Shown here piece after piece: positions 1 through 64,000 of a stretch of 64,000 nucleotides of DNA. Numbering within the stretch: the stretch's first letter is position 1; the number at the start of each line of letters is the position of its first letter. Below the pieces are notes generated by a model. That model saw only the letters and a program-made list of their open reading frames with translations, had not been told where the DNA came from and ran no database searches. The stretch is from the IMG/VR virus record IMGVR_UViG_3300042898_001429, positions 1-64,000 of that record; one strand, 5' to 3'. This DNA comes from a virus. A program made the position numbers and the translations under genes.

Positions 1-474
1 TACTGGAGTCACGCCATCCGATAGCAGGTCTAAAGAATGGTCGGTTGTTCAATTTGTCGTCAAGTGTTCTAAATACATTCTTGGTTTGATATCCAAAGAA
101 TGCCAAGCGGTTAGCAACAACGATTTGCTCTTCTTTTGTTGCTCCCTTAGGTGAGTGTGAAAACTCTCTGCCTCCAAAGCCTTGCCATGCTGATTGAGCC
201 ATACCAAGACCACCTGCGTAGTAACCACCGTCATTCCAGTTGTGGTTTGTCTCACACCATGAGACTGCTTCCCAAAACTTAATGGAACCAGCCTTGCGTG
301 TTTTTAGTTGTGATTGTAGTTCAGGGTGCATTGTACGTATTGACATGCTTTGCACTGTAGGAACTGTGATTACAACTGTCGTTGTAGTCGCCTCTGGCGC
401 ATCACCTCCCGTTGTTGTAAAACCAAAGATGGTCGTGACTGAAAGGGTGAGTGCGGTGAGAAGGCGATAAACCA
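1..474 (-). CDS. Rpf/transglycosylase-like exported protein (3' end cut by window edge)
   Basis: The readable 158 codons begin with a basic start (MVYR) and a hydrophobic stretch to about residue 20, read as a signal peptide, then a Thr/Val-rich linker. From about residue 65 comes a resuscitation-promoting-factor/lysozyme-like fold: FWEAVSWCE, NWNDGGYY, GGLGMAQSAW, then ATKEEQIVANRL. Glu75 in WCE sits where the catalytic glutamate of Rpf domains lies. The family cleaves peptidoglycan glycan strands outside the membrane, so a role in host wall degradation or remodelling is likely. The ATG at 474 is preceded by GGAG. The gene continues past position 1, so a C-terminal domain cannot be excluded. 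The actinobacterial family supports the host inference. Confidence 0.8.
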
Positions 475-501
475 TTTTGCTCCAATGTTCCTACAATAGA
501 T

Positions 502-567
502 AAACAGAGACCCATACCAAGACGAGAGCAGGCTCTCAAAGGGGGGACTTGGTATGGGTCTCTGTTT
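502..567. repeat. Perfect 20-bp inverted repeat with nested hairpin
   Basis: Bases 502-521 are exactly complementary to 548-567. The 26-base interior contains a second 6-bp stem (GAGAGC at 524-529, GCTCTC at 532-537) and a run of seven purines at 540-546. It lies between the end of the WhiB-like gene and the start of the Rpf-like gene. As RNA on either strand it would form a very stable hairpin. A pure factor-independent terminator would normally be followed by a U run; only weak T-rich sequence follows on either side, so a processing, attenuation or protein-binding role is equally possible. Confidence 0.75.
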
Positions 568-582
568 CTATCTTACACCTAT

Positions 583-993
583 CTACGGTGAAAGCAAGTT
601 AAAGCGGAGCATTTCTAAATCTTGAACAGGTTCACCATGCAATGGAATGACGTTCATGTTGATTTTATCGTTAGGTTGTTCATGCGCTTGAATACAATCA
701 CTACAACGACAGCCTTGTCGGTATCTAATCCATGAACCATGGGGTTTTATTACGGATGTTTTAGGTGTAGTGCTGATTAGTACAGTGCGCTCTTGTGGTG
801 TGAGACCACCCCACATGCCCCACTTTTCATCAATGCCTGCATCTAAACACTCAGCCCACACAGGGCATCGGTGACATACCTCACGCCCAATGGCGTAGTA
901 GTTATCAGGAACATCAGTATCTAATGGTGGATACCAGAAATCGTTTTTACGTTTGCGACATGCCGCATTAGTCATCCACTCGTGGAGATTCAT
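583..993 (-). CDS. whiB: WhiB-like iron-sulfur transcription regulator
   Basis: The 136-residue product has the four WhiB cysteines: one in AAC near residue 12, then CxxCxxxxxC (CHRCPVWAEC) at 40, 43 and 49. The family turn GMWGGLTPQER follows. Wbl proteins bind a 4Fe-4S cluster and act with the actinobacterial principal sigma factor; phage members can repress host whiB genes. Beyond the usual domain there is a C-terminal extension with a second cysteine group (GCRCSDC). The start chosen is the ATG at 993, because AGAAGG stands 8 bases upstream; an in-frame ATG at 1014 has no such site. The 5' end overlaps the upstream gene by 26 bases. Confidence 0.9.
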   Translation of the reverse strand: MNLHEWMTNAACRKRKNDFWYPPLDTDVPDNYYAIGREVCHRCPVWAECLDAGIDEKWGMWGGLTPQERTVLISTTPKTSVIKPHGSWIRYRQGCRCSDCIQAHEQPNDKINMNVIPLHGEPVQDLEMLRFNLLSP

Positions 994-1183
994 CAGATTT
1001 ACCTTCTCTTGCAATTCTTAAAATTGCTTCAACACTGTTTTCCACAGATATTATTAACATGTCGTAACGTTGTTGTAGTGCATTTAGTTTTGCTTTGAGT
1101 TTGTTGGTTTCTTCTATTAGTTCTTCTTCTGATGTGTACCCCATTGCAGAGAGGTACGCTTTTCTCATCTCGTGAGTATCCAT
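968..1183 (-). CDS. Small hypothetical coiled-coil protein
   Basis: A 71-residue acidic protein whose middle (about residues 20-55) is a leucine/lysine/glutamate heptad-like stretch consistent with a short coiled coil. No catalytic motif is visible. It abuts the DUF6378 gene upstream, sharing a base at the stop/start junction, and overlaps the WhiB-like gene downstream, so all three are probably translated from one message. Function unknown. Confidence 0.7.
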   Translation of the reverse strand: MDTHEMRKAYLSAMGYTSEEELIEETNKLKAKLNALQQRYDMLIISVENSVEAILRIAREGKSDESPRVDD

Positions 1184-1500
1184 TACGATGGTGGGTACAT
1201 TTGTTCAGCACATTCCCAGCCACATCCTGCGTACCCAGCAATGTCTAACCAATGGTCTTTTTTTCCAGGTGACTGTGCTAAGCGAGATACTTTTACAAGT
1301 AGCATCATAACAGCAACATCATGGGGGTCAAGAAATACTTCTCCGCCAGTGTTACGTGTAATAACAATACGACGTAAGTAGTCTTCCCACATGGATGCCG
1401 TCAATGAAAAGTCGTCAATAGGGTCACCGTACTGAACGTTACGGTCACCATCTATAAGTTGGGATGCTTCAACTAGGAGTTTTGCTCTTGATGTGACCAT
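1183..1500 (-). CDS. DUF6378-like protein
   Basis: The 105-residue sequence has the pattern I associate with DUF6378 proteins of phages: an N-terminal AxxLIxGDRxxxYGDP element, a central ASMWEDYL helix, then VAVMMLLVKVSRLAQSP and a closing DIAGYAG helix. These all-alpha proteins are often found beside nucleotide-metabolism genes and may be related to MazG/dUTPase-type folds, but no reaction is established. It overlaps the HAD hydrolase upstream by 28 bases, which suggests translational coupling and perhaps a shared nucleotide-pool role (inference). Confidence 0.8.
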   Translation of the reverse strand: MVTSRAKLLVEASQLIDGDRNVQYGDPIDDFSLTASMWEDYLRRIVITRNTGGEVFLDPHDVAVMMLLVKVSRLAQSPGKKDHWLDIAGYAGCGWECAEQMYPPS

Positions 1501-2171
1501 ATCTCGTACGGGCGACCTTTCTCATGGAGTTCATTCCATTCTTTTTTCTTTTGTTTGTACGGGACGTACTTTTCATCTGCCAAAGTTTTAACTTTGACTT
1601 TGTTGGAGTTAAACCCACGAATGAATGAAACAAACTCAGGAAGATTATTTACACGATTAGCATTTTTCTTGTGTGAGTTCCATGCCCGTGTCATAAGGCA
1701 AGGGATGATGCCTGCACGTTCTGCCTCTTCGTAATAAGCCACGTGGTCATCAACCATGATTGTCTTACCAGTTGCCAACGTAGCAAGGAATGCTTTGGTC
1801 GGTCCAAAATGCAAAGTATCAACATGCAGACCATGGGTTGTAAGCCACTCGGCTGTCTGTGCCCATGCAGATTGAGGGCGGGCAGTAAGCACGTGAATCT
1901 TTACGTTCATATCACGTAAGTCTTTCCATGCCTCTAGTACCCCATCAAAAGGTTCTTTGGTTGCAAACACTTCATGTGTACGAGCGGCTTCAGTAAGCCA
2001 TGCATTGAATGTCTCTAGGTCTAAGTCCCAGTCTTCATAGAAGTTCCAGTGGGTAGGGTCAGGGAGGAATAACTTTCCCATACGCTCCGCACAGTAATCC
2101 TTAAAGGCGTCAGCAAAAGGGTAAATAACACCATCAAGGTCAATACCTACATCTGTAATTACTTCACCCAT
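1473..2171 (-). CDS. HAD-superfamily 5'-nucleotidase-like phosphatase
   Basis: Residues 11-14 form the HAD motif I DxDG (DLDGVIYPF), with Asp11 the expected nucleophile and Asp13 the acid/base. VLTARP is motif II and MVDDHVAYYEEA is motif IV. The length and the insert after motif I resemble deoxyribonucleotidases of the NT5C type, which remove phosphate from (deoxy)nucleoside monophosphates. The last 45 residues are a basic extension not needed for the fold. It overlaps the upstream dehydratase by 13 bases. The substrate is inferred only from the family. Confidence 0.8.
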   Translation of the reverse strand: MGEVITDVGIDLDGVIYPFADAFKDYCAERMGKLFLPDPTHWNFYEDWDLDLETFNAWLTEAARTHEVFATKEPFDGVLEAWKDLRDMNVKIHVLTARPQSAWAQTAEWLTTHGLHVDTLHFGPTKAFLATLATGKTIMVDDHVAYYEEAERAGIIPCLMTRAWNSHKKNANRVNNLPEFVSFIRGFNSNKVKVKTLADEKYVPYKQKKKEWNELHEKGRPYEIWSHQEQNS

Positions 2172-3175
2172 TTTTGATTCTCCATCGTCCAGTTGACTGC
2201 CTTAGTAAGTGCCTCTTCCAAGGAGTATGGAGGAACCCATCCAGCATTCATAATCTTGCTGTTATCTAATGCGTAACGATGGTCATGGCCTGGACGACTT
2301 GAGTGGTAATCAACGTTCTCATGGTTAACTTCCTTGACACCAAGTGTCTTGGCAATCTCATATGTCATTTCTAGAACGTTGCGCTCTTCACCAGCCACAT
2401 GCCAACGGTTCGGAAGTTGCGGGAACACGGGGCTGGAGCCGTAGATGTACGGGGTAGTTTCATTAAGTATCCACAGCAATGCATCTGCGTGGTTACGGGC
2501 GTGTAGCCAATGGCGTGAGGAGTACACAAACCCGTGGTTAGTCTCTTTACCGTGCAGGACAACCTTGTCTCCATTGAGCAAGGCTTTCATCGTCTTAGGA
2601 ACAAACTTCTCAATATCTTGCCGCTCACCATAAAGGTTCATGGTGTTGGTTACGGTCAATGGGAGACCATAAGTACGCCAGTAAGAAATGGCAACTGCCT
2701 CTTGACCAACCTTGCTAGCCGCATATGGGTTAGATGGGAGCATGGGGTCAGCCCACTCTTTATGAGCGTAACCTTCAGGTGCTGGACCATACACTTCGTC
2801 TGTTGATACTTGAATGAAGTGTTCTAAGTTGTCTTGGTAACGTGCCCATTCCACAAGGTTGGTGGTTCCCATGACATTATTCAAAATAAAAGGAACTGGG
2901 TTAGTGATTGACCTGTCCACATGTGACTCAGCCGCAAGATGGAGTACATACTCTACGTCAGGAGTATTGGGGGGCATTGGGGAGCGAAGGTCGTGCCACA
3001 TGATGTGCACACGCTTTGGGTCATACCCAATGATGTCAGTAAGACGTTCTACACGACCTGCATAGGTAAGGGAATCAACAATAGTTATTTCCCAATCGGT
3101 ATTTACAAGGAGGTGCTCAACGAGGTGATGCCCAGCAAAGCCACACCCACCAGTTACTAGTACATGTTTAGTCAT
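2159..3175 (-). CDS. rmlB: dTDP-glucose 4,6-dehydratase-like (NAD-dependent epimerase/dehydratase)
   Basis: Full-length (338 residues) extended short-chain dehydrogenase. The N-terminal VTGGCGFAGHHL is the Rossmann GxxGxxG motif, STDEVYG carries the Thr-Asp-Glu set of RmlB, and PYAASK is the catalytic YxxxK. RmlB converts dTDP-glucose to dTDP-4-keto-6-deoxyglucose, the gateway to rhamnose and other deoxysugars. Related GDP/UDP-sugar enzymes share the motifs, so the exact nucleotide sugar is not certain. A phage copy may redirect host surface-sugar synthesis or supply sugars for glycosylation (inference); no glycosyltransferase was seen in this window. Confidence 0.88.
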   Translation of the reverse strand: MTKHVLVTGGCGFAGHHLVEHLLVNTDWEITIVDSLTYAGRVERLTDIIGYDPKRVHIMWHDLRSPMPPNTPDVEYVLHLAAESHVDRSITNPVPFILNNVMGTTNLVEWARYQDNLEHFIQVSTDEVYGPAPEGYAHKEWADPMLPSNPYAASKVGQEAVAISYWRTYGLPLTVTNTMNLYGERQDIEKFVPKTMKALLNGDKVVLHGKETNHGFVYSSRHWLHARNHADALLWILNETTPYIYGSSPVFPQLPNRWHVAGEERNVLEMTYEIAKTLGVKEVNHENVDYHSSRPGHDHRYALDNSKIMNAGWVPPYSLEEALTKAVNWTMENQKWVK

Positions 3176-3207
3176 GCCGTGAGTCTAGGGGTATTTTACT
3201 GTCTTTG

Positions 3208-4644
3208 TCAAGAGTCTTCTGACAAATCTATAATGTCAGCGTAAAGAGAATCAGTCTGGGAACTGTCTAGCCCACCATTAGGAAGTTGGCGAGCCTGTTC
3301 GCCTGCCTTGGCTCCAAACAATCGGGACAGTACGCCACTTGAGCCACTTGCTTCTACTCTGAGACTAACCATCTCTCGGTTGTCTGAGATACTTCGCATC
3401 TTTTCCACAAGGGTAAATACTCTGTCCATTTCAGTGGAAAGTGCTGGGTCAAGACCCTGTCCTTCTAGTTCTTCAGCAAACCTAGCGAACATCACACGAC
3501 CTACTTGCATCTCCACAAGCGCCCTCATTGCGGCTGTCAACTGGTCTTTAGTCCTAATCTCAATCGGCAAAGAAAACGCACACTCACTATTTTCTTGAAA
3601 TGAGGGGCAACGTGAGGACAGATAGCAATTATTACACTGTCGTAAAGGGTTCGCATTGTACTTGAGAACAGGGGTTACTTCGGGGGCAATTTCAATAGAT
3701 TCCCCATGCCCATCAAGGCTTTGCGTGCCCATGGACGTGATGTTTTCAATGCCCATGACTGGTAGCAATACACGCTGTCCCTCGTGCCGCCTCTCAGGGG
3801 GGGTGGTAGCAATACTTGCACCCCCAGAAACCACTTTTCCACCACTAGGGGTAGGGGGGGTGATAGCAACTATGTCCTCATTTTCAGGGGTACCCAACTC
3901 TTGCTCATCGGTGTCGTCCATAGGGTCATAGCCTCCAAAAGTTTTAGTTTCCCATTGTCTCCATGACTCTATCGCAAGCATCCCAATAGCAGATACTTCG
4001 TCTTCCATAACGGCGTCTATGTCAATTCCAAGTCGGATAATATCCGCACGATGTTTCTTACGAGCAGACTCTTTTTGCTGGGCTGGGTACCTGCGTAGAC
4101 CATGCCCATCCCATACTTGTGTCTCCCCATATCGGATGACAGACGTCCATGAGACCACCACGACAGAGTCCCAAGGGACGCTTTCAATTAGGTCAGGCTT
4201 AGAGGTCATTCCAATCAACTGGGCACCCCATCGCTCCGCCAGTTGCTTTATGCGCTTCTGATTCTTAGGAGTAACGGCTTTATCAGAAATAGCAACTCTG
4301 CCATTCTTTTGACATAACCACGCCAAGCGCTCCATGTCATCAGGGTCATTCCAAATAGGAACATACTTATCCCCAAGCCAAGCACCATCGTAGTTAGGTT
4401 GCCCAATAACAATGCTTAGGTTGTCAGCATGCAGTCGGATAAAACTATCGTATTTAGCAATGTCTTCATCTGTCTCTGAAACGTATAGAAGGACTTCGCC
4501 ACCATTGAACATGGCGCTGAGGTCTTGGTCTTTCTTCTTTGGGATAGGAAGATGAGTCAGATTGATACCAAATCTGGTAACACCTGCTGACAACAGCATG
4601 TTTCGGTATGAGCCTTTCTCGGCTCCACCAAAGTATATTTTCAT
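3208..4644 (-). CDS. Uncharacterised large protein with C-terminal four-cysteine cluster
   Basis: A 478-residue protein I do not recognise with confidence. The N-terminal ~240 residues look like an alpha/beta enzyme domain starting MKIYFGGAEKGSYR, with alternating hydrophobic strands (LSIVIGQPN, VVVVSWTSV) and a closing WDGHGLRRYPAQ segment. The order of strands is reminiscent of TIM-barrel enzymes such as tRNA-guanine transglycosylase/DpdA-like proteins, but this is only a suspicion. A Pro/Thr/Glu-rich linker (about 250-330) leads to CNNCYLSSRCPSFQENSEC, a C-x2-C-x5-C-x7-C cluster likely to bind Zn or Fe-S. The ATG at 4644 overlaps the upstream stop (ATGA); an in-frame ATG lies 21 bases earlier. 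Confidence 0.75.
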   Translation of the reverse strand: MKIYFGGAEKGSYRNMLLSAGVTRFGINLTHLPIPKKKDQDLSAMFNGGEVLLYVSETDEDIAKYDSFIRLHADNLSIVIGQPNYDGAWLGDKYVPIWNDPDDMERLAWLCQKNGRVAISDKAVTPKNQKRIKQLAERWGAQLIGMTSKPDLIESVPWDSVVVVSWTSVIRYGETQVWDGHGLRRYPAQQKESARKKHRADIIRLGIDIDAVMEDEVSAIGMLAIESWRQWETKTFGGYDPMDDTDEQELGTPENEDIVAITPPTPSGGKVVSGGASIATTPPERRHEGQRVLLPVMGIENITSMGTQSLDGHGESIEIAPEVTPVLKYNANPLRQCNNCYLSSRCPSFQENSECAFSLPIEIRTKDQLTAAMRALVEMQVGRVMFARFAEELEGQGLDPALSTEMDRVFTLVEKMRSISDNREMVSLRVEASGSSGVLSRLFGAKAGEQARQLPNGGLDSSQTDSLYADIIDLSEDS

Positions 4645-4880
4645 TCCCAGCCGACTCTGCGCCACACAGAAGGTGAGTGGTTTTGCTCTATTAGGAGCCG
4701 TTCAAGGTCATCTGCGTACAAGCGAACCATGGAGAAGCAAGGCATTTCGCCGTTCTCGTCAGTCCAGTTATCTTCGTCTTCGGTGGTCGGAAACCCGTCA
4801 TGTTCCACGCACAATGGTGGTCCACAAAAGTTTTGCTCCAAACCAATCTGATACCACTCTTCAAATGTTAAGTCATCCAA
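4641..4880 (-). CDS. Small acidic hypothetical protein
   Basis: A 79-residue acidic protein with a CGPPLCVEHDG segment near residue 20 and a PCFSMVRLY segment near residue 48. The paired cysteines and histidine suggest a small metal site. Similar short proteins occur in actinophages, without known function. It overlaps both neighbours by a few bases and is coupled to the large uncharacterised protein downstream, so the two may work together. Confidence 0.75.
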   Translation of the reverse strand: MDDLTFEEWYQIGLEQNFCGPPLCVEHDGFPTTEDEDNWTDENGEMPCFSMVRLYADDLERLLIEQNHSPSVWRRVGWE

Positions 4881-5364
4881 TGTCGCCCCAACTTCTTTCT
4901 TTTTTAGCCATTTCCTGCTTGTTTATTTCTTCTACAAGCGTATCCCAGCCTTTTATCTCTCTACCTTCTGACCACTCAGGTCGGATGGTGTGAGGAATTG
5001 TAGCCAACAGTGTGGGAATGCCGTAGCGGGATATCTTAGCAATAGCCTCGGGGTCTATGTCAACAAACCAATGGGGTCTTCCAAAAACAGATGTTAAAGA
5101 CATAACTCTGTCATATACAACTTCAGAACCTTTGTCTTTAGTTATATCTACTGACGTTGCTTTAAACCCCTCACGCTTCAACCACTCTTTAAGAATCTGC
5201 TCTCCGTTGTGACCATCACGCTCAATACCGTCAGCAATAACAATAATGCGCCCATGGTAATACGGAAATAGAACATTCCAAAGGCGACGCACTTCAGCAC
5301 GTGGTTGTCGGGCACCCAGTGATTCTCCTGGGAGCGCTAACGCATCAAAGGTAATAAAAATCAT
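4873..5364 (-). CDS. Hypothetical protein, HAD/Rossmann-like
   Basis: A 163-residue protein beginning with a beta strand followed by Asp (MIFITFDALALPGES), a second strand IIVIADGIERDG, and HWFVDIDPEAIAKISRYG, which reads like a HAD-type strand with acidic residues followed by a helix. No complete DxDxT motif I is present, so a catalytic HAD assignment is weak. It starts immediately after the Cys-rich protein with a 4-base overlap. Function unknown. Confidence 0.7.
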   Translation of the reverse strand: MIFITFDALALPGESLGARQPRAEVRRLWNVLFPYYHGRIIVIADGIERDGHNGEQILKEWLKREGFKATSVDITKDKGSEVVYDRVMSLTSVFGRPHWFVDIDPEAIAKISRYGIPTLLATIPHTIRPEWSEGREIKGWDTLVEEINKQEMAKKERSWGDIG

Positions 5365-5828
5365 TGGTCGTAAAGACCCATAGCCTTGCGCTCAATGTGG
5401 GCAACGTGTGCACCAGCAGGGCAGTACATGCAGAGATACTGACGCTTCTCTGGTGGGACACCAATCTTGCGACCAATAGTCTTAGCCTCAATACACCAAT
5501 CAGGGCAACCATCACTAGGACGATTGTGCTGGTTAAAGCATTTCAAGGCTTCAACCTTTAGGTCATCACGGTAATCTTTGATGTACACGTCATGGTCAGA
5601 CAACTCTTTAGTAAGTGCTGACTCCATGTCCAACTTTGAAGCCGTCTCAGGGTCTGTGCGGTAAATAGTTGCACGACAATTATCTGAGTCAGGGAACTGG
5701 GCATTGTGACGGTTGCACAACTCAATAAGTTCTTGGTCATACTCAGGTGGTCCATCATAAGGACGCATCTTGTACATAACACCATGATGTTTACAGACGA
5801 GGATACGGTCAAAACCTGTTTCAGCCAT
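5361..5828 (-). CDS. Hypothetical Cys/His-rich, probably metal-binding protein
   Basis: A 155-residue protein with CKHHGVMY near residue 12, then in the C-terminal half CFNQHNR, GCPDWC and YLCMYCPAGAHVAH. The spacing of Cys and His suggests one or two zinc sites or an Fe-S cluster. The start is supported by AAGGAG about 7 bases before the ATG. Its leader contains two perfect hairpins (5842-5879). No enzyme family is recognised. Confidence 0.75.
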   Translation of the reverse strand: MAETGFDRILVCKHHGVMYKMRPYDGPPEYDQELIELCNRHNAQFPDSDNCRATIYRTDPETASKLDMESALTKELSDHDVYIKDYRDDLKVEALKCFNQHNRPSDGCPDWCIEAKTIGRKIGVPPEKRQYLCMYCPAGAHVAHIERKAMGLYDQ

Positions 5829-5841
5829 TTTATACTCCTTG

Positions 5842-5879
5842 GTAGGCTCTCAGCCTACACGACAACTATTGTAGTTGTC
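5842..5879 (-). promoter_or_regulatory. Twin hairpins in the leader of the Cys/His-rich gene
   Basis: Two adjacent perfect stem-loops fill most of the 62-base gap: a 7-bp stem with a 3-base loop (5842-5858) and an 8-bp stem with a 3-base loop (5861-5879). They lie just upstream of the ribosome-binding site of the gene ending at 5361. Neither is followed by a U run in the direction of transcription, so they look more like an mRNA processing or translation-control structure than a simple terminator (inference). Confidence 0.6.
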
Positions 5880-5890
5880 TACCAGCCTTA

Positions 5891-6151
5891 TTACCTAGTT
5901 TTAAGAGACTGGTTGATAAATCGTTGGTCATTTGAAAGGTTTATTGCGGTTTCATCCCGACCTGTCATTGGGCTTATCATTCCCTTGTCACCAAAATCCC
6001 TGCGCTCACGGTACTCATCCAACATACCTTGTGCAATATCAGGGGTAGATTTGAATGCAGCATTAGACTGTCTTTTAGCAATCAGTTGCGCTAAACGTGG
6101 TGTAGCACGGTAGTTGTCACCAAGGCGACGTCCTCTGTGGTCTGTTCCCAT
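5891..6151 (-). CDS. Small paralog family A member (HRG...TPRL N-terminus), copy 1
   Basis: An 86-residue hydrophilic protein starting MGTDHRGRRLGDNYRATPRL. The same N-terminal signature (T-[DN]-HRG-x-x-x-G ... TP-x-L) opens the products at 8518-8949, 9179-9511 and 9511-9786. After about residue 30 the copies diverge. No hydrophobic core or catalytic motif is obvious; the protein looks largely disordered. The family has no function I can name; conserved heads with variable tails suggest a shared targeting or assembly signal (inference). Confidence 0.8.
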   Translation of the reverse strand: MGTDHRGRRLGDNYRATPRLAQLIAKRQSNAAFKSTPDIAQGMLDEYRERRDFGDKGMISPMTGRDETAINLSNDQRFINQSLKTR

Positions 6152-6160
6152 CAGTTGCTC

Positions 6161-6358
6161 CTAACGCAAGTGTGATTCGTAGTTCGGAAAGCCTTCGGCT
6201 GACTGAACGTTGTATTGAATTTGCAACTCTTCTTTACGAACGGTTGCAGAAGTTGGGTCAACCACACCACCACGGTCTGGGGTAAGACCCTTAAACTTGC
6301 CGTCGCCTGCGCCACGTACAAGGTCCATATTCATGGAACGAGATTCATTAACTGCCAT
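6161..6358 (-). CDS. Small hypothetical hydrophilic protein
   Basis: A 65-residue polar protein (starts MAVNESRSMNMDLV) rich in Gly, Asp and Arg, with no recognisable domain. It sits between the frameshift extension of the Ala/Pro/Lys-rich gene and family A copy 1. An AGGATTATAGT leader gives a modest ribosome-binding site. It may belong with the other small virion-associated-looking proteins of this block, but this is inference from position. Confidence 0.7.
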   Translation of the reverse strand: MAVNESRSMNMDLVRGAGDGKFKGLTPDRGGVVDPTSATVRKEELQIQYNVQSAEGFPNYESHLR

Positions 6359-6370
6359 ACTATAATCCTA

Positions 6371-6511
6371 TCATTTCTTTAGTTTTGATACTGGAACCCA
6401 TTGTTCCCCGACTTTTACATGCCGTTCAGATGTTCCTTCGGCATTTTTCATTACTTTAACCTCAAGCGGTGCTTTGGGAGCCTCTTTAGGAGACTCCTCT
6501 ACGCTTTTGGG
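6371..6511 (-). other. Candidate programmed -1 frameshift site and 46-residue extension
   Basis: The upstream gene ends GCC TCC CCA AAA GCG TAG. It holds the heptamer C CCA AAA (6511-6505) in the X XXY YYZ register. Seven bases further on, an 8-bp hairpin (one G-U pair, 5-base loop) spans 6497-6477. A -1 slip bypasses the TAG and reads 46 more residues (PKSVEESPKEAPKA ... GEQWVPVSKLKK) to a TGA at 6371-6373. The extension keeps the Pro/Lys/Ala-rich style at first, then becomes a compact basic tail. Alternatives are a homopolymer sequencing error, or a separate 26-residue gene starting at the ATG at 6451, which has GAGG 8 bases upstream. Confidence 0.55.
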
Positions 6512-7977
6512 GAGGCTTCCTTCTTTGCCGCTGGCTTCTTTGCAGGTTCCTTTTTAGCAGGAGCAGGCTTAGGAGCCGCTTCTTTCTTTGCAGGAGCCTC
6601 TGCCTTTGGAGCAGCCTCTTTTTTAGCGGGGGCTGCTTTAGCAGGTACAACGGCTTTAGCGGGTGCTGGAGCAGGTGCGGCTGGTGCAGGGGATGTAGGT
6701 GTTGTAGCAGCCGCTGGCTTTGCGGGAGCGGGCGCTGGAGCAGCCGCTTGAGCGGGGGCTGTCTGTTGCGCTTGTGGTCCTGCTGGGCTAGTTCCTGGCA
6801 TTGGGGTTATCTGTGGCTGAGCCGCTTGCGTACGAGCAGGGGTACCCGCTGGTGTAGCAGGGGTAGCCGTAGGTGCGGGGCGTGGTCTAGTTGGATTAGC
6901 AGGTGCACCACTTTGGCGAGGAGCCGCTGTAGGTGGAGTAGCAGGAGCCGCTGCTGGTGCAGCAGGTGGAGTTGTATTATTCGTAGTTGTAGTCGTTGTA
7001 GACGAAGGACCTGTTTGAGTCAAGTCATTGGTCTTTCCCTGTTGGGAAGTTACTTTATTACCTGAACCAACATTGGTGGCACCCGAAGGGTTTTGACCTT
7101 TTGGTGTGGCTCCCATAGCCATACCACCACGGCGACCACTAGACAGGTCAGCACCTGATAGGTCATAGTCACCATTTTGAGTTGTTGTGGCGGTGGCATC
7201 TGCTTTTCCACCAGTTCCACCTTTCCCTCCAGCACCGCCTGCGCCACCAGCACCGCCTGCGGCTGCTTTGGCTTGACGAGCAGTACGTTGGCGTTGAGCC
7301 GCAGGGCTGTCTGATACTTGACCAGCAACACGTCCACCTGTACGGGGACGCTTGATGGCAGGGGTACCTGCACCTCCAGCACCTCCAGGAGCGGCACCAC
7401 CAGCACCACCTTTACCAGCAGTGGCTGTTTGTGAGGACTGTGGACCAAATGTACGAGATGATGCGTCAACGTTTGTACTGTTGTCCTGTTGAGCGCCAGC
7501 ACCAAGGATGCTTCCGCCTGTTTGTACGTTTCCTGTTTCTACATTTCCAAACGTGATATTTACACGACGAGAGTTGTCAGAGTTATTAATGTCCATGTTG
7601 CTCTGGGTTCCACCACGGCGCATTGAACGGCTACTTGCTGGCTGTGTAATAGACTGCTGAGCGTTATTGCCTGCGCCACCCCATGCTTGGGAGATAGAAC
7701 TAGTGCTTCCTGCGACTGGTGCTGTGCCTGAACGACCCATGCTGTTGCCTGCACCATAATTTGTTTGCTGAGGGATGCCATAGTTTGGCTGTCCACCAAG
7801 GTTTGGTCCTTGACGTGGTCCCATTTGTGAACGTGGTTGACCAGTTGGTAGTTGACCTACTGGCGCTTGTGTGCCTAGTCCTGTGTTAAAACCAAACGAA
7901 CGCTGGCGAGCACCTTGCTGTTGCTGGTAATCAAACACTTGCTGTGCTTGCTGTTGGCGGTAATCATTAATAGCCAT
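6499..7977 (-). CDS. Disordered Gln/Gly/Ala/Pro/Lys-rich protein
   Basis: The 492-residue product has almost no hydrophobic core. Residues 1-60 are Gln-rich, the middle is Gly/Ala-rich (GGAGGAGGAGGKGG), followed by Thr and Pro/Ala tracts, and the last ~70 residues are Ala-Lys-Pro repeats (PAKKEAAPK) resembling histone H1-type tails. Such tails bind DNA or RNA non-specifically, so DNA compaction or a virion-internal role is possible, but nothing shows this directly. The low-complexity codon runs open spurious reading frames in other phases. The gene stops at TAG within a candidate -1 frameshift cassette. Confidence 0.8.
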   Translation of the reverse strand: MAINDYRQQQAQQVFDYQQQQGARQRSFGFNTGLGTQAPVGQLPTGQPRSQMGPRQGPNLGGQPNYGIPQQTNYGAGNSMGRSGTAPVAGSTSSISQAWGGAGNNAQQSITQPASSRSMRRGGTQSNMDINNSDNSRRVNITFGNVETGNVQTGGSILGAGAQQDNSTNVDASSRTFGPQSSQTATAGKGGAGGAAPGGAGGAGTPAIKRPRTGGRVAGQVSDSPAAQRQRTARQAKAAAGGAGGAGGAGGKGGTGGKADATATTTQNGDYDLSGADLSSGRRGGMAMGATPKGQNPSGATNVGSGNKVTSQQGKTNDLTQTGPSSTTTTTTNNTTPPAAPAAAPATPPTAAPRQSGAPANPTRPRPAPTATPATPAGTPARTQAAQPQITPMPGTSPAGPQAQQTAPAQAAAPAPAPAKPAAATTPTSPAPAAPAPAPAKAVVPAKAAPAKKEAAPKAEAPAKKEAAPKPAPAKKEPAKKPAAKKEASPKA

Positions 7978-8285
7978 TAACTTGATAATCCTTGCATTGA
8001 GTAGCGACTGGAACCTTCAAAATCATCTGCAATAAAACCATTGCGAATCATTACTGGTGCGCCAGAGACCCACGAACGATAAGTTGGCGCAAACCTATCT
8101 GTGTTTAGAACGTCCATAATTCCCATTTCTTGCTTGGCAAAGCCACGGCTCTGAGGCATCAACTGTTGTGGAACAACTGGACGAATAGCCTGAATAGTGT
8201 CGTGGTCGGAGATAGCGTTCTTCAACGCCATATCTACAAGCATCTCTGAGCGAGATTGCCATGGTTTATATGGAACTTGAATCAT
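7977..8285 (-). CDS. Hypothetical protein
   Basis: A 102-residue protein with a conserved-looking start (MIQVPYKPWQSRSEML), a helical segment around residues 15-35 and a C-terminal SWVSGAPVMIRNGF segment. No family recognised. It lies between the disordered protein and family B copy 1, with stop/start overlaps on both sides, so it is part of the same tightly coupled operon of small proteins. Confidence 0.7.
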   Translation of the reverse strand: MIQVPYKPWQSRSEMLVDMALKNAISDHDTIQAIRPVVPQQLMPQSRGFAKQEMGIMDVLNTDRFAPTYRSWVSGAPVMIRNGFIADDFEGSSRYSMQGLSS

Positions 8286-8518
8286 TATTTACAATCAGCG
8301 CAAAGACTAGAACTTGTAGGAGTTGATTCCCCACAGCCACCACATGAGTGCATTGCTGGACGAGGAATACCACCCGCAGGAGCGTCATCCTCGTTCATCT
8401 GTGGAAACCCTGTAGAAAGGTCACGAGCAAGTCGGGCATAAGCGCCACGACTTACTTGGCGACCTGGGTGATGTGCTTTGTCTTCGGCATAAGTGCCGTC
8501 GTCACGGTGTCCAGCCAT
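8285..8518 (-). CDS. Small paralog family B member with zinc knuckle, copy 1
   Basis: A 77-residue protein beginning MAGHRDDGTYAEDKAHHPGR, nearly identical over 25 residues to the start of the product at 8949-9179. Unlike that copy it ends in CGGCGESTPTSSSLCADC, a CxxC...CxxC zinc ribbon. The shared head with different tails parallels family A. Role unknown. Confidence 0.8.
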   Translation of the reverse strand: MAGHRDDGTYAEDKAHHPGRQVSRGAYARLARDLSTGFPQMNEDDAPAGGIPRPAMHSCGGCGESTPTSSSLCADCK

Positions 8519-8949
8519 TAGAATTCGTACTCCCCATCAATATCTTTGCGGTTTTTCAATGTTTTACCAATGTATGCGCCTGTGCCACCGCTTTGGCGGA
8601 CAACACGGTTGACTTCATGTGGATAGTTTGTGTTTGCTACGTTGGCTGACCATGCGTCATCTCGCCCGTCATCATATGGGGTATTGGAAATGCGACTCAT
8701 AACATCTTGTTCTTCTTTATAACCAATGTAACTAGGAAGATTGGTCATCACAGGTCCTGTTTCAACAGACCCACGTCCACGAAGAGGTGAACCTTGGCGA
8801 TGTGCTTTAATTACGTTAGATGCAAGACCTGCTGCATCATAAACACTAATATTAGTGTCTACACCAATTTGACGAGCAAGTGCTTGCTGAAGTCGTGGTG
8901 TAGGTCGGTGGTTGGTGCCCGTTGGACGCCCTCTGTGGTCAGTAGTCAT
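8518..8949 (-). CDS. Small paralog family A member, copy 2
   Basis: A 143-residue family A protein (MTTDHRGRPTGTNHRPTPRL). It is the longest of the four copies, with a polar, probably disordered tail rich in Asn, Asp, Arg and Gly. It is flanked on both sides by family B genes, giving an alternating B-A-B-A-A order. No catalytic residues are evident. Confidence 0.8.
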   Translation of the reverse strand: MTTDHRGRPTGTNHRPTPRLQQALARQIGVDTNISVYDAAGLASNVIKAHRQGSPLRGRGSVETGPVMTNLPSYIGYKEEQDVMSRISNTPYDDGRDDAWSANVANTNYPHEVNRVVRQSGGTGAYIGKTLKNRKDIDGEYEF

Positions 8950-9179
8950 TAGTAGTGTCCTTTCTTCAGACGCTCTTCTTTAAGTGTTTGTTCTTCCTGA
9001 ATGTCTTCAGGGTCCCAAGGGTCTAGTACTTCATCGGAGTTACCGACAAGACCTTTGACCATGTTGTTCATAGTCCAACCAGCAGGTGGTCCAGAAATGA
9101 AGTTTTCTCGGCTTACTTTGCGACCTTCGTGGTGCGCCTTGTCCTCTGCGAACGTTCCGTCGTCTCTATGTCCAGCCAT
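8949..9179 (-). CDS. Small paralog family B member, copy 2
   Basis: A 76-residue protein starting MAGHRDDGTFAEDKAHHEGR, matching copy 1 of family B in its first ~25 residues and then diverging. It lacks the zinc ribbon of copy 1 and ends in a Glu/Lys-rich helix. It overlaps both neighbours by single bases, as is typical of this operon. Confidence 0.8.
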   Translation of the reverse strand: MAGHRDDGTFAEDKAHHEGRKVSRENFISGPPAGWTMNNMVKGLVGNSDEVLDPWDPEDIQEEQTLKEERLKKGHY

Positions 9180-9511
9180 TAGTCTCTCCTAGCGTCATTT
9201 GAAATTTGGCGCTCGTAATAATCGCCGTGCTCTGTTTCTTCACCCATACTTGGTGAGCGGTCATTGTCCCATGCTGGGTCACTCAAACTGCTAGGTGTTT
9301 TAAAACCATCGTAGGGGTCAAGATACGGAGAGCCAAGTGCATCAGGATTACCACCATTTTTGGTAATCTCATCTGCGTAACCTCGGAAACGCTCTGAATC
9401 TTTTTCTTTTTGAGTCTTGTACTTATTCCAGTTTTGAAGTGGTGTAGGTTGGTGCCCACCATGTGACGTGGCAGGGTTACCTACTGGGTTGCCTCTGTGG
9501 TCAGTAGCCAT
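9179..9511 (-). CDS. Small paralog family A member, copy 3 (divergent)
   Basis: A 110-residue protein starting MATDHRGNPVGNPATSHGG and then QPTPLQNW, so it keeps the TDHRGxPxG and TPxL elements with an insertion between them. The remainder is very polar and Asp/Gly/Ser-rich. It is the most divergent family A copy. Function unknown. Confidence 0.78.
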   Translation of the reverse strand: MATDHRGNPVGNPATSHGGHQPTPLQNWNKYKTQKEKDSERFRGYADEITKNGGNPDALGSPYLDPYDGFKTPSSLSDPAWDNDRSPSMGEETEHGDYYERQISNDARRD

Positions 9512-9786
9512 TAGTAGCCGTTTCTTTCCATATAAAGAGCACTGTAAATTTGCTGTTCTTTGTCGGTAACTCCATGGTAAGTGCCTTTGCCATACTTGTC
9601 ACGCTCTTCACGGTAGGTATTAAGGTGCGCTTGTGCTTCACTAGGATGCACCTCTGGAGCATTCATATGTGACAGTGGACTTCCTCCACGGATGTCTTGT
9701 GTCATACGGCGAGCCATTACTTGTGCAAGACGTGGGGTGGCACGGTAGTTGTCACCAATTGGCATACCTCTGTGATTAGTACCCAT
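9511..9786 (-). CDS. Small paralog family A member, copy 4
   Basis: A 91-residue protein starting MGTNHRGMPIGDNYRATPRL, closest to copy 1 at 5891-6151: both share the HRG...GDNYRATPRLAQ head, and both have a YREERDK or YRERRDF segment about 45 residues later. The pair therefore looks like a more recent duplication than the other copies. Confidence 0.8.
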   Translation of the reverse strand: MGTNHRGMPIGDNYRATPRLAQVMARRMTQDIRGGSPLSHMNAPEVHPSEAQAHLNTYREERDKYGKGTYHGVTDKEQQIYSALYMERNGY

Positions 9787-9983
9787 TATTTATCTGTTTC
9801 TGGGGTCATGAACACATCGTCTGATTCCCACTCATTTTGTGCTGGGCGACGAGTTGTATCGTGAGGACCGACGGCTTCGTCGTACAATTCATCTTGTCCC
9901 CTTCCATAGGTAAGTGTTTCAACGAGGGAGCGACCATGTCGGCGGTCTCCACCATCTGAGGCTTTACGAACTACATAGGCCAT
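9786..9983 (-). CDS. Small hypothetical protein
   Basis: A 65-residue polar protein starting MAYVVRKASDGGDRRHGRS. The GDRRHGR element is loosely like the GHRDDG/DHRG heads of families A and B, but too short to claim homology. It opens the run of small paralogs and overlaps family A copy 4 at its stop. Confidence 0.7.
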   Translation of the reverse strand: MAYVVRKASDGGDRRHGRSLVETLTYGRGQDELYDEAVGPHDTTRRPAQNEWESDDVFMTPETDK

Positions 9984-9986
9984 TAT

Positions 9987-10475
9987 TTATCTCCAAGCAG
10001 GCATTAGGCTCTTAAAATAAGAGCGACGTTCAGGACTAATTGATACTGCTTGTTCATTGTCGGGGGTGGGAATACCACGTGGTCCAACTTTTCCATCATT
10101 TGTTAAACGAACTGGTTCTGCACCAGGAGGTGAGAACTTCTTTCCTTGTGATTCCAGCATGATGCCAGTCAAAGGGTTAAATTCAGCAGGCCAAACATAG
10201 TCACCAGGGTTTACACGTTCCCCTTTATGTACGCCTCTACTGTACTGACGAGCGTTAAGACGACTCATTGTTCCAAGTATTTTATCTTGGCGACGGTTAG
10301 ATGACATAGTGCCAAGGTAACCATCAGGGTGTGTGGTATCACCTTGAGAGCGGTAGCCAGAGATTAATTCATCTTTGCTAGAGCGCCATACGGGAGATGG
10401 ACCATACATGTTGTTAGGTACAGCACCAGGAGCCTCAGAAGGGTTACTCCATGCGGTAAATGTTTGCTGTGCCAT
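9987..10475 (-). CDS. Hypothetical protein
   Basis: A 162-residue hydrophilic protein rich in Ser, Pro, Gly and Arg. It contains PVWRSSKDELISGYRS and ends SPERRSYFKSLMPAW. No domain is recognised. It is coupled to the Arg/Gly-rich 46-residue protein upstream by a TAATG-type junction. It may be a virion-associated protein by company (inference). Confidence 0.7.
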   Translation of the reverse strand: MAQQTFTAWSNPSEAPGAVPNNMYGPSPVWRSSKDELISGYRSQGDTTHPDGYLGTMSSNRRQDKILGTMSRLNARQYSRGVHKGERVNPGDYVWPAEFNPLTGIMLESQGKKFSPPGAEPVRLTNDGKVGPRGIPTPDNEQAVSISPERRSYFKSLMPAWR

Positions 10476-10615
10476 TACTGGAGACCTCCAGAAGATGGTC
10501 CACCAAGAATGCCACCTTGACCGCCACCCATCATCCCGACAGGACGTGGACGAGTTTGGGCGTTGCGATACTTGCTTGCGGTAGGGCGGCGAGATGGTTT
10601 GCGGCGACCAGACAT
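10475..10615 (-). CDS. Short Arg/Gly-rich basic protein
   Basis: A 46-residue protein starting MSGRRKPSRRPTASKYRN, with ten arginines in its first half and a Gly-rich end (MMGGGQGG). The basic head suggests nucleic acid binding. Its TAA overlaps the next ATG. It is too short for default gene callers but has good coding context: it fills the gap exactly between two genes. Confidence 0.65.
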   Translation of the reverse strand: MSGRRKPSRRPTASKYRNAQTRPRPVGMMGGGQGGILGGPSSGGLQ

Positions 10616-10622
10616 TGGTTAA

Positions 10623-10913
10623 CTACTTTACGATTGGCTTGAATGAGATAGCAGAGATTGTTTCGCCGCCCTCACCAATGATGTCATCAAATCCGATAAC
10701 AAAAGAGAGGTCAACGCCTCGTGGTGCTACAAAACCACGTGCAATAGCACAGGCTTTAGCCGCTTGGTTAACTGCTGATGCTCCAATGGCACGCATCTTT
10801 GGTAATTGGCCTGCGTTAATAGCACGGGCCATGATGGAGCCTACTGATTGTGGGTTACTAGAACCCGACACTTTGAGAACATCATCAATTGTGGTGGTCA
10901 AATCTTGCGACAT
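10623..10913 (-). CDS. spoVS: SpoVS-like protein
   Basis: The 96-residue product matches stage V sporulation protein S over its whole length: LKVSGSSNPQSVGSIMARAI, the strongly conserved AIGASAVNQAAKACAIARGF, and PRGVDLSFVIGF. SpoVS is an Alba-like small dimeric protein that affects sporulation and septation in Bacillus; homologs are spread in bacteria and phages and are probably nucleic-acid binding. AGGAG lies about 6 bases before the ATG. Its task in the phage is unknown; interference with host division or a nucleoid role is possible (inference). Confidence 0.88.
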   Translation of the reverse strand: MSQDLTTTIDDVLKVSGSSNPQSVGSIMARAINAGQLPKMRAIGASAVNQAAKACAIARGFVAPRGVDLSFVIGFDDIIGEGGETISAISFKPIVK

Positions 10914-10945
10914 ACGATACTCCTGAAAAAAGGTTGTATCTTTAT

Positions 10946-11311
10946 TTAACAGTAACCAGCCTCAATTAGCAGTTCGGTAAGGTCTTCCAACCTCATCACA
11001 ACATAAGATTCACCTAATGCTTTTTCCCCTTTACCAGGGCGCTTAACAACCAATGCAGGAACAGCCCCACCCAGACGTTCCGCTTGTTGTACCGTATCGT
11101 TAAGCCACTGACTTAACTGAAAGGATTTTTGGTTCTTACATTGAACGGCAACCTTACGAAGGGTATCCCTACGAGCAATCCCGTTAACATCTCCTGTGTC
11201 ATTACCACCTGATAGTGCAGGTCGGTGAGCATGTATAAACCCTTTGTCAATTAAATAGTCTCTTACAAGCACCTCAAAGGATGTTCCTTTGGCTTTGGCT
11301 TTATTTGCCAC
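10946..11311 (-). CDS. PD-(D/E)XK resolvase-like endonuclease
   Basis: A 121-residue protein with GTSFEVLVRDYL (helix with the first Glu), GNDTGDVNG (catalytic Asp) and VAVQCKNQ (the Gln/Glu-x-Lys strand). This order is that of archaeal-type Holliday-junction resolvases and related phage nucleases, which cut branched DNA during recombination and packaging. The GTG at 11311 is chosen because GGGAGA precedes it by 6 bases; an upstream ATG would add an unrelated 16-residue lead-in. It overlaps a tiny membrane peptide gene. The strand has QCK instead of the usual E-x-K, an allowed variant in the superfamily. Confidence 0.75.
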   Translation of the reverse strand: MANKAKAKGTSFEVLVRDYLIDKGFIHAHRPALSGGNDTGDVNGIARRDTLRKVAVQCKNQKSFQLSQWLNDTVQQAERLGGAVPALVVKRPGKGEKALGESYVVMRLEDLTELLIEAGYC

Positions 11312-11384
11312 GATATGTCTCCCTTTGCCAAAGGATGATAACCAGCATTGCCCCCACAAGGAAACCTGCTACAAAGTTACCCAC
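11301..11384 (-). CDS. 27-residue single-pass membrane peptide (tentative)
   Basis: A GTG-started frame encodes a 27-residue peptide with one hydrophobic helix (FVAGFLVGAMLVIILW) and a basic tail (QRETYRGK). It overlaps the neighbouring genes at both ends, as do two other 28-residue membrane peptides nearby, and it fills a gap otherwise empty. The start codon is weakly supported. The topology would be N-out or N-in single pass; a holin-like, antiholin or exclusion role is only a guess. Confidence 0.4.
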   Translation of the reverse strand: MGNFVAGFLVGAMLVIILWQRETYRGK

Positions 11385-11520
11385 GGGCTAACTCTCTAGA
11401 CAAGCGTTCTACCTCTGTGGATAACTCATGTACTTTGGCTTTAAGCAAATCACGTTCTGCTTGTAATTCAGCCACGCTTACGTTTTCTGCAAATTGGATA
11501 TTTACTTCATTCTCATTCAT
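11377..11520 (-). CDS. Small coiled-coil protein
   Basis: A 47-residue protein (MNENEVNIQFAEN...) of which the last 30 residues form heptads with Leu/Val (AELQAERDLLKAKVHELSTEVERL). The ATG at 11520 is preferred because GGAG lies 8 bases upstream; an ATG two codons earlier is too close to that site. It probably dimerises. No function is recognised. Confidence 0.65.
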   Translation of the reverse strand: MNENEVNIQFAENVSVAELQAERDLLKAKVHELSTEVERLSRELARG

Positions 11521-11695
11521 TGTCATTCTCCTCAGCAACTTTCTTCCAAGACTCAGCAAGTTCTTTCCACTTATCACGGTCTGTTGTCATTTCCCTTAAC
11601 GCTTCTTGGGTTTTAGCATGGGCTTCACGTGACTCCATAAGTTGCGTGTGGGTACTGGGCACATAATAACGCTTGTTATTGTAGTTTATTGCCAT
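11513..11695 (-). CDS. Small hypothetical protein
   Basis: A 60-residue polar protein with a helical, charged C-terminal half (TTDRDKWKELAESWKKVAEEN) suited to a coiled coil. It overlaps the next gene by 8 bases and the previous one by 20, so it belongs to a chain of coupled small genes. Function unknown. Confidence 0.7.
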   Translation of the reverse strand: MAINYNNKRYYVPSTHTQLMESREAHAKTQEALREMTTDRDKWKELAESWKKVAEENDNE

Positions 11696-11879
11696 TGACG
11701 TCTCCGTATTGTTGGTAGTAAGGGTTGTCCTTATGGTGGACGAGAGTAGCGTACCCTGCTTGTAGGTACAAGCCCCAGTTGTCGTTCATGTATTTAAACC
11801 AGGCTTTGCGGTCATTATCTGACATGTCTTTCCAAACAGCAAAGTTAGCGCCAATCTCTGGCTCACTGCCTATTGCCAT
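11676..11879 (-). CDS. Small hypothetical protein
   Basis: A 67-residue aromatic-rich protein (AVWKDM, AWFKYMNDNWGLYL, YYQQYG). It is soluble-looking and possibly folded despite its size. The ATG overlaps the TAA of the membrane peptide gene upstream. No family recognised. Confidence 0.7.
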   Translation of the reverse strand: MAIGSEPEIGANFAVWKDMSDNDRKAWFKYMNDNWGLYLQAGYATLVHHKDNPYYQQYGDVNGNKLQ

Positions 11880-11965
11880 TACTTGTCGTTAAACATTTGT
11901 CCAGTGAATACACCGCAAACAAAAACAGCAGTGACCATAATTACGAGTGTAAAGAAATCTACCAT
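11879..11965 (-). CDS. 28-residue single-pass membrane peptide
   Basis: A 28-residue peptide almost wholly made of one transmembrane helix (FFTLVIMVTAVFVCGVF) followed by TGQMFNDK. Its ATG overlaps the end of the next tiny gene upstream, and its TAA overlaps the following ATG, which is the coupling pattern of genuine genes here. AGGAAATGGT provides a weak ribosome-binding site. Function unknown. Confidence 0.55.
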   Translation of the reverse strand: MVDFFTLVIMVTAVFVCGVFTGQMFNDK

Positions 11966-12045
11966 TTCCTGACCCATAGTTTGTGACTACACCACCCAAG
12001 GGCAAAGTAGAGAGCGACAATAACAATGTTATAAATTGCATTCAT
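11959..12045 (-). CDS. 28-residue single-pass membrane peptide
   Basis: MNAIYNIVIVALYFALGW forms one hydrophobic helix, followed by a short basic tail (CSHKLWVRKW). AGAGGA precedes the ATG, and the start lies one base after the stop of the upstream 47-residue gene. Together with the two similar peptides nearby it forms a cluster of membrane microproteins. Function unknown. Confidence 0.55.
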   Translation of the reverse strand: MNAIYNIVIVALYFALGWCSHKLWVRKW

Positions 12046-12046
12046 T

Positions 12047-12190
12047 TTAGTATCCTCTAGCCTTAACAAGGTCTTCTTTTAGTTTTTCGTTATCTTTTTC
12101 TAGTTTTCTACAATGTTCAATCCAGAATTTAATAACCCTACGTTGTTCCAATATTTGGTCACCAATTGGTAGGTCAGGCATGTCACTCAT
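12047..12190 (-). CDS. Small helical hypothetical protein
   Basis: A 47-residue protein (MSDMPDLPIGDQILEQRR...) with an amphipathic, strongly charged helix over its second half (CRKLEKDNEKLKEDLVKA). The start overlaps the stop of the winged-helix-like gene (ATGA). Likely a small coiled coil; role unknown. Confidence 0.6.
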   Translation of the reverse strand: MSDMPDLPIGDQILEQRRVIKFWIEHCRKLEKDNEKLKEDLVKARGY

Positions 12191-12453
12191 TTGAACTCTC
12201 CCGAATAATCTGTAGTGGTACTGCGTAGGTAATCATACCCAACTTCAGTAATCCGCCAAGTGTCGCCATCACGAGATAAAAAACCTAGGTTGGTAAGCCT
12301 ATCTAAGGACCTTCCAGCAACATAAGGCTTCTTAAACTTGTGGTGCATACAGTTAAACAGTTCTTGAAGAGTGAATGGTCTTGTCTTTTTCATGCTTGCG
12401 TAACGCAATGCTATATAAGAAGGACCACGGTAAGGGATGACTGTTGTAATCAC
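12187..12453 (-). CDS. Winged-helix-like small protein
   Basis: An 88-residue protein whose middle reads as a winged-helix DNA-binding fold: TLQELFNCMH helix, SLDRLTNLGFLSRDGDTWRITEVGYDYL, where the second part is a recognition helix followed by a beta wing. It could be a small regulator of the phage or a structural DNA-binding subunit. Overlaps of 4 bases at both ends place it in the replication operon. Family not identified. Confidence 0.7.
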   Translation of the reverse strand: MITTVIPYRGPSYIALRYASMKKTRPFTLQELFNCMHHKFKKPYVAGRSLDRLTNLGFLSRDGDTWRITEVGYDYLRSTTTDYSGEFK

Positions 12454-12944
12454 GCTGTGTACTTTCCTTGTCGTCGTTCTGTAGGTGCCATGGAAATGCG
12501 ACGACTCAATTCACGGCTAATGACCTGTGCTCCACGTTCACAGCGCTCAAACACTGATTCAGTTAACTTGCGGAATGCTCGGGACTGAAGGTAAGTGTCA
12601 GTATCTTCCATCACTTGTGGGTCTGTGTCCCTGCGAGCCTTAGCCAGAGTGACTGTGTCCCCTTTTGCGCCCTCTCCCCACTGGGTAATGAGGGTAACTG
12701 CCTCTGAGTACTTCTGTGTAGTAGCAGAGCGTTCTTCAGCAATCTCTGCCAGTACAAGTTCTGACTTTGCGTATGAACCCCACGAAATAAACTTTGTATA
12801 AAGTTCCATCAACTCAGGGTCAGGTAACTCATCTATATACATAGGCAGTTCAGGGAAGTCGCCATGGGGTTTATCTGCAAGTGGGAACTTGCTTAAAAAG
12901 TCGCCCATGATTGGGCTAGTGGGGGCTAATGATGGCTTATTCAT
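12450..12944 (-). CDS. Hypothetical protein next to Cas4-like nuclease
   Basis: A 164-residue acidic, mainly helical protein (MNKPSLAPTSPIMGDFLSKF...). The ELMELYTKFISWGSYAKSELVLAE segment and the C-terminal VFERCERGAQVISREL look like long helices. The ATG at 12944 is preferred since it overlaps the upstream stop by 8 bases. I know similar proteins beside Cas4-like exonucleases in actinophages, so it may be a recombination partner (inference); the function is unknown. Confidence 0.72.
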   Translation of the reverse strand: MNKPSLAPTSPIMGDFLSKFPLADKPHGDFPELPMYIDELPDPELMELYTKFISWGSYAKSELVLAEIAEERSATTQKYSEAVTLITQWGEGAKGDTVTLAKARRDTDPQVMEDTDTYLQSRAFRKLTESVFERCERGAQVISRELSRRISMAPTERRQGKYTA

Positions 12945-13719
12945 TGTTATCGTCTTTCCAACATGTGTTCTTATATGGGCAGGTTTTGCAAGTTTTGCTT
13001 GAGGAGTCTTCCAGCCAAACTGGACGCATCGGTGGAACACCTGACTCTAAGCCTCTTATTACATTTTTGCAACCTGAAAGAATGTCTTCAATGAGTTCTG
13101 GTTGAAACTTTACTGAAAACTCTTTTACTTCTTGTGTGGCTTTCCATTCATATAAAAACACAGCATCGTGAATGCCTAAGCAGTGCATGTATAGGTTTAC
13201 TTGGCGAAGGTGGGTACTGAATGGTTTGCGAACCTTTTTCCACATATCATCAGGACTAGTAGCACTTTGGTACAATTCAAAGTCTTCCATGCGGATGGTT
13301 CCAGCACCAACACTCTTAATCTCAAGGATGGCTTTACCTTTGGAGTCATTGATAATTCCATCAGCATGCCCCATCAATCTGAACTCCTCATCAAGAATGG
13401 GTACTTCAACTGCTTCTAGTACACCTGCATCTGTCAACCATTTCTGCCACTTAGCGTGAATGGCATGACCTTCAGCAAATATGTTTAAAGTCTGAAATGA
13501 CAGAGCACGGTCAGCCTTCTCGTAACCCTTAATGGTGTACCAAGATGAGCGGTTGCACCAATCACGTTTACAAATCTCTGAAGGATGCAGGTGAAGAGTG
13601 TCTCTAGTGCTCTCTAGTTGTTCACGTATAAGTTGCTCTTCAACAACAGGGATAAGCCGATACTTAGAAGTTAAGGACTGCTTGTAGTTGGCTAAGTGCC
13701 ATGGTGTTTTTTCAGACAT
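12937..13719 (-). CDS. Cas4/RecB-like PD-(D/E)XK exonuclease
   Basis: The 260-residue protein carries the Cas4-like nuclease set: an N-terminal cysteine pair (EICKRDWC), a helix with EGHAIHAKWQ, MGHADGII (metal-binding Asp), AILEIKSVG (E-x-K), and a C-terminal CKTCPYKNTC. Cysteines from both ends probably hold a 4Fe-4S cluster, as in Cas4 and AddB. Such phage enzymes act as DNA exonucleases in recombination and end processing. There is no Cas1 or repeat array nearby, so a CRISPR role is not implied. Confidence 0.85.
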   Translation of the reverse strand: MSEKTPWHLANYKQSLTSKYRLIPVVEEQLIREQLESTRDTLHLHPSEICKRDWCNRSSWYTIKGYEKADRALSFQTLNIFAEGHAIHAKWQKWLTDAGVLEAVEVPILDEEFRLMGHADGIINDSKGKAILEIKSVGAGTIRMEDFELYQSATSPDDMWKKVRKPFSTHLRQVNLYMHCLGIHDAVFLYEWKATQEVKEFSVKFQPELIEDILSGCKNVIRGLESGVPPMRPVWLEDSSSKTCKTCPYKNTCWKDDNNE

Positions 13720-14098
13720 TTTTCATTTTTCTATAACTGTTGAGAGCATTTTCCCAAGCATTGGGTGGGATGTTATCTTCGGTCATGACAAAATACAATA
13801 AATCAGACATAGATTCCCATTTATTCTTTTTTGCTGGGTAATCATGCCTGTGTTCATCTACATATTTGCGACGGTACTTAGCGTGTACGTATGGTTTACA
13901 ATTGTCTCTTTTTACTTTTATTGAAAAGACTTCTAAAGACTTGTGCAGATTAGAAAGAGCACCAGAGATTGTCCCGTGGTGTGCCCTTACTTCATACTTG
14001 TCTCTCAAAAGAAGTTGAAGTTCTTTCCAAGTATGTCCGTCTTCTGCTGTTTCAAGAAGTTCTAATAGTTTAGTTGGTACATCAATTTTCGTCGTCAT
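13712..14098 (-). CDS. Winged-helix-like hypothetical protein
   Basis: The first ~70 residues of this 128-residue protein resemble a winged helix: LLELLETAEDGHTWKELQLLL, then HHGTISGALSNLHKS as a recognition helix. The C-terminal half is basic and then helical. It probably binds DNA, placed between two nucleases and RecA. It overlaps both neighbours by 8 and 17 bases. Confidence 0.68.
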   Translation of the reverse strand: MTTKIDVPTKLLELLETAEDGHTWKELQLLLRDKYEVRAHHGTISGALSNLHKSLEVFSIKVKRDNCKPYVHAKYRRKYVDEHRHDYPAKKNKWESMSDLLYFVMTEDNIPPNAWENALNSYRKMKNV

Positions 14099-14417
14099 GT
14101 ATCATCGCCAAAAAATCGTCTTCAACAAGAACCACATAACAACGACCATTGAGGTCAAACTGCAAAATAGGTACACGGTCTTCAATAATCGCACGTTCTC
14201 TCAATTCTCGTAAATCAACTTCTTTGAGAGTAATGCTTTTAGTTCCAATTGTCAATTTGTTTTCAATAAGAAATTCTGTAGACCGTACATCATTCTTTCT
14301 TAACCAAAATGAACCTGAGCCAGCGTTACGACTACCGTTGTATGTAGTTGCTGAACGCTTCTCCTGTTTGCGGGACTTCTTCATGATGTCCCTGCGGTCA
14401 TCAGCCCCTAGGGTCAT
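14082..14417 (-). CDS. Resolvase/PD-(D/E)XK-like small nuclease
   Basis: A 111-residue protein with the pattern of small phage resolvase-like nucleases: basic start (KSRKQEKR), GSRNAGSGSFWLRKNDV with the acidic residue, TEFLIENKLT as the E-x-K strand, then LRELRERAIIEDRVPILQF. These enzymes cut branched or damaged DNA. The ATG at 14417 overlaps the recA stop (ATGA). An in-frame ATG at 14384 with AGGGA upstream could be the real start. The assignment is by pattern only. Confidence 0.65.
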   Translation of the reverse strand: MTLGADDRRDIMKKSRKQEKRSATTYNGSRNAGSGSFWLRKNDVRSTEFLIENKLTIGTKSITLKEVDLRELRERAIIEDRVPILQFDLNGRCYVVLVEDDFLAMIHDDEN

Positions 14418-15442
14418 ACCTCAATACCAAAGTGTTTCATCACGGCTACACGTAGTTCCTCTTGCATACCTAAATCTGCACGGAAAGCCAATAGCATTGC
14501 TTCCTTACCTTGCCAGCGTTGTTCACTGTAAGAGTAGTACGCACCAGCACGGGTAATGATATCTACAGAAGCGGCAATGTTTACCATGTCCTTGACGGTA
14601 TCAAAGTCACCAAATTCAAATCCTGGAACAGAACTGAAGTAAAAGTCAACAATGGATGACTTGTTAGGAGAGAACGTTTTGTTCTTGAGGGTACGACCTT
14701 TAATGGACTGCCCAACAGTTTCGTCCTTCTGCTTCAACCATTCATCACGCTTAACTTCCACACGGCAGAAGTAATGGAAGTTCTTTGCCTTACCACCTGG
14801 AGTTGTGCGAGGGTCACCCCACATCACACCAATCTTGTCACGCCACTGGTTAATCATGATTCCTGTGCAACCACGCTCTTCATGAATCATTGAGCGCTTC
14901 TGTGCTTTAGAAGCCTTACGGAAGAACTTTCCAGTAAGACGAGCACCAAGTCCCATGGTGAACTCTTCCATGGTCTTCTCCATCTCATCGCCTGGGATGA
15001 GTGCTGGAAGAGAGTCAATAACAATCATGTCTACTGCACGAGCGTCCATAACACGGATGACGAGGTCATATACCTGCTCCATAAGGTTGGTCTCTACAAC
15101 CCACAAGCGGTCAAGGTCTACACCAATAGCCTTTGCGTATTCAGGTACATACTCTTCAGCCGCAACCCACATGGCTGTAAAGTTTGGGTCAAGTGCTTGG
15201 TTAGCCGCAATGGTCTTGTATGCCATAGCAGTCTTACCTGATGACTCTTCTCCAATGATTTCACTCCATTGGTTTACAGGCCAACCTCCTCCCAACATAA
15301 GGTCAAATGCAAGGACTCCTGTAGTGATGCGAGTCATTTCTTGATTAACAGCACTCCCTTTGACAATGATGTCGTCCCCATACTTCTTCTGAATAGAAGA
15401 GATGATGGATGACAATGATTCGTGTATTACTTCTGGTGGCAT
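14414..15442 (-). CDS. recA: RecA-family recombinase
   Basis: The 342-residue product has the Walker A motif GEESSGKT at 64-71, the catalytic Glu region (AAEEYVPEYA), Walker B VDMIVIDSLPAL and an L2-like region with MINQWRDKIGVMWGDP and GGKA. It forms ATP-dependent filaments on single-stranded DNA for homologous strand exchange and recombination-dependent replication. The length is close to bacterial RecA, but the sequence has the style of phage RecA/UvsX-like proteins. It sits among nucleases and upstream of the polymerase. Confidence 0.92.
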   Translation of the reverse strand: MPPEVIHESLSSIISSIQKKYGDDIIVKGSAVNQEMTRITTGVLAFDLMLGGGWPVNQWSEIIGEESSGKTAMAYKTIAANQALDPNFTAMWVAAEEYVPEYAKAIGVDLDRLWVVETNLMEQVYDLVIRVMDARAVDMIVIDSLPALIPGDEMEKTMEEFTMGLGARLTGKFFRKASKAQKRSMIHEERGCTGIMINQWRDKIGVMWGDPRTTPGGKAKNFHYFCRVEVKRDEWLKQKDETVGQSIKGRTLKNKTFSPNKSSIVDFYFSSVPGFEFGDFDTVKDMVNIAASVDIITRAGAYYSYSEQRWQGKEAMLLAFRADLGMQEELRVAVMKHFGIEV

Positions 15443-15451
15443 TGTTACTTT

Positions 15452-15802
15452 CTATGACCAACTGGATTGGTCTGCTTGTGAATACATCCCGTTCCAACCA
15501 CACTCGTAACAACGAGGGGCTGGATTAAGATTGGTTGAACCTGTGCGGGTAAATAGATAACCACTACCGCAGTCGGGACAGTTTGCGTTTTCAGTACGAG
15601 CCGCTTTGCCACCTTTTGTAGCATTTGAGCGTAGGTAATCTGAAAGAGTTGCGTCTTCTGACATTACGTTAGGGTTTGATACAACAGCACCACTAGATGT
15701 GTTTGTCTGTTGAAAATTCAAGGGTGTGTTTACGGGAGGTAAATTGGTTCGTGGAGGTGTTGGTTTTTCTCCAGCCAGTTTCTTGGACCACCAGTCAGTC
15801 AT
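15452..15802 (-). CDS. Zinc-ribbon hypothetical protein
   Basis: A 116-residue protein with a Pro/Asn/Thr-rich disordered N-terminal half and a C-terminal zinc ribbon (CPDCGSGY ... RCYECGW). The start ATG at 15802 overlaps the upstream gene and has GGAAG 7 bases before it. It could be a small nucleic-acid binding accessory for RecA or the polymerase (inference from position). Confidence 0.75.
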   Translation of the reverse strand: MTDWWSKKLAGEKPTPPRTNLPPVNTPLNFQQTNTSSGAVVSNPNVMSEDATLSDYLRSNATKGGKAARTENANCPDCGSGYLFTRTGSTNLNPAPRCYECGWNGMYSQADQSSWS

Positions 15803-16157
15803 ATTGTTCTTCCATATCATCTAATTGTTCATCGGACATAATTACCCCTATGTGCCCATTCTCTAACATTTTGTTGATGAGGGCAATACTGAAAACAGTA
15901 AGAGCATTAGCAAAATCTTCAGCAGGGGAAGTAATCTTATCAGTGGATTCCAGGAAGTCAACAAACCAATCGGAGGCTTCCCTGACCTCATCTAGTATCC
16001 CTGACGACGCCACCATGACCCAACGGGAAAGAACGTCCATAATCTCTAGTTCTTGGACTTCCTCAGAAGGTGTAGCAAAACCCATGGACCTTGCAATCAT
16101 TTGGCCTTCTGTTGCAGAAAGCATTAAATAAAACATTCTCTGTTCAACTTCAAGCAT
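15795..16157 (-). CDS. Helical hypothetical protein
   Basis: A 120-residue acidic helical protein (MLEVEQRMFYLMLSATEG...) with a hydrophobic stretch around residues 85-97 (ALTVFSIALINKML), too short and polar at its borders to be clearly transmembrane. It overlaps the polymerase gene stop/start by one base. Function unknown. Confidence 0.68.
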   Translation of the reverse strand: MLEVEQRMFYLMLSATEGQMIARSMGFATPSEEVQELEIMDVLSRWVMVASSGILDEVREASDWFVDFLESTDKITSPAEDFANALTVFSIALINKMLENGHIGVIMSDEQLDDMEEQYD

Positions 16158-18220
16158 TATCCTTTTGCCTCTGACCAGTTGGAAGCGTTGTGATACGAAA
16201 CCATGAGGGGCACTCCCTTTATTACGTTACCATTTCCCATGGCAGTAATGAACGGGTCAATAATTGAATCTAGTTCTTCACAAGGAACTGCGGCTACCAA
16301 TTCGTCATGAACCTGTACCAGCATCTTTACATTGGTACCTGAGAGGTCACGGGCAATGTTAATCATTGCTTGCTTACATAGGTCAGCGGCTGACCCTTGT
16401 ACCACGGCATTTACAGCCTGACGTTCGGCACGAGCACGGTTTTCTTTATCACTGGAAAGGAGGTCAGGAAGTCTGCGCCTACGACCTGACAATGTGGTGA
16501 CATAGCCCAGCCTTCTGCCCTCAGCCACTACTTCTTGTTTCCAAGCAGTTAGACCAGCGAACTGACGGTAATACTCTTGAATCATTTCTTGAGCCTGCTC
16601 AAACGGGATGCCCGTAGTACGTGCCAGTTTCCCTGGACCGCCTCCATAGGCTGTAAGGAAGTTAACCCCTTTACCAATCTGGCGTTCTTCACTTGTTACG
16701 TCTTCTATTTTCTTCTTAAACAAAAGGGCTGCCGCACCCGTGTGAATATCAATGTTGTTATTGAACACATGCAGTAGTTCTTTATCTTGTGAATACATTG
16801 CCATAACCCTGAGTTCAATTTGGTCATAGTCAGCCACAATCAAGGTGTGCCCCTTGGGGGCTACAAACAAACTACGGATGTTTGAGTCTCGTGGGATGTT
16901 TTGGAGGTTGGGGTCACTAGAAGACAAACGCCCTGTTGCTGTGCGGTGTAAGTGGAACGAAGGATGCAGTCTGCTTTTGTACAGGCGAGGAAGCATGCCA
17001 TCAACAAAAGTTGATTTAAGTTTCTGTGTTTCTGACCATTGGATTAGAAGTTCAATCGCTGGGTGTTCTGCTTCAAGGTGTCGTAGGGTTTCCTCATCTA
17101 CTGAAGGCATGCCACCCTTAGTCAACTTGTAAGGCTTTAATCCTAAGCCACCCTCACGCTTCTTGTTAAATAAGAACTCTTGCTTTTGCTTGGTGGAGTC
17201 AGGGTTAAAACCTGCTGGAGTAAACTCGTGAAGAGCCAACAAAGTGTCACGCATCTTCCCGTCTAACTCTTTACCTAGTAACTGCATATTACGGTGGTCA
17301 ACGGGTATTCCCTCGTTTTCCATGTGCATCAAGATATGTAGCACTTCTGTGTCTTGATAGAAAGAATTAACTAGCGCAGTGTCCTGCTTAACCTTTTTCC
17401 ATAACCGTGTGTACAACATCCACGTCCAGCGAACATCAAGGTGAACGTAGTTAACTGCTTTGGTGAATGGAACAGAAGTAATGAACTTACCTAGTTTTCC
17501 ATCTCGTTCGTACGCATTATGTTTGCCATAGTTGTGCATAATAATGTTTTCTAATGAATAAGACATGAGGTTCTCATTCACTAAGTGTTGTAGCAACATG
17601 GTGTCTGCGTACAAACCTGGTGGTATTTCTCCGTAGTACTTACAAATGCTACGTGCGTCAAACTTTACGTTATGCCCAATCTTTACAAGGTCACTAAAGA
17701 AGAGTGGGCGCAAAGCCTCAAAGACATCTGACCGAGACAACTGTGGTGGTGCCTCTCCGTATACGGCTGGTCTGTGGTATTTAAGTTTTGCCATGGACTC
17801 TTGTCCATTTTTAAGAATCTTGCGATATCCAGGTGGTGGAACTGTTGAACCATCACCTATCTCTTCAGGCTCTATGATTTCCCCTAGTGGGTGACCCATG
17901 GGGATAGCCCATGACTTACCTTGTGTAGCAATGCCTATCCAAAAGACATCATTGCGTAAAGGGTCAACTGCAAGCATCCCACGATACTTTGCTTCAAAGT
18001 TCTCGTGAGCACGGCGCTGAATCTCAGGGCTAGGATTCTTCAAAGAAGTAACATGCTTTTTCCACGCATTCTCCATGGCATCCACCATGTCGGGATGTCT
18101 CTCTAAGATTCCCCGTGTCTCAACGTCAAAGGCAAAAGCACCAACCTGCTGCACATCGGCAACAAGTTGATGAATTTGCGATATTGATGTAACAACAAAG
18201 GGAGCGTCTCCCTCTGCCAT
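16157..18220 (-). CDS. polA: Family A DNA polymerase with 3'-5' exonuclease
   Basis: A 687-residue DNA polymerase I type enzyme. The N-terminal DEDD exonuclease is seen in FAFDVETRG (about 27-36) and KIGHNVKFDARS. Polymerase motifs follow: TGRLSSSDPNLQNIP, motif A VADYDQIELRV, motif B RQIGKGVNFLTAYG and motif C VQVHDELVAAVP. The 5' nuclease domain of bacterial Pol I is absent, as in other phage replicases. It should be the replicative polymerase of this phage, working with the DnaB-like helicase, primase and ssDNA-binding protein encoded just upstream. Confidence 0.95.
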   Translation of the reverse strand: MAEGDAPFVVTSISQIHQLVADVQQVGAFAFDVETRGILERHPDMVDAMENAWKKHVTSLKNPSPEIQRRAHENFEAKYRGMLAVDPLRNDVFWIGIATQGKSWAIPMGHPLGEIIEPEEIGDGSTVPPPGYRKILKNGQESMAKLKYHRPAVYGEAPPQLSRSDVFEALRPLFFSDLVKIGHNVKFDARSICKYYGEIPPGLYADTMLLQHLVNENLMSYSLENIIMHNYGKHNAYERDGKLGKFITSVPFTKAVNYVHLDVRWTWMLYTRLWKKVKQDTALVNSFYQDTEVLHILMHMENEGIPVDHRNMQLLGKELDGKMRDTLLALHEFTPAGFNPDSTKQKQEFLFNKKREGGLGLKPYKLTKGGMPSVDEETLRHLEAEHPAIELLIQWSETQKLKSTFVDGMLPRLYKSRLHPSFHLHRTATGRLSSSDPNLQNIPRDSNIRSLFVAPKGHTLIVADYDQIELRVMAMYSQDKELLHVFNNNIDIHTGAAALLFKKKIEDVTSEERQIGKGVNFLTAYGGGPGKLARTTGIPFEQAQEMIQEYYRQFAGLTAWKQEVVAEGRRLGYVTTLSGRRRRLPDLLSSDKENRARAERQAVNAVVQGSAADLCKQAMINIARDLSGTNVKMLVQVHDELVAAVPCEELDSIIDPFITAMGNGNVIKGVPLMVSYHNASNWSEAKG

Positions 18221-18870
18221 TAGTCTACTTCGTTGGCAATCTCAATAAGGTCTTTACGAGATGGGATAGAAATGATGTCAGCAGTGTAAGCACGGCTCAC
18301 AAGAGACTTCAATTCTGCATCATCAATCTCTGAGATTCCCCACTCTTCAAGGTCACGGTCTTTTACCAACTGGTGGCTGGTTGCTGTTGTAGCGCCCTTA
18401 CCAGTCTTGCTTACTGCCCAGTACTGCTTAGTAAGAGGACCTGTGCGTGGGTCTGTGTGGAAGTTCTTTAGTTGGTCAATGACACGTGGTCCGACTTCGT
18501 ATGACTTGATAGAAGGTTCTTCGCCTGCAACAAGTAGTGCAACATTGAATGCAATACGAACTGAAGGGCGGTCACCAGAGTCACAAAGTGGGCAACCCTT
18601 ATCATCAAACTCTCCGATGCATACGAAAGACTTTTGTCCTTGACGCTCAATCCAATGCTGACGCCATGAAGCGTAAGGCTCATCGTTTAGAAACTTAATG
18701 ATTTGTGGTTCATCAGCAATCTTCAGACGCTGTGCAAATGGTGAGTCTGCGTTCTTGACTGCGTCAACGCTTCCCCAACCACCACGAACAAGCGTGCGTG
18801 CTTGTGGTTTCTCTGTCATTGTTTCTTCCTGTTCTTCAGACACCATATCTGTTTCATCATACTTACCCAT
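18220..18870 (-). CDS. Single-stranded DNA-binding-like protein
   Basis: A 216-residue protein with a WRQHWIERQGQKSFVCIGE segment, a small zinc site (C...GCPLCDSGD) and a beta-rich core, a layout seen in T7/T4-like and actinophage ssDNA-binding proteins. The C-terminal end is acidic but short. The ATG at 18870 (MGKYDETDM) follows GGAAA and begins one base after the upstream stop; a longer in-frame start is less plausible. It lies directly before polA, where it would coat template strands. Confidence 0.7.
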   Translation of the reverse strand: MGKYDETDMVSEEQEETMTEKPQARTLVRGGWGSVDAVKNADSPFAQRLKIADEPQIIKFLNDEPYASWRQHWIERQGQKSFVCIGEFDDKGCPLCDSGDRPSVRIAFNVALLVAGEEPSIKSYEVGPRVIDQLKNFHTDPRTGPLTKQYWAVSKTGKGATTATSHQLVKDRDLEEWGISEIDDAELKSLVSRAYTADIISIPSRKDLIEIANEVD

Positions 18871-18871
18871 A

Positions 18872-19324
18872 TTAACGTTTCCAATTCTCTTGAATGTATT
18901 GCTTAAAGCCGTCCCAATCACCTTTGTGTGGTTCAGCGATGTTGTATTGTGCCACAGCATCTATGAGCGTGTCAAGTTGTTGTTGTGTATAAAGACGACG
19001 ACCCTTTGACGCTTTCCCTGGAATTTGTGGCATGTTTGGTGGAGGAGTTCTGAAACTGGATTTTGGTATCCAGCCATTGCTCTCCCACATTCTTACTGTA
19101 ACGCTACTTTTACCTAGCGCTTTACAGACTTCACCAATGGTGTACATCATTAAACGTTCACCACCGATTATGTACTCCTTACCCTTTGCACCGTTGTAAC
19201 GGTCTTCTAGGTGGGAGTTAGTTATCTTAACAGATGTGGGGCGGTTTTTAGGCTCACGCTTTCCTGGAAAATTAGGAAGGTCGCCAAACAACCCCATAAA
19301 GTTATCTAGACCTTCAGTGCCCAT
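18872..19324 (-). CDS. MerR-like helix-turn-helix protein
   Basis: Residues ~60-125 hold a MerR-type winged helix: YTIGEVCKALGKSSVTVRMWESNGWIP then GRRLYTQQQLDTLI. The N-terminal ~55 residues and the C-terminal tail (GDWDGFKQYIQENW) are extra. MerR-type proteins bind DNA as dimers; this one has no obvious effector domain, so it may be a phage regulator or a DNA-binding replication factor. It overlaps the upstream gene by 19 bases. Confidence 0.82.
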   Translation of the reverse strand: MGTEGLDNFMGLFGDLPNFPGKREPKNRPTSVKITNSHLEDRYNGAKGKEYIIGGERLMMYTIGEVCKALGKSSVTVRMWESNGWIPKSSFRTPPPNMPQIPGKASKGRRLYTQQQLDTLIDAVAQYNIAEPHKGDWDGFKQYIQENWKR

Positions 19325-19692
19325 GATTCTTTTTCTGTGTAAAAACCTTGAACTTCTTCTTCTTTATCTTTGTTAGCCCATACGTAGCCAAGAAGTTTGT
19401 CTTCATCTAGAATTTCTACAACTTTTTTAAGGTCTTCCCAAATGCCTAGGCTTCTAGCCCATTGTTCTGCGGCATCAATGTTAAAAGAACGGCTAACACG
19501 ACGCTCGTACTTTAACTCTATAGAACCAGCCCCATACCAAAGATGGCCTTTGTCGTCTTCGTATCCATTTTCTTGGATTGCTTTTACTAATTCTGTTCGC
19601 ATCTCATTTTGACGTTTAGTCAATGCTTCAATGCCTTCTTTAGACTTTTTAAATTCTTGTGCTAATCGCTCGTAATAGTCTGGTGTTGTCAT
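19306..19692 (-). CDS. Helical hypothetical protein
   Basis: A 128-residue charged protein. It starts with a helix (YYERLAQEFKKSKEGIEALTKRQNEMRTELVKAI), followed by a beta-like section (GHLWYGAGSIELKYERRVSRSF) and another helix. The layout resembles small phage proteins that sit beside SNF2 helicases and may contact them, but no activity is known. Confidence 0.7.
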   Translation of the reverse strand: MTTPDYYERLAQEFKKSKEGIEALTKRQNEMRTELVKAIQENGYEDDKGHLWYGAGSIELKYERRVSRSFNIDAAEQWARSLGIWEDLKKVVEILDEDKLLGYVWANKDKEEEVQGFYTEKESWALKV

Positions 19693-19694
19693 AT

Positions 19695-21251
19695 TTATAC
19701 CTCTGAGTGGCTTAGGAACTCGGATAGTGTACCAAGGTTCAGGTCAAATTTACCCTGGCTGTCATACCCCTTGTCAATAAACGCTTTATTAATTTCTCGT
19801 TTTTGTTGGAGCATCTCGTATTGACGTTCTTCAATAGAACCCTTCATTACGAATGATACGACTGTAACATGCGGGTGTACCGACGATAGTCGGATAATGC
19901 GGGCTTCTCTTTGGTCCAGTTTTCCAGCAGACCAAGGTAAATCGTAAGAGATAAGGTAATTGGCTTGTGGTAAGTCCACCCCGTAACCTCCCGCATCAGA
20001 GGATAAAAAGAGCCGAACGCCATCCTCGGTTGCGAACTTTTGCTTTGCAGCATCTCTCTGGTCTGCACCCATACCACCCATGAAGAGTACGCTCTCCGTA
20101 AGTCCCTTAGTTGCTTCCTGGATAATCCGTAGGTTTTTCTTAAAGAACGAGAATAAAACAACTTTGTTAGTTGGGTCTTCATTTAATACATCCTCAATGT
20201 AATTGACAACTGTGTCTAGTTTGGGTGTCTTATAGGTCTCGGGGAGCCATCCTTCCGAAAGGATTCGGGAGGCGTATGCACTTCCCTCAGTGTTTTGAGT
20301 AGGGTCGTCAAACGCTTTGGCTGACTCCACCACCAACCTAGGATTATCGCAGAGCATACGTAATACAGTAAGCCTAGACATAATTTGACCTTGTGCTTCA
20401 TTTCCTTGTCCCCCGTGATAGTGCGACCAAAGGTCAAATGACCTTCCATGACTTGTTATTGCTTTTTGAATTTCGGCTAAGAGGTCAGCCGCAATACGTT
20501 CGTATACACCAGCAGTGCCGTTGTCAAACTGAACAGGGATTACTTGCGTAATGACTTCAGGAAGTTGGTCCTTGATGTCATCTCGTGTCTTACGAACCAT
20601 TGCTTCTGACATTGAGTCATTGAGTTGTTTTAAGTTACGGTATCTGGTTGGTTTACCAAAGTGGTCACGAACAATAAAAGTTCTGTCAAACACATCAAAC
20701 TTACCTAATACTGAATTATCTACAAATTGCATAATTGAAAACAGTTCTTCTGGTTTATTTTCAATTGGTTGACCTGTTAATGCAAAACGATAGTGACACT
20801 TAGCCCCTAGTTTTTTAAGCATCTTAGAACGCTTAGAAGTAAATGACTTGATGATTGTGGCTTCATCTATGACCATGGCGTTAAAACGCATGGCTTCCCA
20901 TTGTGCCAAGTCTTTAGTAAGGCTTTCAGGATTAACAATAATATACTGACAACCTATGGACAGTCTCCATAGTTTCTCACGTTGCTTAGGGTTTCCGTCA
21001 ATAACAATTGCTCTAGATGTAGTGAACTTGTTTATCTCCCGAAGCCATTGGTACTTGAGACTGCTTGGAACAACTACACATACTTTACTAATCTCGTTGT
21101 CATCAATTAAAGATTCAATAGTAGAAAGTGTTGTAGGAGTTTTACCAGCACCCATAACCATGGCAAGAAGCATCTGCCCCCGCTCTACCATCCGCTCACT
21201 TGCTTCTTGTTGAAAAGGGTAGAGAGTTCCTATGAAGGTCACAGAACCCAT
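19695..21251 (-). CDS. SNF2-family (superfamily 2) helicase/translocase
   Basis: The 518-residue protein has the SF2 motif set: Q-like YPFQQEAS, motif I MVMGAGKTPTT, Ia VVVPSSLKYQWLRE, II VIDEATII (DEAT box), III ALTGQPIEN, then domain 2 with KVVLFSFFKKNL, SSDAGGYGVDLPQA and motif VI REARIIRL. SNF2-type phage enzymes move on double-stranded DNA and aid replication, recombination or transcription. The last residues lie over the start of the primase gene by 13 bases. Confidence 0.92.
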   Translation of the reverse strand: MGSVTFIGTLYPFQQEASERMVERGQMLLAMVMGAGKTPTTLSTIESLIDDNEISKVCVVVPSSLKYQWLREINKFTTSRAIVIDGNPKQREKLWRLSIGCQYIIVNPESLTKDLAQWEAMRFNAMVIDEATIIKSFTSKRSKMLKKLGAKCHYRFALTGQPIENKPEELFSIMQFVDNSVLGKFDVFDRTFIVRDHFGKPTRYRNLKQLNDSMSEAMVRKTRDDIKDQLPEVITQVIPVQFDNGTAGVYERIAADLLAEIQKAITSHGRSFDLWSHYHGGQGNEAQGQIMSRLTVLRMLCDNPRLVVESAKAFDDPTQNTEGSAYASRILSEGWLPETYKTPKLDTVVNYIEDVLNEDPTNKVVLFSFFKKNLRIIQEATKGLTESVLFMGGMGADQRDAAKQKFATEDGVRLFLSSDAGGYGVDLPQANYLISYDLPWSAGKLDQREARIIRLSSVHPHVTVVSFVMKGSIEERQYEMLQQKREINKAFIDKGYDSQGKFDLNLGTLSEFLSHSEV

Positions 21252-22150
21252 CCAGGGATTGCAGTAGCAGTACTGATTGCGTCAAATATCTCTTCGTCTG
21301 CCATGTCACCTATGTCTTTTGCTTTTGTGTTCTTATAGTTTAACCATAAAACACCATCATCAAATCGTGGCAACGTTTTAAATAACATCTTGTTGGCTTT
21401 TAGCCCAGCCTCATCATTGTCCATTGCCACAATTACTTTGGATGCAACGGAGTTAAGCAAACTAAGTTGCTCTGTGCTGACATAGGAACCAAACGTTGCT
21501 AAGCCCTGTACACCTGTTGTAATGGACGCTAAGCGCACAACATCTAATGGTGACTCTAGAAGTACCGCTGGTTTGTTTAAGAACTTCTCAATGCCAAACA
21601 GGGTGTGGCTCTTCTTAATACCAATCGGGTAGTTACGAACCCAATCAGTCTTCTTAGACTGCCAACCCATTAGGTGGCCCATAGGAGACACAATAGGGAT
21701 TACCCACGACTTGTTCAAAGTATCCCATCGGATACCATAAGAGCGTGCAACAGATGCCTCTAAATTCCTGTTGTACAAATAAGATGCTGGTACTTCATCA
21801 AAGCGACTGTATGAAATCCAATCAATCTCTGGTTCAGGTTCAGGAAGATTCTCACGACCAATCCTGCTGAGGCTTGAGTTAATTAAAAATGAATGAACAT
21901 CAATAAGAGATGCTTCATCCCCAGTCAGCATAGAAATTAAACCTACGAGAGTTCCACGTCCTCCGCATGAATAACAAATCCATAAGCCAGTCTCTGCGTT
22001 CATAGACCATGATGGTGACCTATCAATGTGTCCAGTGCGTTCTAAGTGAACAGGGCAGCGTCCTGATATTTCACGTTCACCTGCGTTAGTAACTTCAACA
22101 CCAAGGTCAATTAAGACACTTTGAATGTCAGTAGTACCAGTTGCCGTCAT
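21239..22150 (-). CDS. DnaG-like primase (zinc finger and TOPRIM)
   Basis: A 303-residue primase. The N-terminal zinc-binding domain has CPVHLERTGH ... LWICYSCGGRG (C-H-C-C), then an RNA polymerase-like region (PASYLYNRNLEASVARSYGIR, WVIPIVSPMGHLMGWQSKK) and a TOPRIM core (VIVAMDNDEAGLKAN). It makes RNA primers for lagging-strand synthesis. The ATG at 22150 lies inside the helicase gene end; a longer in-frame start is possible but lies deeper in that gene. The gene pairs with the DnaB-like helicase. Confidence 0.88.
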   Translation of the reverse strand: MTATGTTDIQSVLIDLGVEVTNAGEREISGRCPVHLERTGHIDRSPSWSMNAETGLWICYSCGGRGTLVGLISMLTGDEASLIDVHSFLINSSLSRIGRENLPEPEPEIDWISYSRFDEVPASYLYNRNLEASVARSYGIRWDTLNKSWVIPIVSPMGHLMGWQSKKTDWVRNYPIGIKKSHTLFGIEKFLNKPAVLLESPLDVVRLASITTGVQGLATFGSYVSTEQLSLLNSVASKVIVAMDNDEAGLKANKMLFKTLPRFDDGVLWLNYKNTKAKDIGDMADEEIFDAISTATAIPGWVL

Positions 22151-23378
22151 TGCCACTCTCGTCCACCTCTGTAAAGTCCATGTTTTCCCAATCCCATTTA
22201 ATTCGTACTTCTCCCTTGGGGGCAGTACGGGCAAGGATTACTCTAATAATTGATTGGTTGTCAATGTCTGGGTCAGACTCAACACCCAGCACAAGGTCTG
22301 AGTCCTGTACGAATGATGATGAGTAACCAATGGAGTCTGCTGTTACTTGACGAGACTTCTTGTTTCCCAGTTTCCATGACAACACCTGTGTAGTTCCCAC
22401 GATGGGAATATCAAAACGCTGTGCAAGCCGTTTAAGTGAGCGTGTAATGTTCGTAAGCGCCTGCGAACTTCCTTTAGGTTCCCCATGCTCATCGTCCATG
22501 AGGTACACACCATCTACAAACAAAATACCAGGGCGGTACTGTTGAATCTTTCCAGCAATAGCACTTACTGTTGTAAGCGATGTAGAGTCTTCAGTCATGT
22601 GAAACGGGTGCATGTTCTTGCGAAGTTTAAGAACCTTCTCAATGTTTTCCATTTCACGTTTCGTCAAGTCACCTCTAATGATTCTCGTATGAGAAGTCTT
22701 TGAGATAAGAGCGTCGTAACGAGCCTCTTGTTCTTCAATGCTCATTTCAAATGAAACAAACATAGGACTAATGCCATGTTCGTGTGCGGCATTAGCCATG
22801 ATGAGACTCATCATTGACTTTCCCTTTTTGGCTTCACCAACAAAGGTAATCAACTGCTGTGGTCGTAGCCCTGCGGTAATGCGGTCAAGACCTATAAACC
22901 CTGTAGGAATGCCTCGTAGAGCGTTAGGCATGTTACGCATCTCTTCGTAACGGCTTAGTCGTGCTTCCCAGTTCTGAACAATGTCAACATCTCGTAAGCG
23001 TGCAGTTTCAGTTGAGGCACGTTGTAAACCTGCGGATAGTTCCATGAAGGCTTCATCAACAAGATTGTTATTCAGCGCAGGCATTACTGTGCTGATGGTT
23101 TCAATTAGTCGTTGCCGTTTGTAAGAATGGAATAGTTCGTCAATGAGTGCAGGGAATGGTTCCATTGAAGCGTCAGAAAGTATGACGTCTCCAAACTCTT
23201 GGTGGAACGCACGGTCTGTTGGTACTGACCCATACTCTCTCCAGTAGTTTGAAATCCACAACCACATCTTTTGTGTCTCACCTGAGAAGTGGTCAGGACG
23301 AAGACCTGCATTGATGATTGGCGTAATGTCTGCCGACTCAATTACTTTGCTAATGATTAGATGTTCTGAGTTAGCCAT
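22128..23378 (-). CDS. dnaB: DnaB-like replicative DNA helicase
   Basis: A 416-residue RecA-fold hexameric helicase. The N-terminal ~130 residues are the helical DnaB domain. The C-terminal part has GIPTGFIGLDRITAGL, Walker A VGEAKKGKSMM, PMFVSFEMSIEE, Walker B GILFVDGVYL and LAQRFDIPIVGTTQV. It unwinds the fork 5'-3' and recruits the primase encoded next. The ATG at 23378 overlaps the upstream stop (TGATG). A DnaC-like loader is encoded two genes upstream. Confidence 0.93.
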   Translation of the reverse strand: MANSEHLIISKVIESADITPIINAGLRPDHFSGETQKMWLWISNYWREYGSVPTDRAFHQEFGDVILSDASMEPFPALIDELFHSYKRQRLIETISTVMPALNNNLVDEAFMELSAGLQRASTETARLRDVDIVQNWEARLSRYEEMRNMPNALRGIPTGFIGLDRITAGLRPQQLITFVGEAKKGKSMMSLIMANAAHEHGISPMFVSFEMSIEEQEARYDALISKTSHTRIIRGDLTKREMENIEKVLKLRKNMHPFHMTEDSTSLTTVSAIAGKIQQYRPGILFVDGVYLMDDEHGEPKGSSQALTNITRSLKRLAQRFDIPIVGTTQVLSWKLGNKKSRQVTADSIGYSSSFVQDSDLVLGVESDPDIDNQSIIRVILARTAPKGEVRIKWDWENMDFTEVDESGNDGNWYY

Positions 23379-23806
23379 CAGATGGACCATGCTTTCTTGG
23401 AGTCTGCTACCGTTGCACGGATGCCAATGATGGCGGCTTGTTCTTGCTCGGGGACATAGATAGTACGGACTGAACGCTTAAAACGCAAGTCATATGCCAA
23501 CTCTTCTGGATTTTCATAACCATAGACGGGGAGTGACACACCTTTGCGCCCAAGCCACCTGTCAATTGCGTCAACAGCATCTAATCCTAAAAAAGTGTAA
23601 ACCTCTGTGTCAATTCCTAAACGGTCTGAATAATCTACTAAGGCTTTTAATGGAAGTTCATGTGGTTTCCATTTGCTGAGTTCTTTGTCCCAGTCGGCAC
23701 CTGCACGTTGAAAGAATCTGCGCTCAGGAGGAGAAGCAAGTAACCCTTCAAAAACAACACCTTGACCAATGTCATTGAAATTTCCAATGTCGTTACTTAG
23801 CATCAT
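23378..23806 (-). CDS. Hypothetical protein between helicase and loader
   Basis: A 142-residue protein starting MMLSNDIGNFNDIGQ. TFLGLDAVDAIDRWLGRKGVSLPVYGYENPEELAYDL has the look of a small alpha/beta domain, and the end is IIGIRATVADSKKAW. I know similar short proteins near DnaB genes in actinophages, sometimes labelled HAD-like; the catalytic Asp motif is not evident here. It overlaps the loader gene by 14 bases. Confidence 0.68.
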   Translation of the reverse strand: MMLSNDIGNFNDIGQGVVFEGLLASPPERRFFQRAGADWDKELSKWKPHELPLKALVDYSDRLGIDTEVYTFLGLDAVDAIDRWLGRKGVSLPVYGYENPEELAYDLRFKRSVRTIYVPEQEQAAIIGIRATVADSKKAWSI

Positions 23807-24440
23807 TGAAAACCATTCGGTAGTCAGGTCCTTCAACGTTTATAAAATAACAACTCTCTTGGAGAATGGATAGCAAACGCTTCCCGTAAGTGCGACCAAG
23901 TTCATTAGGACTAAGAGATGTTGTAACAATCGTTGTTAGTTTCTCTTCGTAACGATTGTCAATCAAAGATATTAAAGCGTTACGTGCAAACTCTGTTGTT
24001 GCTCTCTCTGCGCCAAAACCATCTAGCACTACCAAGTCAAAAGTTCTGCGCATATACTTCATCAGAAATGGGTCTGAATACGGTTCAGGTAATTCACCAT
24101 CATTACGCATTTCATCGTAAACCATGTCAACGTAACGGTCAGCAGTAATGAAGATTCCTGACAACGGATGTGTTTCAACTGATGCAATCAAAGCACCTTG
24201 CGCTAAATGTGTTTTACCAACTCCTGTAGAACCATAGAGAAGAAAACCCATTCCTTCTTGAACATTCTTTACAACAGTTGTGCACCAGTGATTGAGTGCA
24301 TTAAATGCATCAGTGTCGCCTGCTTCATAATCATACGTTGACAAGGTCTTACCTTGGTACCGAGCAGGTATGCGAAGGTTCTTTAAACGTTCGTCTTTAC
24401 TCCTGTTTTGCCAGTATTTGTTGCTATGCCATTCACTCAT
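23793..24440 (-). CDS. dnaC: DnaC-like helicase loader ATPase
   Basis: A 215-residue AAA+ protein: Walker A LLYGSTGVGKTHLA, Walker B FDLVVLDGFGAE, sensor I TTIVTTSLSPNEL and a sensor II-like RLLSILQES. The N-terminal ~60 residues carry a helical region for helicase contact. DnaC/DnaI-type loaders place DnaB-type helicase on single-stranded DNA. The gene order loader, small protein, helicase and primase matches other phage primosome operons. Confidence 0.9.
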   Translation of the reverse strand: MSEWHSNKYWQNRSKDERLKNLRIPARYQGKTLSTYDYEAGDTDAFNALNHWCTTVVKNVQEGMGFLLYGSTGVGKTHLAQGALIASVETHPLSGIFITADRYVDMVYDEMRNDGELPEPYSDPFLMKYMRRTFDLVVLDGFGAERATTEFARNALISLIDNRYEEKLTTIVTTSLSPNELGRTYGKRLLSILQESCYFINVEGPDYRMVFNDAK

Positions 24441-24855
24441 TGTTACTCATTAATCGTGGGTCAATCTTGGGACCATCGTAGGGGGTGTTTTCTTCAACGG
24501 TGCCAACTTTTTTAGCCAAGGAATCTAGGCGACCAATGAAAGCCTTCCATGCTGGTATCCCATCCGTCAATGGTTTGATATTTATATCTTTGTGAAACTG
24601 GGTAATCATTGCCCTGATGTCATCGTGTGTTCTTCCCGTGTCAAGGATTGTGTTAAATGCTTTCATCATTGCTGGAGCGTTTACTTGGGAGTTCATGAGA
24701 TTTTCTGTGTCCATCAAAAGTTGGTCTCTGAATTCGTAGACCAAGGACGCCAAGGTGTTCTTTTGTTTTGGTTTCTTTTTTGAAGTGTCTTGTGCTGGGG
24801 CATCAGGGTCAGAGCCAAAGGTTAAGCCCCAGTCATCTTGCTGTCGTGGTTTCAT
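24433..24855 (-). CDS. Probable primosome/replication accessory protein
   Basis: A 140-residue helical protein with a basic, Lys-rich segment near residue 28 (SKKKPKQKN) and long helices afterwards. The C-terminal end reads GPKIDPRLMSNNE; the upstream gene ends with the similar KLGKIDPRLMS, so both share a conserved end peptide, KIDPRLMS. That shared tail may be a contact site for the same partner (inference). Overlaps of 4 and 8 bases couple it to its neighbours. Confidence 0.7.
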   Translation of the reverse strand: MKPRQQDDWGLTFGSDPDAPAQDTSKKKPKQKNTLASLVYEFRDQLLMDTENLMNSQVNAPAMMKAFNTILDTGRTHDDIRAMITQFHKDINIKPLTDGIPAWKAFIGRLDSLAKKVGTVEENTPYDGPKIDPRLMSNNE

Positions 24856-25319
24856 GACATCAACCTTGGGTCTATCTTTCCCAATTTTCCCCTTCTAGTT
24901 TGTTTATTCTTGTTTGTTATTCTTATTTGGGTAGCACCCCCGCTACCCTCGGGGGTAGCACCCGTGCTACTACTGGGTAGCGCCCCTGCTACCCCTAATG
25001 GGGAGGGTAGTTCCCGTGCTACCCCTAAATAATTAGGGTTATTGAAGTTGACCAAGTACTCATTCGGGAGGCTTCTGCCGTTCTTAGACTGCGTTCGTTT
25101 TATCAGAACACCAAGGTCAACCAGTTTATTAACTGACCTAATTACCGTGGTTCGGTGGTATCCAGTTTTCTGAGCCACGTGGTCATAGGTAGTCCATAGA
25201 GACTGCGTTTTGCCGTTCATGTAGCAAAGCATCTCTAGTAAAACATCCGTCGTTGTAGCGTCTCCACGCAAGTATTCCCTAAGCCACGTAGGGTATTGAA
25301 GGAAGGGTCCGTCAGCCAT
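24852..25319 (-). CDS. Helix-turn-helix replication-initiator-like protein
   Basis: The 155-residue protein has a MarR/replication-initiator style winged helix: LLEMLCYMNGKTQSLWTTYDHVAQKTGYHRTTVIRSVNKLVDLGVLIKR, with a basic wing. A low-complexity Gly/Pro/Ser/Ala linker follows, then KLGKIDPRLMS. The ATG at 25319 is preferred because AGGAGC precedes it; longer in-frame starts cross the divergent promoter. As first gene of the left operon, it may start replication or control the operon. Confidence 0.8.
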   Translation of the reverse strand: MADGPFLQYPTWLREYLRGDATTTDVLLEMLCYMNGKTQSLWTTYDHVAQKTGYHRTTVIRSVNKLVDLGVLIKRTQSKNGRSLPNEYLVNFNNPNYLGVARELPSPLGVAGALPSSSTGATPEGSGGATQIRITNKNKQTRRGKLGKIDPRLMS

Positions 25320-25344
25320 GTTCTGCTCCTTTTGATGGGTCTGA

Positions 25345-25372
25345 AGCATACACCAAGAATTGCTCTTGTCTA
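25345..25372 (-). promoter_or_regulatory. Candidate promoter for the replication operon
   Basis: On the minus strand TAGACA (25372-25367) and TATGCT (25350-25345) are separated by 16 bases, close to the sigma-70/SigA consensus TTGACA-N17-TATAAT. Transcription would start near 25338, leaving a short leader with AGGAG before the first gene. The site lies in the only divergent intergenic region of the window, which supports it. Confidence 0.55.
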
Positions 25373-25377
25373 TGGGG

Positions 25378-25383
25378 TAGAAT
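25378..25383 (+). promoter_or_regulatory. Candidate -10 element for the plus-strand island
   Basis: TAGAAT fits the actinobacterial -10 pattern TANNNT and ends 6 bases before the ATG at 25390, so the first transcribed base would be at or near the start codon. No clear -35 box or strong ribosome-binding site is visible. This geometry is that of a leaderless mRNA, which is common in Actinobacteria. The call rests on this one hexamer and its position. Confidence 0.4.
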
Positions 25384-25389
25384 TTTCTG

Positions 25390-25551
25390 ATGGCTAGTAA
25401 AAAAGTATGGGATACACCTGACCCTTCCAAAAAAGACAAGAAGTTAACCCCAGACCAAAAGGCGCAAGCCAAAGCCCGTGCTAAAAAAGCAGGACGACCC
25501 TACCCAAACTTAGTGGACAACATGGCTGTGTCCAAGAAAGATAAAAAATAA
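25390..25551 (+). CDS. Small basic protein of plus-strand island
   Basis: A 53-residue Lys-rich protein (MASKKVWDTPDPSKKDKK...) ending with AKKAGRPYPNLVDNMAVSKK. The GRPYPNLVDN element is a conserved feature I know from short actinophage proteins of unknown function. An in-frame stop just upstream fixes the ATG at 25390. The basic composition suggests nucleic acid or membrane contact, but no role is established. Confidence 0.7.
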   Translation: MASKKVWDTPDPSKKDKKLTPDQKAQAKARAKKAGRPYPNLVDNMAVSKKDKK

Positions 25552-25553
25552 TT

Positions 25554-25676
25554 ATGTGCAAAGAATGTGGTTGCGGTATCGCAAACAAGTCAAATCCTCT
25601 CTACGGCAAAGGTGCTGCTAAGAAAGCACCTGCTAAGAAAACTGCCGCTAAAAAGGCATCTGCTAAGAAAAAATAA
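25554..25676 (+). CDS. Tiny CxxCxC protein with Lys/Ala tail
   Basis: A 40-residue protein: MCKECGCGIANKSNPLYG, then Lys-Ala-Pro repeats (KKAPAKKTAAKKASAKKK) like the tail of histone H1 and like the C-terminus of the disordered protein at 6499-7977. The cysteines could bind a metal. TAATG couples it to the next gene. Possibly DNA-binding; no evidence beyond composition. Confidence 0.6.
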   Translation: MCKECGCGIANKSNPLYGKGAAKKAPAKKTAAKKASAKKK

Positions 25677-25900
25677 TGAACATTAAAGACAAACTTATGG
25701 TTTATATAACCCTGGGAATTTTAGGGTTCATTGGTTTGGTCGTTATTGGTGAATACGCTTCAATGCTTGCACAGCAGGCTTCTACGGGTGAAAAGTTTGC
25801 AACTAACTCAGATGCTATTGCTTTAGTGCAAAACGCTCTTGTTGGTTTGATTGGTATTATCGGTGGTTACTTTGCTGGTAGAAGCAAAGGTGAAGACTAA
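25676..25900 (+). CDS. Small two-helix membrane protein (holin-like candidate)
   Basis: A 74-residue protein with two hydrophobic helices (YITLGILGFIGLVVIGEYA and ALVGLIGIIGGYFAGR) and charged ends (MNIKDK, RSKGED). Size and topology suit a class II holin, which makes pores that release endolysin. However the endolysin is encoded far away and several other small membrane proteins exist in the phage, so the role is uncertain. Confidence 0.7.
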   Translation: MNIKDKLMVYITLGILGFIGLVVIGEYASMLAQQASTGEKFATNSDAIALVQNALVGLIGIIGGYFAGRSKGED

Positions 25901-26166
25901 TGCCTTCTAAGAAAGACCCACGATTAGAGCGTGCTGGTGTTTCAGGTTTTAACAAACCAAAGGCAACACCTGACCATCCAACAAAGTCTCATATTGTTGT
26001 TGCTAAAGAAGGCGAACAAGTTAAGACTATTCGCTTCGGTCAACAAGGCGTGTCAGGCTCCCCTGACGGTTCTGCACGCAACAAAGCATTCAAAGACCGT
26101 CATGCAAAGAATATTGCTAAAGGCAAAATGAGCGCTGCTTATTGGGCAAACAAGGAGAAGTGGTGA
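25900..26166 (+). CDS. DUF6321-like conserved phage protein
   Basis: An 88-residue basic protein: KKDPRLERAGVSGFNKPK, HPTKSHIVVAKEG, KTIRFGQQGVSG and a conserved end RHAKNIAKGKMSAAYWANKEKW. I recognise this pattern as DUF6321, found in many marine and freshwater phages and of unknown function. It overlaps the previous stop and the next start by single bases. Confidence 0.8.
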   Translation: MPSKKDPRLERAGVSGFNKPKATPDHPTKSHIVVAKEGEQVKTIRFGQQGVSGSPDGSARNKAFKDRHAKNIAKGKMSAAYWANKEKW

Positions 26167-26381
26167 CAGACCTACAATGGTCATGGCTTCTTGCCATGAT
26201 GGGTATTGTAGGAATGTACTTTGTTGGTAAGAAACATTGGGAAGCGTTTTTGTGGTTAATTGTCATGGAATGTTTATGGATTGTTTTTGCCCTACAAACG
26301 CACACTTACGGCTTTATAGTCGGTTCTTTAGCGTATATTTTTGTCTATACTCGGAATGCTAACCTTTGGAGAAAATCATGA
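26163..26381 (+). CDS. Small membrane protein, three helices
   Basis: A 72-residue protein with about three hydrophobic segments (WLLAMMGIVGMYFVG, AFLWLIVMECLWIVFAL, FIVGSLAYIFVY). The GTG at 26163 is chosen because GGAG stands 5 bases upstream and it overlaps the preceding stop (GTGA); an in-frame ATG 21 bases earlier lacks such a site. Holin or lysis-control function is possible; not demonstrated. Confidence 0.65.
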   Translation: MTDLQWSWLLAMMGIVGMYFVGKKHWEAFLWLIVMECLWIVFALQTHTYGFIVGSLAYIFVYTRNANLWRKS

Positions 26382-26815
26382 GCGCCCTTACCAATGACCT
26401 TAAAACCCTTCTGGCTGACTCTGTCACCATGTACTTTGTTGCCCATGGGTACCATTGGAACGTAGAAGGTGCTGACTTCAGTCAATATCATTCTTTGTTT
26501 GCTGACATCTATGAAGACGTGTATTCCAGCATTGACACCATTGCTGAAGGCCTCCGCAAACTGGATGAGTATGCACCGTTCACTCTAAGCAAGTTCATTG
26601 ACCTCAGAACGGTTGAAAGCGTTGAAGTGGCACCTAACCCCAAAGCAATGGCAAAAGCCCTGCTAAAGGTCAATGAGGGTGTTCTCGTGACAATTGGCAA
26701 GGCTTTTGCGTCGGCTAACAAAGCCAATGAACAAGGTATTGCAAACTTCTTGGCAGAGCGTGATGATATGCACAAGAAGTGGCGCTGGCAGTTAACTGCC
26801 TCCACTAAGTCCTAG
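26378..26815 (+). CDS. dps: Dps/ferritin-like protein
   Basis: The 145-residue four-helix protein has the Dps-type first helix with YFVAHGYHWNVEGADFSQYHSLFADIYEDVYSSIDTIAEGLRKL, including the His...Asp...Glu/Asp ferroxidase-type residues. Dps proteins oxidise and store iron and protect DNA from oxidative damage. The ATG at 26378 overlaps the previous stop and has GGAG upstream. Phage copies may protect phage DNA in the infected cell or limit iron-driven damage (inference). The end overlaps the convergent gene by 24 bases. Confidence 0.85.
   Translation: MSALTNDLKTLLADSVTMYFVAHGYHWNVEGADFSQYHSLFADIYEDVYSSIDTIAEGLRKLDEYAPFTLSKFIDLRTVESVEVAPNPKAMAKALLKVNEGVLVTIGKAFASANKANEQGIANFLAERDDMHKKWRWQLTASTKS
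26787..26800. repeat. 14-bp perfect palindrome at convergent gene ends
   Basis: GGCAGTTAACTGCC lies inside the overlap of the Dps-like gene and the convergent minus-strand gene. Its TTA is the minus-strand stop codon. A perfect palindrome has no loop, so as RNA only a shortened stem could form. It may be a protein-binding site or a weak transcription stop, or chance. Confidence 0.4.
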
Positions 26816-27616
26816 AAGGACCCGTACTTCTTCCATAGTTGCTGGGGTGCTGATAACGGTTCCGTTAGGCATGACTACAGTAACCATACAATCTCCATCA
26901 GGGGCAACCAATTGGGTTCGTTCTTCGGAAGTAGAAGTCACCTTGTAACTCGTAGTTGCTGTTGGGTTAATGCCAGTGGTTGTTGCCATCTCAGGTTCCT
27001 CAATCTTTTCTTTGTGTGTTTTCTTGTCAACTAATTGCTCAACAAGTTCTTCTTTAGAGTATGCGCCAACATCTGAAACACCCCGTGCTGTAGCGGCTTT
27101 ACGAAGTACACCAATACTCATAGAACGTAGTTCATCATCTGAGAATGGTTCAATCTCTACAATGTCAGGGGTTTGCTTTTCAGAAGTATCTGTTGCAGAA
27201 GCGTCAACATTAATAGGCACAAGACCATTGCTCAATTCCTTGACAGGGATACCCATGTCATGAGCATCAAACACAAAATTGCTAATGTTCTCTTCGTTCT
27301 CTGCATCCCAAAGAACTAATAGCGTTCCTTTTTTACTCTTGAGAGTATTTAAGATTTCCAACCACGAATCACCACCAGTGCAATCAAACACCTTGCTTGC
27401 GTTATCCACAAGCACCTGTGGAGCATTGCTCTTTGTATAGGCAATATATTCTGCTTCATTGTCCAACATAAAGTCATAGACCCTGTCTTCAGAACTGGTT
27501 GCCCCTTTACGTGGGCAAATAAGGAAGATGTTGTTCTCAATACCTAATTCGGATAGTCCATCTTCAATGATGTTCTCTCCACATTTTCCGCTTCCAATGA
27601 TTCCATAATGCGTCAT
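26792..27616 (-). CDS. Hypothetical protein with Rossmann-like N-terminus and SAP/Rho-N-like domain
   Basis: A 274-residue protein. It begins YGIIGSGKCGENIIEDGL, a nucleotide-binding-like GxGxxG loop, and continues with strands NIFLICPRK, KVFDCTGGDSWLEIL and TLLVLWDA. A central segment (DELRSMSIGVLRKAATARGVSDVGAYSKEELVEQLV) looks like a SAP or Rho-N helix-extended-helix domain. The last part is Thr-rich and structural-looking. Located after the baseplate genes at the end of the structural operon; function unknown. Confidence 0.7.
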   Translation of the reverse strand: MTHYGIIGSGKCGENIIEDGLSELGIENNIFLICPRKGATSSEDRVYDFMLDNEAEYIAYTKSNAPQVLVDNASKVFDCTGGDSWLEILNTLKSKKGTLLVLWDAENEENISNFVFDAHDMGIPVKELSNGLVPINVDASATDTSEKQTPDIVEIEPFSDDELRSMSIGVLRKAATARGVSDVGAYSKEELVEQLVDKKTHKEKIEEPEMATTTGINPTATTSYKVTSTSEERTQLVAPDGDCMVTVVMPNGTVISTPATMEEVRVLLGLSGGS

Positions 27617-27625
27617 TTTGTATTC

Positions 27626-27880
27626 CTATCGTGTTGCTTTACGTTGTGCCCAGTCACCCATGAGGGTTATTAATCTGAGCAGACCGTGAACTGTACCAGC
27701 AATTGTTGCAATCACCAAGCCACTTAGAGGAACATTGGGAACCTCTATGAGAAGCGTAGACACGTATCCCAAAAGAACTCCAAAGACAATCTTTACCCAA
27801 GGCATAGCCTCTTTTGGCGTGAGTACGTCTAACACTTGAAGGATTTTGTAGACGGCTAAACCAGCCAATATGTAGTTCAT
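27626..27880 (-). CDS. Small membrane protein (holin candidate)
   Basis: An 84-residue protein with three hydrophobic segments (YILAGLAVYKILQVL, WVKIVFGVLLGYVSTLLI, GLVIATIAGTVHGLLRLI) and a basic end (QRKATR). AGGG precedes the ATG at 27880, two bases after the upstream TAA; a longer in-frame start extends into the upstream gene. Size and charge distribution fit a holin. Its position after the baseplate genes is unusual for lysis genes but not excluded. Confidence 0.65.
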   Translation of the reverse strand: MNYILAGLAVYKILQVLDVLTPKEAMPWVKIVFGVLLGYVSTLLIEVPNVPLSGLVIATIAGTVHGLLRLITLMGDWAQRKATR

Positions 27881-27881
27881 T

Positions 27882-29594
27882 TTATTTCCCTGGATAGTAG
27901 TCCCATGCAATGGAGTATAGAGCCAACATGGTTACTGGGGCAATATACTGTGCAATAACTCTTTCAGTAGTTTTAATAGTTCGTTCATGGTCTTGTAAGT
28001 AGAACGAATAGGCATTATTAACACCCGTACCTGCGGTATCCCAGTAGTAGTCAAAAGTACCACCACCCGTTGTACCGTCTTGAATTGGAATATAACCACC
28101 ATCACGGGTATTGCCCGAGAAGTAATGACCATTAGTGGATGGCTCAAACAGCCAGTTGTTTATTGAAATTGAACTTCCAGGAGCCATCTCAAATGACAGA
28201 ACAGGAACAGAGGAAACCGTTGCAGAAGCACCAGTTGCGGATGGAACATACTCTAGGTTTGGACGAGTAGGGATGCTGATGTACGCATACTTTGTTCCGT
28301 CGTACCAACCCCCATCTGCATAAATAGTAGTAGGCATTGAGCCACCCGCTACTCCCGCTTCCCATGCAAGTCTGGTGGTGTTAGTTGCCGTACGAAACGC
28401 AGAGAATGAAGCCCCGACACTTCCCGTGTAGTCGTAACTAGTTCCATAAAGTTTTGTTCCCAGATATGGGAACGGCTTACGAGGGTAGATTAATACAGTG
28501 CGGTTAGCGTATGAACCAGGGGGCATTGTAATAGTAATGCCATTAGCGTTATCTGTAATGGCTGGGTTTGAAGCACCAATGGTATTAGTACCATATGTGT
28601 AGATACCCCAAGTAGTTGTAGTTTGCAAATTGGCGTAGTAGGTTGAGCCACCTTGAGTTACAGTACCTGAAGATGCAGTAATCGTTACGTTTGTAAACTC
28701 TGGGTCCGATATAAAGTTAACACGCTGGGCAAACACATTGAAAACATGGGGTTTTGGCAATGCAGCATTGTAGGTGTAAGTAACTGGACACCCAGACATT
28801 GATGAAATGTAAGAACTGATGCTTCCAATAGTTCCTTTTTGTTGGCGCAATGTTCCAATGTTGTTTAAAAGCGTTCTAACTTTAGAAGTACCTAAGTCGT
28901 CAAGTGTTATCTCTAGGCCAGTCTCATAGGCTAATGCACCTAATGCTGGTGTTACTGCAATCTCAGGGTCATTGGCAATTGCAACGCTTTCAATTAACGT
29001 CCTTGTTCTATCAATTTCATTACCAAACAATTCAACAAAAGCATAAAGAGGAGAATATCCGTTTAATAAAACTGCTTGGCGGTAGTCTAACTCTCTATAA
29101 TATTCTGGAATTTTAGACCACAAAGATTCCACAGAGTTATAACTAATTGGAATTTGGATATACAGGGTTGCTACACGGGTAAACCAGTAATTAGAACCAT
29201 CACTATATTTAACAAACAACGAATAGTACACCCACCTACCTTCAGAAATTACAGGCGTATCATCGTAGTAGTTGTTTAGAGTGTTGCTTGTAATGCTTTT
29301 TACAAAAACACCATCATTAAGAGTTACTGGCTCTCCGCTAGACGATGAAACAATTTGTAGTTCTACAGGTTGAGCACCAACAGTAACTATGTCAACAAGT
29401 GGTTCTTCAAGTGTCCACTCTAAACGTACAACACCTTTTGTAAGGATGTTTGCACTAAAAGTGTTTTCTCCTGTTGTTATTCGTGCAGAGGAAATACCAC
29501 TAGATTGAAGCGCAGAGTCAAGTGCACCTGGTTGCTGTAGGTATGAACCAAAACCGCTTGTTTGTTTACGAAGTGAAAAAGATGTTAATGCCAT
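27882..29594 (-). CDS. Baseplate/tail protein (P2 gpI-like core) with receptor-side domain
   Basis: A 570-residue tail protein. Residues ~160-300 (SKIPEYYRELDYRQAVLLNGYSPLYAFVELFGNEIDR ... GTLRQQKGTIGSISSYIS) match the helical core of P2 gpI-like baseplate proteins, which join the baseplate wedge to fibres. The C-terminal half is beta-rich and Gly/Thr/Tyr-rich, like a carbohydrate-binding or fibre domain. It follows the baseplate J gene, as gpI does in P2-type operons. Longer than P2 gpI because of both extra domains. Confidence 0.75.
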   Translation of the reverse strand: MALTSFSLRKQTSGFGSYLQQPGALDSALQSSGISSARITTGENTFSANILTKGVVRLEWTLEEPLVDIVTVGAQPVELQIVSSSSGEPVTLNDGVFVKSITSNTLNNYYDDTPVISEGRWVYYSLFVKYSDGSNYWFTRVATLYIQIPISYNSVESLWSKIPEYYRELDYRQAVLLNGYSPLYAFVELFGNEIDRTRTLIESVAIANDPEIAVTPALGALAYETGLEITLDDLGTSKVRTLLNNIGTLRQQKGTIGSISSYISSMSGCPVTYTYNAALPKPHVFNVFAQRVNFISDPEFTNVTITASSGTVTQGGSTYYANLQTTTTWGIYTYGTNTIGASNPAITDNANGITITMPPGSYANRTVLIYPRKPFPYLGTKLYGTSYDYTGSVGASFSAFRTATNTTRLAWEAGVAGGSMPTTIYADGGWYDGTKYAYISIPTRPNLEYVPSATGASATVSSVPVLSFEMAPGSSISINNWLFEPSTNGHYFSGNTRDGGYIPIQDGTTGGGTFDYYWDTAGTGVNNAYSFYLQDHERTIKTTERVIAQYIAPVTMLALYSIAWDYYPGK

Positions 29595-31093
29595 TAACTT
29601 ATGATTCCTGTAATTCCACCACTTGTAGAAATAGCAATTGTACCTCTTCGCAGTAGTGCACCACTTGCTGGGGTTATTGTGTTTACCGTTCCAGTGCTTG
29701 TACTGAACACAGTAATGTTTGCGTAATCAACCCCTTCAACACTTTGGATAGCCCTATACAAAGAACCTAGGGAAAGCACTTGTTCAAAAGAAACATTGTC
29801 AAAATCAAAGAAACTATCAATTACTTCTGAAACAGCAGAAGAAACATAGTAAGAAACATAATTGTTTTTAATTGCTACGGACACAGTTACATTGACTGGG
29901 GTTAAAGTAACTGAAGAAGCAGCAATTACGCTTGCCCCCACTAGACTTCGTGGCCTAAAGTACTCAATAATTTCATCTTTAACGTAACTTGGAATAGTCA
30001 AAGACACAGCAGTAGTTGTTAAGTAGTCAGCCTGATAGGGAACACCATAGACAGTTACGTTTGTTCCAGCCACAGTGCACGTTGATTTTACAACTTGCGG
30101 AATACGAAGAGCCAAGTCTTTAAAGTCTTGTAAAGAAACTGCACGGTCTTGTGTCCGAAACATTAAAGGAATGTTTGCTTTCATGGATTCAAGTGATTCC
30201 GAATCGGTACCACCAGATGTAGAGGAGGAGGAAGCAATATAAGCACCATCAATAGATGACCCAATATTAAATGCAGTAATACGACCAACTCCAATGTTTC
30301 CAACAGCCCCCTGCCCACGACGGTAAGAAACTGTTATCTCTGCTGTGTTTTCTGGAATCTTTCCGTTGATACCATTACCAAAGATAACTTGGGCTACCCC
30401 ATCAGAAGCAATTTCAACTGTAAATACTTTGTCACTAGATGTTGCACTAGACAAATCAGAAGTGTAAAAGTATTGTACTAATGAGGGGCTGCCACTTACT
30501 GTCGGACCTTCAGCGGCAAACACAGAAACAGTAGAAGTAATTGCACCTGTGTAACGAAGGTTAAAACGTTGCCCAGATGTTCCGTTGCTATAAGTGTTGC
30601 GAGTAACTGTTTGCACAGGAGATTCACTGTCTTCGTAAATACCTTCACCAACTTGTACAACAACTGAGGTAGCCGATGGACCCATGCTTGCTGATGCTGT
30701 AGTAGTGAAATAAACAACAGGCAAGTTATCGGTTGCTGAAGCAATAAAACCCGTGTTGATGGGGATAATAATTGTGTCAGAATGCGTTGGGTTAGTTGCT
30801 GCAATAGTAACTGTACCCGTTGACGCTGTCTGAGATGCGGGTCGGTAATCAAAAAGGTTTGCTAAGGCTAAAATACTAGACTTATTATTAGCAGTGCCTA
30901 TATAAGTTTCGGCTGCCGCACGGTCCACGTAGTAGTGAAGGATATCTCCCATATACGCCCAAAGGTCTACAAAGACCATTCCGAAGTCAGATGAGTTTCT
31001 ATTTGACCACTCTGGGAGTACAGCAGATGCACGGTCTAAAAGGTCTTGGCGAATAGACAGGTAATCCCTGCTTGTGTAATCAAAACTAGGCAT
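29594..31093 (-). CDS. Baseplate J-like protein (T4 gp6/P2 gpJ family)
   Basis: The 499-residue product has the baseplate J features: the N-terminal SRDYLSIRQDLLDRA and FVDLWAYMGDILHYYVDRAAAETYI, the central QVIFGNGINGKIPENTAEITVSYRRGQGAVGNIG, and DLALRIPQVV followed by YGVPYQADYLTTTAVSLTIPSYVKDEIIEYFRPRSLVGASV. It forms the wedge ring of the baseplate. It is coupled to the gp25-like gene (one-base gap) and to the tail protein downstream. Confidence 0.9.
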   Translation of the reverse strand: MPSFDYTSRDYLSIRQDLLDRASAVLPEWSNRNSSDFGMVFVDLWAYMGDILHYYVDRAAAETYIGTANNKSSILALANLFDYRPASQTASTGTVTIAATNPTHSDTIIIPINTGFIASATDNLPVVYFTTTASASMGPSATSVVVQVGEGIYEDSESPVQTVTRNTYSNGTSGQRFNLRYTGAITSTVSVFAAEGPTVSGSPSLVQYFYTSDLSSATSSDKVFTVEIASDGVAQVIFGNGINGKIPENTAEITVSYRRGQGAVGNIGVGRITAFNIGSSIDGAYIASSSSTSGGTDSESLESMKANIPLMFRTQDRAVSLQDFKDLALRIPQVVKSTCTVAGTNVTVYGVPYQADYLTTTAVSLTIPSYVKDEIIEYFRPRSLVGASVIAASSVTLTPVNVTVSVAIKNNYVSYYVSSAVSEVIDSFFDFDNVSFEQVLSLGSLYRAIQSVEGVDYANITVFSTSTGTVNTITPASGALLRRGTIAISTSGGITGIIS

Positions 31094-31094
31094 T

Positions 31095-31502
31095 TTAGAA
31101 CCCTCCGTTAGTCGTGGTATTAGATATATTAAAGGTTACTACTGAAGAGTTGTACGGGGGTACCACATATTTTACTGAAATAGAGACCGTTGTGTCATAC
31201 GTATTTCCAGAAAGTAACTCATTTGGAACACCTATCTGGACGTCAGTAACTCTTCCAAAGGGAAGGTTGGCATTTAAATCGGCTATAGCATCCATACGGT
31301 ATTCAGCAAATACCAGTGGGTCAGGCTCTTCAAACAAAAGGTTTCTAATGTTTGCCCCGTACTTGGGTTCCATTACCCGTTCCCCAGGGCTAGTCGTCAA
31401 GATATCAATTATGTTTTGTTCCATGATGGCGTCCAGAGACGAGGTTGTAGATATAGCGCCCGTATCGGAAGTAAAAGAAAATGGGATTGAAATAGATTTC
31501 AT
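31095..31502 (-). CDS. Baseplate wedge protein, gp25/GpW lysozyme-like family
   Basis: A 135-residue protein with the gp25 pattern: MEQNIIDILTTSPGERVMEPKYGANIRNLLFEEPDPLVF, including the conserved PGER. T4 gp25 and P2 gpW are small wedge proteins that trigger sheath contraction. It sits between the gpD-like hub and baseplate J, the normal order in contractile tails. Confidence 0.92.
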   Translation of the reverse strand: MKSISIPFSFTSDTGAISTTSSLDAIMEQNIIDILTTSPGERVMEPKYGANIRNLLFEEPDPLVFAEYRMDAIADLNANLPFGRVTDVQIGVPNELLSGNTYDTTVSISVKYVVPPYNSSVVTFNISNTTTNGGF

Positions 31503-31512
31503 TGGTTAGTCC

Positions 31513-32685
31513 TTACACATAAACATCAGAATAGTCTTTAGATGACACCCATGCATTATTGATAAGTGCTGGGTCTGGAGGGGTTTTATGTGCCACAGAT
31601 ACTTGCTGGGCATCATCCGTATTCCCCAAAGAATCACGAGCAAGTTCAAGGTACGTGACCATATACGATTGTGTTAATTCATGGCGTACTGACACCACAT
31701 ACCAAAACCCATCAAACTCAGAGTTATATTCATTAATGTTAACAATGCCCCCAGGGTGAATACTTGGGTCAGCAACAATTTGAAGATTGGCAGTCATTGG
31801 AAATTTCTTCCTAAGAGCGCCAGTAACTAAGGACTTACCCATGTCATATGAATCCACATTGGTATTTAAAACATTAGTAAACCTAGACTTAACAGCAGTT
31901 GCTAAACCAGAAGATTGAAACTCTGTACCATTCTCCACTGAAAGTAGTTTTCCTGTTTTATCTAGTAGGTGTAATGTGTCGGGTGTTCTAGCCCCATCAG
32001 GAGTAATTGCTCCAATACGTCCCTCAAAGTTAAGGATTTGACCAGGCTGAGGGCTGACATCCCCCTTACTACCTCGTATGGTGAGAAGCATAGAATATGA
32101 AATATTACGGTACAAAGAACTAAACGGGTCCCAGATTTGAAGATGAGTCCCATCCATAACAGTGGAGTACCCCAACTTTTTAGCGGTACTTACTAAAAAT
32201 TCCCAATCAGATTGGCTGGACTGCACCAAGCGTGTAAACCTAAAAGGGTTGTTTGGCACAGAGAATGAAAAAGAATACTTGTCAGCGATAGAACTTGCTA
32301 TCTCAGCAATTGTCTTAGATTCCCAAACACGAGAAGTCAATGACTTCATAATATAACTAGAACCAAAACAATGAACAGTTGTTATTTGAAATGGACTTCC
32401 ATTTACAACTCCATCTTTTGCTCTAGCCATTGGCTCTAAGTAAACAATATAGCCATAAAAGTAAAAAGTAGAACGTTCTCTAAGTTCAATACTAAATTTT
32501 ATAGGGACATCAATATACTGATGTATTAATTGCGGGTCCATACCAATAAAGTTCAAAGAAGCAACAGTGTGCATTCCTTCTTTTTCTTCAACTGTAATTT
32601 CTTGCAGGGTTAAATAATTGACAGGGACATTGTCAATTGCAACTTCTACACTAGGAGACAGTGGTGATGAACTTTTGAAAATCAT
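31513..32685 (-). CDS. Baseplate hub protein, gpD/VgrG-like (late control D)
   Basis: A 390-residue beta-rich protein resembling P2 gpD/T4 gp27. It has KFSIELRERSTFYFYGYI early, the central SQSDWEFLVSTAKKLGYSTVMDGTHLQIWDP (the W-E-F-L motif typical of gpD/VgrG), and a C-terminal GGIVNINEYNSEFDGFWYVVSVRHEL. It forms the hub of the baseplate below the tail tube. It overlaps the LysM gene by 4 bases. Confidence 0.87.
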   Translation of the reverse strand: MIFKSSSPLSPSVEVAIDNVPVNYLTLQEITVEEKEGMHTVASLNFIGMDPQLIHQYIDVPIKFSIELRERSTFYFYGYIVYLEPMARAKDGVVNGSPFQITTVHCFGSSYIMKSLTSRVWESKTIAEIASSIADKYSFSFSVPNNPFRFTRLVQSSQSDWEFLVSTAKKLGYSTVMDGTHLQIWDPFSSLYRNISYSMLLTIRGSKGDVSPQPGQILNFEGRIGAITPDGARTPDTLHLLDKTGKLLSVENGTEFQSSGLATAVKSRFTNVLNTNVDSYDMGKSLVTGALRKKFPMTANLQIVADPSIHPGGIVNINEYNSEFDGFWYVVSVRHELTQSYMVTYLELARDSLGNTDDAQQVSVAHKTPPDPALINNAWVSSKDYSDVYV

Positions 32686-32939
32686 TTCAAAGGAATCCTA
32701 ATTACACTGCCCATAGGGATTACATCTGGGTAACCCAAGGACTTATTAACGTCTGCAAGTTTCCAGTACATAGATGGGTTGTTTAAATAGCGATTTGCTA
32801 AAGACTGAAAGGTTTCCCCTTGGTCTGAAATAACTGTGTAATATGATGAACTAGTAAATTCAGTACTAGTAGCAATTACGTTAGTAATTCCATTGCGTGT
32901 TTCTGTGCTTTCAGAATAGCGAGAACCTTTGATAATCAT
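32682..32939 (-). CDS. LysM-like baseplate protein
   Basis: An 85-residue protein. The C-terminal ~50 residues form a LysM-type fold: YYTVISDQGETFQSLANRYLNNPSMYWKLADVNKSLGYPDVIPMGSVIRIP. In contractile systems LysM proteins of this kind (P2 gpX/T4 gp53-like) tie the hub to the tube; they are not wall-binding enzymes. It overlaps both neighbours by a few bases. Confidence 0.88.
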   Translation of the reverse strand: MIIKGSRYSESTETRNGITNVIATSTEFTSSSYYTVISDQGETFQSLANRYLNNPSMYWKLADVNKSLGYPDVIPMGSVIRIPLK

Positions 32940-34600
32940 TATCTATCCTTCCAATTAACAGTCGGTGCTGGGTTTTTTGGAAATTTAAAGATAGTTCCAC
33001 GAGCATGGAACACTAACCACTGCGCAAAAGACGAGATAGTAACAGGTTCTGTAAATGTTCTTGTAACAACTTGTGTTCCTGAACTTGTAGTACAAGTTAC
33101 ATTAACAATATGTGTTATGGTTACTTTTACAGGATTAATAGCATTTGTCATAGTTTTTGCAAAAGATTGCTGGTCAATATTAAAAGGAACAGCATAGTAT
33201 TTATGTTTACGTGCAGAAGCCTTAGTAGTTGCTTTGTTAGTTTCAGTAGCCACTTCTGTGGTTGTCAATTGCTTGGATTTACTATCAGTAAGGTACGTTA
33301 TATTTCCTTGCGCTAACACTTTTGTTTGTTGGTTTGGAAGCATTTCTTCCATTACAAACTTGCCACTAAAGTCCCATGTAATTTCACCGTCTGCTATCTT
33401 CTTAGCCGCTGCTGGGGAGACCCAAGATTTAATAGAACCTTCAAATTGTAAGTTTGCCCAGTCTGCACCAACTACAGCAGTGCCATCATTATAAAAATCA
33501 GCAAAAGTAGAATAGTTTGTAATATTTCTTATTAGTTGACCAGTTATTTCTTTATACAGGCTTGGGCTAGAATACTCAAAGTTAATTCCATATTTAGCAA
33601 TGTCATCAGCAGCAGCCGCAGTTGAACCATCAATGCGGGCTTGCGCTTCCATATCTTTAACAGCAGTCTTTAAAGAAGTTGTTAGGTATGCTTCTTCTTT
33701 GGCAAAGCCAATGTACAAAGCACGGATTTGCAATGAAACTTTACAGATGGTTGGTACATAGTTTTTACTAAACTTTACAAATTGAACACTAGATGTTTCA
33801 ACAAAACCTTCAACCATAAACATGGAAGAGAATACTATGCGAATAGGTAGGGGGCTAAGGAACGCAGCATTTCCATAATTCTTTTCAATGTTTGTTTCAA
33901 AGCCTTTATCATTAAACCCAACACTTGCCCCAGTACCATTGGCTGCATAAGACTTTGACACATTAGATGCGTTTTTCCAATAAGTGCTAAGGAAGTCTTT
34001 CATGTCAGGCGTTATAGACTGCCCAATAATTGAATCTAAGATGTACATGTCTGCAAGCACACCAAGGCTTGCTACGTCACCCCAGTTGGTGTTTGACCCA
34101 TAATTGTCAAGGGATTTTGTTAAGGGGTTGGCAGTATCTGTAGCAAAGCCGCCATTACTAATTTGGTCTGTTGCGTACATTGCAGAAACTACTTCAGCCT
34201 CACGGTTAAATAGCAACTCAAATGAAAATGCCGCAGTTCCAGCAATAGGTTGATACAACTGTGCAGGGTCTTGAAGCAATGGGTTAGCAACCATAGAGTT
34301 CATAGAGACTGTTCGGTCAATTGTTTCAGGGTTAAATTGAAAGAATAACCTACGTTGTTTAACTTTAGAAGCAGATGTATTAGGTGTGTTACCCAAAACA
34401 GCAGGGTAGATACCACGGATAAAACCACGTTGAAAACGGGTATCTACTACTTGCTTACCCCTAATAGGGTTATAGATATCAGGCTGTACAGGTCTAGGCC
34501 AAATAAAGTTAGGGTTGTCATCGGGTTGTCTTTTAAGACTTTTGCCAATTTCATAACCTTTTCCAAAATTAAAAAACTGGTTAGATGCGTAACTTTCCAT
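32939..34600 (-). CDS. Tail-tip protein, contractile-injection tube/hub-like
   Basis: A 553-residue protein between the tape measure and the LysM gene. It contains KQRRLFFQFNPETIDRTVSMN and then FSFELLFNREAEV, which recalls the FNP start of contractile-injection-system tube proteins that accompany LysM proteins. The C-terminal part ends WLVFHARGTIFKFPKNPAP. Most likely it connects the tube to the hub. I am not certain of the family. Confidence 0.65.
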   Translation of the reverse strand: MESYASNQFFNFGKGYEIGKSLKRQPDDNPNFIWPRPVQPDIYNPIRGKQVVDTRFQRGFIRGIYPAVLGNTPNTSASKVKQRRLFFQFNPETIDRTVSMNSMVANPLLQDPAQLYQPIAGTAAFSFELLFNREAEVVSAMYATDQISNGGFATDTANPLTKSLDNYGSNTNWGDVASLGVLADMYILDSIIGQSITPDMKDFLSTYWKNASNVSKSYAANGTGASVGFNDKGFETNIEKNYGNAAFLSPLPIRIVFSSMFMVEGFVETSSVQFVKFSKNYVPTICKVSLQIRALYIGFAKEEAYLTTSLKTAVKDMEAQARIDGSTAAAADDIAKYGINFEYSSPSLYKEITGQLIRNITNYSTFADFYNDGTAVVGADWANLQFEGSIKSWVSPAAAKKIADGEITWDFSGKFVMEEMLPNQQTKVLAQGNITYLTDSKSKQLTTTEVATETNKATTKASARKHKYYAVPFNIDQQSFAKTMTNAINPVKVTITHIVNVTCTTSSGTQVVTRTFTEPVTISSFAQWLVFHARGTIFKFPKNPAPTVNWKDR

Positions 34601-37026
34601 TACACCGTCCTCATCATTGTCATGCGTAATTCTCTTTCCAGAAGGTTTGCTACATCTTTAGCCATCTTTTGAATATCAAAAGAACCATTTCCAGAAGACT
34701 GAATATTAAAACTAGGAGACACCGTAATGTTATAAGAGTTTGAGGATGCTGTAGACGACCCCATGCTTAAAGGACCTTTGGTAACAGGGTCTCCACCAGC
34801 AGAGGCTTTGGGGTAAGACGCTGAGGGGTTAGTTGCATTTTGAGTACCGCTGGATGCGTACACGCTTCCGCTTCCAATAACCTCTCCCATACTCATTCCT
34901 GAATACATAAAAGATTGGGAAGATGTCAAAGATGCACTAGAGACAGAACCTCTAGCACCACTCTTAGATACAGATGAACTAGATATTTCACTAGAGGAAC
35001 CACCAGTTCCTGGAACTGGGGACACTCCAGACGTTACAGATGTACCAGTAGGTGACTCTGAAATACCTTGGCTTCCCGAGTATTCATTTCTACCAAAAGG
35101 TATACCAGCGGGTTGTACGTGGAATGGTTCGTCAGTCTGCGCTCCAGGTTGCGTAGCACCTGTTACCAGTCCAAAGTTAGCAGCGTTGGCACGAATCCAT
35201 TCATTCTCGGACTGACTCAAGTCAGCCGCAAGACCAATCTCATGCATGGACTGCCCAGGGGGTGCCATTGGAGGACCGTTTTCCCCATGCTTGTCATATA
35301 CCCAAACTTCACCATTCCAGATGCGGTCAGCATCCTTTGTTTTCTGAGTAACTCCAGCAGGGGCTTTGCTATAACGTTTACGAAACGAGGAGTCCTGACG
35401 GGCGCTACTACGCTTTGCATCACCAATCTCTAACTTAGGATTAGCAAGAAGCATCTTTTTAAGAGGTTCACGAAGTTTAGGGTCTAGTTGAGAAAGTTTA
35501 GATTTGTTATTAGCACTAAGTTTTGTTTCAGTTGTTTCGCCAGTCGTGGCGTCCCCACCCAGTTCATTGTTAGTACGAACACCCCATACACCACGGCGTT
35601 TACGAACAAGACCATCTGACGGGTCACCACCAGCCATCAAACCCGCTCCACCAAGAGCAAGAAGAGGGTTGCCAGTTGCCACCCCACCAACCACCATGGC
35701 TGCTCCACCAATTTTCTTACCTATATTAAAAGCAGACCCAAAAACACCACGATGGGCTTTGGTAGAAATACCAGCGCCTGCAATACCAGACAGTTTTTCT
35801 TCAAACATCCCCAATGCTTTTGTTGCCGCTTGAGTCATCTTTTCAAATGTGGCAAAGTTATCCGCTTGGCGTTTGTAGAAGTTTTCTTCACGGTTGGCTT
35901 GAACCCTTGTAGTTTCTTCAGCCTGGTTAGCGTAGTTTCCTTCAACACCCATTAACTCACGTTGGGATTTTTTAGAAGGGTCATAAAACCCTTTTCCACC
36001 TTTTTTCTGGTACGCAATATTTTGTTGAGCGTACTGTAACAAAAGGTCTTGTTGGTCTTCAGCAAGACCAGACATGCTTAAACGAGAACGGGTCATAGAA
36101 CCTTGTTGAAACGCTCCTGCAAGCATCTTTTCGTCGCCAAGACCAGTCCTCTTAATGATGTCTTGGTACACTTCTTGTTGGGTGCGTTGCTTTCCACCGA
36201 TGCCATACATACCAGTACCAAGCATCATAAACATCTGGTTAGTGGATTGTGGACCAGCCAAAGACCTAGTCATTCCAGCAAGTTGGTCAGTATCATAGGC
36301 GTAGCCAGAAGCAGCCCTCATAGCCTCAATAGAACCTGCTTGCTTTTGAGCATTAAGACCAGTGCTTGCTTGCAACCCAAGCAAGGTATTGATTCCACCC
36401 ATTCCCAATTTGTATTTTTGGAGTGGTTCCCGATATTGGTGGTAAACCTGATTTTGGCTAAGTCCAGTAGTCTGCTGGTACAGCATGTTCATGCGGTCAG
36501 CACTTAAACTATATGATGCTCCTCGTGCTGCACGTGCGTCCATTGACCCAAGCAAGTCCCCAGCAAGGCTTGCGGCAGCCATAAATGCATCTTTTTTTGT
36601 AGGGACTCTAGGTCCTCCACCAGCCGCTCCAGCCGCCGCAGATGGGGCTTCATAGTAGTTAACGGTTTGGCTGGACTGTACGACATTGCCAGAACCGACA
36701 TTCGTGCCACCAGTGAGTGCACCAGCCGCTGGAAGGTAGGAACCAGCAGTACCACCTTGGGCACTTCCAATTGCCTTCATGTTCTTGGCTACTTTGCCAA
36801 GTTCAGTTGCCCACTTCTTTGTGTCAGCAATAAGGGTAGGAAGGTCTTGTTTGAATTTAGTTACATGTCCACTAAGGGACTTAAACTCTTTATTTAATTC
36901 TTTGAAGGCAGAGGAATCAATAGCGGCTTGAGAGTTGACGCTGACCTTACCAACGGCTTTACCAGCCTCTGCGCCACCACCATCATCAAATGTGCTTCCC
37001 CCGATAGGGGACTCTATGTTTGCCAT
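34600..37026 (-). CDS. Tape measure protein with embedded M15 peptidase domain
   Basis: The 808-residue product has the tape-measure traits: long helical N-terminal part, Gly/Ala-rich hydrophobic section (about 420-455, GVFGSAFNIGKKIGGAAMVVGGVATG) and a location after the chaperone. Residues ~500-645 form a peptidase M15 (D-Ala-D-Ala carboxypeptidase/VanY-type) domain: SMHEIGLAADLS supplies the zinc His and Asp, and DEPFHVQP the last His. It would cut peptidoglycan cross-links during DNA entry. The C-terminal ~150 residues are Ser/Gly-rich. The length suits a tail of roughly 110-120 nm by the usual 1.5 A per residue rule (inference). Confidence 0.9.
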   Translation of the reverse strand: MANIESPIGGSTFDDGGGAEAGKAVGKVSVNSQAAIDSSAFKELNKEFKSLSGHVTKFKQDLPTLIADTKKWATELGKVAKNMKAIGSAQGGTAGSYLPAAGALTGGTNVGSGNVVQSSQTVNYYEAPSAAAGAAGGGPRVPTKKDAFMAAASLAGDLLGSMDARAARGASYSLSADRMNMLYQQTTGLSQNQVYHQYREPLQKYKLGMGGINTLLGLQASTGLNAQKQAGSIEAMRAASGYAYDTDQLAGMTRSLAGPQSTNQMFMMLGTGMYGIGGKQRTQQEVYQDIIKRTGLGDEKMLAGAFQQGSMTRSRLSMSGLAEDQQDLLLQYAQQNIAYQKKGGKGFYDPSKKSQRELMGVEGNYANQAEETTRVQANREENFYKRQADNFATFEKMTQAATKALGMFEEKLSGIAGAGISTKAHRGVFGSAFNIGKKIGGAAMVVGGVATGNPLLALGGAGLMAGGDPSDGLVRKRRGVWGVRTNNELGGDATTGETTETKLSANNKSKLSQLDPKLREPLKKMLLANPKLEIGDAKRSSARQDSSFRKRYSKAPAGVTQKTKDADRIWNGEVWVYDKHGENGPPMAPPGQSMHEIGLAADLSQSENEWIRANAANFGLVTGATQPGAQTDEPFHVQPAGIPFGRNEYSGSQGISESPTGTSVTSGVSPVPGTGGSSSEISSSSVSKSGARGSVSSASLTSSQSFMYSGMSMGEVIGSGSVYASSGTQNATNPSASYPKASAGGDPVTKGPLSMGSSTASSNSYNITVSPSFNIQSSGNGSFDIQKMAKDVANLLERELRMTMMRTV

Positions 37027-37028
37027 AC

Positions 37029-37184
37029 TTAGCCCTTAGAACTTCGCCAACGAGCCATTGAATACCAATATGCACGTTGACGTACTGTCATATATTTTAG
37101 GTCATTTAGACCGAACCCATGGTAGACAGTGGCTATTGACTCGTATTCCAAATAGGTGATTTGTAGGTTAACCAAATAAAAGGG
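37029..37184 (-). CDS. Frameshifted C-terminal part of tail assembly chaperone
   Basis: The frame +1 (or -2) to the upstream gene is open from just before that gene's stop. From 37184 it codes for 51 residues ending RQRAYWYSMARWRSSKG at a TAA at 37031-37029, two bases before the tape measure ATG. The segment YLEYESIATVYHGFGLNDLKYMTVRQRAYWY has the style of the second half of tail assembly chaperones (short helices, R-x-R-x-x-W-Y). It has no good start codon of its own, so it is probably joined by frameshifting within TCC CTT TTA TTT GGT TAA. Confidence 0.65.
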   Translation of the reverse strand, partial: PFYLVNLQITYLEYESIATVYHGFGLNDLKYMTVRQRAYWYSMARWRSSKG

Positions 37185-37956
37185 AGACCCAGTCCATGAG
37201 AAGGGTTAGTTCCTCATTGCAAACGCCGCACTGAGTTTTCACCTCCCCCATTCTTGGACCTGGGGGGTCAGTGGTTAGCGACTTTACCAACTTACTTCTA
37301 TCACCAAGATTCAGGGCTAATGCCCAGTCCTCTAAGTTCTCTGGCCTTGTTGCTCCGTCCCAGACGGTACAACGTGCCAACATCAACGTATTTTGCTCTG
37401 CGGTAGTCTTACCTTTTTTTGCAACATACAAACTATCTGAACCAGTCGGATAATTTAGTTTTACCTTTAACCCATTTTTAAGGGTAACTTCCATAGGAGT
37501 ATGGAAGTCCTTATCGGCATTTTGGATTTGAAAATCCTCGTCTAGTTGGATAGTTATAAAGTTTGTACCTTCACAACTTCCACAAGTAACTTCTAGTTCT
37601 CGTGCCCGTCCATAGGTTGCTTTAATTGTTCCAAGAAACAGAAGGTCACGGTCACCAATCATTAACTGGTCTACCAGCAATGGGGTTTCCTGAATATCTA
37701 TATCTCCAATTGAAAGCACAGAACGGGACAAAAGAACCGACATATATTCAGCATATGACAGTTCCTTTTTGGAAGAAGCAGAAGCAATAAACTCCTCGTC
37801 TTCCCCATTTAGTTCACGAACAACTGCTTTTGTTTGCCATTCCCCTGTTTCATAATTAAGCAAACCTCGCAAAAGGTCTACATGTACGTTAGGTACATCA
37901 TTAATTTGTGGAACAGAGTCAGCAATTACAGCATTGGCTCCATTATCATTTGACAT
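37168..37956 (-). CDS. Tail assembly chaperone, N-terminal (unshifted) product
   Basis: A 262-residue protein with T4 gp26/chaperone features. It has LRELNGEDEEFIAS-like regulatory segments, two CxxC pairs (CGSCEG and CGVCNEE) that may bind zinc, and a central SADYMSVLLSRS-type helix. It lies directly before the tape measure gene, the normal place of the chaperone that keeps the tape measure soluble. The frame ends at TAA inside a region where a second frame is open and carries the missing half (see entry at 37029-37184). Confidence 0.8.
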   Translation of the reverse strand: MSNDNGANAVIADSVPQINDVPNVHVDLLRGLLNYETGEWQTKAVVRELNGEDEEFIASASSKKELSYAEYMSVLLSRSVLSIGDIDIQETPLLVDQLMIGDRDLLFLGTIKATYGRARELEVTCGSCEGTNFITIQLDEDFQIQNADKDFHTPMEVTLKNGLKVKLNYPTGSDSLYVAKKGKTTAEQNTLMLARCTVWDGATRPENLEDWALALNLGDRSKLVKSLTTDPPGPRMGEVKTQCGVCNEELTLLMDWVSLLFG

Positions 37957-37982
37957 TTTATATTCCTTTTAAGTTGTTTTTT

Positions 37983-38603
37983 TTATTTTGCGCCAGGAAG
38001 TGCGGCAATGTCTGCTGGCGTCCAAGCCAGAATCCATCCTTCGTTATGAAGTACCATTTCCTGAATCATGATGTTGTTGTCACCAGCATTGAGACCGCCC
38101 ATTGCAAAAGCACCAGGCCAGCAGTTGAACAACTTAATGCCCAACTTAGGGGTTCCAATAAAGGTGGTCTTTGTTCCTGTTTCAACGCTGTCATTGTATG
38201 ACGCATTGGAGTGTGGGTGGTCATAAACTTTAACCACAACGTCACAACGGTAATCAGAACCGCCTACAGAACCTGGAACACCAGACTGCCAGTTATGGAT
38301 GAAGCGTTGCCACTTCCACAGTTGGTCTTGACCTTCAATCACACCACGTGAGAAAGTTACAGGGTCAAAGTCTGTCTGACCAACCATCTTGTGTGGGTGA
38401 GTGTTCATTCCACCTTCACGGTATGGAATCATTTCATTACGAACCGACAATCCTGACATAGCAGCAAAGCCAATGTTTCCAATACCTGGGGCATACTGTC
38501 CCAAGTTAATTGTGTTTGGCGCACCAGCGTTGTTCTGGTCCAGTGGGTAAAACTGAACTTCAAACTTAAAGTTACGGATTGGGTCTGTTCTAACGATAGG
38601 CAT
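37983..38603 (-). CDS. Tail tube protein
   Basis: A 206-residue protein of the T4 gp19-like tube family: MPIVRTDPIRNFKFEVQF at the N-terminus, GFAAMSGLSVRNEMIPYREGG, PVTFSRGVIEGQDQLWKWQRF and KLFNCWPGAFAMGGLNAG. Tube subunits stack as hexameric rings inside the sheath. It is encoded immediately downstream of the sheath gene. Confidence 0.92.
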   Translation of the reverse strand: MPIVRTDPIRNFKFEVQFYPLDQNNAGAPNTINLGQYAPGIGNIGFAAMSGLSVRNEMIPYREGGMNTHPHKMVGQTDFDPVTFSRGVIEGQDQLWKWQRFIHNWQSGVPGSVGGSDYRCDVVVKVYDHPHSNASYNDSVETGTKTTFIGTPKLGIKLFNCWPGAFAMGGLNAGDNNIMIQEMVLHNEGWILAWTPADIAALPGAK

Positions 38604-38613
38604 TAGTTACTCC

Positions 38614-40125
38614 TTAGAGGTTTTCTCGTACGTTGTTACCGCCAACGAATTGGCTGATATTGATTACAATGAATTCGGCAGGGGCTTGTAAAGACACTCC
38701 AATTTCAATGTGAACTTCACCTTGTTCAATTGTGCTATTTGTGTTGTTTGTAGCATCACAAACAATATAGTAAGCATCAGCCGCACTGCGTCCTTTAAGG
38801 CCACCCTGTGACCAGAAACTGGACAAGAAGTTGGATATACGTGCACTAATTTCTGACCACAAGCGCTCACCGTTTGGCTCAAACACAGCAGATTGTGTAA
38901 GTGCATCAACGTTTGCTTTGATGAAGTTAAGGCTACGACGGACTGGAACATACTTAGTGATGTCAGTCTTTTTAAGAGTACGAGCACCATTAACGATAAC
39001 TCCAGCACCAGGAATTGCTTTCATGGTGTTGACATTCAATGCATAAAGGTTTCCAATGTCGGATTCTGTAAAGGTTGTGGTAAGACCGAAGCAATTACGA
39101 ACGTCATACCCATAACCAGCAGGGGCCTTAGAAACTCCACGCTCGGTATCAACACGGGTATACAATCCAGCAATTGCTCCACCAGGGTAGGTGGTGCGAA
39201 GTGCAGCGGTTCCCGAAGTTGCTGGGTTTGACATTTCCAACATTGGGTAATACACAGCAGCATATGATGAAATGCTATAAGCACTAATGGTGCTTGTAAT
39301 GGTATTAACGGAAGTTGCAGTACTGAGTGGGTCAATAATCAAGAATGAGTTTCCACGATTTTCAACGTAGTTAATTGCACTGTTAATAATTGTTGAGTTT
39401 GACTTACCTACAAGGTTAAACAATAACTGACCATTAATAGTATTAAAACTGTTAAGGGTTGTAGACCATGCAAGTTGCGTGGCAGCCGAAGTGTCATCTG
39501 TAAGACTTTCACCATCGGCACCCGTTGAAGGGGTCAATGTAGCGTTAGTTACAATATAAGTTGCTCCAGTAAAGTTCTGAAGGTTGGATACTGAAAGGTA
39601 TGAAGAGTAGTTATTTATAACAGTTGGGGCATACCGAGAGTCATCTGGGTTCAAACTTAGTTCTGACCAGCGCTCAACTTCTCCGCCGTTATAAACAGCA
39701 ACAACATTAAAAGTTGGAGTATTACCAGCAACTAAGCCAGCGGTAATTGTTACTGAAAGACTATTTCCCCATGTACCAACATTTTTAGCATTTAGTTTAA
39801 ACAATGTTGTTCCAGCGGAACCATTAAATGTTCCTGTAACGTTAACCGTAGCGGGAGTAGCACTAGCGCCTACAACACGAGCAACATAAGCGGTGCGACC
39901 ACCATTTGCAAAGAAATGGTAAACCGAATAGCCTAATTCGTAAGCACTTGAAACATCTCCAAATTGGGCTTTGAATGAGTTCCATGAATCAACAGCCACT
40001 GGACTAGTTGGTCCACGAAGTGCCGTGCCGAGAAAAGCGGCGGCAGTGGTAGTTGGTCCAGTGGCAACCGAGGTCGCAAAAGGACTCTCAGTTACGTAAA
40101 CACCTGGACTGTTGTATTGGGCCAT
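38614..40125 (-). CDS. Tail sheath protein
   Basis: The 503-residue contractile sheath protein. The N-terminal MAQYNSPGVYVTE is the typical sheath start; the middle is a variable beta-rich part; the C-terminal NGARTLKKTDITKYVPVRRSLNFIKANVDALTQSAVFEPNGERLWSEISARISNFLSSFWSQGGLKG and IEQGEVHIEIGVSLQAPAEFIVINISQF are strongly conserved in sheath proteins. It proves a contractile tail. Confidence 0.96.
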   Translation of the reverse strand: MAQYNSPGVYVTESPFATSVATGPTTTAAAFLGTALRGPTSPVAVDSWNSFKAQFGDVSSAYELGYSVYHFFANGGRTAYVARVVGASATPATVNVTGTFNGSAGTTLFKLNAKNVGTWGNSLSVTITAGLVAGNTPTFNVVAVYNGGEVERWSELSLNPDDSRYAPTVINNYSSYLSVSNLQNFTGATYIVTNATLTPSTGADGESLTDDTSAATQLAWSTTLNSFNTINGQLLFNLVGKSNSTIINSAINYVENRGNSFLIIDPLSTATSVNTITSTISAYSISSYAAVYYPMLEMSNPATSGTAALRTTYPGGAIAGLYTRVDTERGVSKAPAGYGYDVRNCFGLTTTFTESDIGNLYALNVNTMKAIPGAGVIVNGARTLKKTDITKYVPVRRSLNFIKANVDALTQSAVFEPNGERLWSEISARISNFLSSFWSQGGLKGRSAADAYYIVCDATNNTNSTIEQGEVHIEIGVSLQAPAEFIVINISQFVGGNNVRENL

Positions 40126-40170
40126 TATAAACTCCTATAGGAAAAGGTAGACGGGGGGAACATTTGGAAG

Positions 40171-40842
40171 TCAGTAATCAATAGTAGCCTTAACTGAAAG
40201 GACTTGCTGAGCACCGTACATATCTGATGAGGTCAATTCTGCCCCCATCTGTAACGTGTATATTTTGCGGAAAATCCGCTTACGATAACCAGCCTCGGGG
40301 TCAAGGAGGTCGGCTGTCGTCCAGTCCAACAATTCCAAACGACGGTTGGTACCATCGGCTTCAATATTGATGGATGACTTTCGGAAGGGGAAAATCTTCC
40401 TAAGAATTGTTGAGGTCAATTGACGGTCATGGAGAGCCGTACGACTAAACGTTGAAATCTGATAAACAAGGTCAACAGGTATAAACTCGTTAGTGTGCAA
40501 CACTTTAAAGTTATTTTTATTAGTAAAGTTTGACAAATCAGAAGACTCACTGGGCCAGTACGTTACTGCATCAGGTCGTTTTTCCCAGCCCGCAGGGGCA
40601 CTTGCCCCACCAGCAGTATTGAAGTAAACCAATTCAGTTTCTGAATGCTGGCGGTTACGGGCATGTACCAAGTCAATCATTTCAATAGTAATGAAAGGGT
40701 ACGTACGTTCGGTTTCACCTTCTGGGTAACGAAAGAACACTTGAACTGGACGAGCCACGTCCCTGTCATCATATACATGCAGATTGTTTAAAGCCTTCTT
40801 GATGGCTTCATCTTCGGCAAGAAGGAACCCAGCCCGAGCCAT
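40171..40842 (-). CDS. Tail terminator/completion-like protein
   Basis: A 223-residue protein between the neck genes and the sheath, the place of the tail terminator (T4 gp15-like). It contains RPVQVFFRYPEGETERTYPFITIEMIDLVHARNRQ, typical of such caps, and a C-terminal LQMGAELTSSDMYGAQQVL. It should cap the sheath/tube at the head side. Assigned by position and style, not by a diagnostic motif. Confidence 0.65.
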   Translation of the reverse strand: MARAGFLLAEDEAIKKALNNLHVYDDRDVARPVQVFFRYPEGETERTYPFITIEMIDLVHARNRQHSETELVYFNTAGGASAPAGWEKRPDAVTYWPSESSDLSNFTNKNNFKVLHTNEFIPVDLVYQISTFSRTALHDRQLTSTILRKIFPFRKSSINIEADGTNRRLELLDWTTADLLDPEAGYRKRIFRKIYTLQMGAELTSSDMYGAQQVLSVKATIDY

Positions 40843-41261
40843 TAGAAGTTCTCCATAAGGGTACGGCGCAACCTAGAGTTAATTTCTTCAGTGTCTTTAT
40901 CTTGCTGTTGAAGGATTGTGCCCCGTAAAAGAGGGGTAGGAGCAAGGTGCCCATTTCCGTATTCCAAGTTCATTGCTCTTTCCTGGGTGGCGTCATCCCC
41001 AGAGATTGAGTATGCAAATTGACGGTTTTCATGTTCATAAGAAACTGAAATAGAATCGGCAATGTCAGCCCAACCAGTGCCAGATTTACGGGCATTTTCT
41101 TGCATTTCATTTTGGGTTTGTTTAGCCTTAGAGTGGAGTATCTCCATAAGGGTCTTGTCGTATATACGCAAAAGGTTGTCCACATAGTCCACAGCACTCA
41201 ATGAGCCGTTGAAAATACCACCAGAACCCTTGGGCGTGTATGTTGAAGAAAAGCCACTCAT
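40842..41261 (-). CDS. Neck protein (HK97 gp10-like)
   Basis: A 139-residue protein with LLRIYDKTLMEILHSKAKQTQNEMQENARKSGTGWADIADSISVSYEHENRQFAYSISG, the helix-then-beta pattern of gp10-type head-tail joining proteins (helix with ...GWxDxTxxLxxSI...). The C-terminal part has a proline-rich loop and a helix. It is encoded between two other neck proteins. Confidence 0.68.
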   Translation of the reverse strand: MSGFSSTYTPKGSGGIFNGSLSAVDYVDNLLRIYDKTLMEILHSKAKQTQNEMQENARKSGTGWADIADSISVSYEHENRQFAYSISGDDATQERAMNLEYGNGHLAPTPLLRGTILQQQDKDTEEINSRLRRTLMENF

Positions 41262-41293
41262 CGGCGGGACTCCAGGGTTCTAGGCGTTGGACC

Positions 41294-41314
41294 CCCTAAT
41301 GAGCACCATTAGGG
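41294..41314. other. Intergenic hairpin between neck genes
   Basis: An 8-bp perfect stem (CCCTAATG/CATTAGGG) with a 5-base loop lies in the 67-base gap after the gene ending at 41329. No U run follows in the direction of transcription. It may stabilise or process the late mRNA, or act as a weak terminator. Confidence 0.5.
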
Positions 41315-41328
41315 TTACAACTATTTTA

Positions 41329-41865
41329 TCAGGTACCAGGCAACCTTGAAGGCCAAGGCAAATTTTGTGTTGCAAAGGGTGCTGGACCTGTGTCAAAAGG
41401 CATTTCTTGGTCAACATAAATTTCAAGACCTTCAACGACAATAAGGACATCGTCCTTAGCACGCCCTCTTACCTTGTAAGACATCACTGACATATAACGA
41501 CCATCATATAAAAAGATGTCATTTAGATGGTTCCTATACTCAAAAGGGTCACTAATACCTGCTTGACGAAAGTCTTCAATTGATGCCACAACGTTTACAA
41601 TTTCAACGGGTTGGCGACCTTCAGGAATTGCACGCTTAGTATCTTCAGACTCTGTGACCATTAAAACAGGGACAACAACACCCGCTTTGTATTTACGACC
41701 ACTGGCACCATACCCGCCTTCGTCGTAGACATCATCATATGTAGAGCCTGCACTAGCAGATGCGGCAAATGGTTGATACTCAAACCACATGATAGTTTCA
41801 CCAACTTGTTGCTGGTACCCACGATACTGCTTGCGAATGTGGGCTAGTTCTCTGCGTACATCCAT
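41329..41865 (-). CDS. Head-tail joining-like protein
   Basis: A 178-residue protein with MWFEYQPFAASASAGSTYDDVYDEGGYG near the N-terminus and IFLYDGRYMSVMSYKVRGRAKDDVLIVVEGLEIYVDQEMPFD near the end, a beta-rich fold like head completion/stopper proteins. It starts at the stop of the upstream neck gene. The call is by position and composition. Confidence 0.65.
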   Translation of the reverse strand: MDVRRELAHIRKQYRGYQQQVGETIMWFEYQPFAASASAGSTYDDVYDEGGYGASGRKYKAGVVVPVLMVTESEDTKRAIPEGRQPVEIVNVVASIEDFRQAGISDPFEYRNHLNDIFLYDGRYMSVMSYKVRGRAKDDVLIVVEGLEIYVDQEMPFDTGPAPFATQNLPWPSRLPGT

Positions 41866-42668
41866 TACAAGAACGTGTTGGTCGTGTAACCACTAGGTGG
41901 GTCCATATCAATAAAGATATCCTCACGCAACGGTTCATCTGGAGCAGTGATGAGGATGTGACCTTCTGTGTCATCAGCAAAGATGCGCTCAATGGGACCA
42001 TAATCCCCAAGTTCTTTGGCTTTGAACAATGGTACGTAACGGTTAGTAGTGCGAGACACACGGCGAAGGCTGAACTGTTCAATACGCTCAGGACCAATAT
42101 TGAGGTTATTGGCGTGCTTACGGTACTCAATTTCCCATGCTTGGCAGAGGTTCTGGAGCATACGAAAACGAGAACTAGCAGGGATGTGTACGGACTCTGA
42201 GGTCATTACATCAATGTCACGGGCATACTCAGTCATAAGAGCCTGTAGAGCCTCTACAAGCGCTCCCAGACCCACTACGTCCAACACAGCGGCTGATGCC
42301 TGCTCTAAAGGTACGGCAATGGTTGGGGTATGGAAGTTAATTGAACGTTCTGAGTAAAATTGAAGGTCTTCAGGAAGAATCCACTCATAGTAATATCCTT
42401 CCACCATAATCTTTGTCCCCGCTGTAGGGGTGGTTGCCATACGTAAAATACCGTTACGTGCATCCAGGCTGTACTGGCTAGTAGTTAATTCCGTTGCGCT
42501 GGCACCAGTAGTGCTAGCAATCCACAAAGTAGTACTATCAACATTAGTTTGTCCTAGTTCGTAAGTGCGTCCAATGGCATCAAAAGACACCTGAAAGAAT
42601 TTAGGGAAGTCACGAAGGTAGTTTCGTGCCAATTGCATTGTGTGTTCAAGGGGAGTCAAAGTAGCCAT
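41865..42668 (-). CDS. Neck/head completion protein
   Basis: A 267-residue protein. It has a beta-rich N-terminal part (LARNYLRDFPKFFQVSFDAIGRTYELGQTNVDSTTLWI) with an NDDLF-like turn, and a helical C-terminal ALVEALQALMTEYARDIDVM. Its place between capsid region and tail completion genes suggests a T4 gp13/14-type neck function. No diagnostic motif is visible. Confidence 0.65.
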   Translation of the reverse strand: MATLTPLEHTMQLARNYLRDFPKFFQVSFDAIGRTYELGQTNVDSTTLWIASTTGASATELTTSQYSLDARNGILRMATTPTAGTKIMVEGYYYEWILPEDLQFYSERSINFHTPTIAVPLEQASAAVLDVVGLGALVEALQALMTEYARDIDVMTSESVHIPASSRFRMLQNLCQAWEIEYRKHANNLNIGPERIEQFSLRRVSRTTNRYVPLFKAKELGDYGPIERIFADDTEGHILITAPDEPLREDIFIDMDPPSGYTTNTFL

Positions 42669-42676
42669 AGTCTATT

Positions 42677-42838
42677 TTACTGGTCTCCAGAGCCTGCGCC
42701 TGGGATAGTGTCTTGGGCAGGTTGGTTTACCTGTGGCTGGGTTTCACGATAACGGCGTGCCATAACGCCACGGACACGTGTTATGTCACTTACAGTACCT
42801 GTAGGTCTAGATATGGGGCGTTCTAAATCAGTCACCAT
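42677..42838 (-). CDS. Short hypothetical protein
   Basis: A 53-residue protein (MVTDLERPISRPTGTVSDITRVRGVMARRYRE...) with a basic middle and a Pro/Gln/Gly-rich end. Its ATG overlaps the TGA of the upstream zinc protein and AAAGGA precedes it, so it is a real coupled gene. Role unknown; it fits exactly between the zinc protein and the neck protein. Confidence 0.65.
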   Translation of the reverse strand: MVTDLERPISRPTGTVSDITRVRGVMARRYRETQPQVNQPAQDTIPGAGSGDQ

Positions 42839-43074
42839 AATTCCTTTGGACACGCAGAATGTAACAATTTAACTTTAGCAGGCATAAAGCAATGGCACAA
42901 AGAGCACTGCTTGGTAACCATGAGTTCGGGGCAGGATTCACATATAGATAAACGATTATCTGCTGTTTCAGTATCTACATACTCAGTCTCAGGGTTCAGA
43001 AAATCTAAAGGAGAGACGTTGCCTTGTTCTTGCTGTGCAAGGTTTTTAGCCTTCCACTCTTGCCATAGGCTCAT
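42832..43074 (-). CDS. DUF6171-like zinc-ribbon protein
   Basis: An 80-residue protein with NRLSICESCPELMVTKQCSLCHCFMPAKVKLLHSACPKELW. The cysteine layout (CxxC ... CxxC...C) and the ending matches small phage proteins known as DUF6171, which probably bind zinc. The ATG at 43074 overlaps the upstream stop (ATGA); a longer start would lie in that gene. Its function is unknown. Confidence 0.78.
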   Translation of the reverse strand: MSLWQEWKAKNLAQQEQGNVSPLDFLNPETEYVDTETADNRLSICESCPELMVTKQCSLCHCFMPAKVKLLHSACPKELW

Positions 43075-43277
43075 TGCTGTCCCCCATGGAGCCGTTCTAC
43101 AACTTTTGTAAACTTTTCCCCGTCCCATTCAGACCCGTATGCCAAATCTTTATCATGTAAAACAAACGTAGGATTTGAAAAGTATGCAGACACCATCAAA
43201 TCACGCATATTTCCTGTTTTTGGAATAGGGATGCTAAAAGCAATATCTCCCTCAACAATTACAACAATATAGTCCAT
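43071..43277 (-). CDS. Small hypothetical protein
   Basis: A 68-residue protein (MDYIVVIVEGDIAFSIPIPKTGNM...) that begins with a hydrophobic beta strand and ends in a charged helix. It precedes the zinc-ribbon protein with a 4-base overlap. No family recognised. Confidence 0.65.
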   Translation of the reverse strand: MDYIVVIVEGDIAFSIPIPKTGNMRDLMVSAYFSNPTFVLHDKDLAYGSEWDGEKFTKVVERLHGGQQ

Positions 43278-43298
43278 TTAATAATCCTTTAAAAGTTT

Positions 43299-44381
43299 TT
43301 AAGAAAAGTAAGGATATCCATCACATTTTGAGTCTGTCCAATAGTAAGTACCTGTCAATGGGCATTGGATTACACGGTAGGACACACCGTAGGAACAATT
43401 ACTACCACATGAGTAGCAAATGTTGTAGTCACCAAAAAATTTAAGATATGGGTTAAAAGCAACATTGTAAACGTAGACCCAACGGTTATCGGCACTTCCA
43501 TAACCATACCGTTCCATCCATAAGTTCCAACCCTCATACAAACCAGATGCATCTTGAAGGCTAAAACGGTCAGTACAACTACCTGTGTTGGTCCAATCAG
43601 TGACAATATGTTCGGTACACCCTGATTTAGTAATATATTCTTGGTATTGGTCTTGACCGTTGCATCCGCCACCGCAACCGACAGTTCTATTACGTGTTTG
43701 AAGGGCAGACCAGCCATTAGTGCTAGCCGCTTTACACTCACATGCTCTTTCTGTACAAGTAGTCTCAGAAACTACGTTATATGGAGAGGTGGGTTCGCAT
43801 CCACTTTTTGTGTAAGTTGTTGTAGTAACTGTTTTTCTTCCGCATGTTCCGCAGTCTGCATCAACACTTGAAGAAGACGAACCCCATCCTGTGCCACCAT
43901 TGGCAACAGTACGACAATCTAAAGGCGTTGTAACGTTTCTAACCGTTGGGATATCACTAGTACCTGCGGAGTTTGTTGCTGATAAATAGTAATTATAAGT
44001 AGTGTTTTCCACTAACCCAGTAATAGTGGATGTTACATCTTGAGATGTAGCACCTGTAAGGGCAGTAAGTTCTGTGCCTGCGGTATACGCACTATCCGCA
44101 TTCTTTTTGTAATAGAAACGAGGAGTAGCGGAAAGGTTGTTAGGGTCAACTGCACCATTAGCAGTAATCCTGTCAAATGCAGATGATGAACCAGCGGCAG
44201 TGGTAACTACTGGTCTGTTGTTCCAAACCTCAACCCACCCTGAGCCATTGTGTGCAAAAACCTTTTTAGCGTAAGACCACACGCTTGGGGAGGTACAGTA
44301 CCTGACGTCAGCCCAAGCAGTAAAAGCACTAGCGCCAGTTGCAAAACCTTTGGGAGGTTTATTTAGGTCTGTAGCAGGCAT
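43299..44381 (-). CDS. Cysteine-rich appendage protein with fibronectin-III-like domain
   Basis: A 360-residue protein. Residues ~55-150 look like a fibronectin type III domain (RPVVTTAAGSSSAFDRITANG ... TITGLVENTTYNYYLSATNSAGTS). From ~155 to the end it is cysteine-rich (roughly 20 Cys), with repeats such as GRKTVTTTTYTKSGCEP and DQYQEYITKSGCTEH that recall small disulfide-stabilised modules like thrombospondin type 1. Such Cys density suggests an exported or surface-exposed virion part. It is followed by a tail-fibre-like gene upstream. No specific function known. Confidence 0.7.
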   Translation of the reverse strand: MPATDLNKPPKGFATGASAFTAWADVRYCTSPSVWSYAKKVFAHNGSGWVEVWNNRPVVTTAAGSSSAFDRITANGAVDPNNLSATPRFYYKKNADSAYTAGTELTALTGATSQDVTSTITGLVENTTYNYYLSATNSAGTSDIPTVRNVTTPLDCRTVANGGTGWGSSSSSVDADCGTCGRKTVTTTTYTKSGCEPTSPYNVVSETTCTERACECKAASTNGWSALQTRNRTVGCGGGCNGQDQYQEYITKSGCTEHIVTDWTNTGSCTDRFSLQDASGLYEGWNLWMERYGYGSADNRWVYVYNVAFNPYLKFFGDYNICYSCGSNCSYGVSYRVIQCPLTGTYYWTDSKCDGYPYFS

Positions 44382-44384
44382 CTG

Positions 44385-45182
44385 CTAAACCTGAATGTAG
44401 ACGTCGCCAGCCGCTCCAGTAGGCGGAGTGGCAGAAGTTCCTACGGTAACGTTTCCAACAGTTGGCCTGCCTGTAATACCTGTCCATGGGGCAGCCGTGG
44501 CTGTACCAGTAAGGTTTGCTGTGATAGTTCCAGCAGAAAAGTTGCCACTTCCATCACGCTGAACAATATTATTAGCAGTATTAGTAGTGGATACTGCTAC
44601 ATACTCAGCAACGTTTTCCCACATACTTGAGGTGGTTTTAATGTATACCTGAGATTGCCCAGTACTAGAAGATACTGAAGTGTTGATGTAGATGTCACCA
44701 ACAGTGCCAAGGCTAGAACCTGGGGCACCAACTCCAGTACGAATGTGATTACTTGGCGTAGTAATACGCTTATCAATAATACGTGCTTCAGTAATAATGT
44801 CAGTAGTTCCAGCAGCACGGTATACCGAGGCAAGGAATACGTCACCAGCAGACAGTGGTGGGAATGTAGGGTTAGAACCACCATAGGCAGTACCATCACG
44901 CTTAGTTATGGTTCCAACGGAGTTTACTACTACAAGGTCAAAACGAGCCGACCCAGAACTACCCTGTCCTAGAGAAAGGGTAGTAGATGCAACAGTGAAG
45001 TAAGCGCCATTAGAAACGACTTCACCAGCAGCAATTGTTACTGTCTGGTCAGAGTTAGCAGATACAGCACAACCAGAAATGACACCAGTTCTGCGGTCAC
45101 CTAGGGCTACGAAATCACCACTATCAGGCTCAGATTGGTCTATTACCGAGGCGTCAGGAGCATTGGGGATTCTATAACCCAT
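44385..45182 (-). CDS. Tail/head appendage protein
   Basis: A 265-residue beta-rich Thr/Ser/Gly/Val-rich protein. RRTGVISGCAVSANSDQTVTIAAGEVVSNGAYFTV and SARFDLVVVNSVGTITKRDG resemble phage fibre N-terminal modules, and the C-terminal part (NIVQRDGSGNFSAGTITANLTGTATAAPW) is the usual fibre stalk motif. It is located between the capsid region and the Cys-rich protein, so it may be a head fibre or a second receptor-binding appendage. Confidence 0.7.
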   Translation of the reverse strand: MGYRIPNAPDASVIDQSEPDSGDFVALGDRRTGVISGCAVSANSDQTVTIAAGEVVSNGAYFTVASTTLSLGQGSSGSARFDLVVVNSVGTITKRDGTAYGGSNPTFPPLSAGDVFLASVYRAAGTTDIITEARIIDKRITTPSNHIRTGVGAPGSSLGTVGDIYINTSVSSSTGQSQVYIKTTSSMWENVAEYVAVSTTNTANNIVQRDGSGNFSAGTITANLTGTATAAPWTGITGRPTVGNVTVGTSATPPTGAAGDVYIQV

Positions 45183-45190
45183 TATTTACC

Positions 45191-45427
45191 TCAGAGAGTA
45201 TCGTAGATGTTTCCGTGCGCCTTCAGGTGTGTGAAGAGGTCGGAAGGGATGTTGTAGGTTTTGCCTTCTTCAAAGTCATAAACCTTGCTGCCCCAATACA
45301 TTGTCCAGGTGCCTTTAACACGGGCACGCTTTTGGTCGGACTCTGGTGCTGGTGCGGGGGTTGCAATAACTTCTTCCGTATCGGAAATAGGTTCTGCAAA
45401 TACATTTGTTGTTCGGGTGGTAGCCAT
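45191..45427 (-). CDS. Small protein encoded after the capsid gene
   Basis: A 78-residue protein with a disordered start and a compact end (GTWTMYWGSKVYDFEEGKTYNIPSDLFTHLKAHGNIYDTL). Short proteins with this ending follow capsid genes in several actinophages. It could decorate the capsid or take part in neck assembly (inference). It starts 84 bases after the major capsid stop, downstream of a strong hairpin. Confidence 0.7.
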   Translation of the reverse strand: MATTRTTNVFAEPISDTEEVIATPAPAPESDQKRARVKGTWTMYWGSKVYDFEEGKTYNIPSDLFTHLKAHGNIYDTL

Positions 45428-45465
45428 TTATAACTCCTAGTTATGTGTATGTGTGTGTTGGTGAA

Positions 45466-45493
45466 ATGGTGAGGGGCCGAAACCCCTCACCAT
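45466..45493 (-). terminator. Terminator-like hairpin after the major capsid gene
   Basis: An 11-bp perfect stem (ATGGTGAGGGG with CCCCTCACCAT) and a 6-base loop lies 18 bases after the capsid stop codon. Only three T follow, so termination may be partial. This would lower expression of downstream genes relative to capsid protein, as in many phages. Confidence 0.6.
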
Positions 45494-45510
45494 CATATCT
45501 CACTCCTTTA

Positions 45511-46599
45511 TCAGGAGATTGAACCACCGAGTGTGTTAATAAGTACACGGGATTCTGCGGTGATAACACCGAAGCCCCAAATTGCGTACCAAGCAAGTCC
45601 ATGCTCACGACCAAAGTCAATGACGCCACCGTCACGGAGTTCCACTGGCAATGCAATGGCTTGTCCGAAGGCGTTGTCACCAATCATGATGGCTGAGTAT
45701 GAGTTTGCTGAAGGCTCTTGAGCACCAGCAAGTCCTGTGTTGATGTCAACAACGCCTGAACCAAGCGCTGAAGTCTTCAAAACCTGGGTGGTTTCAATGA
45801 ATACTACGTCATAGAGACGACCAATTTCACCGAGCATAAAGTTACCTGGAGCGGCATACTTTGTTACTTCAATGAATTCAGGCCAGTCACGGATTGAACG
45901 GCTTTGTGATGGGTGAACGAAACAAACGTAAGTGTCGCCAAGGCGAGGAATGTTTTGTCCAGCAAGCACTTCAACTGCGTCCTTGATGGAAGCAGGTGAC
46001 ATGTAGCCAGGTGATGCAGAAGCACCAAGGGTACCTGCATCATAAGGTGAGATAGCACCACGAGTGGTAGCCGCTGTACGACCAAACACTACGTTTGGTG
46101 CAACTGCTGCGCCTCCACCGAAAGGGATACCTGCGGAATAAAGGGTGTTACGAGCCTGAGCGTCCATTGACTGCGCCATGTGGCGACCAAGGAGACGAGA
46201 AGCAGACGCCATGACGTCATCAAATGATGCATTGAGCAACAATTCGGTGACAGCCGTAGCCTGACCCTGTTCCTTAACAGTGATTTGGATTTGGCTAGCG
46301 GAAAGAGCCACTGGCTCCATACGCACACCTTCAGTTAGTTGTGCACCAACCTGCTCATCAACCGAAAGGTTGTTGTAACGCATGAAGTTAATAGTGAGAC
46401 CTGGCATAACGCCCAGTTCCGTCTTCTTGACGGCAAACTGTTCAAAGCGAAGCACTGGCATCGCTTGGAAAAGGATTTCTTTTGACCAGATAGTCTGGAT
46501 TGCTGGGCTGAGTGTTGCATCACTTGAGTAGCCTGTGGTCGTAATTGACCCAAGACCTGCTCCTGTAATAGCACCACCGACGGGACCTGGAAGGGCCAT
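45511..46599 (-). CDS. Major capsid protein (N4-gp56/HK97-fold type)
   Basis: The 362-residue product has the N4-gp56 family signature: TTGYSSDATLSPAIQTIWSKEILFQAMPVLRFEQFAVKKTELGVMPGLTINFMRYNNLSVDEQVGAQLTEGVRME, then GRHMAQSMDAQARNTLY and HPSQSRSIRDWPEFIEVTKYAAPGNFMLGEIGRLYDVVFIET. It forms the icosahedral shell. It is encoded directly after the scaffold gene. The N-terminus shows no obvious prohead-protease cleavage domain, consistent with a separate scaffold. Confidence 0.94.
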   Translation of the reverse strand: MALPGPVGGAITGAGLGSITTTGYSSDATLSPAIQTIWSKEILFQAMPVLRFEQFAVKKTELGVMPGLTINFMRYNNLSVDEQVGAQLTEGVRMEPVALSASQIQITVKEQGQATAVTELLLNASFDDVMASASRLLGRHMAQSMDAQARNTLYSAGIPFGGGAAVAPNVVFGRTAATTRGAISPYDAGTLGASASPGYMSPASIKDAVEVLAGQNIPRLGDTYVCFVHPSQSRSIRDWPEFIEVTKYAAPGNFMLGEIGRLYDVVFIETTQVLKTSALGSGVVDINTGLAGAQEPSANSYSAIMIGDNAFGQAIALPVELRDGGVIDFGREHGLAWYAIWGFGVITAESRVLINTLGGSIS

Positions 46600-46633
46600 A
46601 GTGTTATCCTCCGTGGATAGGGGTTGTTATGTT

Positions 46634-47443
46634 TTAGTACCGACCCCTACGAGAGGGGGTGGCGTTCATGAGCCGTTCACGCATCTTTGCATACTGTTCC
46701 ATTGGCATATTCCGAATATCTTCGGCTGTAAGCGTTTGGTATTCCGTTTGATTTTCCATAGGCCCAGTGGGGGGTGACGTTGGCGACACTCCCCTCAAAC
46801 GACCCTGCTGTTGCTGAGTCGCTTGTTGGATTGATTCAATAATAGCATTACTTCTCTCACGAAGCACGGCGATTGAGTTTTCAATTTCTTCTTCGCTGTT
46901 TCCTGCGACCAAGTCAATGAGTTCAGGGATAATTGCTTCCTGCTCATCGTTCACTCGGCGTTGACGATATGAGGTCAGTGCCTGCAATGCACGCTCTTTT
47001 TCAAGGAGTGCTTCTTGCTGGGAACGCTGGCGCTCAATTTCATCAAAGCGGGTCTTATAATCTTGCTCAATCTGAGACAACTTTACGTTGAACTCATCTT
47101 CACGCTTGAGCAGAAGTTCTTTTGCACTGAGTTCAGATACTTCTCGTTCCCGAATAAGTTCTGATTCCTTGCTTGCACGCATTTCGGCTTCTTTTTGAGC
47201 AGCCTCACGCTCTTGAGCAATCAAGTTCATTTGCTCTTCCATCGCTTTTACACGTGTATCTGCGTCTTCAAGACGCTTGTACATCTTGTCTTTTTCCTGC
47301 TTGCGGATTGACTCAACGTCATCCTCAGTAAAAGTCTTGGATGGATTCTTTTTCATTGCGTCCTCAACGAACTGCTCCACTTGTGGAGAGTCTACTGGAA
47401 CGGAAATAATGTCCCCTTCGGGGACGTTGCTACGGTTTGCCAT
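46634..47443 (-). CDS. Scaffolding protein
   Basis: A 269-residue protein dominated by a long coiled-coil helix (about 40-200, with many Glu/Lys/Arg/Gln heptads such as RELSQIEQDYKTRFDEIERQRSQQEALLEKERALQAL) and a Pro/Thr-rich then basic C-terminus. Position between portal and major capsid protein and composition are those of capsid scaffolds, which guide shell assembly and then leave. No protease domain is seen. Confidence 0.85.
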   Translation of the reverse strand: MANRSNVPEGDIISVPVDSPQVEQFVEDAMKKNPSKTFTEDDVESIRKQEKDKMYKRLEDADTRVKAMEEQMNLIAQEREAAQKEAEMRASKESELIREREVSELSAKELLLKREDEFNVKLSQIEQDYKTRFDEIERQRSQQEALLEKERALQALTSYRQRRVNDEQEAIIPELIDLVAGNSEEEIENSIAVLRERSNAIIESIQQATQQQQGRLRGVSPTSPPTGPMENQTEYQTLTAEDIRNMPMEQYAKMRERLMNATPSRRGRY

Positions 47444-47491
47444 AGGATTTACCTCATTTGTTTGGCGGATTGGAACTTGTTTTGTTTACTT

Positions 47492-49180
47492 TTAGTTATC
47501 TTCGTCAGGATTACGACGCTGGGCGAACCTTGCACCGTAAGCCTTACTTACAATTTTATTTACGAGTTCCCCTTCAACGGCGCTTGCGGCACCGACTCCA
47601 GGAAGTGGCGAGGATGAATTCCCCGTCGTAGATACATTAGCACCTCCAGCAGAGGCTGGCTCAACACCACCACCGTCTGAAATCATGCCTGTAGCCAACA
47701 TAATTGCTTGCTGAATTTGAGCACGCATCATGTCCAAAGCGCCTTGGTCAATGGCATCGTCTTGAAGTTCTTCAAAGATTTCTGCCATCTTTTCATTGGG
47801 GAATTCTTCACCAAGAATACGCAAAGCGCCACGCTTAGATTCCAAACCAAGTTGCATCTTGGCTTGAACTTCGTTGAGTTTAATAAGTTGGTCAACGGGA
47901 AGAGGCTCAGGCCAATGAACCGTTGTTTGATAGGTTGTTGGGTCAAGAGGGTCCAATTGAGTCAATTGGTCAATCTCAGGCTGGGACGTCTTTGATGGGT
48001 CGTACACCAACATTTGTGGTTCAAAAACAGCCGCAGTACGAATGATGATTTCGTTAACACGCTCAAGACCCTTGGTAAAGTGAATCTTCTTCATGTTGAA
48101 ACGGTTCATCATTGGCTGGTACTGGATAGCCAATGCCACACCAGAGGTGTTAGAAATTGGTTGCATTTGACCAAGAGCAGTTTCAGGCACACCAGTAATC
48201 TCATGCATAGTGCGCTTAATTACTTGGATGTATTCCAAGGCACCAGACATCTCACCACGAGATTCAAGGTTGAATACGTTGGCATCTTTTGGAAGTCCAG
48301 CCCAAACCTTCTTAGGTCCACGCTCTAATTGAGAAGCCTTAGCACCAGTAATGATTGTTACAGGAGCGGCGTGGTAGTTGATGATGTCAGAAACTTCAAC
48401 CATCTTCTCATTGAGTTCACGGTTAAGAGGAATGATGTCCCAGATATCTGACTGACCCCATGGAGAAGAAGAGATAGTGACGTTAGGAATATGCACAACT
48501 GGAATTGTTCCCAAAGCATTGGGGTATTCGTCAATTAGTTCATCGTTGATGAACTGTTGTACAAGGTCATCAGAAAGGATTTCAGTAAAGGTATAAACCT
48601 GACGAGTTCCTTCAGGAGATGTACCCCAGAAGCGATACTTTAACTTAAAGCGAAGAAGTCGGTCACGGTCATGTGGGTGATACTCAGGGAAACAATGTGC
48701 TGGGTTCAACGGGATAACACGGATGCGACCAGTGTGGGGAATACCTACAGAGTCTGTGTACGGTTCTTCATAAGCAATCTTTACGAAGCAGTCGCCAGTA
48801 ACAGATGCCAACTGACCCATTTCCCACATAACATAATGCTTACTGTTGTGGATATCCCACACTTCATGCAAAAGGCTTGGGATGATAGCGCCATTTTGTT
48901 CAGGGCAACGAAACTGGACACTCTTACCAAAACAAAAGTTGGTGATGTAATCCGACATCGTGCGGGTGTAGTTCATGTAGAACTGTGATTCACCCATTTC
49001 ACGGCGATAAGACCAATGGTGACCAAGGTACCAAGCCCACGCAGATGCGTAACGGTTTAAGCGAGGACCATGTACTTCAAACTCTTCGTCAGCAAGTTCC
49101 ACCAAACCAAGTGGGGAAATCGCAACGGTGAGGTCGCTAGAAGACGCTCTATATGATGGGGACCAAAAATCAACTGCCAT
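47492..49180 (-). CDS. Portal protein (SPP1 gp6-like)
   Basis: A 562-residue portal. It has NRYASAWAWYLGHHWSYRREMGESQFYMNYTRTMSDYITNFCFGKSVQF, the typical portal wing start; the central VHIPNVTISSSPWGQSDIWDIIPLNRELNEKMVEVSDIINYHAAPVTIITGAKAS; and EITGVPETALGQMQPISNTSGVALAIQYQPMM. It forms the dodecameric ring through which DNA is packaged. It is followed by scaffold and capsid genes. Confidence 0.93.
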   Translation of the reverse strand: MAVDFWSPSYRASSSDLTVAISPLGLVELADEEFEVHGPRLNRYASAWAWYLGHHWSYRREMGESQFYMNYTRTMSDYITNFCFGKSVQFRCPEQNGAIIPSLLHEVWDIHNSKHYVMWEMGQLASVTGDCFVKIAYEEPYTDSVGIPHTGRIRVIPLNPAHCFPEYHPHDRDRLLRFKLKYRFWGTSPEGTRQVYTFTEILSDDLVQQFINDELIDEYPNALGTIPVVHIPNVTISSSPWGQSDIWDIIPLNRELNEKMVEVSDIINYHAAPVTIITGAKASQLERGPKKVWAGLPKDANVFNLESRGEMSGALEYIQVIKRTMHEITGVPETALGQMQPISNTSGVALAIQYQPMMNRFNMKKIHFTKGLERVNEIIIRTAAVFEPQMLVYDPSKTSQPEIDQLTQLDPLDPTTYQTTVHWPEPLPVDQLIKLNEVQAKMQLGLESKRGALRILGEEFPNEKMAEIFEELQDDAIDQGALDMMRAQIQQAIMLATGMISDGGGVEPASAGGANVSTTGNSSSPLPGVGAASAVEGELVNKIVSKAYGARFAQRRNPDEDN

Positions 49181-49224
49181 GTTGCATACACCTTACCATC
49201 AATACTGACAGTAACTAAAAGTGT

Positions 49225-49515
49225 TTAGGCTTTTGCTTTAGGAGCAGCCTTTTTAGCAGGCTGTTTCTTCTTCGCTACTTCAGCGGTTACTTCCTCAACA
49301 ATTTTAGGAAGTTCTACAGATGCCTTAGTAAGGAAGTTAGCCGTTCCTTTGTCACCAACAAGGGTGCTTGCATACGCAAGACCTGTGATAACAAGTGGCA
49401 TGATGGCGGCTTGTGCGCCTGGGTCAATGTTTGCCTTAGCAAGGAAATATGAAAGTGCGCCGACAGCGGCACCCTTTAGAGTCTGGTCTGCGACCTGTTG
49501 GTTCTTTGTAGCCAT
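49225..49515 (-). CDS. Small membrane-associated protein with Lys/Ala tail
   Basis: A 96-residue protein with a moderately hydrophobic section (LKGAAVGALSYFLAKANIDPGAQAAIMPLVITGLAYASTLVG, two short helices) and a basic C-terminus (KKKQPAKKAAPKAKA). It could be a holin-like protein or a membrane-anchored DNA-binding protein. It lies just upstream of the portal gene in the transcript. Function unresolved. Confidence 0.65.
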   Translation of the reverse strand: MATKNQQVADQTLKGAAVGALSYFLAKANIDPGAQAAIMPLVITGLAYASTLVGDKGTANFLTKASVELPKIVEEVTAEVAKKKQPAKKAAPKAKA

Positions 49516-49556
49516 GAGAATCTCCTGTATGGAATGTACCTAACAATGATACTACG

Positions 49557-49853
49557 TTATCGGTGAAGGTAGTTAATCTTTTTGACCATCCCCATTGGAA
49601 TCATGATTCCGTTTCCTGCGTGGGTGTCATTAATAAGAGAAACTAACTTGACGCACTCGGCGTCTTTATGCATGAGATACCCAACAGACAGAGATTTGGC
49701 TGGCTTTGACTTTTGAATTTCTTCAAGGCCAAACCAACCATTCTCAATGTCTGATGCATCCAACCAAAGGACTTCTACAAGAGGTGGTTTTTTAGGATTT
49801 GCTTTTCCAAACACTGCATTAACGAAGTCTTTGAAGTCTGGAAGAGAGGACAT
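49557..49853 (-). CDS. Hypothetical protein
   Basis: A 98-residue protein (MSSLPDFKDFVNAVFGKANPKKPPLVEVLWLDASDIENGWFGLEEIQ...) with the pattern of a small beta-barrel fold: VEVLWLDAS, SVGYLMHKDAECVKLVSLIN and GIMIPMGMVKKINYL. Proteins with the W.DA...GW...E and L..I pattern occur in many phages and have no known function. It lies after the metallophosphoesterase. Confidence 0.72.
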   Translation of the reverse strand: MSSLPDFKDFVNAVFGKANPKKPPLVEVLWLDASDIENGWFGLEEIQKSKPAKSLSVGYLMHKDAECVKLVSLINDTHAGNGIMIPMGMVKKINYLHR

Positions 49854-49858
49854 GACAC

Positions 49859-51007
49859 CTATTCTACACCTAGTAATTTGCCCTTATAAAACATGGTTCC
49901 ATCATGGATTGGGAGCATTTCAGGATGAAACGCACCGTCTCCTTCTTGGTAGTAAATAATCCCAAGACCTTGTTGCCAATCCTCTACACAAGTGATTGGG
50001 CGACCATCCAAGTCCATACCACCCTTGGTAGATGGCACCATACCGTCTACACGGGCTAGACAGCCAAAGGAGATAGCGGCAATGGTCTTAGGACCATCCC
50101 AGTCGCTCCGTGTGCGCTCTGCCCACTCACGGCGGTGGATATGCCCATAGACCACTGAGGACTTCTCTGTGCCTAGGTATTTGTGGGCTGTAGAGCCACC
50201 TGAAGCCACTTTGGTTCCGTGGATAATCTTGATGCGGTTATTTAGCCAAAACTGGCTGGCAGGGTACCCAGCAAAGTACTCCACCCCAAAGTCGTCAAAA
50301 CGGCACAGGAAGGGGATAGAGAGCACTGGGAAGGATGTAGGGGTATTACCCTGCTTCAAACCAAATGCGGCTTTAGCGTTGTCAATGATGTAGTTCGTAA
50401 GACGAATCTCATGGTTACCTTCCATCCAGATAATGCGAGCATAAGGAGCCGCATCTCTGATTTGGGCACACAACGTGGTTAGGTAATCAATTGTTGCTTG
50501 GGTAGTCAAAGAGAACGCAGGACTCAACCGATACTTTGACATCTCTGGAAGGTCAGCATTATCCCCGTTTAGGGCTACGATGTCAGGTTTTTCTGCTTTA
50601 ATAACTGCAAGTGCGTAGTCCATTGCAACTGGGTCGTGAGTACTAATCAGTTCCCCGCTTGCATCACGGAAGAACCCAGCCTGAATGTCAGGAAGCACAA
50701 CGCACTTCTTCCAAGTAGATACCGATTGTTTTACAGTAACTTTAGGAAGTTTAATTGCAGGACCTTGGTTAACAGGATTCCACTCAGGACCTTCTGCCCA
50801 CTTGGGGGAGAATTGGATAGCCGCAAGGTCATGAATCTGTGCTTCACCATCTTGGTCTTTTGTTAAAGATTGGTAGAGGCTGACACGTTTTACAGAACCA
50901 ATTTCATTGATGTCAATGTTTTGTCGGTCAAGGATTTCAACTAACTTACCAAGTGCTTGCGCTTTGGACTCGGGTGGTGTGGACAACTTATCTGCTAATT
51001 CGCTCAC
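49859..51007 (-). CDS. Metallophosphoesterase (calcineurin-like)
   Basis: The 382-residue protein has the metallophosphoesterase motifs: VVLPDIQAGF (Asp), ALNGDNADLP (GDxxD), WMEGNHEIR (GNHE), KIIHGTKV (His) and VYGHIHRREWAER (GHxH). Enzymes of this fold hydrolyse phosphodiesters in nucleotides, DNA or proteins. The substrate here is unknown. The start is a GTG with GGAG upstream; it overlaps the HTH gene by 20 bases. Phages often keep such an enzyme beside terminase or head genes. Confidence 0.9.
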   Translation of the reverse strand: MSELADKLSTPPESKAQALGKLVEILDRQNIDINEIGSVKRVSLYQSLTKDQDGEAQIHDLAAIQFSPKWAEGPEWNPVNQGPAIKLPKVTVKQSVSTWKKCVVLPDIQAGFFRDASGELISTHDPVAMDYALAVIKAEKPDIVALNGDNADLPEMSKYRLSPAFSLTTQATIDYLTTLCAQIRDAAPYARIIWMEGNHEIRLTNYIIDNAKAAFGLKQGNTPTSFPVLSIPFLCRFDDFGVEYFAGYPASQFWLNNRIKIIHGTKVASGGSTAHKYLGTEKSSVVYGHIHRREWAERTRSDWDGPKTIAAISFGCLARVDGMVPSTKGGMDLDGRPITCVEDWQQGLGIIYYQEGDGAFHPEMLPIHDGTMFYKGKLLGVE

Positions 51008-51272
51008 AAGAGCACTCCTTGTTTACGTGACGTTGCACAGTGCTTACACTTACAAAATGACCAAAAGAATCTAGTACTTTAGATAGCCACGAAGCGCTGA
51101 ACTTCTTTGATTTTCCCATTCCAGCATCTTGACGGATTCCATCAACTGCTCTATCTAGGGCTTCTTTTTCCTCATTACTGAGGATGTCACGTATTTGGGT
51201 GAACTTACACAGTAAGTTATCGCCCTGTACACGAGGAGTTGTTAACGCCTCTACAAGTGAATTGGGTTCCAC
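50988..51272 (-). CDS. DNA-binding protein, HTH-like
   Basis: A 94-residue protein with a C-terminal HTH: SASWLSKVLDSFGHFVSVSTVQRHVNKECSC. The recognition helix follows the turn FVSVS. It is paired with the metallophosphoesterase. In other phages similar proteins lie here and might be small terminase-like or regulatory, but the large terminase is encoded several genes earlier. The GTG start has AGAAGG 7 bases upstream and a good promoter nearby. Confidence 0.72.
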   Translation of the reverse strand: MEPNSLVEALTTPRVQGDNLLCKFTQIRDILSNEEKEALDRAVDGIRQDAGMGKSKKFSASWLSKVLDSFGHFVSVSTVQRHVNKECSCERISR

Positions 51273-51290
51273 TGCTAGTCCTTCTGTTAG

Positions 51291-51312
51291 TGTGGTTTAT
51301 TCACAAACCACA
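51291..51312 (-). other. Hairpin at predicted transcript start
   Basis: An 8-bp perfect stem (TGTGGTTT/AAACCACA, 6-base loop) begins about where transcription from the promoter at 51318-51347 should start. A hairpin at the very 5' end of an mRNA often protects it from RNases; it could also be an operator. Confidence 0.5.
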
Positions 51313-51317
51313 TCACC

Positions 51318-51347
51318 AACATACTACCATCCCAATCAGGTTGTCAA
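51318..51347 (-). promoter_or_regulatory. Strong sigma-70-type promoter candidate
   Basis: TTGACA (51347-51342), identical to the -35 consensus, is separated by 18 bases from TATGTT (51323-51318), which fits TANNNT. The -35 box abuts the stop codon of the upstream gene. It would drive the HTH/metallophosphoesterase, portal, scaffold and capsid genes. The spacer is one base longer than ideal. Confidence 0.65.
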
Positions 51348-51548
51348 CTATTGTTTATCTACATGCCAATCAATATGGTCGTTAAGGCGGTCCCCAACTT
51401 TATCCACGCTATTTTGCACTTTATCTAACCTCTGCATTACTTGACCGTGGTCAAGAGAGTTAGTCTTCTTCATTGCTTTAAACTCTTTAATTGAAAAACC
51501 AAAGGTTGTTATTACTGCAACAATAATGGTGGCAAGTGCGGGGTCCAT
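51348..51548 (-). CDS. Small membrane-anchored coiled-coil protein (holin-like, DUF2746-like)
   Basis: A 66-residue protein: one hydrophobic helix at the start (ALATIIVAVITTFGFSI), then a polar coiled coil ending NDHIDWHVDKQ. It recalls actinophage DUF2746 proteins, which are membrane-anchored and linked with lysis. N-out single-pass topology is likely. It ends directly before the promoter at 51318-51347. Confidence 0.65.
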   Translation of the reverse strand: MDPALATIIVAVITTFGFSIKEFKAMKKTNSLDHGQVMQRLDKVQNSVDKVGDRLNDHIDWHVDKQ

Positions 51549-51551
51549 GGG

Positions 51552-52301
51552 TCAACGACCCCTCCGACGAATATCTACAGCACGAGGGTTGCCACGACGT
51601 GGATGACCCATTTCTTTCCAAGAAAGCCATGTAGCGGCTTGTAGTTGGTTAGGAAGAAGCCCTGCTTTGTTTGCGGCGGCACGACCAGCATCAGCAAAAG
51701 TGTTGTAACGCCCCATAGCACCCAAACCTCTGTCTGCTGTCTGCCAAGGCATCTTTAAACCAGCACTTGAGTCTGCGTCATGTGTATCTGAAACATATGC
51801 CTCTTCATCAAGAGGATTTATAATAGTTTTAGTAAAATTATAAGTTTTTAAGTCTTTTGGAAGAACATCACTCCAATGTTCTCCTTCAGCAATCCGTGTT
51901 GCGGCTTCAACTTGTGCACCCGTAGCCTTACCTAACGGCACACCCGTTTTAAAGAATTGGTCAGCACTACGTACATTTTGAGTCCATTCAGTACCACGAC
52001 TACTAAGTGCGCCAATCACACCAGCAGCCTTTTCAACATCAGGGTGAATTGCCTGTGCGATACGGTGAGCGGTTGGGTACCAATTCATACCACGTTCTAC
52101 TTGGTCAGAGGTTGCTATACGTAAAGCATTTCTCTTGTTGTGAACCATATTGCCAAACTGACCAGTTGACATACGCATGTCTTCAGGAACCGTCGTGTCA
52201 GAAGAGGCTTGACGAATGGGGATTTTGTCTGTCCCAGGTTGGCGTTCAACAAAGCGAAAGCCTTTGTCTTTAAGGTACTGGGGGTACTCTACATCTCCCA
52301 T
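51552..52301 (-). CDS. Hypothetical actinophage protein (DUF7178-like)
   Basis: A 249-residue protein with HNKRNALRIATSDQVERGMNWYPTAHRIAQAIHPDVEKAAGVIGALSSRGTEWTQNVRSADQFF in the middle and AGLLPNQLQAATWLSWKE near the end. It resembles DUF7178-type proteins of actinophages, but the functional role is unknown. The WYPTAH and ALSSRGTEW segments look like conserved motifs of a helical domain. It is located next to terminase genes, so a head or packaging role is possible. Confidence 0.65.
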   Translation of the reverse strand: MGDVEYPQYLKDKGFRFVERQPGTDKIPIRQASSDTTVPEDMRMSTGQFGNMVHNKRNALRIATSDQVERGMNWYPTAHRIAQAIHPDVEKAAGVIGALSSRGTEWTQNVRSADQFFKTGVPLGKATGAQVEAATRIAEGEHWSDVLPKDLKTYNFTKTIINPLDEEAYVSDTHDADSSAGLKMPWQTADRGLGAMGRYNTFADAGRAAANKAGLLPNQLQAATWLSWKEMGHPRRGNPRAVDIRRRGR

Positions 52302-52303
52302 AT

Positions 52304-52837
52304 TTACCCTTGAGAGTATCGGAGTTGGCGCTTAGCGGATGTCTCTGCATTTCCACGGTTGTCTTGGCGATAAGCCTCTTTACCAGCACCACGGAACTTG
52401 CCAGCGCTTTCACGACGCTTGTGCTCATCCGCACCATTACCTATGTCGGTAGACCGACGTGCTTCTTTAAAGGTTTGTGGCTTAAAATCATCCATAGGGT
52501 CAGTGAATACTTCACCAGTACCCTCCATGGTCTTTTGTTTGAATGTCTGTGCCTGTGAACCACGGCGTTGTGGGACGTATTTATTACGCATGCCGCTATC
52601 TTCATAACTTGGTGTAGCACGTGCCGCATGGAAAGAAGACCTACGAGAACGACCAACGTCAAATTTATAAGTACCTAATGCACCTGCGTACACAGGAGAA
52701 ATAGGTAGACCAGAGACGGTTGAAGTAATAGAAGGTAAACCTACCTTCTGTACGTCTTGTTCTCCGCTATCTCCAGTGGTAGGGGCACCACTATCTCCCG
52801 TGACAGGGGCACCACTTGATGGAGCGCCCGCTTCCAC
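52304..52837 (-). CDS. Hypothetical disordered protein near terminase
   Basis: A 177-residue hydrophilic protein (starts as GTG EAGAPSSGAPVTGDSG), Ser/Gly/Thr-rich at its start and Arg/Lys-rich afterwards. It looks disordered and may be virion-internal or a terminase helper; no motif supports a function. It abuts its neighbours with short gaps. Confidence 0.65.
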   Translation of the reverse strand: MEAGAPSSGAPVTGDSGAPTTGDSGEQDVQKVGLPSITSTVSGLPISPVYAGALGTYKFDVGRSRRSSFHAARATPSYEDSGMRNKYVPQRRGSQAQTFKQKTMEGTGEVFTDPMDDFKPQTFKEARRSTDIGNGADEHKRRESAGKFRGAGKEAYRQDNRGNAETSAKRQLRYSQG

Positions 52838-52840
52838 TAT

Positions 52841-53239
52841 TTAGTCGTTTACGACAGTTGGGTTTGGACGGTTCATGTGAGCGCCTGTATTGAAGGCATA
52901 CTCAAACTGTGGCATCGCATCGCCACTCATGGCACCCTGTACGAAGTCTGACAATACTGTCGGTGCTTCAATCCAAGATGCTGAACCAACGTGAGCACGC
53001 TCACGCATGGTGTCCATTGCATGCTTGTACTGTGATTCAGGGTTGGTATGGGATGAACGACCAAGTGGTTGGGTGTCCATGTACGCTCCCTGAGCGAAGT
53101 CATGAGGGACATCGGTGTCGGTTGCGACACCCTCTTCAAAACGAAGAGGTCCCTTATTGCCAGGGATGCTAGGGGCAAAGTTACGCTCAAAGACGTTTAC
53201 GCCTTTTTCTGGGAACATTGGGTTAGGTGCTACGGTCAC
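52841..53239 (-). CDS. Hypothetical protein near terminase
   Basis: A 132-residue protein (MTVAPNPMFPEKGVNVF...) with Pro/Asn/Gly/Asp-rich polar sequence. The GTG at 53239 is chosen because GGAGG precedes it by 5 bases; a TTG further upstream would lack this. No domain recognised. It lies in the transcript after the large terminase and before several other small proteins. Confidence 0.68.
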   Translation of the reverse strand: MTVAPNPMFPEKGVNVFERNFAPSIPGNKGPLRFEEGVATDTDVPHDFAQGAYMDTQPLGRSSHTNPESQYKHAMDTMRERAHVGSASWIEAPTVLSDFVQGAMSGDAMPQFEYAFNTGAHMNRPNPTVVND

Positions 53240-53297
53240 GTAATCCTCCAAATAGGAATGTTGGTATCTTTACAACTTTACACTATTTTAAAGGTTC

Positions 53298-54860
53298 TCA
53301 CCTAAAGAATGGGTTTTCAGCCACCATAATTTGGGGCATCGTATCTTGGATAGTCATATGGCAAGCGATAGCCAAAGAGTCAGGGTAGTCGTCAAACGCA
53401 CCCTTCTCATTTGGCGCAGCGGCTAATAGATACGGGCCTTTATAGACTTTTTCAAGGTCAGCCATCTGTTGATTAAAACGCTTCCAAGTACGGGTACGGC
53501 GTGCCTTACTGTGTCCAGGAATGATTAATTGTTCACGCTGAATAAGTTCAGTTAAATGCACCCAGCGCTCGTTTTGAGCCTTTGAATCAGAAGATATAGA
53601 CAAGACTTCAATATCAGGAAGTAGAACCTGTAGGCGCTCTGCTACAGCCCCTCCTACGCCTTGGGCGTCCACCCCAATACGCAGACAATCATAATTTCTA
53701 ATAAAATCAATAATTTCAAAATATTGAGACTCCCACTCTTCGTTGTTAATCTCAAGCCAGTTAAGAATACGGTGCTCATAGAACCCGAATGGGTCTGGGT
53801 GGTCCCAGTCAACCCAGAGCACGGTGACCACAGTGGAGTCGTTGGCACGTGCCACGTCAATCCCGACTACAACAGGAGTACGCCACCACTGTTTAACCAA
53901 GCCCATGGATGTGTCGTAGAGGCGCTCCATGCGCTCTTCTGTAACAAACATACCCTTTTCCAAAATCCACTTATTGCAGTAGGACATCTGGAATTCATCA
54001 GAGTCTTCACCAATACGTAGTTTTTCTTTAGCAATAAACTTTTCGTAGTTAGTGTTGTACTTAGCGGCTGTGCGCCAGTCATATTCAAAGTGGGCACGGC
54101 GAATCTTTCTACCGCTAATCTCACGCCTCTTGTTGAACTGAATGGCTTTATAGAAATAGCACTTGTTACGGGTTGCAGTACCCGTTAAACAAATAGAACC
54201 GTTGTTGAACGCCAACATGGGTTTAATTGACTTGTTAATCATGAACTCGTCGGCTTCCTGAGCCTCGTCAATAAGGACGAAGTGGTAGGTCTTAGACTCA
54301 ATCTTTGCCTTGGGGTTACAAGTTTGCATACGGCAGATTGACCCAGAGTGCTTGAGGGTGATAATACGTCCTCTACCACGAGTACCACCTGATGTGGCTT
54401 TGTCATCAATCTCGGGGTCTAACAAGAAGTTAAGGGCGTGGTCACTAGACAGTTTGCTGACAATACGCCCAAAGACGGTTTCAGCCTGCTCTTCAACGGG
54501 TGCAAATACTCCAACCCAAAAGCCTTTATCAAACTTGCTCAACCATGTTGGGTAGATAGGAGCCAACTTAGGAAGAATGACCATCATGCCTGCAAGGACA
54601 TTAGAAAGGACCTCGGACTTACCCGACTGGCGGGTAGCCACCACAGTGATTTCCTCACCGTCTCCTAAGACAATTGACTCAATAATCCTGTAGGCAATAG
54701 GGACTTGGTAGGGAAAGAGGGTTACGTCACAAAACTCTTCTACAAATAGAATAAGTTTCTTTACAAGAGTGTCTAGAAACTCTGAGGAGGTTTCGTCAAG
54801 TTCCTCTACGTATTCTTCTGGTAGTTCTAGTTGCTCTATTTGTTCTTCGTCTGTTATCAC
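53298..54860 (-). CDS. terL: Terminase large subunit
   Basis: The 520-residue product has the packaging-ATPase Walker A VVATRQSGKSEVLS (residues ~73-86), Walker B VLIDEAQEADE, motif III LTGTATRNKC, and the nuclease acidic residues in VVGIDVARANDSTVV, RIGVDAQGVGG and DDYPDSLAIA. It pumps DNA into the prohead and cuts concatemers. No small terminase was identified nearby with confidence; the 70-residue protein encoded before it is a possible partner. Confidence 0.95.
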   Translation of the reverse strand: MITDEEQIEQLELPEEYVEELDETSSEFLDTLVKKLILFVEEFCDVTLFPYQVPIAYRIIESIVLGDGEEITVVATRQSGKSEVLSNVLAGMMVILPKLAPIYPTWLSKFDKGFWVGVFAPVEEQAETVFGRIVSKLSSDHALNFLLDPEIDDKATSGGTRGRGRIITLKHSGSICRMQTCNPKAKIESKTYHFVLIDEAQEADEFMINKSIKPMLAFNNGSICLTGTATRNKCYFYKAIQFNKRREISGRKIRRAHFEYDWRTAAKYNTNYEKFIAKEKLRIGEDSDEFQMSYCNKWILEKGMFVTEERMERLYDTSMGLVKQWWRTPVVVGIDVARANDSTVVTVLWVDWDHPDPFGFYEHRILNWLEINNEEWESQYFEIIDFIRNYDCLRIGVDAQGVGGAVAERLQVLLPDIEVLSISSDSKAQNERWVHLTELIQREQLIIPGHSKARRTRTWKRFNQQMADLEKVYKGPYLLAAAPNEKGAFDDYPDSLAIACHMTIQDTMPQIMVAENPFFR

Positions 54861-54875
54861 AATATTAATTCTAGA

Positions 54876-55088
54876 CTAACTGCGTCGGTCTAACTCTTCC
54901 CAAATAGAATTGAGGATAGTGAGGGACTCAGAAACAAGGTCACTGCTTCCTTTGCGAAAACGCCACTCATCAAATTGGCTACAGAAGTTCATCAACGATG
55001 AGTCCATCCACCCAACAAGGGCATCAGTCTCCATCTTGGTTACACGGCTAGTTGCTTTTTCTTTAAGTTCTTTATTCCAGAAGCGCAT
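54876..55088 (-). CDS. Small hypothetical protein before terminase
   Basis: A 70-residue protein (MRFWNKELKEKATSRVTKMETDALVGWMDSSLMNFCSQFDEWRF...) that looks fully helical. Short proteins of this type precede terL in some phages and may assist it. No DNA-binding motif is seen. It overlaps the upstream gene by a single base. Confidence 0.68.
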   Translation of the reverse strand: MRFWNKELKEKATSRVTKMETDALVGWMDSSLMNFCSQFDEWRFRKGSSDLVSESLTILNSIWEELDRRS

Positions 55089-55498
55089 TACCAGTTTCCA
55101 ATATCTGTGGGTCGTGTGTCCATAAACCTAGCACCAAGAACTCCGAGTTCAGCATCTTGCTCAGTCTTATATTTGACTTTTTTACAGATGCCTATTTGAA
55201 ATGATTTTTTAAATAAAGATAGTTGGATACCTTTCCCTGTGCGCCACGGGGAGTCAGTTTCTAACATAAAGCCAGAACCTACATAGAGCCTTTGAGTCTT
55301 TTCGTAGTCTCTGGTAATCCAATAGACAGGTCCAACACCTTGGACGCTGTTTGCGGTGTCTTTAAATATAAAGTATCCGAATAGGGCTATTCCAAGAAAA
55401 CCTGGGATAAAAGAAAAGATAGTGAGGGCTATAGATAGAATAAAACAAACTAAAGACCAGTATGAGGCTACTTTTTTAAAGTGAGAAAACAGACGGGT
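55088..55498 (-). CDS. Membrane-associated hypothetical protein
   Basis: A 136-residue protein with two hydrophobic helices at its start (SYWSLVCFILSIALTIFSFIPGFLGIALFGYFIF), then a beta-rich polar domain (VGPVYWITRDYEKTQRLYVGSGFM...). The ATG at 55498 overlaps the upstream gene; a longer in-frame ATG exists at 55540. It may anchor in the host membrane and take part in lysis or exclusion; function unknown. Confidence 0.68.
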   Translation of the reverse strand, partial: TRLFSHFKKVASYWSLVCFILSIALTIFSFIPGFLGIALFGYFIFKDTANSVQGVGPVYWITRDYEKTQRLYVGSGFMLETDSPWRTGKGIQLSLFKKSFQIGICKKVKYKTEQDAELGVLGARFMDTRPTDIGNW

Positions 55499-55964
55499 CA
55501 TTAATCTTTTTGTAGTTGTAATCACGAGTCCATGCCTCAATGGTTTGCCCTTTTGAATTTGTATTCAGAAAATCTAGATATACCGATGGGGGCATATCAG
55601 TGTATTCATAAATTTCTTGTGTTTTCTTTTTACCATTTTTGCGAGTTCCGCCAAATTGTACATACGCCGTACCAGTTAAGCCCGTCATTCTGTTAGGCAC
55701 AAAACGATGTTTAATAACACGAGTACTTAGTTCTGGACCTTGGTAGTAGTCAGGCTCTGGGATTGAGATAACTGTTTTAGTATCAAACAAAGAAGTATAT
55801 TCTTGGTTAGATTCTTCAATCTGCTCTTGAAATTGCTTACCTTTATCAGAAAAGCCACCACCTGTCAGCCATGACGGGGTAGGGCTATCTGTTTCAATGT
55901 CATTCCAATTCTTACGAAGACGTTCACGTCCTGCTGGTTGGATTCCTGCTGGTTTACGAGGCAT
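55476..55964 (-). CDS. KTSC-domain-like hypothetical protein
   Basis: A 162-residue protein. The C-terminal half has TGTAYVQFGGTRKNGKKKTQEIYEYTDMPPSVYLDFLNTNSKGQTIEAWTRDYNYKKI, the pattern of KTSC domains (beta strands, Y-x-Y, then VxxxFxxAxSKGxxxN). KTSC proteins are widespread in phages and of uncertain function; some are fused to RNA-binding domains. It starts between the endolysin gene and the membrane protein. Confidence 0.72.
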   Translation of the reverse strand: MPRKPAGIQPAGRERLRKNWNDIETDSPTPSWLTGGGFSDKGKQFQEQIEESNQEYTSLFDTKTVISIPEPDYYQGPELSTRVIKHRFVPNRMTGLTGTAYVQFGGTRKNGKKKTQEIYEYTDMPPSVYLDFLNTNSKGQTIEAWTRDYNYKKINDPSVFSL

Positions 55965-55981
55965 CTGTTTAGCCTACCGTA

Positions 55982-56509
55982 TTATGCAGGCTTAGGAATT
56001 GCTCGCCATGCTGCTTCAAACTTTGCAGCATCTTTAGCCATCTCTGGAGAAAGTTCTACATGCAACCACTTGCCCCCAAAACTTCCAGCATTATCGTCCT
56101 TGGTAAATAATTTTACCCCTTTAGAATTTTCTCCTCTTGAGCACCTGAAGCCTCTTCCATAGCCAGGTTTCCCATCTTTGGCATCTTTGTCAAATGCGTA
56201 GTCGTGGATTTCTTCAATGCCAAGTTCTAACGTGTGTGCCAACAAGAAGTCCCACATAGCAACGCCAACCTTGCGGTCAGTGTAACCAAGGTCTATAGCG
56301 GCTCCAGTGGCATGAACAGACATCCACTTTTCCATTCCTGGGTCACCAATCTTCTTACCTTCGGTATGAGAATTTCGCATCAATCGGGCAACATAGATTC
56401 CCATATTGGTGGCTTTGTATCTCTTGGCACAAAGTTCGGCTAATTTTAAGGTTCCAGGCTGTGCCTTTTTTCCGTCAAAACTGGGGTAATAAGAGTATTT
56501 TCTGGTCAT
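55982..56509 (-). CDS. Endolysin: M15/VanY-like peptidase
   Basis: A 175-residue peptidoglycan hydrolase: SVHATGAAIDLGYT has the zinc His and Asp in a S-x-H-x-x-G-x-A-x-D pattern, and GGKWLHVELSPEM holds the final His (W-x-H). M15 enzymes are D,D-carboxy- or endopeptidases cutting peptide cross-links. It lacks a signal peptide and shows no wall-binding domain, so it needs a holin. This is a second M15 unit besides the one in the tape measure. Confidence 0.85.
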   Translation of the reverse strand: MTRKYSYYPSFDGKKAQPGTLKLAELCAKRYKATNMGIYVARLMRNSHTEGKKIGDPGMEKWMSVHATGAAIDLGYTDRKVGVAMWDFLLAHTLELGIEEIHDYAFDKDAKDGKPGYGRGFRCSRGENSKGVKLFTKDDNAGSFGGKWLHVELSPEMAKDAAKFEAAWRAIPKPA

Positions 56510-56527
56510 GGTTATATTTTACCTTAA

Positions 56528-56815
56528 TTATTCCGTTGGTTTTGGGTATCTGTCTTTTACTTCTTTGATAACGGCTTTCCAAGCATCAAACCCTTGATGA
56601 TAGAGGATGTCCCATTGGTCATTTGTAGACGGATAGGCAAGTTGGCGTTGTTCTATATACTCAGTTTTTTGTAACTCAAAAGAAGAAGAAGCCCATTCAA
56701 TTAGCAAAGCGTCTTTTTCTTCTTCTGTGTGCTCAAATATTTCACCATTAGTGATGTATGTCATACCTGAAATTTGTTGTTTTAATTCTTCTAAGATTTG
56801 TTCTTTACTTTTCAT
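56528..56815 (-). CDS. Tail-fibre assembly-like small protein
   Basis: A 95-residue acidic helical protein. The end, RQLAYPSTNDQWDILYHQGFDAWKAVIKEVKDRYPKPTE, is a pattern I know from small tail-fibre-adjacent proteins of many phages (YPS..QWD.LY..G...W...I..VK..YP). These may act as chaperones or as fibre components. It overlaps the fibre gene upstream by 4 bases. Confidence 0.75.
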   Translation of the reverse strand: MKSKEQILEELKQQISGMTYITNGEIFEHTEEEKDALLIEWASSSFELQKTEYIEQRQLAYPSTNDQWDILYHQGFDAWKAVIKEVKDRYPKPTE

Positions 56816-57744
56816 TTGTTGTACCCGTAAATAGTTATAGTTCCAGACATTGTTCCATTAGGAAAAGCGTTGGAAATACCCGAATAAAACCTAATACCAT
56901 CAAATGACGCTTCACTATCAATACGACCACTTACTTGCCTTACATTAAACCCGTCTGTGTTACCTGCATTAAACCTATTTTGTCTAAAACCGAGGAAAGA
57001 AGTTGGAAATCCAGAGACTTGAGGTCTATAAATATCCATGTAGGCATCAGCGCCCTGAAAAACATCGGACCAAATAACCCAACCTTCTTGTACCTGTCCT
57101 GCCGCCGATACTGTTACTGCACTACCGTTTGCGTAAGACCCTGACCATGCTAAAATTCCTTGTGCATAACTAAGAGAAGAGTTTGTTGTGCCACCAGACC
57201 TTAATGATGCACAAACTACACGACCAGCAAGACCCCCACTGGTTGTTTCAATAGAAACTCTATAGTTAGTAAACTGGCTTGTAAAAACATTGTCAAAGTT
57301 AACTGCTGTAACACCAACAAATTCAACCCTCTGTAATTTTGTTAGACCAGTATTAGTAGCCGAACCAGCAGTGGTGGCATAACCAGCAGTGGTTGCAGTA
57401 GTAGCCGAACCAGCGGTAGTGGCATTAGTGGCATTAGTGGCATTAGTGGCGCTACCAGCAGTGGTAGCGTACGTAGCAGTCCCAGCACTGCCAGCACTAC
57501 CAGCAGTAGTGGCATAAGCATTATCAGTCTGTACCCAAAAGACATTAGTCAGATTAGTGTCATCTGACGTTACTACTATCTGGTCACCAATAGTGGGGAC
57601 TATCCAAGGCGCTTTGCGCCCAATATAAGATAGGGCTACTTCTGAATCAATTCCTAAAATAGTAGGAATCTTGACACGGACTTCTCCTGTAGTGGCATTT
57701 GAGAAGGTAACAAGCGCCCTATGTATTGGGTGTGCGCTATGCAT
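56812..57744 (-). CDS. Tail fibre protein with Ala/Thr repeat shaft
   Basis: The 310-residue protein starts with a beta barrel-like tail-associated module (VTFSNATTGEVRVKIPTILGIDSEVALSYIG...), followed by a repetitive shaft of Ala, Thr, Gly, Asn and Ser (residues ~85-128, TAGSATNATNATNATTAGSA) and a beta-rich C-terminal domain. This is the architecture of tail fibres that bind the host surface. It overlaps the 44-residue protein upstream (TAATG). Confidence 0.8.
   Translation of the reverse strand: MHSAHPIHRALVTFSNATTGEVRVKIPTILGIDSEVALSYIGRKAPWIVPTIGDQIVVTSDDTNLTNVFWVQTDNAYATTAGSAGSAGTATYATTAGSATNATNATNATTAGSATTATTAGYATTAGSATNTGLTKLQRVEFVGVTAVNFDNVFTSQFTNYRVSIETTSGGLAGRVVCASLRSGGTTNSSLSYAQGILAWSGSYANGSAVTVSAAGQVQEGWVIWSDVFQGADAYMDIYRPQVSGFPTSFLGFRQNRFNAGNTDGFNVRQVSGRIDSEASFDGIRFYSGISNAFPNGTMSGTITIYGYNK
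57359..57510 (-). repeat. Degenerate Ala-Thr-Gly-Ser codon repeats in fibre gene
   Basis: The stretch consists of imperfect 9-base and 15-base units (such as GTGGCATTA three times in a row and multiple CCAGCAGTGGT copies). It codes for an Ala/Thr/Asn/Gly/Ser shaft. Such repeats can change length by slippage or recombination. Confidence 0.6.
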
Positions 57745-57878
57745 TATTCTTCTGAGATAGGGCTATCTGATGCATTTGACATCTTTTGCAATGCGGCTTT
57801 ATAAGCAATATTTTCAAGGGTAAGGCGCTTTACTTCTTCAAGTAGGCCATTGATAAGGTCATCAGTTTGTAGTTCCAT
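57744..57878 (-). CDS. 44-residue helical protein in fibre operon
   Basis: MELQTDDLINGLLEEVKRLTLENIAYKAALQKMSN forms one amphipathic helix, with an acidic end. AAGGAG precedes the ATG by 7 bases and the stop overlaps the fibre start (TAATG). The length and heptads suggest a small coiled coil that may trim or help fibre trimer assembly; the role is inferred from position. Confidence 0.65.
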   Translation of the reverse strand: MELQTDDLINGLLEEVKRLTLENIAYKAALQKMSNASDSPISEE

Positions 57879-57915
57879 TTAAGGCTCCTTTGTTATGTGG
57901 TGAGTGTAGCAGGTG

Positions 57916-58050
57916 TTATTCGGCTGGTCGTACCAGTGGTGCAGGTGGTTCTTCTTCGTGTTCCCACAGGATTAGTTCATCGCCAGCGACAGCCCACCCA
58001 TCCTCAAAACCAGCATCTTTTAGTAATTGGCAAACTTCTTCGTGGCTCAT
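57916..58050 (-). CDS. 44-residue acidic protein in fibre operon
   Basis: MSHEEVCQLLKDAGFEDGWAVAGDELILWEHEEEPPAPLVRP has the look of a short conserved phage protein found near tail-fibre genes. The ATG overlaps the preceding fibre stop (ATGA). It is small, acidic, with a WAV...LW core. Function unknown. Confidence 0.65.
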   Translation of the reverse strand: MSHEEVCQLLKDAGFEDGWAVAGDELILWEHEEEPPAPLVRPAE

Positions 58051-58631
58051 CCCGCAATCTCCATTAATGTAATTTGAGAAAGAATATTTGACTGCTGAAC
58101 AACAACTCCTGCTCCGCCTGCGTTATTTGCAAATACGGTTTTGTATGTTAAAGCAGAGGTGCTGGATGGGGAATCAAGATAGTTAGAAGAAATAGAAAAA
58201 TACATCTGCATTGCGGTATTTGTAAAACCAACATAAAGAATATTTTGTAAAATGTTTACACCATTTCTATGTATTTGCATCAAGATGCCGTTACCTGCAC
58301 TATCTGCGCTTTTCCAACTATTGGGATGACTTATCAAAATTAGAATTTTACTTGATGTTGATTTGGGGGTAATTGTTGCTGACAACCCTGTGTCTACATA
58401 AGTGCTTGAGTTGTTGGTTGTTGTAGTTGAATTTGTCCCAACTACGGTTTGCAACACAGTGCCGTTGGTTGGAGTGGTAGCCGAAATATACCGCCATGCT
58501 GTGCCATTCCAAACACCAAGCATGTCTGTGTCGGTTTCGTAAATCATTTGACCCTCATACGGGGCTGTAGGGCGACTTGAAGATAGACATACGCCAGGGC
58601 GTAACCCAGTTGAATTATTACTAATAGACAT
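58047..58631 (-). CDS. Tail fibre-associated protein
   Basis: A 194-residue protein. Its N-terminal module (SSRPTAPYEGQMIYETDTDMLGVWNGTAWRYIS) is shared with the protein at 58634-59341. It is the common phage-fibre module with a YE-x-DTD turn and NG-x-AW. The C-terminal part is a beta-rich domain ending LSQITLMEIAG. It is likely a fibre or baseplate-attached receptor-binding protein. Confidence 0.78.
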   Translation of the reverse strand: MSISNNSTGLRPGVCLSSSRPTAPYEGQMIYETDTDMLGVWNGTAWRYISATTPTNGTVLQTVVGTNSTTTTNNSSTYVDTGLSATITPKSTSSKILILISHPNSWKSADSAGNGILMQIHRNGVNILQNILYVGFTNTAMQMYFSISSNYLDSPSSTSALTYKTVFANNAGGAGVVVQQSNILSQITLMEIAG

Positions 58632-58633
58632 TA

Positions 58634-59341
58634 TTAACCAATCCTCACTGGTGTTATATATAAACGCCTATTCCAAAAATACGCTGTGGTTCCAGCATTA
58701 GAAACTGCGTATTGAAGTTTGATTGTTGAACCAGAAGCAAGAGAAGTTCTACGGATAGTGGCTACATGGTTCCCATTTATTTGCCCACCTCCATAAACTT
58801 GTGAATCTCCCAAATCCCAACCAAGCGATGTTGAATCTCCAGTCACCCAAATACGAGCATTGGTAGAAGTATTTGTTGTCTCGGCAATAAAATTATATGT
58901 GCAGTCCCAATCCCCTGCAAACGGAGTTACAAAAGACGGACCAACAGTTGAAAGGTCCGCAAAGGTTAATGATGTCGTAGTTTGGCGTGTACCAAAATAA
59001 TTATTAGGACCAACATAAGAGAAGTTTGGTGGACCACCAATAAATTCCCATTTGTATGCAGACGTAGAAGCAGAACGATAACGGAAACGCCACACTACAC
59101 CATTCGTTGAGTCAGCAACATAATCAATAATCTGACCATCAACAGGGCTAGAAGGAAGAGACGTTACGAGTGTTGATGTTCCTGGCATTACCCATGCTGA
59201 ACCGTTGTAGACAAGAACACGGTCAGTGTCTTTTTCGTACAACATTTGACCTTCAAAAGGTGATGCAGGTCGTGTAGCAGCCGAATCAACCACCCCTGGT
59301 TTGATTAGCGATGAACTACCGATTTGACTTGTGATAGGCAT
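58634..59341 (-). CDS. Tail fibre protein
   Basis: A 235-residue protein with the module SAATRPASPFEGQMLYEKDTDRVLVYNGSAWVMPG near the N-terminus, followed by TLVTSLPSSPVDGQIIDYVADSTNGVVWRFRYRS and a beta-sandwich-like C-terminal part. The start MPITSQIGSSSLIKPG parallels the start of the protein ending at 59499 (MPISSALGSSALLPAG), so they share an attachment peptide. It probably belongs to the receptor-binding assembly. Confidence 0.78.
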   Translation of the reverse strand: MPITSQIGSSSLIKPGVVDSAATRPASPFEGQMLYEKDTDRVLVYNGSAWVMPGTSTLVTSLPSSPVDGQIIDYVADSTNGVVWRFRYRSASTSAYKWEFIGGPPNFSYVGPNNYFGTRQTTTSLTFADLSTVGPSFVTPFAGDWDCTYNFIAETTNTSTNARIWVTGDSTSLGWDLGDSQVYGGGQINGNHVATIRRTSLASGSTIKLQYAVSNAGTTAYFWNRRLYITPVRIG

Positions 59342-59499
59342 TAGTTCCCCTCCCGTTCTTCTGCCGTGTTACCTTCAGCAACCCATATGAGATACGCCTG
59401 ATAGTCCGTGTTGGCAGGGTCGTTCGGAATCATCGCAGAATCAGAAATTCTAAAAATTGATTTATTTTTGCTATATGGGTTTGAAATAAGTTTATACAT
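59341..59499 (-). CDS. 52-residue small fibre-operon protein
   Basis: MYKLISNPYSKNKSIFRISDSAMIPNDPANTDYQAYLIWVAEGNTAEEREGN. The DPAN-x-D...Y..WxAEGNT segment is shared with the 72-residue protein at 61452-61670. Both follow fibre genes, so they may be accessory or chaperone-type small proteins of the fibres. It overlaps its neighbours by single bases. Confidence 0.65.
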   Translation of the reverse strand: MYKLISNPYSKNKSIFRISDSAMIPNDPANTDYQAYLIWVAEGNTAEEREGN

Positions 59500-60614
59500 T
59501 ACAATTCCGCCGATGCAGCCCAGTGTCCCCTAATACTGACCGCCACATAATTAGCCCCAACTCCGAAAAACATCATTCCTCCACTTGCACCAGCCCAATC
59601 GCCAGTCCAGTTGTAAGAAGAGTTTGTATCTCCTACGCCACTTCTGTTGTAGGTAAAATTATTAGCAACACCAGCAGTTGACCAAACATTTAAAGTGGGA
59701 GTTACTCTTTTGAGCACTTTAAACTGTATGTGAACAAGTGCATTGCCATACAAGTCGCTAACGGTTCCGACAAAAAGACTTCCAGGATTAGACGAAGCCC
59801 CAGGAGCAACATCGTAATTATAAGATTTTTCGTAGTACCGTTGGCACAGGGCTAGTTCTACACCGATAGGGCGTTGTTCAAACGGGGTTGGCTGGTAGTT
59901 CTGTTCCAACTGCACACCAGTCAAATAAAAAGTTGAGTTTGCAATGGTAGCCAAGTTGACCGAATCGCTAGTTGCGTAATGGTAAGAACTCAATGCCCCC
60001 CATGAATCCAAGTTAGTATTTCCAATACGGTCAGCGTGAGAACCAAGCGAGAAGGACATACTTAACCCAGCACCTGTTGCTTTTTCCCAAACACCACTGG
60101 ACACAGCCGTTGCCATATCTATCGTTATGGTTTTGTATTCCCAAGTGTTTGCCGAGTTGATTGTGTATGTTTTTAATAGGCTTCTAGTAGAAGCACCATT
60201 GGTAAACCAGATACTATATTTTCCTGCTGTTGACGACCTAACCCAAAAAGACAAAGAACATGTTTTCCCATAAAGGGCAGAAGCATTATATCCTTCTATA
60301 GTTTGATTAACGAATTGGTTTCCACCAGAAGAAAATGTTAAAGGCGTGGCACCGTTAGCCCATTTGTAAGCATTGGTAAATCCAGTTGGGACAACCGTTG
60401 TTTCATTGCTGACAGTTGGATTTGTACCTGCTGACCATGTGTAGTCTTGGGTTCTCCACCTATCTGCACCGTAATAGTATGTACCACCACCAGTACCAAA
60501 AGAAAACGAAGTACCCCGTTGTGCAACTTTCATATCTCCATTGGTGATTACATTACGAAATCCCAACCCCGCTGGGAGTAGCGCAGAAGAACCGAGAGCA
60601 GAAGAAATAGGCAT
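59499..60614 (-). CDS. Tail fibre protein with QRG/ADRW receptor-type domain
   Basis: A 371-residue protein. It starts MPISSALGSSALLPAG, then FRNVITNGDMKVAQRGTSFSF with a YGADRW turn, and ends with TGVQLEQNYQPTPFEQRPIGVELALCQRYYEKSY, a set of motifs common in fibre receptor domains. The same set recurs in the protein at 61672-62766. The ATG at 60614 overlaps the upstream stop (TAATG); a longer in-frame start has little support. It probably binds carbohydrates. Confidence 0.8.
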   Translation of the reverse strand: MPISSALGSSALLPAGLGFRNVITNGDMKVAQRGTSFSFGTGGGTYYYGADRWRTQDYTWSAGTNPTVSNETTVVPTGFTNAYKWANGATPLTFSSGGNQFVNQTIEGYNASALYGKTCSLSFWVRSSTAGKYSIWFTNGASTRSLLKTYTINSANTWEYKTITIDMATAVSSGVWEKATGAGLSMSFSLGSHADRIGNTNLDSWGALSSYHYATSDSVNLATIANSTFYLTGVQLEQNYQPTPFEQRPIGVELALCQRYYEKSYNYDVAPGASSNPGSLFVGTVSDLYGNALVHIQFKVLKRVTPTLNVWSTAGVANNFTYNRSGVGDTNSSYNWTGDWAGASGGMMFFGVGANYVAVSIRGHWAASAEL

Positions 60615-60964
60615 TAGGCTGTTTGTTTCGTCCATCCAACGACAGTCACATTGACCTTTGCGCCAGTATCTGATAATCCCTGAATAGTCTCTCCAGCATT
60701 CAGGACAATACCCGTATCCAAGATGATTGTGTCAAATCCAGCAATAGGAAGAAGAGAGACAAAACGATTAGCAAGAGTAGCGGCTGAACCAATCGCCAGA
60801 GAAAGAACACGGTCTTGGGTGTCTGTATTGCACATGATTACTTGCTTGACAATATACTGGTATCCAGAGGGAACTGTGGCAACAACAGTTGTAGTGGTTC
60901 CCAATTGAGTACTCGCCACACCTGAGTCATTTAGTCTTGCTTCGTTGCGGTCACCGACAGCCAT
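60614..60964 (-). CDS. Beta-rich fibre-attached module protein
   Basis: A 116-residue beta protein (VVATVPSGYQYIVKQVIMCNT ... VVLNAGETIQGLSDTGAKVNVTVVGW). The same fold and motif order (IKQ-hh-hxNT, then LDTGxxLNxG..I) occurs in the products at 60964-61452 and in the N-terminal part of the product at 62766-63851. It may be a small tail or baseplate decoration. Confidence 0.72.
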   Translation of the reverse strand: MAVGDRNEARLNDSGVASTQLGTTTTVVATVPSGYQYIVKQVIMCNTDTQDRVLSLAIGSAATLANRFVSLLPIAGFDTIILDTGIVLNAGETIQGLSDTGAKVNVTVVGWTKQTA

Positions 60965-61452
60965 TACATCATCTCCATTAACATTATTGCACCTGCTTGG
61001 TTATTAGACAAAAAGGCGTTAGGTCCTAGTTTTGCGGCGGTTATATTACTATCTGCAATTTTAGCAGTAGTTACAGCGGAATCCGCTAACCCTGAAACTA
61101 CCATACCGCCAGCGTTCTCTACGCCTGAGATGGTTACGTTAATAGTAGAACTAGCGCTAGACTTGGCTGAGATAAAATCACCCGAAGTCATTACCTGTGA
61201 TACATCCAATAATACTGTTTCATTAGCCGCTAATGACAAAGAGTTAAATAAACGGTTGGCTGTGCCAGCAGTTTGTGTAACGGGTACCAAAGAGATGCTA
61301 ATAGTGGCAGTTGCAGAAGCGCTTGTGTTGGTTACTACAAACTGTTTAATCATTGTTGTAGTGGTTTGGGCGGTAGGGCACGTATACAGGTTTGTCTCAG
61401 TGTTAGCCGTAAGGACGGCTGGTCCTGATAGTCGTTTTTCTGTAAAAGCCAT
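60964..61452 (-). CDS. Beta-rich module protein with alpha-helical tail
   Basis: A 162-residue protein with the recurrent module (YTCPTAQTTTTMIKQFVVTNTSA ... VLLDVSQVMTSGDFISAKSSASSTINVTISGVENAGG) followed by TTAKIADSNITAAKLGPNAF, a fibre shaft-type trimerisation signal. It should be a short fibre or a connector between fibres. Paralogous to both neighbours. Confidence 0.72.
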   Translation of the reverse strand: MAFTEKRLSGPAVLTANTETNLYTCPTAQTTTTMIKQFVVTNTSASATATISISLVPVTQTAGTANRLFNSLSLAANETVLLDVSQVMTSGDFISAKSSASSTINVTISGVENAGGMVVSGLADSAVTTAKIADSNITAAKLGPNAFLSNNQAGAIMLMEMM

Positions 61453-61670
61453 TACTGTTCCTCGCTCGCAAATCGTTCTTCATATGGTTCAGGCGTGTTG
61501 CCTTCTGCAAGCCACAACTCATACTCAACAAAATCAGCATTTGCAGGGTCGGGTGGAATAGAAGAAACTGTACCGTCATCGTTTATTCGTTCAATGTAAC
61601 GAGCAAGTGCTGGGATATTAGGTGGACACCACGGATACTGTGTCAAATCGCCTTCAATATATGTAGCCAT
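61452..61670 (-). CDS. Small fibre-operon protein
   Basis: A 72-residue protein (MATYIEGDLTQYPWCPPNIPALARYIERINDDGTVSSIPPDPANADFVEYELWLAEGNTPEPYEE...). The DPAN-x-D...W-x-AEGNTP segment is the one seen at 59341-59499. Short proteins with this ending accompany fibre genes in many phages. Function not established. Confidence 0.68.
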   Translation of the reverse strand: MATYIEGDLTQYPWCPPNIPALARYIERINDDGTVSSIPPDPANADFVEYELWLAEGNTPEPYEERFASEEQ

Positions 61671-61671
61671 T

Positions 61672-62766
61672 TTATAACTCCGCCGTTTGTGTTGAACTGA
61701 TAAAGAAACTTAAAGCATGGTACCCACCACTAGCAGCAGCAAACGCAAAATAAGCACCATCGTTGTGGGCAACATAATAAGCAGAAGACCCCGCAGACAA
61801 GTTGGCTGTTCCTGGAGTTCTCCACTGAACGCTAGATAAAGTTACAGTGGGGGCTGCTCTAAATGGCACACGCATGTTTTGTGCGCCGTAGTAATAGTTT
61901 GCTGGTGCATAACCAATAGCAACTGGCATTTCTTGGTACTGTCCGTAAGGGTAGTTCTGGTAGTACCTCATACATAAGTGTAGTTCTATGCCAATAGGTC
62001 GTTGTTCAAATGGTGTCACTTGTGAACCTGCCTCAATTTGCACACCTGTAATATCCACATAGTCATTAGTGCTGGCAGTACCAGTTGGACTAACAGTAAA
62101 AAACAAACCAGCCTGTGTAGTACCAGCAGGAACGGTTACATACAAAACAAAACGCTGCCAATTAGTTGTGGGAGTTACCTGTTGGGATAAAGGTTCAGTG
62201 TAACTAGTCCAACCACCTGACCAAATAACATCTCGTTCTGTACCTGTACCTACTCCCATACGGGCAAGAATAGTTGAACCAGTAAAGTTGCTACCAACCC
62301 TAGCGTAAAAAGAAACCACAACAGGCAAACCAGCAACTTTGCTGATGGCACTTGTTTCAAAAGATTGACTTAAATAAATAGGATTTGTTGCTGTGTTACC
62401 TGAGTTGCGTTGAAGCCTAATAGCATTTTGAAAACCACTCAATCCAGAAGCAATTTGTGATTGTGTAGAACCAGCAACAGCACGGTATGTAGCCCAACGG
62501 TCAGCCTGGTATGCAGCACTACTAGATGCGCTTTGTATTGCGACTGATGTTCCTCTTTGCCAAATATCAAATCCACCGTTTATTACTATATTACGGAACC
62601 CGCTTAATGGGATATCTGTACTTAGTTTTGCTTGAGTAACTGCATTAGCGGCGATATCGGCAGTGCCAACTGCTCCATCAGCAATATCTACAGTCTGAAT
62701 AGAGCCATCAACATAAGTTGATTCTCCAGTAGTACCTAATTGAGAGACTCTACGAATACCAGTCAT
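61672..62766 (-). CDS. Tail fibre protein with QRG/ADRW receptor-type domain (paralog)
   Basis: A 364-residue fibre protein. It begins with a shaft-type helix-turn (TVDIADGAVGTADIAANAVTQAKLSTD), followed by GFRNIVINGGFDIWQRGTSVAIQ, YQADRWATYR and the ending VQIEAGSQVTPFEQRPIGIELHLCMRYYQNY. The domain is paralogous to that at 59499-60614, with a different C-terminal tail. Diverging receptor domains next to each other suggest diversification of host range (inference). Confidence 0.8.
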   Translation of the reverse strand: MTGIRRVSQLGTTGESTYVDGSIQTVDIADGAVGTADIAANAVTQAKLSTDIPLSGFRNIVINGGFDIWQRGTSVAIQSASSSAAYQADRWATYRAVAGSTQSQIASGLSGFQNAIRLQRNSGNTATNPIYLSQSFETSAISKVAGLPVVVSFYARVGSNFTGSTILARMGVGTGTERDVIWSGGWTSYTEPLSQQVTPTTNWQRFVLYVTVPAGTTQAGLFFTVSPTGTASTNDYVDITGVQIEAGSQVTPFEQRPIGIELHLCMRYYQNYPYGQYQEMPVAIGYAPANYYYGAQNMRVPFRAAPTVTLSSVQWRTPGTANLSAGSSAYYVAHNDGAYFAFAAASGGYHALSFFISSTQTAEL

Positions 62767-63851
62767 TATGCGACCCTTGCTCCAGAAAAGTTATTGTATG
62801 TTAAGCCTGCGCTGTAAGTCCCCGTAGCAGGAACAGAAAACAAACATTTAACTGTATCCCCAACTGCCAATTTTGTAATTAAAGACACTTCAACATAATG
62901 GTCAATACCGCCACTTGCAGGATGAACACTACCAAAATATGTATTGGCATAAGAACCTGTCGTCACGATACAACCCCTCATAATTCCTGATGTTCCGATG
63001 CTGTAAGCGTTTGTGTGTGCAGTAAAACTATAAGTGCCTGCTTGACCCGCTGGAACAGTAAAAACACCACTTACTACATTGTTTGTATCGTCATATATCT
63101 CGGCGTTGTATGCAATTGTTGCCCCATTTGTTGCGGTACCGTTTCCCCCAGAAAGATAAACAAGAAAGTTAGGAACAGCACCAGTACTAATGTTTGATAC
63201 TGCTGTAGTGACAAATGCTGTCGTAGCGATTTGGGTATTGTTTGTAGTGGAGTTAGCAGTAGGTGCTAGTGGAACACCAGTCAGTGATACATTGCTTTTA
63301 ATTGCCGTGACGCCAGTATCAGAGATTGTTACATCTCCCGTTTCGGCAACAGCAGTAGGAACTCCCGATGAGTTGTAGACAATAACATTTCCAGCAGTAC
63401 TTGTCGCAAGTTTTGACAACTCAATCGCAGCCGATGCGTTGATGTCTGCATTGACAATTGCTCCATCAGCAATCTTGGCTGAAGTAATAGCATTGTCAGC
63501 AATGTAGGTAGCCGTAGATGCAAGAGGACCATCGTTAAGGACGCCTGAGACTGTCAGGTTGAGCGCCGAGCCTGTAGAAGCCAGCGCCCTGAGAATTTCA
63601 CCAGTTGTAACTACCTGAGACAAGTTAATAATCACCGTGTCGTTAGCCGCTACTGACGTACCACTAAATAGGGCATTCCCAGCAGAAGCCGCACCGATGT
63701 AGAAGGTAAAGGTAGCCGCAGTTCCTGTAATGTTCGTTACGACTAATTGTTTAATAATTGCCGAGTACCCAGTTGGAACTGTGTACAGCGCACTAGCCGC
63801 TGATGTTGTCAGCGTTGTAGGGGAAATGAAGCGTGTCTCTACGAATGGCAT
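62766..63851 (-). CDS. Tail fibre protein, shaft plus C1q-like end
   Basis: A 361-residue protein. The N-terminal part is the recurrent beta module (YTVPTGYSAIIKQLVVTNIT ... INLSQVVTTGEILRALASTGSALNLTVSGVLNDG), then a shaft (ITSAKIADGAIVNADINASAAIELSKL and TTNNTQIATTAFVTTAVSNIS) and a C-terminal domain with TFTVPAGQAGTYSFTAHTNA that recalls C1q/TNF-like folds. It is a long fibre with a folded tip likely to contact the host. Confidence 0.78.
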   Translation of the reverse strand: MPFVETRFISPTTLTTSAASALYTVPTGYSAIIKQLVVTNITGTAATFTFYIGAASAGNALFSGTSVAANDTVIINLSQVVTTGEILRALASTGSALNLTVSGVLNDGPLASTATYIADNAITSAKIADGAIVNADINASAAIELSKLATSTAGNVIVYNSSGVPTAVAETGDVTISDTGVTAIKSNVSLTGVPLAPTANSTTNNTQIATTAFVTTAVSNISTGAVPNFLVYLSGGNGTATNGATIAYNAEIYDDTNNVVSGVFTVPAGQAGTYSFTAHTNAYSIGTSGIMRGCIVTTGSYANTYFGSVHPASGGIDHYVEVSLITKLAVGDTVKCLFSVPATGTYSAGLTYNNFSGARVA

Positions 63852-64000
63852 TAGTACCTCACTATATAGTTTAGAACCATTGTTGGCTGCATTACGCTAT
63901 GAGATTCAGCAGCAGATGCAGCCGTGTTGGGTTGGTTGCTCATCGTTACAGAACCTGAAATTGAACCAGCAGGGGTAAAAGAGTGTGCATGACGAGCAGA
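63851..64000 (-). CDS. Tail collar-type fibre protein (C-terminus only)
   Basis: Only the last 49 residues lie in the window (SARHAHSFTPAGS ... MQPTMVLNYIVRY). The H-x-H-x-F and the final QPTMVLNYIVRY are typical of phage tail collar/MdpB-type proteins. The stop overlaps the next start (TAATG). The N-terminal part lies beyond position 64000. Confidence 0.7.
   Translation of the reverse strand, partial: SARHAHSFTPAGSISGSVTMSNQPNTAASAAESHSVMQPTMVLNYIVRY

What the first reader, a model, noticed from the sequence alone, without database searches (positions are those of the whole stretch)
5891..9786. Two interleaved families of small proteins with conserved heads and divergent tails
Four products start with a T-[DN]-HRG-x-P-x-G...TP-x-L head (family A) and two with MAGHRDDGT-x-AEDKAHH-x-GR (family B), in the order A, then B-A-B-A-A within 4 kb. 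Heads of 20-30 residues are conserved while tails differ in length and content; one B copy ends in a zinc ribbon. This pattern resembles modular cargo with a shared targeting tag, such as signals that load internal proteins into a capsid or direct proteins to a host site. I know no described family that fits.
Basis: partly seen in the sequence, partly recalled or inferred. Interest (0 to 1): 0.75.

Follow-up and report, generated by a model that had tools for sequence, protein, structure and literature searches.

The report
Swappable peptide tags on phage proteins
A common group of freshwater phages carries a variable set of small proteins whose first 15 to 25 residues belong to one of two conserved tags, while the rest of the protein is freely exchanged behind them; the tags probably steer the proteins into the virus particle, and no annotated family describes them.

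Summary
In detail: six overlapping small genes carry two N-terminal heads (A: 9511-9786, 9179-9511, 8518-8949, 5891-6151; B: 8949-9179, 8285-8518). It is also far more general than one window. In 67 non-redundant related loci, at least 126 distinct B-headed and 61 A-headed proteins occur, nearly always from residue 1. Of 46 complete cassettes, 45 carry at least one. Selection acts on the peptide: synonymous sites in the heads are saturated. The heads are true modules. Similar first-20-residue segments join proteins with unrelated remainders 2774 times, against 17 for last-20 segments and 5 for shuffled heads; six tail families are found behind both A and B heads, one pair at 71% identity over 99 residues. 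None of 120 tagged proteins matches PHROGs; one matches Pfam (zinc ribbon).

Best explanation, not proven: the heads are address tags that load variable cargo into the prohead, working like the T4 capsid-targeting sequence but unrelated in sequence and without a detected S78-type prohead protease. Supporting this, B-headed genes in several relatives lie between terminase and portal or directly before portal and scaffold. Docking to another partner in the infected cell is not excluded. Packaging needs proteomics.

The parts
9511..9786 (-). A1: head A (MGTNHRGMPIGDNYRA) + PRL...YRxxRD tail, 91 aa
   Evidence: ORF; head HMM i-E 5e-11; tail homologous to B-headed proteins of other phages
9179..9511 (-). 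A2: head A with insert (MATDHRGNPVGNPATSHGGHQPTP) + unrelated acidic tail, 110 aa
   Evidence: same insert form in L031/L040, L045, L053, L060
8949..9179 (-). B1: head B (MAGHRDDGTFAEDKAHHEGRKVSR) + tail ending DEVLDPWDPEDIQEEQTLKEERLKKGHY, 76 aa
8518..8949 (-). A3: head A (MTTDHRGRPTGTNHR) + PRL-type tail, 143 aa
8285..8518 (-). B2: head B (MAGHRDDGTYAEDKAHHPGRQVSR) + DDAPAGGIPRP motif + zinc ribbon, 77 aa
5891..6151 (-). A4: head A (MGTDHRGRRLGDNYRA) + PRL...YRxxRD tail, 86 aa
9987..10475 (-). gp48-like conserved marker (162 aa), upstream border of the tagged array; homologue in Streptomyces phages BRock, GiJojo, pSt2308, LuckySocke, Alone3
9786..9983 (-). 65-aa untagged cassette protein; carries the YDEAVGPxDxxRRP motif that is found behind A and B heads elsewhere
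7977..8285 (-). gp47-like conserved marker (102 aa)
6499..7977 (-). 492-aa low-complexity P/A/G/K-rich protein, variable between relatives
6161..6358 (-). gp45-like conserved marker (65 aa); second tagged slot follows it
47492..49180 (-). Portal protein; in several relatives B-headed genes sit directly upstream of its orthologue

Best explanation
Heads A and B are short N-terminal address peptides, about 14-17 conserved residues (A up to about 22 with the NHRPTP part). Each is placed in front of many different small tails. SHOWN: conservation at the peptide level, N-terminal position, exchange of heads between the same tails, a fixed genomic slot with hypervariable content, and placement of some B-headed genes inside the head-gene cluster of relatives. 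INFERRED: the peptides bind a head-assembly component (scaffold, portal or capsid interior), so the small proteins are built into the prohead and delivered with the DNA at infection, as T4 internal proteins and P1 DarB are. GUESS: once inside, the tails block host defences or reprogramme the host. The array lies next to a DpdA-like DNA-modification gene, and T4's internal proteins protect a phage with modified DNA against restriction.
For: (1) >=126 distinct B- and 61 A-headed proteins in 57 and 39 of 67 loci; 132/140 and 68/73 alignments start at residue 1. (2) 45 of 46 complete gp48-gp47-gp45 cassettes have at least one tagged gene, mean 3.7, max 7. (3) Unbiased clustering: 2774 cross-tail pairs for the first 20 residues, against 5 shuffled, 17 for the last 20 and 6 for residues 31-50; one head cluster spans 84 tail clusters. 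(4) Six tail clusters hold both A- and B-headed members; L090 B / L096 A tails are 71% identical over 99 aa, E 9e-50. (5) Conserved head residues use identical codons in only 44-46% of comparisons, 41-43% expected from random codon choice. (6) B-headed genes next to head genes: after terminase in L129/L132/L142 and directly before portal and scaffold in L124/L128, L145/L147, L150, head i-E 4e-11 to 5e-7; the terminase-side ones share a tail motif with cassette proteins at E about 1e-4. (7) Precedent: a ~10-residue N-terminal CTS encapsidates almost any protein in T4 (PMC7697877); the first 30 residues of DarB suffice in P1 (PMC9024508); T4 Ips are variable, injected, and each blocks one type IV restriction subtype (PMC12373910).
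Against: No direct evidence of packaging. In the window and most relatives the array lies outside the structural block. No S78-type prohead protease was found in the record (the search for the T4-type S77 protease was uninformative because its control also failed), so T4-style tag removal has no visible enzyme. No tail has a recognised counter-defence or enzymatic domain. Two different tags for one destination is more than a simple loading signal needs. Relatives with the same portal family but no tags exist (BRock group).
Confidence: 0.45

Rival explanations
1. The heads are docking peptides for a partner in the infected cell (host RNA polymerase, ribosome, nucleoid, a defence protein, or a complex of the conserved neighbours gp48/gp47/gp45), not for the virion. 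The array is then a hub-recruited set of host-takeover or counter-defence proteins made during infection.
For: The array sits between recombination genes and a DpdA-like gene, not among structural genes, in the window and most relatives. It is bordered by gp48, gp47 and gp45 in every complete cassette. Hypervariable small-protein arrays are typical of host-interaction regions.
Against: B-headed genes also occur within terminase-portal-scaffold clusters. One such record (68 kb) shows no gp48 homologue, which argues against gp48 as the receptor, but it may be a fragment.
Confidence: 0.3
2. All tagged proteins are themselves minor structural or DNA-condensing peptides of the particle; head and tail are parts of one structural element and there is no delivered cargo.
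For: Many tails look disordered or motif-like; short motifs (DDAPAxGIPRP, YDEAVGPxDxxRRP) recur behind different heads; a lysine/proline-rich low-complexity protein lies in the same operon.
Against: Very large turnover of tails between close relatives (51 tail clusters for 121 B-headed, 31 for 55 A-headed proteins) and gain and loss of whole genes are unusual for structural parts; tails are on average slightly acidic.
Confidence: 0.15
3. Plain gene duplication and divergence, with heads lagging behind tails.
For: A1, A3 and A4 share one tail domain, so part of the window's family is simple paralogy.
Against: The same tail occurs behind unrelated heads, and one head cluster spans 84 tail clusters; synonymous sites in heads are saturated while the peptide is kept.
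Confidence: 0.07
4. The conserved 5' ends are nucleotide elements (translation start, coupling or recombination sites), and the peptide similarity is a by-product.
For: Genes are tightly coupled; 199 of 625 neighbour pairs overlap by 1 nt.
Against: Codons of conserved residues are as different as random codon choice predicts; untagged genes in the same operons share the coupling without the head.
Confidence: 0.03

Closest known systems
Phage T4 internal proteins (IPI-III, Alt) with N-terminal capsid targeting sequence (PMC7697877, PMC12373910)
   Same: Small variable proteins, several per phage, differing between relatives, recognised by a shared short N-terminal peptide
   Different: No sequence similarity found; two unrelated tags here; no S78-type prohead protease detected (the T4-type S77 search was uninformative); packaging not shown; tagged genes form one operon-like array here
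Phage P1 Dar proteins (DarB, first 30 residues sufficient for capsid targeting; PMC9024508)
   Same: Analogy only: N-terminal packaging signal on an otherwise unrelated protein
   Different: P1 cargo is few and large; here many small proteins; no homology found
Streptomyces phages BRock, GiJojo, pSt2308, LuckySocke, Alone3
   Same: Portal about 52% identical, same gp48-gp47-gp45 block with SpoVS gene before it
   Different: No A- or B-headed genes in that block

Membership tests
T4-type internal proteins with CTS | Short conserved N-terminal peptide shared by otherwise different small proteins | tested here: met
T4-type internal proteins with CTS | Sequence similarity to T4 IP/Alt families | tested here: not met
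   0 of 120 tagged proteins match any PHROG at 1e-3; one Pfam match, a zinc ribbon
T4-type internal proteins with CTS | Prohead protease encoded, tag removed | tested here: inconclusive
   S78: no match in own record while controls rang; S77 (T4 gp21): no match but controls silent; none of the head genes examined was identified as a protease
T4-type internal proteins with CTS | Protein found inside the virion and injected | not testable with these tools
   needs virion proteomics
P1 Dar system | Homology to DarA/DarB or related Dar proteins | tested here: not met
   no PHROG match for tagged proteins; a weak DarB-like PHROG match in the window concerns the helicase at 19695-21251 only
Known zinc-ribbon proteins (for B2 tail only) | Profile match to a zinc-ribbon family | tested here: inconclusive
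   B2 itself has no Pfam match; one of 120 tagged proteins matches PF18912 at 6e-4

The most novel reading that the evidence does not exclude
Two unrelated, interchangeable N-terminal tags define a cargo-loading system in a widespread group of freshwater actinophages: tens of different small proteins are swapped in and out behind them and carried in the virion, so that reading the first 15 residues of an ORF is enough to predict a virion-delivered effector.
Probability: 0.35. Interest if true: 0.88.

Novelty: new variant of a known kind. Interest (0 to 1): 0.74.

Why it matters
If the tags are loading signals, they turn a large pool of unannotated small phage proteins (none of 120 in PHROGs) into a defined class of probable virion-delivered effectors, found simply by their first residues, in phages of what are probably abundant freshwater Actinobacteria. 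That gives a sequence-only route to new counter-defence or takeover proteins, and a possible peptide for loading foreign proteins into another phage capsid. Even if the destination is a different partner, one partner recognised by two exchangeable tags on so many proteins would be an informative hub to find.

Tried and rejected
Known families: PHROGs and Pfam scans of the window proteins and of 120 tagged proteins gave nothing but one zinc ribbon; tblastn in 50,697 phage records found no A or B relatives in isolates; PDB profile searches for the PRL-type tail family and gp48 gave no match. Promoter and terminator scans gave no more sites than shuffles, so no early/late timing could be inferred. 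Copies of the heads on the window's own structural proteins: none. A common origin of A and B: only one weak bridging pair, not claimed. A ParB-like protein with a third head type led by its ParB part to Mycobacterium cluster C phages, but without the head; not pursued. Literature: no virion proteome of a related phage was found. Nucleotide-element and simple-duplication explanations were tested and disfavoured.

Full report
What is there. The window is the first 64 kb of a 94.5-kb virus record. Almost all genes run on the minus strand. It is a contractile-tailed phage with terminase, portal, scaffold, capsid, sheath and baseplate genes. Its portal is about 52% identical to those of the Streptomyces phages BRock, GiJojo, pSt2308, LuckySocke and Alone3. 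The six reported genes lie between a RusA/SpoVS pair and a DpdA-like gene at 3208-4665 (phrog_887, 5e-36). In transcription order they are A1, A2, B1, A3, B2, then three other genes, then A4. The first five, and the next two, overlap by one nucleotide.

Conserved frame. Three small proteins in the same stretch, here called gp48-, gp47- and gp45-like after BRock, are shared with the Streptomyces phages. BRock and its relatives have these three but no A- or B-headed gene in the block. A scan of IMG/VR with gp48 gave 185 confirmed relatives, of which 80 loci were fetched. Reduced to 67 non-redundant loci, they show one layout: gp48, a variable run of small genes, gp47, one or two larger low-complexity genes, gp45, another variable slot. 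The block also occurs in chromosomes of Actinomadura, Terracoccus, Nonomuraea, Streptomyces and Saccharothrix, which with the WhiB-like neighbours seen by eye points to actinobacterial hosts (inference).

The heads are general. Profile models of the heads find 126 distinct B-headed and 61 A-headed proteins at i-E < 0.01 in 57 and 39 of those 67 loci; 132 of 140 B and 68 of 73 A alignments begin at residue 1. Of 46 complete cassettes 45 have at least one tagged gene, 29 have both kinds, mean 3.7 and maximum 7. The general form of B is M-[AP]-[RKN]-G-x-[DN]-[TE]-x-x-[HN]-[HP]-x-R-[KRQ]-V-x-R, of A M-x-x-[DN]-H-R-[GM]-x-x-[IV]-x-x-[NP]-[HY]. The window's B heads are a longer variant of B. Whole-record searches of 20 related contigs place nearly all copies in or just before the cassette.

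The heads are modules. Without using head models, the first 20 residues, the last 20 and residues 31-50 of cassette proteins were compared between proteins whose remainders are unrelated. The first 20 give 2774 similar pairs, the last 20 give 17, residues 31-50 give 6 and shuffled first 20 give 5; only one large cluster appears, with 193 proteins, 84 tail clusters and 57 loci, and it is made mostly of A and B heads (174 of 193). Six tail clusters contain both A- and B-headed members. The clearest pair, L090|4937 (B) and L096|11714 (A), is 71% identical over 99 residues. Shorter motifs (DDAPAxGIPRP, YDEAVGPxDxxRRP, HPTGPTT) are likewise shared between differently headed proteins.

Selection is on the peptide. 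B1 and B2 in the window agree at 21 of 24 residues with 11 of those codons different. Over all pairs, conserved head residues use the same codon in 44% (B) and 46% (A) of cases, where random choice by usage predicts 41% and 43%. Recent duplication, recombination scars and RNA-level signals do not explain this.

A pointer to the destination. A scan with a B alignment found B-headed genes outside the cassette, in head-gene clusters. In L129, L132 and L142 a B-headed gene lies two genes after the terminase, at the position where the window has its 177-aa and DUF7178 genes. In L124/L128, L145/L147 and L150 B-headed genes come just before portal and scaffold. Their heads score 2e-11 to 5e-7 and the terminase-side ones share a tail motif with cassette proteins. 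These are about four separate lineages. One of these records, 68 kb long, has no gp48 homologue, although it may be incomplete.

How it most likely works. T4 internal proteins enter the prohead through an N-terminal sequence of about ten residues that can encapsidate virtually any protein (PMC7697877). They vary between relatives and each of T4's three blocks one type IV restriction subtype (PMC12373910). P1 DarB has an N-terminal signal within 30 residues (PMC9024508). The present system has the same logic: short N-terminal peptide, many exchangeable tails, a fixed slot. I therefore think it works like a capsid-targeting system, with confidence 0.45. It is not a member of the T4 family: no sequence relation is found, no S78 protease is encoded (the S77 test was uninformative), and there are two tags. 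The step from 'tag' to 'prohead' is inferred from neighbourhood and analogy; the step to counter-defence is a guess. The main rival, docking to a partner in the infected cell, keeps 0.3.

Novelty. None of 120 tagged proteins has a PHROG match and one has a Pfam match, to a zinc ribbon; isolates searched by tblastn have no relatives. I rate it a new variant of a known kind, because the most likely working principle is known. If the partner proves to be something else, it would be categorically new.

Noticed in passing
L155 (G009:C1:16500-21500), minus strand, 450-2333: A second island with a B-headed gene and several genes whose N-termini share another short motif, [HS]-[LI]-[NS]-x-x-Q (e.g. 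MPAHEHINQEQL, MAAHESINWDQH, MPAQEHLSGQL); weak Pfam hits are GNAT acetyltransferase (0.001) and ParB N-terminal domain (0.05). Similar starts occur in the cassettes of L032/L035 (MSASNHLNKDQH, MSASDHLNGDQH). Possibly a third head family.
   Followed up: partly
L114-L119: The gp48-gp45 block with SpoVS, Cas4-like and recombinase-like neighbours lies in chromosomal contigs of Actinomadura, Terracoccus, Nonomuraea, Streptomyces and Saccharothrix: probable prophages of the BRock kind, though BRock is described as virulent.
   Followed up: partly
3208-4665: DpdA-like / queuine tRNA-ribosyltransferase-like gene (phrog_887, 5e-36), with no Pfam match; suggests 7-deazaguanine DNA modification. Conserved shortly after the tagged cassette.
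   Followed up: partly
10623-10913: SpoVS-like protein (PF04232, 7e-20) just before the cassette, conserved in BRock-group phages and the freshwater relatives; its role in a phage is unclear.
   Followed up: no
51552-52301 and 52304-52837: DUF7178 protein (PF23802, 1e-33) and a 177-aa disordered-looking protein between terminase and portal, the interval in which relatives carry B-headed genes.
   Followed up: partly
6499-7977: 492-aa protein, conserved start, then long P/A/G/K-rich low-complexity sequence ending in AKK repeats; counterparts in relatives keep the place but not the sequence.
   Followed up: no
L099 15230-16450: In one sub-lineage the slot after gp45 holds DUF6496, DUF6321 and a ferritin/Dps-like gene (Pfam 3e-11, 4e-25, 3e-16).
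   Followed up: no
L068 1829-2248: Possible hybrid head, MITHRGQYDDDRSHHESGRKG, with the HRG of A and the SHHxxGRK of B.
   Followed up: no
58047-63851: Run of tail-fibre-like paralogues with repeated starts such as GFRNIVINGGFDIWQRGTS / GFRNVITNGDMKVAQRGTS.
   Followed up: no

What the first reader, a model, noticed from the sequence alone, without database searches (positions are those of the whole stretch)
6371..6511. Canonical-looking -1 ribosomal frameshift cassette ending a disordered Ala/Pro/Lys-rich protein
The gene ends one codon after the in-frame heptamer C CCA AAA (X XXY YYZ). A spacer of exactly 7 bases leads to an 8-bp hairpin with a 5-base loop (6497-6477). The -1 frame then stays open for 46 residues and continues the Pro/Lys-rich style before a compact basic tail. 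All three parts have textbook geometry, and the gene is not the tail chaperone where frameshifting is usual. Both products would share 490 residues and differ only in the tail, which could set binding or incorporation into virions.
Basis: partly seen in the sequence, partly recalled or inferred. Interest (0 to 1): 0.78.

Follow-up and report, generated by a model that had tools for sequence, protein, structure and literature searches.

The report
Conserved phage frameshift adds β-domain
In a group of uncultured phages related to actinobacterial phages, ribosomes are signalled to slip back one base at the end of an otherwise disordered protein, so that a fraction of the copies should gain a small folded tail; the signal and the tail are conserved across relatives, so the slip is almost certainly real, although what the protein does is unknown.

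Summary
The 492-codon ORF (7977..6499, minus strand) ends C CCA AAA GCG TAG, followed by a 7-nt spacer, an 8-bp/5-nt hairpin and a 44-codon open -1 frame. In this single sequence the heptamer is weak evidence, because a Pro/Lys-rich gene gives it at that site in 9% of codon shuffles. Comparison settles the matter. Five distinct genomes (window, L034, L003, L004, L005) keep heptamer, spacer and stop without one change in 14 nt, and keep the stem (97.5% of cells paired), although 37 of 85 downstream columns vary. The -1 tail is under purifying selection (dN/dS about 0.2-0.35 in nine of ten pairs); the other two frames hold 3-5 stops each. In three genomes a -1-frame stop just upstream confines the shift to 15-18 nt containing CCCAAAA. 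The five form one clade. Outside it the gene has one uninterrupted frame, ending either in a Lys-rich end like the short product or, in L051, in a C-terminus with the same predicted three-strand pattern as the tail. So -1 frameshifting, apparently gained once, probably makes a C-terminal β-domain optional. Mechanism: canonical. Gene: a new non-chaperone user of it. Protein function and frameshift efficiency are unknown; nothing was measured.

The parts
6499..7977 (-). Zero-frame ORF, 492 aa, Ala/Pro/Lys-rich, no family match; short product
6505..6511 (-). Slippery heptamer C_CCA_AAA (tRNA-Pro CCA to CCC, tRNA-Lys AAA to AAA)
   Evidence: invariant in 5 distinct loci
6498..6504 (-). 7-nt spacer GCGTAGA, contains the zero-frame stop TAG (6501..6499); invariant
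6477..6497 (-). Stimulatory hairpin: 8-bp stem 6497..6490 / 6484..6477, loop 6489..6485
6371..6505 (-). -1 frame extension, 44 aa plus stop, under purifying selection; residues 16-42 predicted as three strands and a short helix
6161..6358 (-). Next gene (65 aa, MAVNESRS...), starts 12 nt after the tail's stop; conserved downstream neighbour used to find relatives
7977..8285 (-). Upstream neighbour (102 aa), conserved; its stop overlaps the start of the 492-aa ORF

Best explanation
This is a programmed -1 ribosomal frameshift signal. Ribosomes decoding ...CCA AAA meet the GGAGUCUC hairpin 7 nt downstream; a fraction slip back one base with both tRNAs (CCA to CCC, AAA to AAA) and read 44 more codons. 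The phage therefore makes two proteins from one gene: a 492-aa disordered Lys-rich protein, and some amount of a 535-aa form ending in a small beta-domain. The signal was probably gained once, in the common ancestor of the five genomes that carry it. The best-supported role is to fix the ratio of copies with and without that C-terminal domain, the domain probably being a binding or interaction module. Shown: conservation, coding signature, confinement of the shift, clade. Inferred: that slippage occurs, its rate, and what the domain does.
For: Heptamer and spacer 0/14 variable columns and core without loop 3/30 variable versus 37/85 in the rest of the tail, Fisher p = 7e-4. The codon before CCA is TCC, GAC or GCC, coding different residues but always ending in the C that the heptamer needs. 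Stem: 97.5% of cells paired, changes A-U to G-U (L034) and U-G to C-G (L004) keep pairs; one terminal pair is lost in L004. Synonymous sites frozen in tail codons 1-9 (0 of 5 conserved-residue codons vary) against 10 of 14 later, p = 0.011. Tail frame pS about 0.45-0.5, pN about 0.2 in the distant pairs; other frames hold 3-5 stops in every sequence. Shift window is 15-18 nt in L003, L004, L005. Five carriers form one clade at 100% bootstrap by flanking genes. Tail modelled with three strands, pLDDT about 90 over residues 21-40; in-frame C-terminus of L051 modelled with similar strand lengths and spacing and is the best HMM match among 12 ortholog C-termini, E = 0.007. C_CC.A_AA.A belongs to the V_VV.A_AA.R class, among the most efficient in E. 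coli (PMC4066793).
Against: No protein or reporter measurement. Only five distinct carriers, with two pair-preserving stem changes and no double-sided compensation; the shuffle control has no power here. No upstream Shine-Dalgarno-like stimulator is conserved. C_CC.A_AA.A was not among the three top motifs of the E. coli survey (C_CC.A_AA.G was), and the host's tRNAs are unknown. The homology of the tail to L051's C-terminus rests on a weak HMM score and two predicted models of 44 residues.
Confidence: 0.9

Rival explanations
1. The tail is a separate small gene (about 26-31 aa) with its own start codon, translated by reinitiation or coupling after the TAG.
For: Each carrier has an ATG in the -1 frame within the tail: codon 19 in window and L034, codon 16 in L003, L004 and L005, also codon 14 in L005.
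Against: The ATG position is not conserved and none has a conserved Shine-Dalgarno; AGAGGAG after the stop has no start codon at usable spacing. The heptamer, spacer and stem upstream of any ATG would have no reason to be frozen. The tail's residues 1-13 are conserved although they would lie outside such a gene.
Confidence: 0.05
2. A frameshift mutation fixed in an ancestor truncated the protein, and the tail is a decaying, untranslated remnant; the hairpin is coincidental.
For: Relatives outside the clade have a single uninterrupted frame, as expected if the break came later.
Against: Tail under purifying selection among carriers (68-93% identical to the window's tail), no stop in any of them, and the break itself is more conserved than its surroundings.
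Confidence: 0.03
3. Assembly or sequencing error in the CCCCAAAA run.
For: None beyond the short homopolymers.
Against: Five distinct sequences from several metagenomes agree on frame and stop; in two of them (L003, L005) the run is CCCAAAA rather than CCCCAAAA.
Confidence: 0.01
4. The frame change happens in transcription (polymerase slippage) rather than translation.
For: It would give the same two proteins.
Against: C3-4/A4 runs are far shorter than the A or T runs of about 8-9 known to make bacterial polymerase slip (established knowledge, not tested here); the conserved hairpin at 7 nt fits ribosomal stimulation.
Confidence: 0.01

Closest known systems
X_XXY_YYZ -1 programmed frameshift signals of bacteria and phages (IS3 family, dnaX, lambda G-GT)
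   Same: Heptamer in frame, short spacer, downstream stem-loop, two products sharing their N-terminal part
   Different: Simple 8-bp hairpin, no conserved upstream Shine-Dalgarno, and a gene outside the groups where such signals are usual
Phage coat-protein extensions by frameshift (T7 10A/10B, T3, Lactobacillus phage A2, Listeria PSA/A118/A500; PMC5009743)
   Same: Phage gene whose 3' end is extended by an optional C-terminal domain; relatives may carry the domain in frame instead
   Different: Here the protein is a disordered Ala/Pro/Lys-rich one outside the structural block; the domain is about 28 residues, too small to be Ig-like
Tail assembly chaperone frameshift (lambda G-GT and relatives)
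   Same: -1 shift near the end of a short-product gene
   Different: Not upstream of a tape-measure gene; this phage's own candidate chaperone pair lies at 37956..37029 before the tape measure and uses another frame (+1 or -2)

Membership tests
-1 PRF signal of the X_XXY_YYZ class | Slippery heptamer in zero frame before the zero-frame stop | tested here: met
   C_CCA_AAA in 5 of 5 distinct carriers
-1 PRF signal of the X_XXY_YYZ class | Stimulatory RNA structure 5-9 nt downstream | tested here: met
   7-nt spacer, -10.7 to -11.6 kcal/mol hairpin in all five; 97.5% cells paired; rare under a synonymous null. That it stimulates is inferred.
-1 PRF signal of the X_XXY_YYZ class | -1 frame downstream is a selected coding sequence | tested here: met
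   dN/dS about 0.2-0.35 in nine of ten pairs, 0.70 in the close L003/L005 pair; no stops in this frame only
-1 PRF signal of the X_XXY_YYZ class | Measured production of the trans-frame protein | not testable with these tools
   needs reporter assay or mass spectrometry
Tail assembly chaperone G/GT | Located immediately upstream of the tape-measure gene | tested here: not met
   tape-measure-like ORF is at 37026..34600, this gene at 7977..6371
Frameshifted Ig-like extension of a coat or tail protein | Extension is an Ig-like domain on a virion protein | tested here: not met
   44-residue tail, three short strands, no Pfam match and no BFVD match at E <= 0.001; virion location not testable here

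The most novel reading that the evidence does not exclude
A single phage gene family uses three architectures: short only (Lys-rich end), long only (in-frame beta-domain, L051), and both forms from one gene through a recently gained -1 frameshift signal. Frameshifting here would be an evolved ratio control on a nucleic-acid-binding disordered protein outside virion assembly.
Probability: 0.3. Interest if true: 0.65.

Novelty: new member of a known kind. Interest (0 to 1): 0.52.

Why it matters
Known frameshifting in tailed phages is concentrated in tail chaperones and a few coat or tail proteins. This is a comparatively well supported case in a different, unassigned protein, with sister lineages that have the gene in a single frame. 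It lets one ask how a frameshift signal arises and why a fixed ratio of tailed and untailed copies is useful. Practically, ordinary gene calling on these genomes would miss 44 selected codons.

Tried and rejected
Near-identical DNA, the 155-aa neighbour and the tail found nothing in named phage records; tail relatives were absent from the bacterial and archaeal genome collection. Pfam and PHROGs gave nothing for the protein, and Pfam nothing for the tail. The same 18-mer CCCAAAAGCGTAGAGGAG occurs in unrelated phage contigs (L026/L027, L032; CCAAAAA in L030/L033); I rejected these as chance matches at stop/Shine-Dalgarno junctions because in L026 AGAGGAG precedes an ATG at normal spacing and in L032 the -1 frame closes after 5 codons. 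Terminator: no U-run follows the stem. Stop readthrough: the zero frame closes again 15 codons after the TAG. Upstream Shine-Dalgarno stimulator: AAGGAAG in the window and L034 only, not conserved. Tail HMM against all six frames of the single-frame relatives gave nothing significant; only the restricted search of ortholog C-termini gave L051.

Full report
What is in the sequence. On the minus strand a 492-codon ORF (7977..6499) ends GAA GCC TCC CCA AAA GCG TAG. C_CCA_AAA at 6511..6505 is an in-frame X_XXY_YYZ heptamer. After a 7-nt spacer (GCGTAGA) comes an 8-bp stem with a 5-nt loop (6497..6477, -11.6 kcal/mol). The -1 frame then runs for 44 residues, SVEESPKEAPKAPLEVKVMKNAEGTSERHVKVGEQWVPVSKLKK, and stops 12 nt before the next gene. 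The window is part of a 94,522-base virus record. Its terminase is 45-47% identical to those of BRock-like Streptomyces phages, so the host is plausibly actinobacterial, but that is an inference.

Chance in this one sequence. A Pro/Lys-rich gene easily makes CCCAAAA: shuffling synonymous codons gives the heptamer at this exact place in 8.9% of cases. A hairpin as stable at 5-9 nt spacing arises in 10 of 1500 synonymous rewritings of the tail. The single sequence is suggestive only.

Relatives that carry the cassette. Searching viral contigs with the upstream neighbour, the DNA core, the tail alignment and the downstream neighbour gave four further distinct sequences with heptamer, stop, hairpin and tail: L034, L003, L004, and L005 (the last in several contigs with identical sites). 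Across the five, the heptamer and spacer show no variable column in 14, the 3' arm none in 8, the 5' arm three in 8, while 37 of 85 columns after the stem vary (Fisher p = 7e-4 for the core without loop). The amino acid before Pro-Lys differs (Ser, Asp, Ala) but its codon always ends in C. Of the three stem changes two preserve pairing (A-U to G-U in L034, U-G to C-G in L004) and one loses the loop-closing pair (L004). There is no double-sided compensatory change, so the stem is supported by conservation, not by covariation. Codons 1-9 of the tail have no synonymous variation at conserved residues, whereas 10 of 14 later ones do (p = 0.011).

The tail is a translated sequence. In the -1 frame, distant pairs show pS about 0.45-0.5 against pN about 0.2, dN/dS 0.2-0.35; the close pair L003/L005 has 0.70 with few changes. 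The other two frames contain 3-5 stops in every sequence. All five stay open to the same place before the next gene. In L003, L004 and L005 a -1-frame stop lies 6 or 9 nt upstream of the heptamer, so a -1 shift must occur within 15-18 nt in which CCCAAAA is the only slippery site. Sequencing error is thereby excluded, a separate start codon is unlikely (ATG positions differ and lack a conserved Shine-Dalgarno) and decay is contradicted.

Relatives without it. In L009, L010, L051, L052, L053, L055, L062-L066 and others the gene runs in one frame up to the same downstream neighbour. A tree of five flanking proteins puts all carriers in one clade with 100% bootstrap; L009/L010 and L051 branch just outside. 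The signal was thus most simply gained once. Several relatives (L052, L053, L055, L020) end in Lys-rich sequence like the short product. L051 ends in frame with PERKLMRNANGELAPHTLVDGKWTSEW, the best match to the tail HMM among 12 ortholog C-termini (E = 0.007). AlphaFold2 gives the window tail three strands (16-20, 26-32, 35-38) with pLDDT near 90 over residues 21-40, and L051's last 44 residues three strands with nearly the same lengths and spacing (19-24, 30-36, 39-42). No known fold match was found. The reading is that frameshifting makes optional a C-terminal domain that at least one relative has on every copy. This homology is likely but not proven.

Mechanism and comparison. C_CC.A_AA.A belongs to the V_VV.A_AA.R group that is among the most efficient in E. 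coli, and the authors expect the rule to hold widely in bacteria (PMC4066793). Phage precedents outside the tail chaperone are coat and tail proteins of T7, T3, A2 and the Listeria phages (PMC5009743). Of 2476 annotated joined frameshift genes in the SEA-PHAGES genomes, 2397 are tail chaperones and 79 hypothetical (PMC10885494), so frameshifts in unassigned genes are known but rarely examined. The mechanism is canonical; the gene family is new to it as far as I could find. I find no evidence that the protein is a virion component: it lies beyond the replication genes, among small genes of unknown function and near a gene matching a queuine tRNA-ribosyltransferase family. A Lys/Ala/Pro-rich disordered region could bind nucleic acid; that is a guess.

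Verdict. The claim is comparative, not experimental. Efficiency and function remain open.

Noticed in passing
window 37956..37029, minus strand: ORF 37956..37168 before the tape-measure-like gene ends LLFG*, and the +1 (or -2) frame continues with ...FYLVNLQITYLEYESIATVYHGFGLNDLKYMTVRQRAYWYSMARWRSSKG*, which looks like the second half of a tail assembly chaperone reached by a +1/-2 rather than a -1 shift.
   Followed up: partly
window 24433..25472, minus strand: Two adjacent genes overlapping by 4 nt end in nearly the same peptide, GKIDPRLMS* and GPKIDPRLMSNNE*.
   Followed up: no
window 5891..6151 and 8285..9786, minus strand: A set of small paralog-like genes with N-termini M(G/A)TDHRG.P.G.N.R.TPRL and MAGHRDDGT.AEDKAHH; number and order vary between relatives in the gap between the 65-aa and 155-aa genes. 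No family match for those tested (5891..6151, 8518..8949, 9179..9511).
   Followed up: no
window 3208..4665, minus strand: 485-aa protein matches PHROG 887, queuine tRNA-ribosyltransferase (E 5e-36), suggesting DpdA-like DNA modification; conserved with two unassigned neighbours (155 and 163 aa) in the relatives.
   Followed up: no
L026 13170-13187, L027 1538-1555, L032 2268-2285: Unrelated phage genes end in the same 18-mer CCCAAAAGCGTAGAGGAG (...TSPKA*...TTPKA*); probably chance at a stop/Shine-Dalgarno junction.
   Followed up: partly
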